Notes under the pieces: generated by a model
The model's database searches: none
What the model saw: only the letters and a program-made list of their open reading frames with translations
Told to the model about the DNA's origin: nothing
Virus record (IMG/VR): IMGVR_UViG_3300042544_000425
Location: 1-29,000 of that record
Direction: 5' to 3' (one strand)
Source: a virus
DNA: 29,000 nt
Position numbers and translations under genes: made by a program
Shown: positions 1 through 29,000 of the stretch, piece after piece
How the letters are laid out: every line of letters starts with the position of its first letter
Numbering within the stretch: the stretch's first letter is position 1

Positions 1-1
1 G

Positions 2-703
2 GATGTGTTTGATCGTGTTGTTCAATATGTCAGAGAAGTAAACGAAACAACAATTACTGCCGAAAATGCAATTACTGATTTTGGTAAGGTTCTACAAGAA
101 ACAATTTTCCTCCAAGATCCATACGCTGAAGATTTCTTTGATGAAAATTATGTTTCAGCAGATACTACTGAATTTGATTTTGGAAAAGTTCTTGCCGAAG
201 CGGCAACAACCACAGAATCACAAGCGTTTGTGATGAGTAAACCTCTGACAGATACGGCAACCAATTCAGATACATTCGCCAGAACGGTAGAGTATTATAG
301 AACGTTTACAGAATCTGTGATCACACATGAATATACCGCTGCTGGTATAGAACGTCCATCAGGCAATATTGGAGAGTTTGACGTAGATGAAGCGAATGCA
401 ACTGAAACTTCAACCAATCATCTATATAAATATTTGACTGATTCTGTTACGTCAACTGATACAATTGGTATAATTCCGTATCTGGTTAAAACTGACAATG
501 CAGGTGCGACTGAATTATTAATTGTTGCGAATGACTCTGCGACGATAGATTCTATTGCTGCTACTGAACAATCGCTTATAAATACACTTAAAGGACTATT
601 CGAAACAGTAACAGTCACTGAAGATGGTATTGTGAACACACAAGACTATGTTGATGGTGACTTCGGTTCGGACTATGTTGGTCAAGTAACATACTTTAAC
701 TAA
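2..703 (+). CDS. repetitive virion structural protein, 3' part
   Basis: This is the C-terminal part of a larger protein: the frame is open to the left edge, and the first start-like codon (GTG at 5) is probably internal. About 230 residues are visible. They are acidic and rich in Thr, Ser, Glu and Asp, with a loosely repeated pattern of the type 'T/E-S-x-T-x-x-D' between aromatic segments such as YYRTF and YLVKT. There is no signal peptide, membrane segment or catalytic motif. It lies directly upstream of a small structural gene and the gp8-like wedge gene. Similar repeats are common in large tail or baseplate-associated proteins of marine T4-like phages, so a tail/baseplate role is inferred from composition and position. 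I do not recognise a named family. Confidence 0.6.
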   Translation, partial: DVFDRVVQYVREVNETTITAENAITDFGKVLQETIFLQDPYAEDFFDENYVSADTTEFDFGKVLAEAATTTESQAFVMSKPLTDTATNSDTFARTVEYYRTFTESVITHEYTAAGIERPSGNIGEFDVDEANATETSTNHLYKYLTDSVTSTDTIGIIPYLVKTDNAGATELLIVANDSATIDSIAATEQSLINTLKGLFETVTVTEDGIVNTQDYVDGDFGSDYVGQVTYFN

Positions 704-719
704 GAAGAAGGTAAATCAA

Positions 720-1169
720 ATGAAACTAATCGAAAACGTAAAAGGTACTAAGGGCGAACTAAACATCGTTCTTCGTGATGAAGCAGGAAATGTTACACAA
801 AATGTAACTGTTCCTAACCTTGTTGTAAACACAGGTCTTGCTTATATTGCTTCGCGCATGAAGGACACCACTCTTGCTGCGATGACACACATGGCAGTCG
901 GCGAAGGTACAACAAACCCAGCAGCAGGCGACACCCAACTCGAAACACAACTTGGTTCGCGTGTTTCGCTCACGTCAACAACAGTCACTGCAAACGCAAT
1001 TGAATATGTCGCAACCTTTGGCGCAGGCGTAGGTACTGGTGCTGTTACTGAAGCAGGTATCTTCAATGCTTCTTCATCAGGCACAATGCTTTGCCGCACT
1101 GAATTCGCTGTTATTAACAAGGGTGCGTCAGACAGCATGACAATCACTTGGACGGTTACGATCTCGTAA
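720..1169 (+). CDS. small phage structural protein, unnamed family
   Basis: A 149-residue protein preceded by a good ribosome binding site (AAGAAGG, 8 bp before the ATG). The N-terminal third holds a charged segment, then 'VVNTGLAYIASRM'. The rest is Gly/Ala/Thr-rich beta-type sequence ending in 'MTITWTVTIS'. The pattern (an N-terminal 'NTGL..IA.RM', a central 'VGEGT', 'YVATFGAG..TGAVTEAGIF' and a hydrophobic beta-strand C-terminus) is one I associate with small tail-associated proteins of tailed phages. No enzyme motif is visible. It sits 16 bp after the repetitive structural gene and 6 bp before the gp8-like gene, so it is probably co-expressed with the baseplate module. The exact role is unknown. 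Confidence 0.65.
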   Translation: MKLIENVKGTKGELNIVLRDEAGNVTQNVTVPNLVVNTGLAYIASRMKDTTLAAMTHMAVGEGTTNPAAGDTQLETQLGSRVSLTSTTVTANAIEYVATFGAGVGTGAVTEAGIFNASSSGTMLCRTEFAVINKGASDSMTITWTVTIS

Positions 1170-1175
1170 TATAAA

Positions 1176-2813
1176 ATGGCACTTCTTTTACGATCAGCAG
1201 GTCGCACAGAAATAGCAAGAAGTCTTTATCGTGATATTACCAACGAGAACGATTTCTTCTATTTCTTTGTAGGCAGAACAACTGAGTGGGATGACGAAGA
1301 ATCACCTGAATTACCAGTTGATTCTTCACGCTATGCTAACACGTCAAGCAGAAACATGCTGTTCGTAAAGCGCATTGAGAAAAGCGATACAGTTCTCATG
1401 ATTCCTAGAATTAATTGGGCATCAGGAACAGTATATGATCAGTATGATGACAAATATGGCGAACTAGATGCTAATGGTGACGCATATGCTGCAAACAGTG
1501 GCGCTCTTTCGCTGAAAGATTCGCAGTTTTATGTTTTGACTGATGATGATCATGTCTATAAATGTATTTCCAATAACAATGGTGCTGATAGCACGATAAA
1601 ACCGTTAGGGACTTCAACGTCAGCAATCGAAACTGCTGATGGTTATATTTGGAAGTTTATGTTTAAGGTCGAGGCATCAGATAAAATTAAATTCTTGACA
1701 CCTGAATACATTCCAGTAAGAAAAATTGCAGGATCTGGTGATCCTGAATTCGATGTTAATGGTGAAATCGATACTATCACTCTCACCAATACTGGGTCTT
1801 CATATGAAACTGCACCGACTGTTAACATTAATGGCGATGGTATAGGCGCAAGCGCTACTGCTTCTGTATCAGGCGGTGAAGTTACTAACATATCTCTTAC
1901 TAACTCTGGATCTGGATATAGTTTTGCGTATATCACATTCTCTGGTGGTGGTGGTTCTGGTGCTGCAGCAAATGTTCAGTTGGGGTTCGCAGAATCTGGA
2001 ACTGCCCAAGAAGATGTTGAGAATGCAGCAATTCCAGGAACTGTAGACAGATTAGAAATTATTTCTGGCGGCATCGATTATGTTGATGGAGATGCAACAG
2101 TATCAATTATTGGTGATGGATCTGGCGCAGAAGCAATTTTGGATATTGATGGTGAAGATGGTTCTATTCTCTCAGTAACAATAACTAACCGAGGATCGGG
2201 GTATACATTCGCAGATGTTACCATTACTGGTGTCGAAGGATCTGGCGCAGAAATTATTGCGGTCATCTCACCGAGGGCAGGGCATGGTGCAAATGCCCAG
2301 AAAGAATTGTTTGCGACTAATGTTGGATTCTCAGTAAACCTTGTTAATGATAACGCAGATTTGTTTTTGAATAATGACTTTCGACAAATCGGAGTAATCA
2401 AAAATCCATTAGTTTTTGATAGTAACAATAATTTCCAATTATCTACAGGAACATGTTGCTTTGTAATTCAAGTTTTAGATCCACAGAACTATGCTTTGGA
2501 TGATGTGATAACAACTGATAGTGGTGGTAAGTTTATTGTAATACAAAAAGTTGATGCCGATAATGATGGTATAGATGAAAGTATCTATCTCTTACCGATA
2601 ATTCCTATTATTACTACATCAAGCGTATTAACTAATACCACGCAATCGATCCCAAATTTGGCAATAAATACTGATGTACCTGAGGATATAGAAGCACTAG
2701 CAGAACCAGAAATAGATAATACAACTGGTGAAATTATCTATCTGGATAATAGAGAATTTATCGTACGCCAACAAGACCAAGTAGAAAAAATTAGAGCAAT
2801 TTTAAAGTTTTAA
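1176..2813 (+). CDS. gp8: baseplate wedge protein, T4 gp8-like, with repeat insertion
   Basis: A 545-residue protein whose first ~180 residues follow the T4 gp8 plan. It has 'FYFFVGRTTEWDDE', then 'IPRINWASGTVYDQYD', 'FYVLTDDDHVYKCI' and 'ETADGYIWKFMFKV', matching gp8's W-S-rich start, 'PRRDW' and 'GDGYVWTYLFEI' stretches. In T4, gp8 is part of the baseplate wedge. T4 gp8 has 334 residues; the excess here is mostly residues ~193-370. That section carries about four copies of a ~35-40-residue Gly-rich beta unit ('TNxGSGY...VTI.G.G.GA.A'). After it the sequence returns to wedge-like 'FRQIGVIKNPL'. The ATG has little Shine-Dalgarno upstream, and it lies 6 bp after the previous stop, so coupling is likely. 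The gp8 assignment rests on motif similarity recalled from the family, not on an alignment. Confidence 0.72.
   Translation: MALLLRSAGRTEIARSLYRDITNENDFFYFFVGRTTEWDDEESPELPVDSSRYANTSSRNMLFVKRIEKSDTVLMIPRINWASGTVYDQYDDKYGELDANGDAYAANSGALSLKDSQFYVLTDDDHVYKCISNNNGADSTIKPLGTSTSAIETADGYIWKFMFKVEASDKIKFLTPEYIPVRKIAGSGDPEFDVNGEIDTITLTNTGSSYETAPTVNINGDGIGASATASVSGGEVTNISLTNSGSGYSFAYITFSGGGGSGAAANVQLGFAESGTAQEDVENAAIPGTVDRLEIISGGIDYVDGDATVSIIGDGSGAEAILDIDGEDGSILSVTITNRGSGYTFADVTITGVEGSGAEIIAVISPRAGHGANAQKELFATNVGFSVNLVNDNADLFLNNDFRQIGVIKNPLVFDSNNNFQLSTGTCCFVIQVLDPQNYALDDVITTDSGGKFIVIQKVDADNDGIDESIYLLPIIPIITTSSVLTNTTQSIPNLAINTDVPEDIEALAEPEIDNTTGEIIYLDNREFIVRQQDQVEKIRAILKF
1750..2290 (+). repeat. internal Gly-rich beta repeats in gp8-like protein
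   Basis: About four degenerate copies of a 35-40-residue unit run through residues ~193-370 of the gp8-like protein. Each has a 'VTNISLTNSGSGY'-type strand, then a 'VTISGGGGSGA'-type turn and an alternating Ala/Val strand. The same unit recurs in the C-terminal part of the giant neighbour at about 7840-8060, which suggests a mobile surface domain. Confidence 0.7.
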
Positions 2814-2827
2814 GAGAGAAATAAAAC

Positions 2828-5800
2828 ATGGCACTGAATTTAAATGTCTCACCGTATTATGATGATTCTTATGATCCATTGAATGGTGCGATTGTAAATA
2901 ACTACAATAGAATTCTCTTTAGACCTGGATATGCAGTCCAGGCAAGAGAACTCACTGCTCTGCAGACCATTCTGCAAGATCAGATTGGCAGATTCGGTGA
3001 CCACATTTTCAAGAATGGTTCAGTCGTTCAAGGATGCGAGTTTAAACTTGATTCTGACAGAGCATTTGTTAAAATCGCAGACACAGGCGCTGATAATACT
3101 ACACTAGCAGACTATATTGGTGACACTGTAACAGGCGGAACAACAGGAATTACTGCAGTAATCCTAGATGTAGCAACTGGTACTGAGGCAGAACAACCAA
3201 ATTTAAAAACAATTTATCTTCGTTATACTGGCGGTGATGGCGAATCTACCGCAGTCCACTTTGCTGGTGGTGAAACTCTCACAGTAGATTCTGCAGTGGC
3301 AGGTAGAGATGGGGACACATTTGTCGTAGATGACACATACGACGAAGCAGAACCAACTAACAGTTACTGGGGTCTTGGTTGTGCGCTTACTGTTGATGAT
3401 GGTATTTTGTTTATTGACGGGAAATTCATAACCCATGCAGCGCAAACAATCATACTTTCTAAATATTCCAACCTACCAACTGTAAAAGTTGGATTCCAGA
3501 TTGTGGAAAATACTGTTTCTTCGGAAGATGATCAATATCTTCAGGATCCTGCAGAAGGATCCTTCAACTTTGCTGCTCCTGGTGCAGACAGATACCAAGT
3601 TTTAACTGCACTTGTTGCATATGAACCAACTGACACAATTCCTTCTACGTTTAACCAATTGGTTGATATTATCAACGGTGAAATTCAAAGAACATATACC
3701 ACAAATATCTACGGCGAACTTGGCAAGAACATGGCAAGGCGCACGTATGATGAATCGGGTAACTATGCAGTAAGACAATTCCCTGTTTTGATCAAAGAAC
3801 ATCTCAACGTAGATGGTAATAATGGGTTGCGTCTGTTAAACGAAGACGATCCAGAACGTGGCGGCAGTAAAGATCTACTCGCAGTTGGTCTCGAAGCAGG
3901 TAAAGCATATGTTCGTGGGTTCGAACACGAGACTTTCCAAACAGAATACGTTGTTGTTCCAAAAGGAAACACAACTGTTTCGGTGCAAGAAGCACCAATT
4001 AGCACTGCTTATGGTAACTATATTCTGGTCGATGAATTCTGCGGTCTGTGGGATCTTAACGGCGGTGATCGTGTAAGTCTCCGTGGCACAGCGCAAAGTG
4101 CTATCAGTGATGGAACATTCTCTGCTGCATCTGCTCCAGGATCAGAAGTTGGTACTGCTCGCATAAGGCAAATTGTTTACGAATCAGGAACTCCTGGAAC
4201 TGCAGCAGCACAGTATAGATTATATCTCTATGACATTCAAATGTCAAGTGGTGATTTTAAAGACGTTAAGGGTATTTACTACAACGATGCAACTGCCGAT
4301 GGTCATGCTGATATTGTTCTTGACACAAATGGAAATGCGGTTCTCCAAGAAACCAGTTTCAATAGATCTCTATTCAGATTTCCATCAAGAGCAACAAAAA
4401 CCATTGCGCCGAATGATGTATTTGACAACTCATTTATCTATACCAAAGAATTTGACGGGGAGCTTAATGCCTCGGGGCAAGTTACAATCACACTAAGCGG
4501 TGGTGAAACCTTCCCATATGATTCGTTTACCTCAACAATCATCAAAAACAACTTTACTATGGTGATGAAGGTAGATGCTGCAATCGATGATACAGTAGAT
4601 GTTCCTCTTCCTGCAGGTATAGTGGTCGATCTTTCTTCTGCAGGATTTACAAAACCCAACTCTCAAACCATCACAATCGATATTCCAGGTGTTCTTGTTG
4701 CTGGGTCAAAGGCAGTAAAACTCTATGTAAACGTTCAAACTGCAAATGCAAACCCTATCGAAAAGATTCTTCGTGAAGACCGTTATGTAGTCATCAACAC
4801 AAATACTCACCCATCAACAAGTGGTGGTACGTATTCGCTTGGTCTCTCAGATGTCTATAGAATTAAGAATATTTACACGTTCGCGCACACTACTCTCGAT
4901 GCTGACATCGCAATTGCGATAGCCGCGAATAATGCAACGGATATTGCTTCTTCGTTCACTCTTGATACTGGTCAACGTGACAATGAATATCGTAACGCTA
5001 AAATCATCAAGAAACCATCTGCTCCATCTCTCGTGAATAAAAAACTTGTTGTCAAGTTAGATTACTACACTCACGATGGTGCCGCTGCAGATGGAACTTT
5101 CTTCACAGTGGATTCATATCCGATTGATGATACTGGTGTTGATGCTGCGACAATTAAAACCCAGGATATTCCTATTTACGTATCGCCAACAACTGGCGAA
5201 TCGTTCGATCTTCGCGACACACTAGATTTCCGTGTTCGATTAGTTGATACAGCATCAAATGCTACAGCGGTTGGTAGTGCTACAACAAATCCAACTGAAG
5301 GCACTTCTATTTCGGCGCCATCGATTGGTATCACAAACCCTGTCCCTACTGAACAATTCACAACGGATCTTGAGTATTATCTTGGTAGAACCGACAGACT
5401 GATTATCGACTCTGAGGGTATCTTCAGTTCTATCTACGGAACTCCTTCGCTCACACCGTTGACACCAGCAGAACCTGAAAATGCGATGTCGCTGGCAATC
5501 ATCAACATTCCTCCGTATCCATCACTTGCTCCGAATGTCGCTAAGAGCGTAAATCGCCCAGACTATGGTGTATCATTCCGCACCATCGACAATCGTCGAT
5601 ATACTATGCGCGATATTGGTGTCCTAGAGCAGCGTATCAATCGTCTTGAATACTATACTTCTCTTTCGTTGCTTGAAAAGGCAGCAAGCGATCTTTCGAT
5701 TACTGACGGTGCAGGTCTTGACAGATTTAAGAATGGTATTCTTGTTGATGCTTTTACTGGTCATAACGTAGGTAACGTTTTTGATTCTGCATATCATATC

Positions 5801-8800
5801 TCTATCGATCCATCGAAGAAAGAGATGCGCCCTTTCTTCTATCTAGAAAATATTGACCTTGCGTTTGATTATGCGAATTCAACTAATGTCTATAAAACAG
5901 GCGATCTAATCACTCTCCCGTATGTCAATATTGAAATGACATCCAACCCTTCTGCCTCAAAACCAAGAAATTGCGTCGGCGAATTACTATTCAATTACAT
6001 CGGAAATATGGAACTAGATCCACCAGTTGATAACTGGACGGATACCGCACAACAACCAGATGTTAGCGTAAACTTCGACGGAAACTATGATGCATGGGAA
6101 ACCATGACAGATGCTTGGGGAACTCAATGGGGTGACTGGCAAGACGTTGTAACTGGAAGAACTGCAGTTGGACAGTCATCAGAAACTGTAGCAGGTAATA
6201 CTACACTACGTGGTGATACGTTCTTGCAGCAACAGACACAAGTTGTTACAACGACAATTGAACAGCGTCAAACTCGTCAGGGTGTTTCGCTTTCAGTAAC
6301 CCCAGAAACACAGACTCAACGAACTGGTGCTCGAGTAACTAATACTTCGATCATTCCGTTCATGCGTTCGGTGTCTATCACATTCATCGCACAAAGATTG
6401 AAACCTAACACCAGAGTATATCCATTCTTTGATGGTGTTGGTGTTTATGAGCACTGTCGTCCATTAGATTTTGATCCTGCTACTGATATCAAACCAACAG
6501 ATCCTGCTGCATTTTCATCATATGCTGATGGTAATTACGGAGATCCACTGATCACCAATGCTCAAGGTGTCTGTGTTGGTCAATTTAGAATTCCAGCAGG
6601 AACCTTTAGAACAGGTGATAAGAACTTCCGTCTGTGCGATGATCAATTCAATCGTGATGCGTTCATAACCACTTCATCGACTAAAACTTGGTCTGCGAAT
6701 GGACTATCACAAAATGTCCAAGACACAGTTATTTCGACCAGAGTTGCTAATATAGAATTGAATACAACATCTGATTCCAGATCAGTATTTGAAACTCAAA
6801 GAGCGGAAAACAGAATTGCTGATAGAACAGTTGGTGTTGTTCAAACAACAGTAAATAATACGTTTACTACAGTCAACAATATCACAAACATCGATAACAC
6901 TGTTACCAACGTAACAAATATCAATAATACCAACGTTACAAATATTACTCAAGATCCAGTAATTATTGATCGCGGTCCAATTGTTCTTCCGCCGCCGCCG
7001 CCGCCACCTCCGCCTCCGCCACCAGGAGTTACGGATCCGCCGCCACCGCCACAACCACCAGTGCTTCCTCCTGTCGAGATCTTCGAACCAGAGGCACCGA
7101 CACCAAATCCATGTGAACCAGTAACAACCTGCTGGGAAGAACAGGAATTCCAAATTAGTGGTCTTGGTGGTTTCGGCGGACTTGCCGAAGGAAGTTTTGA
7201 AACAATAATCACGCCTGCAGGATGTGCCACTGTCAATCCTTGTGCGCCTGTAGTTCGTGGTAGAGATCCTATTGCGCAAACTTTCTATGTTGAAGGTATG
7301 CCATTTGGTTGTTACGTTACTAACCTTGACATTTACTTCAGAACTAAGTCTTCGAGTGCACCAATCACTCTGCAGATCCGTGAAGTTGTGAATGGTTATC
7401 CAGGTGACAGGGTAATTCCGTTTGGTGAAGTAACACTAAATCCTGGTGCTGTTAGTGTCAGTGAAAATGCTACGGCAGCAACTACTTTCGTATTCCCATC
7501 ACCAGTATACCTGCAAAATAACACAGAATACTGCTTTGTTCTTCTCCCTGCAGGTAACAATCCAGATTACAATATCTGGGTTTCGGAACTTGGTGAAAAC
7601 GAACTAGGGACTGAAAACAGAATTTCTGAGCAACCACATATTGGTGTTCTGTTTACTTCTGCAAATAACAGATCGTGGACAGCATGGCAGAAGGAAGATA
7701 TTAAGTTTACCCTTCGTCGCGCAGACTTCGCAATCAACACGGTTGGTTCTTTGGTAATGAAGAACATGGATGTAGACTTCCTGAAATTCGATTCATTCTA
7801 TGATGGTAATTTTGAAGCAGGTGACACTGTTCATGGGTTCTCATTCAATATCACAAATCCAGGAAGTGGATATACTTCTGGAACAATTAGGCATACTCTC
7901 TCAGGCGGTGGTGCAACAACCAATGGTGTCGTTGACGTCACAATCTCTGGCGGGGCAGTAACAGACGTAGTTGTTGTAGCACCAGGAGCAGGTTATACGA
8001 GTAATCCAACCCTGACGATTTCTAGTGGTTCTGGTTCAAGTGCAGCAGTTACTGTTACGCTTAACAGAGGATTTATTAAGCAATACGATTCGCTCTATAG
8101 TGTCGGTAAGATACTAGTGACTTCTGGTAAGTTTACTGCTGGTGACGTTGTCGGCAGTGGTCCAACATACGCAGAAATTACTGAAGTTGAAAACAAGCAG
8201 TTAAACGTGCTTGAAACTAACATGGGTTGTATTGATCATACTCCTGCAACAATTTCTTGGTCAGTTGCTCCTACTGCAACTGGTGCAAGTGCGGGGGGTG
8301 CATCCTTCGAAGGAATCAATTTCGGGCAAGAATATGAATTATCATACGAGGCACAAGTTTACTCATACTCAAACGAGCAAGCAGATCTCGACGGTGATAA
8401 ATCGCTTACGGTGAGAGCAGGATTGATGACTCAAACATCAACTGTTTCTCCAGTAATTGATACTAGAAAGTGTTCGATTATTGCTATTGCTAATGACATC
8501 AACAATGTCACTACAAATGAAGATGGAAACAATGGTTCTGCGGCGTCGAAGTATATCTCTCGTCGCGTAGTTCTTGATGATGGTCAAGACGCAGAAGATT
8601 TGAAGGTATATCTGAGCAACAAGATCCCAACTGGATGCGGTGTTCAAGTTTATGGTAGATTCCAAAACGCAACTGATGCATCAAACTTTGATGATCTTGA
8701 CTGGATTGAATTGGTTTTAACTAATTCACCTCTTGACAGCGCAGCAAAATCTGGGTTTGTTGAGTATGAGTACACAATTCCTACCGCAAATAAAAACGCT

Positions 8801-8938
8801 GGTGTCTTAGAATACACAGTGGGGGGTGCTACCTTTAGTGGGTATAAATCTTTTGCAGTTAAAGTTGTTCTAACATCGTCAAACAGTTCTGTCGTTCCTC
8901 GTGTGAGAGAACTAAGAGCAATCGCACTACAGGTATAA
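2828..8938 (+). CDS. giant virion/baseplate protein, DUF4815-type
   Basis: A 2036-residue protein, the largest in the window. Its N-terminus ('SPYYDDSYDP', 'NRILFRPGYAVQARELTALQ', 'FGDHIFKNGSVV') is the signature I associate with DUF4815, a family of large tail/baseplate-associated proteins in marine T4-like phages. Further landmarks: residues ~917-1010 hold 'RDIGVLEQRINRLEYYTSL'; ~1338-1385 is an Asn/Thr/Val stretch ('NNITNIDNTVTNVTNINN'); ~1387-1415 is a near-pure proline linker. Residues ~1480-1640 form a beta-rich domain ('DPIAQTFYV', 'IYFRTKSS', 'NNTEYCFVLLP'). Residues ~1671-1745 repeat the 'GSGY' beta unit of the gp8-like protein. No membrane segment or enzyme motif is visible. It probably forms a long peripheral baseplate or fibre component; which T4 protein it replaces cannot be decided from sequence. 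Confidence 0.75.
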   Translation: MALNLNVSPYYDDSYDPLNGAIVNNYNRILFRPGYAVQARELTALQTILQDQIGRFGDHIFKNGSVVQGCEFKLDSDRAFVKIADTGADNTTLADYIGDTVTGGTTGITAVILDVATGTEAEQPNLKTIYLRYTGGDGESTAVHFAGGETLTVDSAVAGRDGDTFVVDDTYDEAEPTNSYWGLGCALTVDDGILFIDGKFITHAAQTIILSKYSNLPTVKVGFQIVENTVSSEDDQYLQDPAEGSFNFAAPGADRYQVLTALVAYEPTDTIPSTFNQLVDIINGEIQRTYTTNIYGELGKNMARRTYDESGNYAVRQFPVLIKEHLNVDGNNGLRLLNEDDPERGGSKDLLAVGLEAGKAYVRGFEHETFQTEYVVVPKGNTTVSVQEAPISTAYGNYILVDEFCGLWDLNGGDRVSLRGTAQSAISDGTFSAASAPGSEVGTARIRQIVYESGTPGTAAAQYRLYLYDIQMSSGDFKDVKGIYYNDATADGHADIVLDTNGNAVLQETSFNRSLFRFPSRATKTIAPNDVFDNSFIYTKEFDGELNASGQVTITLSGGETFPYDSFTSTIIKNNFTMVMKVDAAIDDTVDVPLPAGIVVDLSSAGFTKPNSQTITIDIPGVLVAGSKAVKLYVNVQTANANPIEKILREDRYVVINTNTHPSTSGGTYSLGLSDVYRIKNIYTFAHTTLDADIAIAIAANNATDIASSFTLDTGQRDNEYRNAKIIKKPSAPSLVNKKLVVKLDYYTHDGAAADGTFFTVDSYPIDDTGVDAATIKTQDIPIYVSPTTGESFDLRDTLDFRVRLVDTASNATAVGSATTNPTEGTSISAPSIGITNPVPTEQFTTDLEYYLGRTDRLIIDSEGIFSSIYGTPSLTPLTPAEPENAMSLAIINIPPYPSLAPNVAKSVNRPDYGVSFRTIDNRRYTMRDIGVLEQRINRLEYYTSLSLLEKAASDLSITDGAGLDRFKNGILVDAFTGHNVGNVFDSAYHISIDPSKKEMRPFFYLENIDLAFDYANSTNVYKTGDLITLPYVNIEMTSNPSASKPRNCVGELLFNYIGNMELDPPVDNWTDTAQQPDVSVNFDGNYDAWETMTDAWGTQWGDWQDVVTGRTAVGQSSETVAGNTTLRGDTFLQQQTQVVTTTIEQRQTRQGVSLSVTPETQTQRTGARVTNTSIIPFMRSVSITFIAQRLKPNTRVYPFFDGVGVYEHCRPLDFDPATDIKPTDPAAFSSYADGNYGDPLITNAQGVCVGQFRIPAGTFRTGDKNFRLCDDQFNRDAFITTSSTKTWSANGLSQNVQDTVISTRVANIELNTTSDSRSVFETQRAENRIADRTVGVVQTTVNNTFTTVNNITNIDNTVTNVTNINNTNVTNITQDPVIIDRGPIVLPPPPPPPPPPPPGVTDPPPPPQPPVLPPVEIFEPEAPTPNPCEPVTTCWEEQEFQISGLGGFGGLAEGSFETIITPAGCATVNPCAPVVRGRDPIAQTFYVEGMPFGCYVTNLDIYFRTKSSSAPITLQIREVVNGYPGDRVIPFGEVTLNPGAVSVSENATAATTFVFPSPVYLQNNTEYCFVLLPAGNNPDYNIWVSELGENELGTENRISEQPHIGVLFTSANNRSWTAWQKEDIKFTLRRADFAINTVGSLVMKNMDVDFLKFDSFYDGNFEAGDTVHGFSFNITNPGSGYTSGTIRHTLSGGGATTNGVVDVTISGGAVTDVVVVAPGAGYTSNPTLTISSGSGSSAAVTVTLNRGFIKQYDSLYSVGKILVTSGKFTAGDVVGSGPTYAEITEVENKQLNVLETNMGCIDHTPATISWSVAPTATGASAGGASFEGINFGQEYELSYEAQVYSYSNEQADLDGDKSLTVRAGLMTQTSTVSPVIDTRKCSIIAIANDINNVTTNEDGNNGSAASKYISRRVVLDDGQDAEDLKVYLSNKIPTGCGVQVYGRFQNATDASNFDDLDWIELVLTNSPLDSAAKSGFVEYEYTIPTANKNAGVLEYTVGGATFSGYKSFAVKVVLTSSNSSVVPRVRELRAIALQV

Positions 8939-8939
8939 C

Positions 8940-9149
8940 ATGACAAGAATTAAACTAACTGATACTACAAAGTATGAACGTGACGGTCATTCGAAGGCAA
9001 TACTTTCGAATGACCTGCCTGCTCTAGCGGCATACAAGTCTCGTAAACAACATATGAAGCAAATCGAATCATATGGAGACGATATAAATAACCTTAAGAA
9101 TGAAATGATTGAGATTAAAAACTTACTAACACAAATACTACAGAAATAA
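8940..9149 (+). CDS. small coiled-coil protein
   Basis: A 69-residue protein starting 1 bp after the stop of the giant structural gene, so translation is probably coupled. Residues 1-35 are polar and basic ('KYERDGHSKAILSNDL', then 'YKSRKQHMKQ'). Residues ~38-69 form a clear heptad pattern with Ile/Leu at a/d positions ('INNLKNEMIEIKNLLTQIL'). Small proteins with this C-terminal coiled coil recur in marine T4-like phages between baseplate and fibre genes. An oligomerisation or assembly role is a reasonable guess, but the function is unknown. Confidence 0.7.
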   Translation: MTRIKLTDTTKYERDGHSKAILSNDLPALAAYKSRKQHMKQIESYGDDINNLKNEMIEIKNLLTQILQK

Positions 9150-9160
9150 GGATAAAAAGC

Positions 9161-9643
9161 ATGAGCACAATTACCCTTAGATCTGTAAAGGGGACTCCGC
9201 TGACAAATACTGAAGTTGATGATAACTTCAGAAATTTGAATGATGATAAGTATCAATCAGGTGCCAGTCCTTCCTTTGCAGATTTAGCACTTACTGGATC
9301 TCTTACCAAATCGGTAGCAGGTACAGTCTCAGCAGCAGGAACTACCCAAGGCGATGCGACTGCGCTGACAAAAACTCTTAACATGATCACAACAGCAACA
9401 GCAAATCAGGGCGTAAAACTTCCTACTGCTGCTGCAGGTTTGACCATCAAGATTATCAATACCACAGCAGTTACTATTGTTGTGTATCCAAATACCTCAG
9501 ATGTTATTGACGGTGGAACTGTCAACGTTGGTGTTAATCTATCACCATATTCATCTGTTGAATTGGTTGCACAAGATGCTGTAGATTGGTATCGTGTAAC
9601 TAATTTAATTGTCTATGACTCGAGTGGTAACAGGTTAAACTAA
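9161..9643 (+). CDS. small tail-fibre-type protein
   Basis: A 160-residue protein with RBS AAGGA about 12 bp before the ATG. The N-terminus 'ITLRSVKGTPLTNTEVDDNF' followed by 'RNLNDDKY' is a fibre-attachment-type segment frequent in marine phage fibres, where 'T..EVD.NF..LN' introduces a fibre shaft. The middle (residues ~70-140) is a Thr/Val/Ala-rich beta domain with 'VKLPTAAAGLTIKIINTT'. The last residues are 'IVYDSSGNRLN'. A closely similar tail, 'VYNAAGTLLN', ends the fibre gene at 23098-24468. It lies immediately upstream (1 bp) of the first repeat fibre. It is probably a short fibre or fibre-tip subunit. Confidence 0.65.
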   Translation: MSTITLRSVKGTPLTNTEVDDNFRNLNDDKYQSGASPSFADLALTGSLTKSVAGTVSAAGTTQGDATALTKTLNMITTATANQGVKLPTAAAGLTIKIINTTAVTIVVYPNTSDVIDGGTVNVGVNLSPYSSVELVAQDAVDWYRVTNLIVYDSSGNRLN

Positions 9644-9644
9644 A

Positions 9645-11954
9645 ATGAATCCTCTAAAGGTCAAGGCATCAGGATCCCCAATCACTTCTGCAAACATCAG
9701 CGGTTTGCAGACCATGACCGATGCAGAGGTAAAAAATTATATTGCCAATGTTATTACAGAAAAGTTTGCTTCAGTAACAGATGGCACTGGTACTGCAGAA
9801 TTAAATATCACAACAAATAACTCAGGCGCAGGAACTTCGATCGGTACGTTTGTCGATACGACAAGAAACGAAACGATCGGAACGCATCCTGCTACTGGCG
9901 CAGTTTCTACGACAACATATACTGTTAAACAGGTTACTGCTGCCGCAACTGAAAATATTACCAACAGACCACTAGCATGGGATTCTCGTCTAGAAGAAAT
10001 GACAGATGGTGACATTGATAGCACAATGGATCTCTGCGTCGAGGCGATGGTCGCGGAATCATCATATACTGCTGGTCAATACAAACTCCAAGCAACTGCA
10101 CCATCAGGTGGAACTTGGGTTTCGCGGTATACAATAACAGATACAGCGCAAGGTGGAAACACTGTAACATATCTGTGGCAGAAAACAGTTGCTTCTTCAG
10201 CACCAACAGCGGATCTCACGCCACTAAAAGTGTTTAATGGTGGTAATTGCAAGCAGATGACTGAAGCAGAAATTGAACAGATGCTTCCAGTCTTCAGAAA
10301 TAGAATTATTGAAACTGGTATCGGAACATATAAAATCCAAACGGATGCGCCTAGTGGCGGTACTTGGGTTCAAACAGGAAATACATTCGCGGATACTCGT
10401 GAACAAGTAACACCACAGAACTATGCAGGAAACTTTACTGGAAATTTCACTGGTAACTTTTCTGGGAATTATGTCGGTACAGCAAACTACTCAGGTTCTA
10501 GAACCTATTCGGGTAACTATGCAGGAAATTACGGCGGAACTTTATTCTTTTCTGGTTCTAGAAACTATTCAGGTAATTACTTAGGGTCTGCCAATTTCTC
10601 TGGAAATTATGGAGGTTCTAGGAACTATTCTGGTAATTATGTAGGTAATTACGGCGGAACTTTATTCTTTTCTGGATCTAGAAACTATTCGGGCAATTAT
10701 GCAGGAACTGGAAACTTTGCTGGACCGCAGAACTATTCTGGAACCTACACTGGAACTGGAAACTTTGTTGGACCGCAAAATTATAGTGGTTCTAGAACCT
10801 ATGAAGGAAACTACCTCGGAACTGGAAACTTTGCCGGAACAGCAAACTACTCTGGATCTAGAACCTATTCGGGTAATTATCTTGGATCCGGAAACTTTAC
10901 TGGAACAATATCGTATTCCGGATCTAGAAACTATGCTGCCAACTATCTTTCGCCACCATCAACTTATATTGGAGTCTATGCTGGTTCGAGAAACTATGCA
11001 GGATTTTATGCAGGTCCAGGCACAAATTATAGTGCATTCTTCATGGCAGAATTTTATTCAGGAGGTCCATATTCTGGACAAATTGGATATGCTGGTACAC
11101 CGTACACAATATATACTTGGGTAACTGCAGGCGACACAGTTGCGTATTTTCAGACACCGTACTTTTCGGGTCCAGGAGGATTTTACTCAGGTCCAGGATT
11201 CCAGGCAAGACAATTTATTCCAGGTATCGGTTGGTTCCCCGAATTTTATTCAGGCGGAGAATTCGCTGGTCCTGGTCCTGGATACTCAGGTTCCAGAAAT
11301 TATACTCCAACTTTTCCAATTGCTGGATATCTCGGTAATTATTCAGGTCCAGGTATAAACTATTCTGGTTCGAGAAACTATGCTGGTAACTACTTAGGTT
11401 CTGGAAACTTTGCGGGGACAGTATCTTATTCTGGTTCAAGAAACTATGCTGGTAACTATCTTGGTTCTGTAAACTATTCTGGTCCACAGAACTATGGTGG
11501 TTCAAGAAACTATTCGGGCAATTATGCAGGAACTGGTAATTTTGTTGGTCCACAGAACTATTCTGGTAACTATCTTGGAACTGGAAACTTTGCTGGACCA
11601 GCATCATATTCTGGATCTAGAACCTATTCAGGAACTTATGCTGGCGGTGGAAATTTCTCTGGAACTTACTCCGGATCTAGAACGTATTCTGGCAATTATC
11701 TAGGTAGTTATTCTGGTCTTGCACCGTATTCTGGTTCTAGAACCTATTCTGGAACCTATGCTGGTGGCGGAACCTTCTCGGGAACCTACTCTGGATCTAG
11801 AAATTACGCAGGACTATATAATGGACCAGCAAATTATTCAGGTAATTATTCCAGTGCATTCTCGGGGAATTTTACTGGAGCGTTTTCTGGGGCAACAATA
11901 CAAGCAACTAAAGAAACAGTGTCATCTGTTAAATTGTGGATAAGGACGGCATAA
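9645..11954 (+). CDS. Gly/Asn/Tyr-repeat fibre protein A
   Basis: A 769-residue protein. Residues 1-258 contain three related segments (about 1-100, 108-190 and 191-258). Each has a 'PL-x..' lead, a helix beginning 'MT[DE]xE/D[IV]', and a strand pair of the 'Y-K-[LI]-Q-x-x-APSGGTW' kind. The two later copies are clearest; the first keeps 'MTDAEV' and 'TFVDT'. From residue 261 to ~748 the protein is a repeat of Gly-x-(Tyr/Phe)-x and Gly-x-x-x-(Tyr/Phe)-x units. It is interrupted at ~434-572 by a Pro/aromatic-rich segment with irregular repeats. The last ~20 residues are non-repetitive and end 'SSVKLWIRTA'. There is no enzyme motif or signal peptide. It is a probable elongated virion fibre. Similarity to the next gene over the whole length shows tandem duplication. 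Confidence 0.75.
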   Translation: MNPLKVKASGSPITSANISGLQTMTDAEVKNYIANVITEKFASVTDGTGTAELNITTNNSGAGTSIGTFVDTTRNETIGTHPATGAVSTTTYTVKQVTAAATENITNRPLAWDSRLEEMTDGDIDSTMDLCVEAMVAESSYTAGQYKLQATAPSGGTWVSRYTITDTAQGGNTVTYLWQKTVASSAPTADLTPLKVFNGGNCKQMTEAEIEQMLPVFRNRIIETGIGTYKIQTDAPSGGTWVQTGNTFADTREQVTPQNYAGNFTGNFTGNFSGNYVGTANYSGSRTYSGNYAGNYGGTLFFSGSRNYSGNYLGSANFSGNYGGSRNYSGNYVGNYGGTLFFSGSRNYSGNYAGTGNFAGPQNYSGTYTGTGNFVGPQNYSGSRTYEGNYLGTGNFAGTANYSGSRTYSGNYLGSGNFTGTISYSGSRNYAANYLSPPSTYIGVYAGSRNYAGFYAGPGTNYSAFFMAEFYSGGPYSGQIGYAGTPYTIYTWVTAGDTVAYFQTPYFSGPGGFYSGPGFQARQFIPGIGWFPEFYSGGEFAGPGPGYSGSRNYTPTFPIAGYLGNYSGPGINYSGSRNYAGNYLGSGNFAGTVSYSGSRNYAGNYLGSVNYSGPQNYGGSRNYSGNYAGTGNFVGPQNYSGNYLGTGNFAGPASYSGSRTYSGTYAGGGNFSGTYSGSRTYSGNYLGSYSGLAPYSGSRTYSGTYAGGGTFSGTYSGSRNYAGLYNGPANYSGNYSSAFSGNFTGAFSGATIQATKETVSSVKLWIRTA
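10425..11889 (+). repeat. GNYx / GSRNYx codon-level repeat tract A
   Basis: About 1.4 kb of near-tandem 12-bp and 18-bp units encode GNYx and GSRNYx-type peptides. DNA repetition is also strong: GGTTCTAGAAAC-like 12-mers recur many times, so the hexamer TCTAGA is unusually frequent. Such a tract could change length by recombination and is a place where assemblies may collapse. Confidence 0.85.
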
Positions 11955-11957
11955 AAC

Positions 11958-13826
11958 ATGGTTTTAAGAAATAAATCTTCGGCGACACCTGTTTCTGCTG
12001 TAAATTGGCAGGGTCTACAACAGATGTCTGTCGATGAAGTAAAGAATTATATTGCACAAACTCTGACAGTTTCTTTTGGTGCAAACTCGGATGGTACTGG
12101 TACTGCTGAAATTAACATCACAACAAACAACAGTGGATCTGGTACGTCCATTGGAACATTCGTTGATACTGATCGCCAAGAAGCGACAGGAACTCATCCA
12201 GCAACTGGTGCTGTTGATACTGTAACATATACTGCCAAACAGGTTACTGCCGCTGCGACGGAAAATATTACTAATCGTCCCTTGAAATATGACGATGGTA
12301 TCAAGGAAATGACTGACGGTCAAATTGATACCGAAATTCTAGACTATGCAATCAATGCGATGATCACTGAGTCTACATATGCTGCAGGACAATATCGCCT
12401 TCAACCAACAGCACCATCTGGTGGAACATGGGTTGCTCGTTACACATTGACTGACGTTGCCAACGGTGGAAACACCGTAACATATCTATGGCAAAAAACT
12501 GCTGCTACTACTCTCTCAGACTCGAATCTTAAACCGCTAAAACTTATCGATACCAAAGATGTCAAAGAAATGTCATCTTCGGAAATTCTACAGATGCTTC
12601 CGAGTTTCAGAAACAGAATTATAGACACGGGAATCGGCACATATAAGGTTCAATCTTCAGCACCAGTAAGCGGTACTTGGGTTGAAATGGGCAATGAGTT
12701 TGCTGATACCAGAGAGCAAGTAACTCCACAGAACTATTTGGGTAACTTCTCTGGCAACTATCTCGGTACTTTCTCAGGGTCAAGAAACTATACTGCAAAC
12801 TATGCTGGAACATATCAGGGTAACTTTGCAAATAATTTCAGCGGTGGTTATGTTGGACCAGCGACCTATTCCGGAGCATATTCTGGAGCATACGCAAACA
12901 ACTTTACGGGTAACTTTGTTGGACCTGCAAACTATTCTGGGACTTACTCACAAGGGTTCTCAGGAAATTATGTTGGAAACTTTGTAGGGACTGCTGGTTA
13001 TTCTGGAAATTATACAAGAAACTTCAGCGGTAACTACACTGGTTTTTATGCTGGTTCGAGAAACTATGCTGGTAACTATGCTGGGAACTTCAGCGGTAAC
13101 TATCTAGGAACATATTCTGGTTCGAGAAACTATGCTGGAAATTATGCAGGCAACTACCTTGGCACATATTCAAGAAACTTCTCTGGAACATATCTAGGTA
13201 ACTTCTCGGGTAACTACCTCGGAACATATACACTATTCTTCGGTGGTTTCGTTGGCGGTAACTTTGCTGGCAACTACCTCGGAACTTATGCGAGCAACTT
13301 CACAGGAAATTATCTTGGTTCATTCAGCGGTAACTACTTAGGAACGTATGCTGGATCGAGAAACTATGCTGGTAACTACGCAGGTAACTACCTCGGAACA
13401 TATACTGGGTTCTTCTCAGGATCTAGAAACTATGCTGCAAGCTATGCTGGAACATATCTCGGGAACTTCTTAGGATTCTTCACAGGAAACTATGTTGGTC
13501 CAGCAACCTACACTGGAACATATTCGGGCACTTATACTGGGTTCTTCTCGGGTAACTATCTCGGAACTGCAACATACACAGGTAACTACACTGGGTTCTT
13601 TACAGGATTTTATACTGGATTCTTCGCAGGAACTGCAACATACACAGGTAACTACACTGGATTCTTTACGGGTAACTACACTGGTTATTATTCAGGTTCT
13701 AGAAACTACGCAGGAAATTATGCCAGTAACTTTAGCGGAACATACTCGCAAAACTTCTCAGGTGCAACAGTAATTGAAACTAAAGAAACTGTATCGACAA
13801 TAAAACTTTGGGTTCGCACCACATAA
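11958..13826 (+). CDS. Gly/Asn/Tyr-repeat fibre protein B (paralogue of A)
   Basis: A 622-residue paralogue of the preceding gene, starting 3 bp after its stop. The N-terminal ~258 residues align closely without gaps visible by eye ('EVKNYIAQ', 'TTNNSGSGTSIGTFVDT', 'AATENITNRPL', 'TAPSGGTWVARYTLTD', 'FADTREQVTPQNY'), including the three-segment internal repeat. Residues 261 to ~601 are almost uninterrupted 4- and 6-residue Gly-aromatic units (GNYL, GTYS, GNFS, GSRNYA). The C-terminus 'SGATVIETKETVSTIKLWVRTT' keeps the non-repetitive cap of fibre A. The repeat tract is shorter and more regular than in A and lacks A's Pro/aromatic interruption. It is probably a fibre subunit, perhaps partnering A. 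No host-binding domain can be pointed to. Confidence 0.75.
   Translation: MVLRNKSSATPVSAVNWQGLQQMSVDEVKNYIAQTLTVSFGANSDGTGTAEINITTNNSGSGTSIGTFVDTDRQEATGTHPATGAVDTVTYTAKQVTAAATENITNRPLKYDDGIKEMTDGQIDTEILDYAINAMITESTYAAGQYRLQPTAPSGGTWVARYTLTDVANGGNTVTYLWQKTAATTLSDSNLKPLKLIDTKDVKEMSSSEILQMLPSFRNRIIDTGIGTYKVQSSAPVSGTWVEMGNEFADTREQVTPQNYLGNFSGNYLGTFSGSRNYTANYAGTYQGNFANNFSGGYVGPATYSGAYSGAYANNFTGNFVGPANYSGTYSQGFSGNYVGNFVGTAGYSGNYTRNFSGNYTGFYAGSRNYAGNYAGNFSGNYLGTYSGSRNYAGNYAGNYLGTYSRNFSGTYLGNFSGNYLGTYTLFFGGFVGGNFAGNYLGTYASNFTGNYLGSFSGNYLGTYAGSRNYAGNYAGNYLGTYTGFFSGSRNYAASYAGTYLGNFLGFFTGNYVGPATYTGTYSGTYTGFFSGNYLGTATYTGNYTGFFTGFYTGFFAGTATYTGNYTGFFTGNYTGYYSGSRNYAGNYASNFSGTYSQNFSGATVIETKETVSTIKLWVRTT
12738..13761 (+). 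repeat. GNYx / GTYx repeat tract B
   Basis: About 1 kb of imperfect 12-bp and 18-bp units. Four-residue units (GNYL, GTYS, GNFS, GFFT) dominate. Six-residue units (GSRNYA, GPATYT, GTATYT) are inserted every few units. All unit lengths are even, so glycines and aromatics keep the same beta-strand face. Confidence 0.85.
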
Positions 13827-13831
13827 AAACC

Positions 13832-13860
13832 TTGACTTTTGCATTAAAATGGCGTATATA
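13832..13860 (+). promoter_or_regulatory. sigma70-like promoter
   Basis: TTGACT at 13832-13837 and TATATA at 13855-13860 are separated by 17 bp, close to the bacterial -35/-10 consensus. The element falls in the 66-bp gap after fibre B. The next gene has GGAG 6 bp before its ATG. It may let the 13893-15722 genes be transcribed apart from the fibre genes. Confidence 0.5.
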
Positions 13861-13892
13861 TAATATTGAAATTTATTTTATTGGAGATTTGA

Positions 13893-14348
13893 ATGACTAC
13901 CAATCGCACTATTGAAAATCCTTACTGGGCGAACAAAGAAAAACAACATGTCATCGCAGAGTTCGTGTATCCTGATACGGGTAAACGAGCAACTGCATCG
14001 ATTATGAACGACGGAACTAACCGTGACTTTGATGAGTTAATGAAGAAGTTTAGTATTGAGCAAATTGATGCTAATACCAAGAAACGGTTTGATGACCGTA
14101 ATCAACATATCAAGCATAACATTGAACGTCAGAAGGTTGACAAGACTCGTATGCAGCAAGAGCAACTGTTCGCTGCCAAACTGGATGCATTCGAGATCGA
14201 TCTAATTAAGTCTTCAAAGAATCGCGAGTTGAAGTCCAAGATCCGTAAAGCAAAGAACATTATGGAAGTTACTGCTTATACTGTCATTCTCCTACAACAA
14301 GAAGAAGCGAATGCTGTTATTGTTCGAGAATCAGTCGATGCAGAATAA
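13893..14348 (+). CDS. hypothetical protein downstream of fibres
   Basis: A 151-residue protein with a strong start (GGAG 6 bp before ATG) behind a promoter-like sequence. Residues ~1-60 look like a small beta domain ('ENPYWANKEKQHVIAEFVY', then 'ASIMNDGTNRDFDELMKKF'). Residues ~60-130 are highly charged and helical, rich in Lys/Arg/Glu/Gln, consistent with a coiled coil. I do not recognise a family. Its place directly after two fibre genes and its beta-plus-helix layout resemble fibre-assembly chaperones, but that is positional inference only. Its last 11 bp overlap the next gene. Confidence 0.6.
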   Translation: MTTNRTIENPYWANKEKQHVIAEFVYPDTGKRATASIMNDGTNRDFDELMKKFSIEQIDANTKKRFDDRNQHIKHNIERQKVDKTRMQQEQLFAAKLDAFEIDLIKSSKNRELKSKIRKAKNIMEVTAYTVILLQQEEANAVIVRESVDAE

Positions 14349-15033
14349 TGGTTTTCTTTACGTCGCAACAGTAAGAAAAGGTTACTATAGAGCAGCAAGA
14401 AATTCTGCTATATCTCTACGCGACTTCTATCCTGATGCACATATCACATTCTTCACACATGAGGAATGGGTGCAACCAGATGATTATGAAATCTTCGACA
14501 CTGTCATTACTGAAAATGTCCCACGGGACAAGCGAGCAAAACTGTGGGCGCTTGATCAAACTCCATACGATCTGACAGTTTACATGGATTGCGACACCGA
14601 AGTCGAACATGAAGATATCCAAAAGATTTTCGACCAGATCCCAGAGGATATCGATATCATCTTCACTGCCAATCGTCCATATAACGCAGCACTGACTAAG
14701 TTATCTGATACGGAAGAAATGACTGAGCACTGTGGGTTGTTCGTCTATCGAAATAATGAACAAACATTAAACCTTATGCGTGCATGGTATGGTGAGTATT
14801 GGGAGCAGAATAAACCAGGATGGGATCGTAAACATTATCCCGAATCTGCGCTACAGTGGGATACCTTCACAATGTGGAGACTTCTGAATCATTACGATTT
14901 TGGTGTTAAGACTGCCAGATTCCCTGATCCAGATGCTAGGTGGAACTTTGTTTCCGGATATAAAAAAGAAGAATTACAGGGGCAACCAGTAGTGATTTAT
15001 CATTACACAATTCCACATTCTTTACTAAGTTAA
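14338..15033 (+). CDS. glycosyltransferase-like protein (GT-A, DxD)
   Basis: A 231-residue protein from the ATG at 14338; an upstream in-frame ATG at 14311 would add nine residues that lie inside the previous gene. The N-terminus 'FLYVATVRKGYYRAARNSA' plus 'SLRDFYPDAHITFFT' is a Rossmann-type nucleotide-sugar binding half. 'AKLWALDQTPYD' then leads to 'VYMDCDTEV', a DxD motif (Asp84 and Asp86) that in GT-A enzymes holds the metal and UDP/GDP-sugar. Late residues 'GLFVYRNN', 'WDTFTMWRL' and 'VVIYHYTIPH' fit the acceptor side and a terminal metal-binding His. No membrane segment is visible, so it probably acts in the cytoplasm. Donor and acceptor are unknown. It is only distantly similar to the four minus-strand transferase-like genes. 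Confidence 0.75.
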   Translation: MQNNGFLYVATVRKGYYRAARNSAISLRDFYPDAHITFFTHEEWVQPDDYEIFDTVITENVPRDKRAKLWALDQTPYDLTVYMDCDTEVEHEDIQKIFDQIPEDIDIIFTANRPYNAALTKLSDTEEMTEHCGLFVYRNNEQTLNLMRAWYGEYWEQNKPGWDRKHYPESALQWDTFTMWRLLNHYDFGVKTARFPDPDARWNFVSGYKKEELQGQPVVIYHYTIPHSLLS

Positions 15034-15044
15034 ACAGGACAAGC

Positions 15045-15722
15045 ATGTTACAATTTACAAAATCAGTTTCTAAAGAACTAAGCGATATTCTAGATCCATT
15101 CACAGAATGGTTCTTCGCCCAAAATGATCAGCATCTTGTGTTGGGTCCAGAAGATATGCAAGAAAAGCGTCGCGGTGGATTGACAGTCGACACTGCTACC
15201 GATGAACAATATCTAAACCATATCGTTGGTAAGGGCGAACGACATGTCGGGTTTCCAGATGTAGCATGGTGTACTGACATGTCACAGGCACACGGACAAC
15301 CATGGTTCCCTTCTGAATATGGCAGAAGGCAACAAGAAACCAATAGAGAACTGATCAGTTATCTCGGCGCTAGAAACAATGCTGTGTTTACTTACTATCC
15401 CGAAAATGGTTTCATGGGATGGCATACCAACTGGAATGCATCAGGATACAATATTCTGATCACATATAATGCAGAAGAAAATGGTGGATACTTCCGCTAC
15501 TTAGATCCAGTAACAAAAGAAATCGTTACTATGGTGGATCCTGTTGGTTGGTCATGTAAGGTTGGATATTTTGGTGACCGCAGCGATCCTAATAAAATTG
15601 TTTATCACTGCTGTGGTAACTCTGCAAAGAGATTAACATTAGGTTATGTTGTGCCGCATCTAGAAATTTGGCGCTCAATGATTGAAGATATTACTGGCGA
15701 GGATGCTTCTCACTTCGGTTAA
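15045..15722 (+). CDS. 2OG-Fe(II) oxygenase-like protein
   Basis: A 225-residue protein with AGGA 5 bp before ATG. The C-terminal half carries the double-stranded beta-helix pattern of 2-oxoglutarate/Fe(II) dioxygenases: 'VFTYYPENGFMGWHTNW', 'YNILITYN', 'GGYFRYLDP' and 'IVYHCCGNSAKRLTLGYVV'. The expected metal triad HxD...H appears as His127-Thr-Asn129 ... His188, with Arg196 placed for 2-oxoglutarate binding. The first acidic ligand is thus Asn, which could alter or abolish iron binding. Such oxygenases hydroxylate protein side chains, nucleic acids or small molecules and are common in marine T4-like phages. It follows a transferase-like gene by 11 bp and overlaps the convergent minus-strand gene by 32 bp. 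The substrate is unknown. Confidence 0.7.
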   Translation: MLQFTKSVSKELSDILDPFTEWFFAQNDQHLVLGPEDMQEKRRGGLTVDTATDEQYLNHIVGKGERHVGFPDVAWCTDMSQAHGQPWFPSEYGRRQQETNRELISYLGARNNAVFTYYPENGFMGWHTNWNASGYNILITYNAEENGGYFRYLDPVTKEIVTMVDPVGWSCKVGYFGDRSDPNKIVYHCCGNSAKRLTLGYVVPHLEIWRSMIEDITGEDASHFG

Positions 15723-16326
15723 TCTTTTCACGTTCTTTATGCTTTGCCAATAGTTCTTCAAGGATAGTTAAACTTTCGTGCATCTTTTCAATCTCATCTA
15801 ACATTTTTGGAACGGCAACTGTTGCTTGGTTAATAATTGCTTGTTCATAGTTTGCACGTGGTACGGTAGCAAGTTGGATTCTTCTGCGTCTAAAGTAATC
15901 TTTTATTCTACTGAGTAGAGAAGGTTTTCTTGCTTCTACCATATTCAACTGAGTAGTTTTTTGGTCAGTTGCCTGTTGTCGGGTCTTTACAATTTGATCT
16001 TCTCGTGCTTTTTCTGCTGCCTCTTTTTCGCGAATAAGTTTTTGGTTTTCTTCTCGTAAACTTTTCAACTCGGCAGAAATTCTAGATTCCTCTTCTGCTT
16101 TCTTTCGCTGCAATTCTTCATATTTTTCTTGTGCAATTCTTTCCTTCTCTAGTTCTTCTGGAGAAGGTTCATTGCTCACAATTTCTTCTTCTAGATTGCC
16201 CTCTATCCATTGTTCCGCGACTACTTCCTCAGGTGGAGAATCCATCCAGGGTGGAGGCGGTGGTGGTACTAATGGTTCAGGTATATAATCTTGCGGTGGA
16301 GGTGCGACAATCCTTGCTCTTGCCAT
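15691..16326 (-). CDS. Pro-rich N-terminus, coiled-coil hypothetical protein
   Basis: A 211-residue protein, last gene of the minus-strand cluster. The start ATG lies 1 bp after the stop of the methyltransferase-like gene, with AGGGAAG upstream. Residues 9-35 are Pro-rich ('APPPQDYIPEPLVPPPPPPW'). Residues ~35-60 are acidic. Residues ~55-130 form a Glu/Lys/Arg-rich coiled coil. Residues 140-150 are basic ('IKDYFRRRRIQ'), and a second helix (~180-205) ends the protein. There is no enzyme motif or signal peptide. The shape is that of a scaffold, adaptor or structural rod. Its final codons overlap the convergent oxygenase gene. I do not recognise a family. Confidence 0.6.
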   Translation of the reverse strand: MARARIVAPPPQDYIPEPLVPPPPPPWMDSPPEEVVAEQWIEGNLEEEIVSNEPSPEELEKERIAQEKYEELQRKKAEEESRISAELKSLREENQKLIREKEAAEKAREDQIVKTRQQATDQKTTQLNMVEARKPSLLSRIKDYFRRRRIQLATVPRANYEQAIINQATVAVPKMLDEIEKMHESLTILEELLAKHKEREKINRSEKHPRQ

Positions 16327-16327
16327 A

Positions 16328-16987
16328 TCATTTCTTCCCTATTACCATGAATCGATCAAAGTTTACCTTACCATCCCAAGACCAGTAGGACTGTTCGATC
16401 TTACCTTCGTAAAAAACATCAGTAACTCCAATATTCTCGATGTGCTCTTCGATCGTTGGTACGCAATTAATACCATACATTTCTTTGAATACGTTAGATG
16501 ACTGGCATGCAAAGATACAATCTGGATTTGCTGTCGTCATTTTCTTCAAAGGATACATGGTCTCACAACAAAGAGAAATGACAACATCTGTTTCTAATGC
16601 ATTAATGTCATGATATGCAAAAGGAATATCCCAGTTGATGTGATTGAGTTCGATGCCTCTATCATTATTATAGTAACGGTTGAATACCTTTGATAGTTCT
16701 AGTGCATCTCTGTCGATATCGATCAAGTTGATTTTCTTAACATTTAGATTTTCACACAGAAGCGGAACCAGCGGAAATCCTAACCAAGAATTTAGAATAG
16801 TAATATTCAATGGATCGGGGTCTTGAGTGACTTCCTGAAGATTTTCAACCAACCAGATAGCAGCATCCATTGTATTTGGATTCATAGACTTACGAAAATC
16901 CTCGTGCTTCCACGGCATCTCGTGTGCAATCTTTTCTAATCCATCGCCCCAATTTCGGTAATTATTCAAATAGTTATAGTTTAACAT
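16328..16987 (-). CDS. SAM-dependent methyltransferase-like protein
   Basis: 219 residues from the ATG at 16987, which has GGAAAG 8 bp upstream; the in-frame ATG at 17011 has a poorer site. 'NITILNSWLGFPLVPLL' (residues ~61-77) resembles a loosened motif I loop. 'INLIDIDRDALELSKVFN' (~86-103) resembles the acidic strand-2 end that holds the SAM ribose. 'TDVVISLCCETMYP' (~130-143) fits motif IV. These fit a class I Rossmann methyltransferase, though motif I lacks the usual GxGxG. It overlaps the upstream transferase-like gene by 14 bp. Its companions suggest it methylates a sugar or a glycosylated product, but the substrate cannot be read from sequence. Confidence 0.6.
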   Translation of the reverse strand: MLNYNYLNNYRNWGDGLEKIAHEMPWKHEDFRKSMNPNTMDAAIWLVENLQEVTQDPDPLNITILNSWLGFPLVPLLCENLNVKKINLIDIDRDALELSKVFNRYYNNDRGIELNHINWDIPFAYHDINALETDVVISLCCETMYPLKKMTTANPDCIFACQSSNVFKEMYGINCVPTIEEHIENIGVTDVFYEGKIEQSYWSWDGKVNFDRFMVIGKK

Positions 16988-17660
16988 CTTGTGGTCTTTC
17001 CATTGAATCATATAAGCAAATAAGTGGTTCTTCGCGGATAACTTGTTCTCTCACATCTGTTGGCCAAATATATCCGTAGTTGTAACTATACACCCAACCA
17101 TCTGGGAAAAAATTAATCTTTAGCAGACGTTCTCTCTGATGACCAAATAGATTGTCGAGTCCTCGATAATAATAAAACATCTGGTCGGGATAATCCCTGA
17201 CGAATTTGGTAATCTTATCGATATCTAATCTGTCGTTCCATCTCAGAACACTAGAATTGAGATCCGTATATTTGTGCGGAATATCCTTTGTGTCTGTTTT
17301 CATTTTCTTCATGTTGTGCCAGTGGGTACGGACGAACGTCAATTTATCCACTGTATCGTAATCTACAATACAGTCAATATTCTGTTGGATCTCAATATCC
17401 AAATCTAAAAATAATTTTTCACCTTGCTGCCTAATTATCCTGCGATCGAATAAATGCAGTTTGTTCCACCATTTCTCGTAGTAGTTATTTTCTGGTAAAG
17501 GGATAACAGTAATTTCTGGATTTAGATCTAGTGGATGTTCAGTTAAGCAGTAAAAATTGAAATCTGTTGTTATGTGTTCACGGCATTGATCAAAAACACG
17601 GTTGACATGTTCTGGACCATATTTGCCACCCCACTTTACTGTGTAAATATTAATCATCAT
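16974..17660 (-). CDS. glycosyltransferase-like protein, paralogue 4
   Basis: 228 residues from the ATG at 17660, which forms an ATGA overlap with the upstream stop; the next codon is also ATG. It shares the cluster's scheme: 'IYTVKWGGKYGPEHVNRVF', 'FNFYCLTEHP', 'YEKWWNKLHLF' and 'KLFLDLDIEIQQNID' with Asp86-x-Asp88 as DxD. These are followed by 'DLNSSVLRW', 'GWVYSYNYG' and 'PLICLYDS'. The layout fits a GT-A nucleotide-sugar transferase acting in the cytoplasm. It is the most divergent of the four minus-strand copies together with the first. Donor and acceptor are unknown. Confidence 0.68.
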   Translation of the reverse strand: MMINIYTVKWGGKYGPEHVNRVFDQCREHITTDFNFYCLTEHPLDLNPEITVIPLPENNYYEKWWNKLHLFDRRIIRQQGEKLFLDLDIEIQQNIDCIVDYDTVDKLTFVRTHWHNMKKMKTDTKDIPHKYTDLNSSVLRWNDRLDIDKITKFVRDYPDQMFYYYRGLDNLFGHQRERLLKINFFPDGWVYSYNYGYIWPTDVREQVIREEPLICLYDSMERPQDVKL

Positions 17661-18475
17661 ACATTCCAATGCTCTAAAAGATCAGGGTCGACGAGCGACT
17701 CTTGCTTCACTTTACCTCTGCTGTTGTCCTGAAATGGAAGTAAGTCAACATTAAACACACAGAGGATACAGTCCTTTCTATATATTCCTACTTCTAAGTC
17801 GCCTTCGTGCCAGTTGCGACCGCGATTGTATGAGTAGGCGAATGTGCTTGGGAAGTGTGCCCAAAGTGGAGTATCACTAAAGTCACCCCAACGCCAACTG
17901 TGATAGTTGTCAGTTCCATCTGTAAACGTGAACCAAATACGTTCTTGGTGTTCTAGAACATCTTGCCAGATGCACTCTGTCTGATCATCCGACCACACCA
18001 TGCAACTACCATTAGTATATGCCCCGTGTGCTAACTTGAAATTGCGAGACTTCATGGGACGTGGATCCTGCCACCAAGAGCGCAACTTGGTAGGATTCTC
18101 TAGGTCATAGGTGATGATTGGCGATAAGTCGTTCTGAATAATTACATCCAGATCGAAGAATACAAATCTGCCAGTTGGTTTATCTTCTGCGAAGTTGTGG
18201 GTATTGAAGATAAAAGTCTTTGGTCGATCCCAGCAACGTGCCATGCCATATTTAAAATCCTCAGATCCGAACCAGTATTTCGGATGGATGTCGGGAATGT
18301 CTGGAAAGTCAATTACTTTAATTTCAGCGTCAAACCCTTCACTATTGTCTGTGTAGCAATAGAAGTGAAACTCAAAATTATCTGGAGTATGTTTCTTTGT
18401 CATTCGATAAAGACGATTGACAAACTCCGCAGAGTATTTCGTCCCCCATTTACAACAGACGTAATTAACTCTCAT
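17657..18475 (-). CDS. glycosyltransferase-like protein, paralogue 3
   Basis: 272 residues from the ATG at 18475, chosen because it overlaps the upstream TGA as ATGA and begins at the shared motif. Landmarks are 'NYVCCKWGTKYSAEFVNRLY', 'FYCYTDNSEGFD', 'IHPKYWFGSEDF' and 'RFVFFDLDVIIQNDL' with Asp108-x-Asp110. Then come 'TNGSCMVWSDD', 'GTDNYHSWRWGDF', 'TFAYSYNRGR' and 'CILCVFNVD'. It is very close in plan to the gene upstream (both have PKYWFG, NSHNW/NTHNF and DNYH-W), so these two are the most recent duplicate pair. GT-A type sugar transfer is inferred from the DxD and fold pattern only. Confidence 0.7.
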   Translation of the reverse strand: MRVNYVCCKWGTKYSAEFVNRLYRMTKKHTPDNFEFHFYCYTDNSEGFDAEIKVIDFPDIPDIHPKYWFGSEDFKYGMARCWDRPKTFIFNTHNFAEDKPTGRFVFFDLDVIIQNDLSPIITYDLENPTKLRSWWQDPRPMKSRNFKLAHGAYTNGSCMVWSDDQTECIWQDVLEHQERIWFTFTDGTDNYHSWRWGDFSDTPLWAHFPSTFAYSYNRGRNWHEGDLEVGIYRKDCILCVFNVDLLPFQDNSRGKVKQESLVDPDLLEHWNV

Positions 18476-19230
18476 TCGCAGTTCCATAATCTAATAATGT
18501 TTTCGTCTAAACAGTCAGATAATTCTTCCTGTTCTCTGGCGGATGGATGTGGAACATTGTCTGTGTTGAACAAACAGATCTTAGCATCTGGTCGAAACTT
18601 AAATCGTTTGACATCGTCGGGATGATGCTTGCCTCGATTCCAAGAATAAATCCAACCACCTGGAATATCTTTCCAGAAATCTCTCTGCCTCCAGTAATGA
18701 TAGTTGTCACTTCCCTTAAAGAAAGTTTTGAATACGGATTCTGAATTACTTAAAACATCTCTGTAAATGTGTTCGCATGATTTTCCAGGCCAAAGCATCA
18801 TACTGGAGTTAAAAAAAGTTCCGCGAATCTCAATAAACAATCTGTCGTGTTTCTGAGATTCTGGTTGCCAACGGCATTGAATGATACGAGGTTTCTGCGC
18901 AAGTTCTTCTATGTCAGATATATCTTCTTGGATTACTACATCAAGATCTAAGTAGCACCAGTTGCCTTCATATCCTAACCAGTTGTGTGAGTTGAATACT
19001 AAGAACTTTGCTCGATCGAAACAGAAGGTTTCTTTACCAAACCAATATTTCGGATGTAGAATACCATCGTCTGGTATTGGTGCAGTATCGCAAATTAAAC
19101 CATCGGTATCATCAGTATAACATGTAAATGTGAACAGGTTGGGGTAGTTCTTCTTTACCATGTTGTAAAGATTATTCACATATTTGGCGGGATACTTATC
19201 ACCCCACTTAATGCATACGAAGTTCATCAT
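18472..19230 (-). CDS. glycosyltransferase-like protein, paralogue 2
   Basis: 252 residues; two consecutive ATG codons at 19230 and 19227 both give sensible starts, and the gene overlaps the upstream coding end by 20-23 bp. Motifs in order: 'NFVCIKWGDKYPAKYVNNLY', 'TCYTDDTDGL', 'LHPKYWFGKETF', and 'NWCYLDLDVVIQEDI' with Asp95-x-Asp97. They continue with 'TFFNSSMMLWPG', 'GSDNYHYWRQRDF', 'GWIYSWNRGK' and 'ICLFNTDN'. The conserved DxD after a hydrophobic strand and the 'TDD' near residue 40 are typical of GT-A nucleotide-sugar enzymes. Partner genes on both sides are homologous, so the array probably arose by repeated duplication. Confidence 0.7.
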   Translation of the reverse strand: MMNFVCIKWGDKYPAKYVNNLYNMVKKNYPNLFTFTCYTDDTDGLICDTAPIPDDGILHPKYWFGKETFCFDRAKFLVFNSHNWLGYEGNWCYLDLDVVIQEDISDIEELAQKPRIIQCRWQPESQKHDRLFIEIRGTFFNSSMMLWPGKSCEHIYRDVLSNSESVFKTFFKGSDNYHYWRQRDFWKDIPGGWIYSWNRGKHHPDDVKRFKFRPDAKICLFNTDNVPHPSAREQEELSDCLDENIIRLWNCE

Positions 19231-19885
19231 ATTCTTTATCTGCTCCAGGAAACTGATCTAATCCATTTAATAATGCTATGGTATAACTTGGTCTATACCA
19301 GAAAGATTCATTGTGATCATCTATGCCATAATAGTCTGCGCCATATACGAACGAATATATCTCACCTTTCGGAAAGTAATTAAATCTAAAATCTTCGTGC
19401 CACAAAAATCTATCATCACCAAAGTATTTAACCATGTAGTAATCAGAGTCGCGCTCGAAGTGTTCCCATATATGTTTGACAGTTCCATCTTTCCACATCA
19501 TCACACTTGAGTTGTAGTTACTCAAGTAGCGCATACCATGAGTCTCTCCGACATGATCAGGAAACTCTTTATTCTTCCAATAAGTATACGCGATTGTTGG
19601 GTGAATGTCAAGGTAATTCCATAGATGATCAATATTATTTTGAATACGAATGTCTAAATCCAGATAAAGAACATCACCAAATCCACGTTGACTGAACATC
19701 CAAATCTTATACCAATGACCTTCTATATCATCTGGTAACGGCCAAGCAACAACAATTGGATCTAATCCTGTCGGATCGTCGGTAAAACATACGTAGGTAT
19801 ACTTCCTACCAGTGTCATTTACTATTCTGTTTACGTCCGCAGCAGAATATTTTTCACCATATTTCAGCATCAAAATCGTTTGCAT
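19208..19885 (-). CDS. glycosyltransferase-like protein, paralogue 1
   Basis: 225 residues from the ATG at 19885. A longer in-frame start at 19975 would run back into the divergent gene at 19936 and adds no family sequence, so it is rejected. Motifs: 'ILMLKYGEKYSAADVNRIV', 'YVCFTDDPTGLD', 'HWYKIWMFS' and 'VLYLDLDIRIQNNID' with Asp76-x-Asp78. They continue with 'SNYNSSVMMW', 'DDRFLWHEDF', 'GEIYSFVYG' and 'IALLNG'. It is the first gene of the minus-strand unit, behind a TATAAATT element. It fits a GT-A type transferase; similar genes are scattered in marine T4-like phages. The acceptor is unknown. Confidence 0.7.
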   Translation of the reverse strand: MQTILMLKYGEKYSAADVNRIVNDTGRKYTYVCFTDDPTGLDPIVVAWPLPDDIEGHWYKIWMFSQRGFGDVLYLDLDIRIQNNIDHLWNYLDIHPTIAYTYWKNKEFPDHVGETHGMRYLSNYNSSVMMWKDGTVKHIWEHFERDSDYYMVKYFGDDRFLWHEDFRFNYFPKGEIYSFVYGADYYGIDDHNESFWYRPSYTIALLNGLDQFPGADKEYDELRMH

Positions 19886-19900
19886 AGTATTCTCATTTAT

Positions 19901-19908
19901 TATAAATA
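19901..19908 (+). promoter_or_regulatory. T4-type late promoter
   Basis: An exact TATAAATA lies in the 50-bp divergent gap. By T4 spacing the transcript would begin near 19914, ~22 bp before the ATG at 19936, with AAGGG as ribosome binding site. It reads into the adhesin/fibre module. Confidence 0.65.
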
Positions 19909-19917
19909 TTACCGTAT

Positions 19918-19925
19918 AATTTATA
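19918..19925 (-). promoter_or_regulatory. near-consensus late promoter for the minus-strand cluster
   Basis: On the minus strand this reads TATAAATT, one mismatch from the T4 late element. A transcript would start near 19912, leaving a ~27-bp leader with GAGAAT before the ATG at 19885. It nearly abuts the opposite-strand late promoter, so the two units may be co-regulated or compete. Confidence 0.4.
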
Positions 19926-19935
19926 AGGGTTCCGA

Positions 19936-20265
19936 ATGGCACAAATTCAAAATATCTACATTGATCAGGGAACAACTTTTTCTTTATCTCTTGCGGTAAA
20001 TGATCAGAACGGAGATCTAAAAGATCTTACTGATTATACTGCAGCGGCACAAATGCGTAGATCGTATTATACCAATACTGCTATTAATTTTACTGCAGAA
20101 ATTTCTTTACCAGAAGAAGGTGAAGTTACCATATCCTTGACTGCGGTGCAAACCTCAGCAATAAAAGCAGGGAGGTATGTTTATGATATCGAAATTACAG
20201 GCGAAGGCGAAACGCTACGAGTTCTTGAGGGAATCGTTGTAATTAATCCAGAGGTAACAAAATAA
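19936..20265 (+). CDS. small beta-sandwich structural protein
   Basis: A 109-residue protein, first after the late promoter. The pattern 'IYIDQGTTFSLSLAVNDQNG', 'LTDYTAAAQMRRSY', 'EEGEVTISLTAVQTSAIKAG', then 'RYVYDIEITGEGETLRVLEG' is a recurrent small beta-sandwich. I associate it with fibre/baseplate accessory proteins of tailed phages, similar in outline to the N-terminal domain of lactococcal BppU-type baseplate proteins. There is no enzyme motif. Its stop overlaps the next start (TAATG), so the two are translationally coupled. The role is inferred as virion accessory or adhesin base. Confidence 0.65.
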   Translation: MAQIQNIYIDQGTTFSLSLAVNDQNGDLKDLTDYTAAAQMRRSYYTNTAINFTAEISLPEEGEVTISLTAVQTSAIKAGRYVYDIEITGEGETLRVLEGIVVINPEVTK

Positions 20266-20480
20266 TGACACTTAAAGTTGTAGTAGGAAACACAAATCCT
20301 ATAAATACAAATATAGTAAGCAGAAAGGCAGCAGCAAAGTTAGAGACTATTGCTGATGTCGATGCAACAGGTTTACAAGATGGTTATACATTGATATACA
20401 ATTCAACGACAAAAAAATGGGAAGCAGCAAACCCTGCATCTGAGGTGATATTAGATAATATAGACGGTGGAACGTATTAA
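20265..20480 (+). CDS. small fibre-linker protein ending in NIDGGTY
   Basis: A 71-residue protein coupled to the gene before it by a TAATG overlap. Residues 1-20 are a short strand region ('LKVVVGNTNPINTN'). Residues ~28-52 contain 'TIADVDATGLQDGYTLIYNS', then 'TTKKWEA', a motif frequent in phage fibre proteins. The C-terminus is 'DNIDGGTY', the same tag that ends the 554-residue fibre gene downstream and, slightly altered, the 67-residue gene at 22870. It is probably a small fibre or connector subunit; the function of the tag is unknown. Confidence 0.6.
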   Translation: MTLKVVVGNTNPINTNIVSRKAAAKLETIADVDATGLQDGYTLIYNSTTKKWEAANPASEVILDNIDGGTY

Positions 20481-20508
20481 ATAAGACAACCAAGAAGGAA
20501 TAGTCTAA

Positions 20509-22173
20509 ATGTCAACAATTATTCAAATTAAAAGAAGTTCAGGTTCAGCTGCTCCATCAACATCTGCCCTCCTAGAAGGCGAAATGGCATATGCACAGGA
20601 CGCATCTGGCAACGGTGCTAATGCTGTTCTGTATATCGAATCAATGGAAGGCGGATCTGCCGCAATTCATGCTGTTGGTGGTAAGAAATTTACTGCTGCC
20701 GTAGACGCAGCAACCGATGCAAATACTGCATCGACAATCGTAAAGCGTGATGCTTCGGGTAACTTCTCGGCAGGAACAATCACTGCAACCGTTACTGGTA
20801 CTGTTAGCGATATCAGCAACCACGACACAGACGATCTAAGCGAAGGTTCAACAAACCAATACTTCACTCAAGAAAGAGCAAGAGATTCTATCAGCGTTTC
20901 GGGTGACCTATCATACGACTCAGCGACTGGTGTAATTTCGTTCACCGATGGTGGTACTGATCTTTCTGCTTTCGACACCGACGATCTTGCTGAAGGTGCA
21001 ACAAACCAATACTTCACAACTGGTCGCGTAGAAGATGCAGTAGATAACTATCTATCTGGCGGAACAGGTATTTCCTATAACGAAGGCACAATCGATCTTG
21101 ACAATACAACAGTAACTGCCTCTTCTTATGGGTCGGCGTCTGCTGTTGCAACTTTCACAGTTGACGCACAAGGTCGTCTGACTGCTGCACAAGATCAAAC
21201 AATCGACATTACTGCATCGCAAGTTAATGACTTCACAACTGCGGCAGAAACTGCTATTGATGGTCACGTTACTGGCGGAACAGGACTTACCTACACCAAC
21301 GGAACAATCGATCTAGACGATACCGCAGTAACTGCTGGTTCGTATGGTTCTTCAACTCAAATCCCAACTTTCACAGTTGACGCACAAGGTCGTCTGACTG
21401 CTGCTAGTTACGAATCAATTTCAACTGATCTTGATATTTCGGCAGACACTGGCACGGATACAATCTCGCTTGCTACCGAAACTCTTGCATTCACAGGCGG
21501 AACAGGTGTTTCAACTTCGGTTTCTTCTGGTTCAGTAACAATCGGTATTGGTCAAGACGTAGGAACAACTGCTGATGTTGACTTCGGAAGCGTTTCGACC
21601 AACACAATCAAGGACTCTGCTGGCGTAACTGCCCTAACAATGTCAGGTGCAAACGTTACTGTTGCAGGAAACCTGACAGTTTCGGGAACAACAACTACTG
21701 TTAACTCGACAACTCTGACTGTTACCGATCCTCTCGTATTCGTTGGTAATGACAACAATGCAACCGACGCAGTTGACCTTGGTATCTTCGGTATGTATGA
21801 CACCAGCGGTTCGCAAGACCTTTACTCAGGTATCTTCCGCGATGCTTCAGACGGTAAGTGGAAAATCTTTAAGGATTCACAATCTGCTCCAACTACAACT
21901 GTTAACACAGGCGCGACTGGTTATACTGTTGCTACTCTTGTTGCTAACCTCGAAGGTTCGCTCTCAGGTGGAACAGTTTCGGGTCTTTCATCTGCAATCG
22001 CAGTTGGCGACGGTGGTACTGGTGTAACAACTCTGACTGCTAACGGTGTTCTGTTCGGTAACGGTACAAGCGGCATCCAAGCAACTGCAGTTGGTACGGC
22101 AGGTCAAGTCCTAACATCTGGTGGTTCAGGTGTTGCTCCTTCGTTCGGTAATATCGACGGTGGAACATACTAA
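20509..22173 (+). CDS. modular tail-fibre/adhesin protein
   Basis: A 554-residue protein with AAGGA before the ATG. The N-terminus 'STIIQIKRSSGSAAPSTSAL', then 'LEGEMAYA', belongs to the QIKRS-type attachment domain shared by four neighbours. Residues ~105-180 have two 'TDDL[SA]EG[SA]TNQYFT' modules. Residues ~183-305 hold two copies of a 72-residue unit ('GGTG[IL]xYxxGTIDLD', 'TFTVDAQGRLTAA'). Residues ~385-480 are a beta segment with 'NLTVSGTTTTVNS' and 'FRDASDGKWKIFKD'. The end is 'GGTGVTTLTANGVLFGNGTS' and 'FGNIDGGTY'. All of this is typical of phage fibre shafts. The likely role is host-surface contact or fibre shaft; the receptor is unknown. Confidence 0.72.
   Translation: MSTIIQIKRSSGSAAPSTSALLEGEMAYAQDASGNGANAVLYIESMEGGSAAIHAVGGKKFTAAVDAATDANTASTIVKRDASGNFSAGTITATVTGTVSDISNHDTDDLSEGSTNQYFTQERARDSISVSGDLSYDSATGVISFTDGGTDLSAFDTDDLAEGATNQYFTTGRVEDAVDNYLSGGTGISYNEGTIDLDNTTVTASSYGSASAVATFTVDAQGRLTAAQDQTIDITASQVNDFTTAAETAIDGHVTGGTGLTYTNGTIDLDDTAVTAGSYGSSTQIPTFTVDAQGRLTAASYESISTDLDISADTGTDTISLATETLAFTGGTGVSTSVSSGSVTIGIGQDVGTTADVDFGSVSTNTIKDSAGVTALTMSGANVTVAGNLTVSGTTTTVNSTTLTVTDPLVFVGNDNNATDAVDLGIFGMYDTSGSQDLYSGIFRDASDGKWKIFKDSQSAPTTTVNTGATGYTVATLVANLEGSLSGGTVSGLSSAIAVGDGGTGVTTLTANGVLFGNGTSGIQATAVGTAGQVLTSGGSGVAPSFGNIDGGTY
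21151..21404 (+). repeat. 38-bp perfect direct repeat, 216 bp apart
   Basis: The same 38 bases occur at 21151-21188 and 21367-21404, in frame, as part of the 72-residue protein repeat. Identity at DNA level implies recent duplication or conversion and allows domain loss by recombination. Confidence 0.8.
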
Positions 22174-22179
22174 TAAATA
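22172..22179 (+). promoter_or_regulatory. candidate late promoter (AATAAATA)
   Basis: AATAAATA overlaps the stop of the fibre gene and matches the looser NATAAATA late element reported for cyanophages. A transcript would start near 22185, right at the base of the hairpin at 22187-22209. Confidence 0.4.
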
Positions 22180-22186
22180 ACTGAAA

Positions 22187-22209
22187 TGGGGTGGGACAAT
22201 CCCACCCCA
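22187..22209 (+). terminator. strong GC-rich hairpin
   Basis: A perfect 10-bp stem (TGGGGTGGGA pairing with TCCCACCCCA) with a 3-base CAA loop, 14 bp after the fibre stop. The flank CATTCTTGG has no T-run, so classic intrinsic termination is doubtful. It may instead be a 3' stabiliser of the upstream transcript or a 5' cap for a transcript begun at the AATAAATA element. The GGAG for the next gene lies 8-11 bp downstream, outside the stem. Confidence 0.65.
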
Positions 22210-22227
22210 CATTCTTGGAGATACATA

Positions 22228-22545
22228 ATGGACCAAACAAAATTTATTAACTCGTATATTGCCAATCTTGCAGAACGATTGAAAGCGTTGACACTTGATA
22301 ACATCATGTTGAATACACAACTTACGATGGCAAATGAAAATAACAACGAGTTGTTGCGCAAAATTCAAATGCTCGAAGACATACAGAATATACCTGTTCC
22401 TAAGTCGGAATATATGGGATTAGACGGCACTTTGAAATCTGATTACAAATACACTGATGAGACCGATGAACCATATGTTATTGATGACGCAGAACGGAAC
22501 CAGAACGGAGCGTTAGATGTCGACAATAGTCCAAATAAAACGTAG
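22228..22545 (+). CDS. small coiled-coil hypothetical protein
   Basis: 105 residues from the ATG at 22228, which has GGAG 7 bp upstream. An in-frame ATG at 22186 lies inside the hairpin and is unlikely. Residues ~4-50 form a helical heptad stretch ('FINSYIANLAERLKAL', then 'NELLRKIQMLEDI'). Residues 55-105 are acidic, polar and probably disordered ('SDYKYTDETDEPYVIDDAER'). There is no enzyme motif. Its last 29 bp overlap the next adhesin gene. It could be a trimerising or assembly factor for the neighbouring fibres; that is inference. Confidence 0.6.
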   Translation: MDQTKFINSYIANLAERLKALTLDNIMLNTQLTMANENNNELLRKIQMLEDIQNIPVPKSEYMGLDGTLKSDYKYTDETDEPYVIDDAERNQNGALDVDNSPNKT

Positions 22546-22867
22546 CGAAACTACAGGCGCAGAACCTACATCTAGCGATCTCGCGGTAGGCGAACTTGCG
22601 GTCAATTTAGTAGATAATAAAATCTTCTCGAAAAAGACTGACGGAACAGTTGTTAGTCTTGGTGGAGTCGCAGTAAATGATGGTGGTGCGAACACAGGAG
22701 TGGCAACCATTTCATTCGCAGACACCATCTTCGGAGATTTCGTCGTTGACACGACAACGACTCCAGGCGTCGCAGTCGTTCGCCTAAATCAAAACGCAGA
22801 TTTAGATTACGGTCTAATTACCGACGATGTTTTTGAGTACAACTCAATCGATTATGGGAGTCTATAA
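22517..22867 (+). CDS. short QIKRS-type adhesin module
   Basis: A 116-residue protein with GGAG 6 bp before ATG. Residues 1-50 are a close relative of the 80-residue protein at 24470 ('VQIKRSETTGAEPTSSDLAV', then 'GELAVNLVDNKIFSKKTDG'). Residues 50-116 are a Thr/Val-rich beta part ending 'YNSIDYGSL', similar to that relative's end 'TVYDMGAL'. It looks like an attachment domain fused to a short tip. It is probably a minor fibre or decoration subunit; no catalytic residues are visible. Confidence 0.62.
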   Translation: MSTIVQIKRSETTGAEPTSSDLAVGELAVNLVDNKIFSKKTDGTVVSLGGVAVNDGGANTGVATISFADTIFGDFVVDTTTTPGVAVVRLNQNADLDYGLITDDVFEYNSIDYGSL

Positions 22868-22869
22868 TC

Positions 22870-23073
22870 ATGGCAGCCAGAGTAAAACTTAGAAGAGGTA
22901 CTTCTACTCAACACCAAGCATTTACTGGCGCAGAGGCAGAAATAACAGTTGACACAACTAACTGGTCAGTGAGAGTGCATGACGGATCGACTGCTGGCGG
23001 TCACGAACTTCTAAAAACATCTTTGGATAATATTGACGACGGTGCCATTCTAGATGGTGGAACATATACCTAA
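22870..23073 (+). CDS. short RRGT-type (Mtd_N-like) adhesin module
   Basis: A 67-residue protein made almost only of one domain: 'RVKLRRGTSTQHQAFTGAEA', then 'EITVDTTNWSVRVHDGSTAGG'. This matches the pattern of the N-terminal domain found in phage receptor-binding proteins such as Mtd and in many fibres. The C-terminus 'DNIDDGAILDGGTYT' is a variant of the NIDGGTY tag. It begins 2 bp after the previous stop. The same domain heads the 456-residue gene that follows. It may be a free copy of the attachment domain, or a small baseplate-binding peg. Confidence 0.62.
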   Translation: MAARVKLRRGTSTQHQAFTGAEAEITVDTTNWSVRVHDGSTAGGHELLKTSLDNIDDGAILDGGTYT

Positions 23074-23097
23074 ATAGGGTGGTAATAGGAGATAAAA

Positions 23098-24468
23098 ATG
23101 GCAACGATTTTACAACTTAGAAGAGGGACTACTACTCAACACTCTACCTTTACTGGTGCTGTTGGTGAAGTTACCGTCGACACAACAAAAGATACCGTAG
23201 TTGTTCATGATGGTACCACCGCTGGTGGTAAACCTCTGGCAACCGAAGCGTATGTTACATCGCAACTTGCTACAGCGGATAACACGGACGAGATTACAGA
23301 AGGTTCAACAAACCTCTACTTCACAAATGCTAGAGCAAGAGGCGCAGTATCGGTAACAGATTCTGGCGGCGACGGTTCACTGGCATACAATAGTTCGACT
23401 GGCGTATTTACCTTTACTGGTCCATCAGCGGCGGATGTTAGAGCACACTTCAGCGCCAGCACAGGCATTAGTATTACCAATGGTGCAATTTCATCTACCA
23501 TTACCCAATATACGGATGCACTAGCAAGAGGTGCCATTTCCGTAACTGACTCTGGTGGTGATGGATCTCTTTCGTATAATAACTCTACTGGTGTTCTAAC
23601 TTTCACTGGTCCAAGTGCATCTGATGTTCGCGCTCACTTCAGCGCTGGAACTGGAATCACAATCACCAATGGTTCAGTTGCGGTCGACTCGACTATTGCA
23701 ACTAAAACTTATGCTGACAATGCAGCAACAACTGCAGTTGCCAACGTAATTGATACCGCACCCGAAGCATTAAACACACTAAACGAACTCGCCGCAGCAC
23801 TTGGCGATGATGCTAACTTCTCGACCACTATTACTACCAGCATTGGAACTAAGTTAAATTCTTCCGCTGTTAGTGCCTTTGGTTTGACTCTAGTCGACGA
23901 TGCCGACGCTGCTTCTGCCAGAACTACTCTCGGACTAGGTACTGCAGCAACTACTGCTGCGACTGCTTACGCTACAGCGGCGCAAGGAACTAAAGCAGAT
24001 AATGCTCTCCCAGCAGCAAACGTAAGTGTTTTTGGTGGATCCTTAATCGACGACGCCGATGCTGCTGCTGCCAGAACAACACTGGGTCTTGGCACCGCCG
24101 CGACAACAGCATCTTCTGCATATGCTACTGCGGCACAAGGAACTAAAGCAGACGCTGCCTTACCATCGGCGAGTGTTAGTGTCTTTGGGTTAACTCTTGT
24201 TGACGATGCTGATGCAGCAACCGCCAGAACTACTTTGGGTCTGGGAACAGCGGCAACTACCGCTGCCACTGCCTATGCTACTGCTGCCCAAGGAACTAAA
24301 GCAGATAATGCTCTGCCAGCAGCAGATTATACTGCAGCAGATATTCTTACTAAAATTAAAACAGTCGATGGTGCTGGATCAGGACTTGACGCAGATCTCC
24401 TCGACGGTAACTCAAGTGCATATTTCCGCATTAATGTTTACAACGCAGCAGGGACGCTATTAAACTAA
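23098..24468 (+). CDS. modular tail-fibre protein with Mtd_N-like head
   Basis: A 456-residue protein with AGGAG 8 bp before ATG. Residues 1-45 are the RRGT domain ('LQLRRGTTTQHSTFTGAVGE', 'VVVHDGTTAGGKPL'). Residues ~62-76 share the 'EGSTNLYFTNARARG' module with the fibre at 20509. Residues ~80-200 hold two copies of a ~60-residue unit ('SVTDSGGDGSL', 'FTGPSAxDVRAHFSAxTGI'). Residues ~262-414 are three copies of a 51-residue unit centred on 'DDADAAxARTTLGLGTAATT'. The C-terminus is 'VYNAAGTLLN', like the small fibre protein at 9161. It is probably a trimeric fibre shaft with a short tip. Confidence 0.72.
   Translation: MATILQLRRGTTTQHSTFTGAVGEVTVDTTKDTVVVHDGTTAGGKPLATEAYVTSQLATADNTDEITEGSTNLYFTNARARGAVSVTDSGGDGSLAYNSSTGVFTFTGPSAADVRAHFSASTGISITNGAISSTITQYTDALARGAISVTDSGGDGSLSYNNSTGVLTFTGPSASDVRAHFSAGTGITITNGSVAVDSTIATKTYADNAATTAVANVIDTAPEALNTLNELAAALGDDANFSTTITTSIGTKLNSSAVSAFGLTLVDDADAASARTTLGLGTAATTAATAYATAAQGTKADNALPAANVSVFGGSLIDDADAAAARTTLGLGTAATTASSAYATAAQGTKADAALPSASVSVFGLTLVDDADAATARTTLGLGTAATTAATAYATAAQGTKADNALPAADYTAADILTKIKTVDGAGSGLDADLLDGNSSAYFRINVYNAAGTLLN
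23881..24339 (+). repeat. three 153-bp in-frame repeats
   Basis: Units begin at 23881, 24034 and 24187, each 153 bp (51 residues), Ala/Thr/Leu-rich with a TTLGLGTAATTA core. They differ by synonymous changes, which suggests older duplication under protein-level selection. Confidence 0.8.
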
Positions 24469-24469
24469 T

Positions 24470-24712
24470 ATGCCAACAGTCGTTCAACTAAAAAGAAGTG
24501 AAACTTCGGGTGCAATTCCGACAGTAAGTGATATTGCTGTCGGGGAACTCGCAGTCAATCTTGCAGATGGTACGTTATACTCGAAGAAAACTGATGGTAG
24601 TATTATCGAAGTTGGTGGATATAATCCAGATTTCTTTACTATCCCAGGAACAATCGATCTGGGCGATCTCGCAGGAATAGATCCTACAGTGTATGACATG
24701 GGTGCATTATAA
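24470..24712 (+). CDS. short QIKRS-type adhesin module, second copy
   Basis: An 80-residue protein starting 1 bp after the fibre stop. It closely resembles the first 50 residues of the 116-residue protein at 22517 ('VQLKRSETSGAIPTVSDIAV', 'GELAVNLADGTLYSKKTDG'). It ends 'DPTVYDMGAL'. It is the last gene before the neck operon. It is probably a small fibre-base or decoration subunit; no catalytic features are visible. Confidence 0.6.
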   Translation: MPTVVQLKRSETSGAIPTVSDIAVGELAVNLADGTLYSKKTDGSIIEVGGYNPDFFTIPGTIDLGDLAGIDPTVYDMGAL

Positions 24713-24715
24713 ATA
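24708..24715 (+). promoter_or_regulatory. T4-type late promoter before gp13
   Basis: An exact TATAAATA overlaps the TAA stop of the preceding gene. A transcript would start near 24721, 14 bp before the gp13 ATG at 24735, with GAGG in between. It would drive gp13-gp17. Confidence 0.65.
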
Positions 24716-24734
24716 GTCCCAAAGAGGACAAGAT

Positions 24735-25703
24735 ATGGCAATTTCTTCAAGACAAGGTTTAATAGATTACTGTCTCCGCAGACTCGGGTTTCCAGTAATT
24801 GAAATTAATGTGGACGATGATCAAGTAGAAGATCGCATCGACGACGCACTACAGTATTTCCAAGAGTATCACTTTGATGGCGTCGAGCGACTATATCTCA
24901 CCCACAAAGTTACTACGGCAGAATTAAAATTCTCAGGATTATCTGCACCATCATTCGAAAACAACGAGATGCTGGTCGGTAATACTTCGGGTGCAACATG
25001 TATCTTATACACGTTATCTGGAACAACTGCAAGAGTAACCAACGTAAAGGGTGCTTTCACAGCAGGCGAAACTGTAACAGGATCTATCTCAGGATTCAGC
25101 AGAGCAATCGCATCCACAAGTTTCTACACTCCAGGAGATATTCAAAACGGGTATCTTCCTCTTCCAGATTCGGTAATCGGTGTTATCCGTGTTCTGCCAG
25201 TCAATGGTCCAAGTTCTGGTATGAACAATCGCAACAACATGTTCGATCTCATCTATCAGTTCCGTCTTAATGACATGTATAACTTGCTGTCCGCTGACAT
25301 GGTTTACTACACACAAGTTCAACAGCATCTATCAATGCTTGACATGCTTCTTGTCGGTGATCGATCATTCAAATACAATCGTAAGATGGATAAGATGTAT
25401 ATTGACATGAATTGGGAAGAAGTATTAAATCCTGATGACTTCATTGTCATCGAATGCTATCGCATCCTAGATCCTTCAACATACACACAAGTCTATGATG
25501 ACATGTTCCTAAAACGTTATTCTACTGCATTGATCAAACGTCAATGGGGTGAGAACATGAAGAAGTTTGGTGGAATCCAACTTCCAGGAGGTGTCATTCT
25601 AAACGGCAGAGAGATCTACGAAGAAGCAGTTGAAGAAATAACATTGATCGAAAACGAAATGCAATTGAAGTCAGAGTTGCCTGTCGATTTCATGGTTGGA
25701 TAA
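24735..25703 (+). CDS. gp13: neck protein gp13 (head completion)
   Basis: A 322-residue protein; T4 gp13 has 309. The N-terminus 'SSRQGLIDYCLRRLGFPVIE' plus 'DQVEDRIDDALQYFQEYHFDG' is the familiar start of gp13 in marine T4-like phages. The middle ~50-125 is a beta insertion ('GNTSGATCILYTLSGTTARV'), and the C-terminal half has 'YNRKMDKMYIDMNWEEVLNPDDFIVIECY'-type sequence (residues ~213-240) and 'LIKRQWGENMKKFGG'. Gp13 and gp14 form the neck that closes the filled head and joins it to the tail. Being first in the gp13-17 series and directly behind a late promoter fits this role. Confidence 0.88.
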   Translation: MAISSRQGLIDYCLRRLGFPVIEINVDDDQVEDRIDDALQYFQEYHFDGVERLYLTHKVTTAELKFSGLSAPSFENNEMLVGNTSGATCILYTLSGTTARVTNVKGAFTAGETVTGSISGFSRAIASTSFYTPGDIQNGYLPLPDSVIGVIRVLPVNGPSSGMNNRNNMFDLIYQFRLNDMYNLLSADMVYYTQVQQHLSMLDMLLVGDRSFKYNRKMDKMYIDMNWEEVLNPDDFIVIECYRILDPSTYTQVYDDMFLKRYSTALIKRQWGENMKKFGGIQLPGGVILNGREIYEEAVEEITLIENEMQLKSELPVDFMVG

Positions 25704-25706
25704 GAC

Positions 25707-26453
25707 ATGCCAACGAACTTCTACTTTCAATCAGGAAATACTTCTGGAACCACAAACGAACAGCGTTTGGTGGAAGATCTTGTCATTGAAAGTTTGAAGA
25801 TCTACGGGCACGATGTTTATTATCTTCCGAGACAAACTGGCAATCTCGACGGTATCCTAGGTGAAGATGCACTTCAGTATTTTGATCAAGCATATCCTCT
25901 CGAAATGTATCTTGAAAACGTTCAAGGTTTCGAAGGTGAAGGCGAACTGTTTACTAAGTTCGGATTCGAGTTTAGATCTTCGGCAACGTTCGTAGTTGCT
26001 AAGAGGCGCTGGGAAGAAGGTGTTGCTCAGAATGCAACACTACAATTACCAGGAAGACCAGCAGAAGGCGATCTACTTTACTTCTCAAAAACAAAAACAT
26101 TTTTTGTGATCAAGTATGTTGACTTCTTAAACCCATTCTATCAACTCGGCAAGATCTACACCTACAAACTGCAATGTGATGTCTTCGAATTCAGTTCGGA
26201 AAGAATCGATACAGGAATCGAAGAAATCGATTCGATAACAGACAAGTCGAGTCAAGATGTTTACAGATTCCAACTGCTACAAGAGTCAGGCGATCTCGTG
26301 TTGAACACTAGCGAAGATTCAATTATTCTTGAAGTATATGCAACTGCAGACACAGATCCACAATCAGACAATGATGAATTCGAGGTAGAAGCAGAAGGCA
26401 TTCTAGACTTCACCGCATTCAATCCATTCGGTGAGGTACAGAAAAGAGCATAA
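25707..26453 (+). CDS. gp14: neck protein gp14
   Basis: A 248-residue protein (T4 gp14: 256). The N-terminus 'TNEQRLVEDLVIESLKIYG', then 'HDVYYLPRQ', and the following 'LDGILGEDALQYFDQAYPLE' are characteristic of gp14. 'FTKFGFEFRSSATFVVAKRRW' and 'RPAEGDLLYFSKTKTFFVIK' complete the match I recognise. It works with gp13 in the neck/head-tail connector. It starts 3 bp after gp13, and its stop overlaps the gp15 start (TAATG). Confidence 0.88.
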   Translation: MPTNFYFQSGNTSGTTNEQRLVEDLVIESLKIYGHDVYYLPRQTGNLDGILGEDALQYFDQAYPLEMYLENVQGFEGEGELFTKFGFEFRSSATFVVAKRRWEEGVAQNATLQLPGRPAEGDLLYFSKTKTFFVIKYVDFLNPFYQLGKIYTYKLQCDVFEFSSERIDTGIEEIDSITDKSSQDVYRFQLLQESGDLVLNTSEDSIILEVYATADTDPQSDNDEFEVEAEGILDFTAFNPFGEVQKRA

Positions 26454-27226
26454 TGTTTTTACGTCAACACTTCTATCACCAACACATCAGAAAAGCAATC
26501 ATTGCTTTCGGCACAATCTTCAATCAGATTTCTGTTAAGAGATACAATTCTGATCAAGAAGTCGTGCAATCTGTTCGTGTTCCTTTGGCATATTCACCAA
26601 AAAATAAGTTTCTTGCTCGTATCGCAGAAGTCCCATCAACCACCACACAGGCAGCGGCAATTATTCTTCCGCGAATGGGGTTTGAGATAACAGGATTGCA
26701 ATATAATCCTGCGAGAAAAATTAACTTGCTAACTAAGAACGTGGCAATTGGGCAGGGTGACGACCCTAACATGCTGCGCACTCAATTTACGAGCACACCA
26801 TACGACATGACCATTTCGATGTATGCAATGGCAAAGAATCAAGATGATGGGTTACAGATTATCGAGCAAATAATTCCGTTCTTCAATCCTGACTTCTGCG
26901 TCACCGTATCTGACATTCCTTCGATGGGTATCAAGAGAGATCTTCAGATAGTTCTTGATTCTATCAATTATGAGGATGATTATGCTGGTGACTACATGCA
27001 AAGACGTTCAATTGTGTGGACGCTAAACTTTACACTTGGGTTGAACCTATATGGTCCAGTCGAGCAGCAAGGAATTATCCGAACTGCGATTGCGAATACA
27101 TATACGGATATTGAACAACCTAATTATGAACAAAAATATCAAGTAACAACAAATCCAAATACTGCTGCAGTAACGGATGAATGGGATTATGTGGAGCAAT
27201 TCGATGAATTCTACGAACAAGGGTAA
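26453..27226 (+). CDS. gp15: tail terminator / sheath stabiliser gp15
   Basis: A 257-residue protein (T4 gp15: 272). It shows the gp15 pattern: 'HFYHQHIRKAIIAFGTIFNQ', 'VRVPLAYSPKNKFLARI', 'AAIILPRMGFEITGLQYNP', 'DMTISMYAMAKNQDDGLQII', 'EQIIPFFNPDFCVTV', 'IKRDLQIVLDSI' and 'RRSIVWTLNFTLG'. Gp15 caps the tail tube and sheath and contacts the neck. It lies between gp14 and gp16 exactly as in T4. The last 23 bp overlap the gp16 start. Confidence 0.9.
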   Translation: MFLRQHFYHQHIRKAIIAFGTIFNQISVKRYNSDQEVVQSVRVPLAYSPKNKFLARIAEVPSTTTQAAAIILPRMGFEITGLQYNPARKINLLTKNVAIGQGDDPNMLRTQFTSTPYDMTISMYAMAKNQDDGLQIIEQIIPFFNPDFCVTVSDIPSMGIKRDLQIVLDSINYEDDYAGDYMQRRSIVWTLNFTLGLNLYGPVEQQGIIRTAIANTYTDIEQPNYEQKYQVTTNPNTAAVTDEWDYVEQFDEFYEQG

Positions 27227-27692
27227 CTATCAAGATCTTGACGATCTTTTTGGAACTGAAACAACCAAGATCCCAGAACAAGATGAAGTCATTGAAGTCG
27301 AGATTCTTCCAGCAACTACGACTACAACTACAGTTCCGGCAGTTATCGAATCCACTGGTAATGACATTGAAGATGATTACAATATTGCTCGCAATAAACT
27401 CAATGAATTAATTGGCACAAGTCAAAGAGCATTAGAGGGTATGTTGAATGTTGCTCTGGCAAGCGATAGTCCTCGTGCATATGAAGTCGTCGGGCAACTG
27501 ATCAAGACAACTGGCGATACTGCTAAAGATCTTATGGATCTTCAGGCAAGAAAGAAAAAAGTTCTTCAAGATGATAGCAAGAAATCTCAGCAAATAGATA
27601 CACAGAATAATATCATCTTTTCTGGAAGCACCCAAGATTTACTCAAGGCATTGAAAGCAGAGAAAGCAAAAGTTATAGAACATGATAGTTGA
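27204..27692 (+). CDS. gp16: small terminase subunit gp16
   Basis: 162 residues from the ATG at 27204, which has GGAG 8 bp upstream (T4 gp16: 164); an in-frame ATG at 27177 adds nine residues inside gp15 and looks spurious. The N-terminal ~60 residues are acidic, with a Thr-rich run. Residues ~60-130 are helical ('EDDYNIARNKLNELIGTSQR', 'ALEGMLNVALASDSPRAYEV', 'LIKTTGDTAKDLMDLQARKK'), the oligomerising core of the family. The C-terminus 'NIIFSGSTQDLLKAL' is typical. Gp16 recognises DNA and stimulates the gp17 motor. Confidence 0.88.
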   Translation: MNSTNKGNYQDLDDLFGTETTKIPEQDEVIEVEILPATTTTTTVPAVIESTGNDIEDDYNIARNKLNELIGTSQRALEGMLNVALASDSPRAYEVVGQLIKTTGDTAKDLMDLQARKKKVLQDDSKKSQQIDTQNNIIFSGSTQDLLKALKAEKAKVIEHDS

Positions 27693-29000
27693 GGAATCCT
27701 CGTATCACGGTAATATTAATTTAAAACCGATTGGATACAAACACAATTTTACTCCGGAGCAATTGACAGAACTCGCTTTGTGCGAGGAGGATCCAATTTA
27801 CTTCATTGAGAATTATTGCATGATCGTGTCGCTCGACGAAGGTCTCATTCCATTCAAACTCTATGACTGTCAGAAGCGCAAAGTCCATCATATCCTAGAC
27901 AATCGTAAAGCGATTCTTATGGAAGGTCGGCAGCAGGGTAAGACTATCACATCTGCTGCTTGTATTCTCTGGTATACGCTGTTTCAAGATGCGAAAACTG
28001 TTGCTATTCTTGCGAACAAGACTTCTGCTGCTCGCGAAGTCATGAATCGTTATCAGGGTATGTTTGAGAACTTACCTCTCTGGATGCAGCAAGGCGTCAA
28101 GACTTGGAACAAGGGTGACGTTGAATTAGAAAACGGATCCAAAGTATTTACTGCTGCTACGACTGCCTCTGGTATTCGTGGTAAGTCTGTTAACTGGTTG
28201 TATATCGACGAAGCAGCGATTATTCCAAACACGGTTGCCGAGCAGTTCTTCGCTTCAGTTTATCCTACAATTTCTGCTGGTCAAACGACGAAGATTCTAT
28301 TGACGTCAACACCTCTGGGGTATAATCACTTCTGGAAATTCTGGAACGAAGCAGAAAAAGGTGTTAATGGATTTGAACCCATGTTCATTCCATACACTGA
28401 GATTCCAGGGCGTGATGATGCATGGGCAGAAGAACAACTCAAGATGCTCGGGGAACTCAAGTTCAACCAAGAAGTTCTCTGTAACTTTCTTGGTTCGAGC
28501 AATACTCTTGTGAATGCACATACACTTGGCGCGATGAGTTCTATCGACCCTATATACATGAAGGATGGTCTAGATATCTTCGAGGATCCGATCCCAGAGC
28601 ACATATATGTGATGGGTGTTGATACTGCAAGAGGCATTGGCGGCGACTATTCAGCATTTACGGTAATTGATGCGACCACAGTTCCATATAAACTAGTCGC
28701 CAAATACCGCAACAATAAAATACCACCGATGTTATATCCTAATATCGTAAACAAAGTGGCAAGAGATTTTAATAATGCATATGTAATGATTGAAATTAAC
28801 GATATCGGTCAACAAGTCGCCGATATTTTACATGCAGAATTAGAATATGATAATATTTTAACGACATCTAAAGATACAAATAAACAATATCTATCTCCAG
28901 GATTTGGTAGAGCAACCCAAATGGGTGTTCGAATGACTAAGCAAGTTAAAAGGCAAGGTTGTTTCACGCTAAAGTCTCTGATGGAAGAAAAGAAGTTACT
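27682..29000 (+). CDS. gp17: large terminase gp17, 5' part (cut by window end)
   Basis: The open frame starts at the ATG at 27682, overlaps gp16 by 11 bp and runs off the window. About 439 residues are visible (T4 gp17: 610). Walker A is Gly82-Arg-Gln-Gln-Gly-Lys-Thr88, the variant P-loop of T4 terminases ('SRQLGKT'). Walker B is 'WLYIDEA' with Asp176 and catalytic Glu177 (T4 Glu256), and motif III is 'LLTSTP' at 206-211. The nuclease domain opens at 'VMGVDTARGIGGDYSAF' with Asp314 (T4 Asp401), and Glu371 in 'VMIEIND' corresponds to T4 Glu458. The N-terminal region is ~80 residues shorter than in T4. It is the ATPase motor that cuts and packages concatemeric DNA into proheads. Confidence 0.97.
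   Translation, partial: MIVEESSYHGNINLKPIGYKHNFTPEQLTELALCEEDPIYFIENYCMIVSLDEGLIPFKLYDCQKRKVHHILDNRKAILMEGRQQGKTITSAACILWYTLFQDAKTVAILANKTSAAREVMNRYQGMFENLPLWMQQGVKTWNKGDVELENGSKVFTAATTASGIRGKSVNWLYIDEAAIIPNTVAEQFFASVYPTISAGQTTKILLTSTPLGYNHFWKFWNEAEKGVNGFEPMFIPYTEIPGRDDAWAEEQLKMLGELKFNQEVLCNFLGSSNTLVNAHTLGAMSSIDPIYMKDGLDIFEDPIPEHIYVMGVDTARGIGGDYSAFTVIDATTVPYKLVAKYRNNKIPPMLYPNIVNKVARDFNNAYVMIEINDIGQQVADILHAELEYDNILTTSKDTNKQYLSPGFGRATQMGVRMTKQVKRQGCFTLKSLMEEKKL

Follow-up and report, generated by a model that had tools for sequence, protein, structure and literature searches.

Mirror-symmetric glycine/aromatic repeats in two tandem phage tail fibres suggest a self-pairing hairpin needle

Two adjacent fibre genes (positions 9645-13826, both on the plus strand) in a virus record (IMG/VR IMGVR_UViG_3300042544_000425, positions 1 to 29,000; the whole of this 29 kb stretch is referred to here as the window) encode proteins built largely from glycine/aromatic repeats, raising the question of what kind of fold such a long and regular chain would adopt. 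An original prediction had located the repeats at 10425-13761, which fits the repeat regions delimited here (amino acids (aa) 260-749 of fibre 1 and aa 260-602 of fibre 2), and had suggested a long beta-helix or stacked beta structure with one continuous aromatic ladder. The genes belong to a T4-like tail cassette, in which a gp8-like baseplate wedge gene (1176-2813) and the gene for a 2036-aa DUF4815/VrlC-type protein (2828-8938) are followed, in order, by genes for a small virion protein, fibre 1 (769 aa; 9645-11954, + strand) and fibre 2 (622 aa; 11958-13826, + strand), the latter two as given in the open reading frame (ORF) listing. The closest records to the 2036-aa protein come from phages of alpha- and betaproteobacteria (32-37% identity).

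A search of viral contigs recovered 66 loci related to the fibres, and fibre 1 lies directly upstream of fibre 2 wherever the relatives' loci extend that far, usually with a gap of 1-9 nt or an overlap of 19 nt. Sequence searches of Pfam and the PDB with both fibres returned nothing, PHROGs yielded a lone sub-threshold match (fibre 2 to phrog_38842, E 0.06), and no description of these repeats was found in the literature. Phage C48C1 (Kyanoviridae, OQ984149) is the sole named phage with a relative covering most of the fibre; its 3232-aa hypothetical protein is related to the fibres in an N-terminal segment, at 27-31% identity, and shows the two-residue alternation described below, but is far longer and carries Arg on the Gly/aromatic face. 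Synechococcus phages of the S-RIM2 type give a weak match confined to the repeats. As in the window, their repeats (G-N-x-T) belong to a structural protein whose gene lies downstream of one for a giant structural protein, but Val/Leu stand in place of the aromatics.

The two fibres share an N-terminal domain (9645-10418 in fibre 1; aa 1-258, 11958-12731, in fibre 2), the two being 65% identical across aa 3-296 in fibre 2 numbering, and the fibre 1 domain is 83-93% identical in relatives. In fibre 2, the domain segments aa 97-186 and 187-258 are mutually similar (score 68 against a shuffle maximum of 40); there is perhaps a third similar segment (score 45, shuffle maximum 44), the segment type being ...EMxxxEI...GxYxxQxxAPxxGTW. 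In fibre 1, the domain is followed by a first repeat arm (aa 260-434; 10422-10946), an irregular centre rich in Pro, Gly and aromatics that is the presumed tip (aa 435-572; 10947-11360) and differs among relatives (40-87% identity), a second arm (aa 573-749; 11361-11891), and a conserved C-terminal strand (11892-11954; 85-100% identical in relatives) ending in KETVSSVKLWIRTA. Fibre 2 is laid out similarly, with arm 1 (aa 260-426; 12735-13235) and arm 2 (aa 432-602; 13251-13763), as delimited by repeat and mirror analysis, flanking the motif FFGGF (aa 427-431; 13236-13250), presumed to be a hairpin tip, and with a C-terminal strand (13764-13826) that is conserved in comparison with relatives and ends in KETVSTIKLWVRTT. 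All of these features are on the plus strand.

The premise that every repeat unit has an even length was borne out throughout fibre 2 and in both arms of fibre 1 (aa 260-434 and 573-749), but breaks down in the central 138 residues of fibre 1, where many steps are odd. When the repeats were parsed programmatically for odd exceptions, the spacing between successive [YF]xG anchors was even in 89% (fibre 1) and 94% (fibre 2) of cases, compared with ~45% in composition shuffles, and the apparent odd spacings of fibre 2 trace to GFF/GFY doublets and GG. Likewise, the expectation that Gly and Tyr/Phe occupy one face holds for fibre 2, which shows no change of parity across 343 residues (260-602) and in which 148 of the 172 positions on this face are G, Y or F (the remainder being mainly R and A); it fails for fibre 1 as a whole, in which parity flips at the centre and the arms differ. 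Strict two-residue alternation and the Gly/aromatic face also hold in relatives at 43-96% identity. Pooled over 74 non-redundant ORFs, the even spacings 4, 6, 8 and 10 occur 2848, 843, 541 and 155 times, respectively, and the odd spacings 3, 5, 7 and 9 occur 32, 85, 124 and 64 times. Insertions and deletions within the repeats of fibre 2 relatives are likewise mostly even (1201 versus 105 odd in pairwise comparisons, whose counts are not independent), with peaks at 22, 44, 66, 4 and 12 residues. Lys and Arg fall almost exclusively on the aromatic face (1297 versus 12), the aliphatic residues mostly on the opposite face, and the aromatics are the sole bulky hydrophobics. The repeats are indeed unlike collagen-like or pentapeptide repeats, as had been proposed, since the units are 4 and 6 residues rather than 5 or G-x-y triplets and match no Pfam family. 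In a set of very long relatives (L001:12355-22053, L060, L062, L064 and L065), Arg shares the Gly/aromatic face (e.g., TRTRVSAY, STRTSTR) while the two-residue alternation is kept, and in these Arg-rich proteins one face carries the basic residues (916:10) and the opposite one most of the acidic residues (426:41).

Although the 4- and 6-residue units had been described as following each other in mixed order, their arrangement is periodic: fibre 2 is a 22-residue super-repeat and fibre 1 consists of coils of 20 and 22 residues that start with GSR[NT]Y. The fibre 2 block, G[SPT][RA][NT]Yx-GxYx-GxFx-GxYx-GxYx (6+4+4+4+4), comprises 22 and sometimes 26 residues. Eight of the 11 spacings between six-residue units in the window's fibre 2 are exactly 22, a count that none of 20,000 shuffles of unit order reached (maximum 5), and the same spacing accounts for 262 of 358 in the fibre 2 family; identity at lag 22 is 0.46-0.67. 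Comparison of the coils with one another shows saturation of synonymous codons (0.59 observed, 0.54 expected). This indicates both that the coils are not fresh duplications and that the pattern is maintained by selection at the protein level.

Beyond this periodicity, both fibres are mirror-symmetric about their midpoints, a feature absent from the original prediction. In the window, the fibre 2 arms around the FFGGF-like motif measure 169 and 170 residues. Relatives of fibre 2 fall into 20 distinct arm-length types, ranging from 49/47 to 279/280, and the motif is at the midpoint in 19 of these; all but one type have arms within 4 residues of each other. Over 28 sequences, the lengths of the two arms co-vary (r = 0.998), with a mean difference of 2.1 residues versus 60.9 after permutation. 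The sole fibre 2 relative with unequal arms (L046, 7980-9461; 91/111) is possibly an intermediate in a change of arm length. In fibre 1, it is the spacings between GSR[NT]Y motifs that are mirrored, running 20, 20, 20, 38, 22, 22 in arm 1 and 22, 22, 38, 20, 20, 20 in arm 2. A mirror of like kind is present in L003, L008 and L042, and in less regular fibre 1 relatives such as L035 the midpoint again gives the best register, though a weaker one. Compared with the window, both arms are shortened alike in L008 (by 22 residues per arm) and L014 (by 20). Among the Arg-rich relatives, the most distant show no clear mirror symmetry.

Folding the sequences at the midpoint places unlike residues opposite each other. 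The window's fibre 2 gives 64 Gly:aromatic versus 3 like pairs, which none of 2,000 unit shuffles matched, and relatives give ratios of 117:3, 91:3, 90:3 and 29:1; the arms of fibre 1 give 56:7. Unit-shuffle nulls fall short of the observed pairing ratios except in L059, whose arms (49/47) are too short for significance alone (131 of 2,000 shuffles), and in L003, which at the tested register gives like pairs instead (0:58); the exact pairing register is uncertain by 2-4 residues because such shifts score almost equally within a four-residue pattern. The six-residue units also find partners of their own type in the opposite arm: GSR faces GSR and G-x-A faces G-x-A in 106 of 109 instances, where the null reaches at most 78, and the offsets are mostly 0 for R:R and mostly 4 for A:A. 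The arms were also considered as a direct duplication, which for fibre 1 fits more poorly than the mirror register (best direct register 33:16 versus 56:7). Since neither duplication nor inversion of DNA can yield a mirror at the amino-acid level, selection for cross-arm pairing is implied. A glycine opposite an aromatic residue across antiparallel strands is reportedly a favourable pair, an observation attributed to Merkel and Regan.

The mirror about the midpoint makes antiparallel pairing of the two halves the most likely arrangement, and as judged from sequence the pattern most likely belongs to a fibre that pairs with itself as a hairpin, not to a one-way beta-helix. A one-way helix with one continuous aromatic ladder, as first suggested, is thus not implied by the sequence, though a wound form is possible given the 22-residue period and a model of a single arm (see below). 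The explanation that probably accounts best for the data is a beta-hairpin needle whose two ends sit at the base and whose centre forms the tip, with a Gly:aromatic zipper between the arms. The alternation, equal arms, mirror pairing and type matching are features of the sequences themselves, from which one may infer a hairpin rather than pairing between chains, a trimeric state, an extended geometry and a receptor role for the centre. The N-terminal domain would form the base, from which the long first arm would lead outward to a tip at the exact midpoint. That tip would be a short turn of the FFGGF type in fibre 2 and, in fibre 1, the variable module of 138 residues rich in Pro, Gly and aromatics. 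The second arm, equal in length, would return antiparallel, and the conserved C-terminal strand would end at the base. Along the arms, each Gly would face a Tyr or Phe of the opposite arm residue by residue, and GSRNY and G[PT]A[NT]Y units would each pair with their own kind; the even unit lengths would let each residue keep its face in both arms of such a hairpin, and the mirror arrangement would hold the arms in register. If the T4 gp37 tip is a guide, three hairpins, making six antiparallel strands as in the gp37 homotrimer, may associate into a thin needle that displays its centre to the host surface, where the variable centre of fibre 1 may bind the receptor.

This arrangement has a precedent in the long tail fibre of T4, in which the gp37 stem has equal arms of 50 residues (882-931 and 960-1009) on either side of the tip, with both termini located at the knob (PMC9603124); the C-terminal receptor-binding tip comprises domains D10-D11 (Bartual 2010, described in PMC9603124). 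When the mirror test was applied to gp37, four of the six histidines of arm 1 were in mirror positions, as were some of the HxH motifs; for this solved structure the signal of the test is thus consistent. The window's fibres resemble the gp37 tip as phage tail fibres with equal arms around a central tip, a proposed return of the chain that would leave both termini at the base, as in gp37, and a C-terminal strand after the second arm. They differ in having no His in the repeats of either fibre (gp37 has HxH pairs and 14 His from residue 861 on), in the Gly:aromatic zipper, in the length of their arms (47-280 residues, reaching 5.6 times the 50 of gp37), and in the occurrence of paralogous fibres as a tandem pair. 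Sequence and profile comparisons detected no homology to gp37 (BLAST E 3.2; hhalign probability 0.1), and a relationship through the C-terminal strand, suggestive by eye, was not above chance in most members. The fibres may therefore be regarded, by analogy, as acting like a gp37-type needle without detectable gp37 homology.

An extended needle leaves the 22-residue period unexplained, and it is this period that favors a wound hairpin. The rod would then be short and thick instead of a long needle, its arms either coiled together (two-start) or each forming a beta-solenoid of 20-22 residues per turn. An AlphaFold model of the L063 fragment, which contains arm 2 only, is a 22-residue solenoid (mean pLDDT 73, 80-87 in the middle) with strands of ~20 residues that are interrupted at 22-residue intervals by the G[PST] of the 6-mer. 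A one-way solenoid is known from the ice-nucleation protein (PMC10727499), which likewise has an even-length repeat (16 residues), stacked tyrosine and Arg-rich coils, but has another consensus and no mirror-equal arms described. The L063 model had been taken as an answer in itself until the mirror symmetry showed that the modelled fragment is a single arm; without arm 1, correct pairing is impossible in such a model. Fibre 1 moreover mixes coils of 20, 22 and 38 residues, and a Foldseek search of the PDB and viral models with the L063 arm gave nothing below E 0.001. A wound form is a less likely, though quite possible, alternative. The mirror could also serve two antiparallel copies of the protein rather than a hairpin within one chain, since any antiparallel self-pairing requires the identical mirror and the alignments fit both. 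However, this would place N-terminal domains at both ends of the rod and bury the variable centre of fibre 1 midway along it, and the conserved Gly-rich FFGGF suits a turn, as does the hairpin precedent of gp37; pairing between copies is accordingly improbable.

Still less probable is an interdigitated triple-stranded beta-helix with Gly-Asn corners, like that at the C-terminus of T4 gp5. The G-[ND] followed by alternating residues recalls the gp5 octapeptide, with Gly at position a and Asn/Asp at b and alternating faces (PMC3004832), and the GN[VL]T repeat of the weakly related S-RIM2 matches gp5 chains (E 0.002-0.1). The gp5 helix, however, is an intertwined trimer running one way and built on an aliphatic repeat of 8 residues (VxGxxxxx), with no mirror symmetry described, whereas both fibres lack a Pfam family (the gp5-type helix being PF22178) and have a dominant period of 22, not 8; the Gly/aromatic repeats themselves match nothing in the PDB or Pfam. 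Analogies with the gp5-like helix and with pentapeptide repeats were set aside, as both leave the equal arms unexplained. The idea of a largely disordered or sticky low-complexity chain, patterned by repeat slippage, could draw on the composition and on the full-length AlphaFold model of fibre 2, which has a mean pLDDT of 39 and is too weak for use, but it is scarcely credible given a register kept over 343 residues, synonymous saturation and mirror-matched lengths.

A hairpin needle is thus a kind of structure already known, and what is unusual here is a testable sequence code. On balance, it seems reasonable to suppose that a zipper code (Gly:Tyr/Phe, GSRNY:GSRNY and G-x-A:G-x-A) sets the register in which two antiparallel strands align along roughly 50-280 residues, and that fibre length evolves only when both arms gain or lose matching stretches at mirror-related places. 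If so, the fold, tip and length of an otherwise unannotated fibre family could be read from sequence, and very long beta-hairpins would have a simple self-pairing code, open to testing and of possible use in fibre design. How the two arms change length together would then become a sharp evolutionary question, and the mirror test may bring to light further hairpin needles in phage fibres where structure prediction misses them.

Several ORFs downstream of the fibres were also noted. Directly after fibre 2 is a 151-aa ORF (13893-14348) of the size of a fibre chaperone; family searches with it found no match, and its similarity to the 'tail assembly chaperone' of C48C1 is unconvincing. It is followed by an ORF that looks glycosyltransferase-like by eye (MDCDTE; 14311-15033) and one with an H...H...R pattern resembling 2OG oxygenases (15045-15722). 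Pfam and PHROG searches were empty for both, as was a PDB search for the second, and the two might act as fibre modifiers. Six minus-strand ORFs of 211-276 aa, none with a confident Pfam match, occupy 15691-19975, and a further tail-fibre-like ORF at 23098-24468 contains a 153-bp DNA repeat in 2.8 copies with 73% matches.
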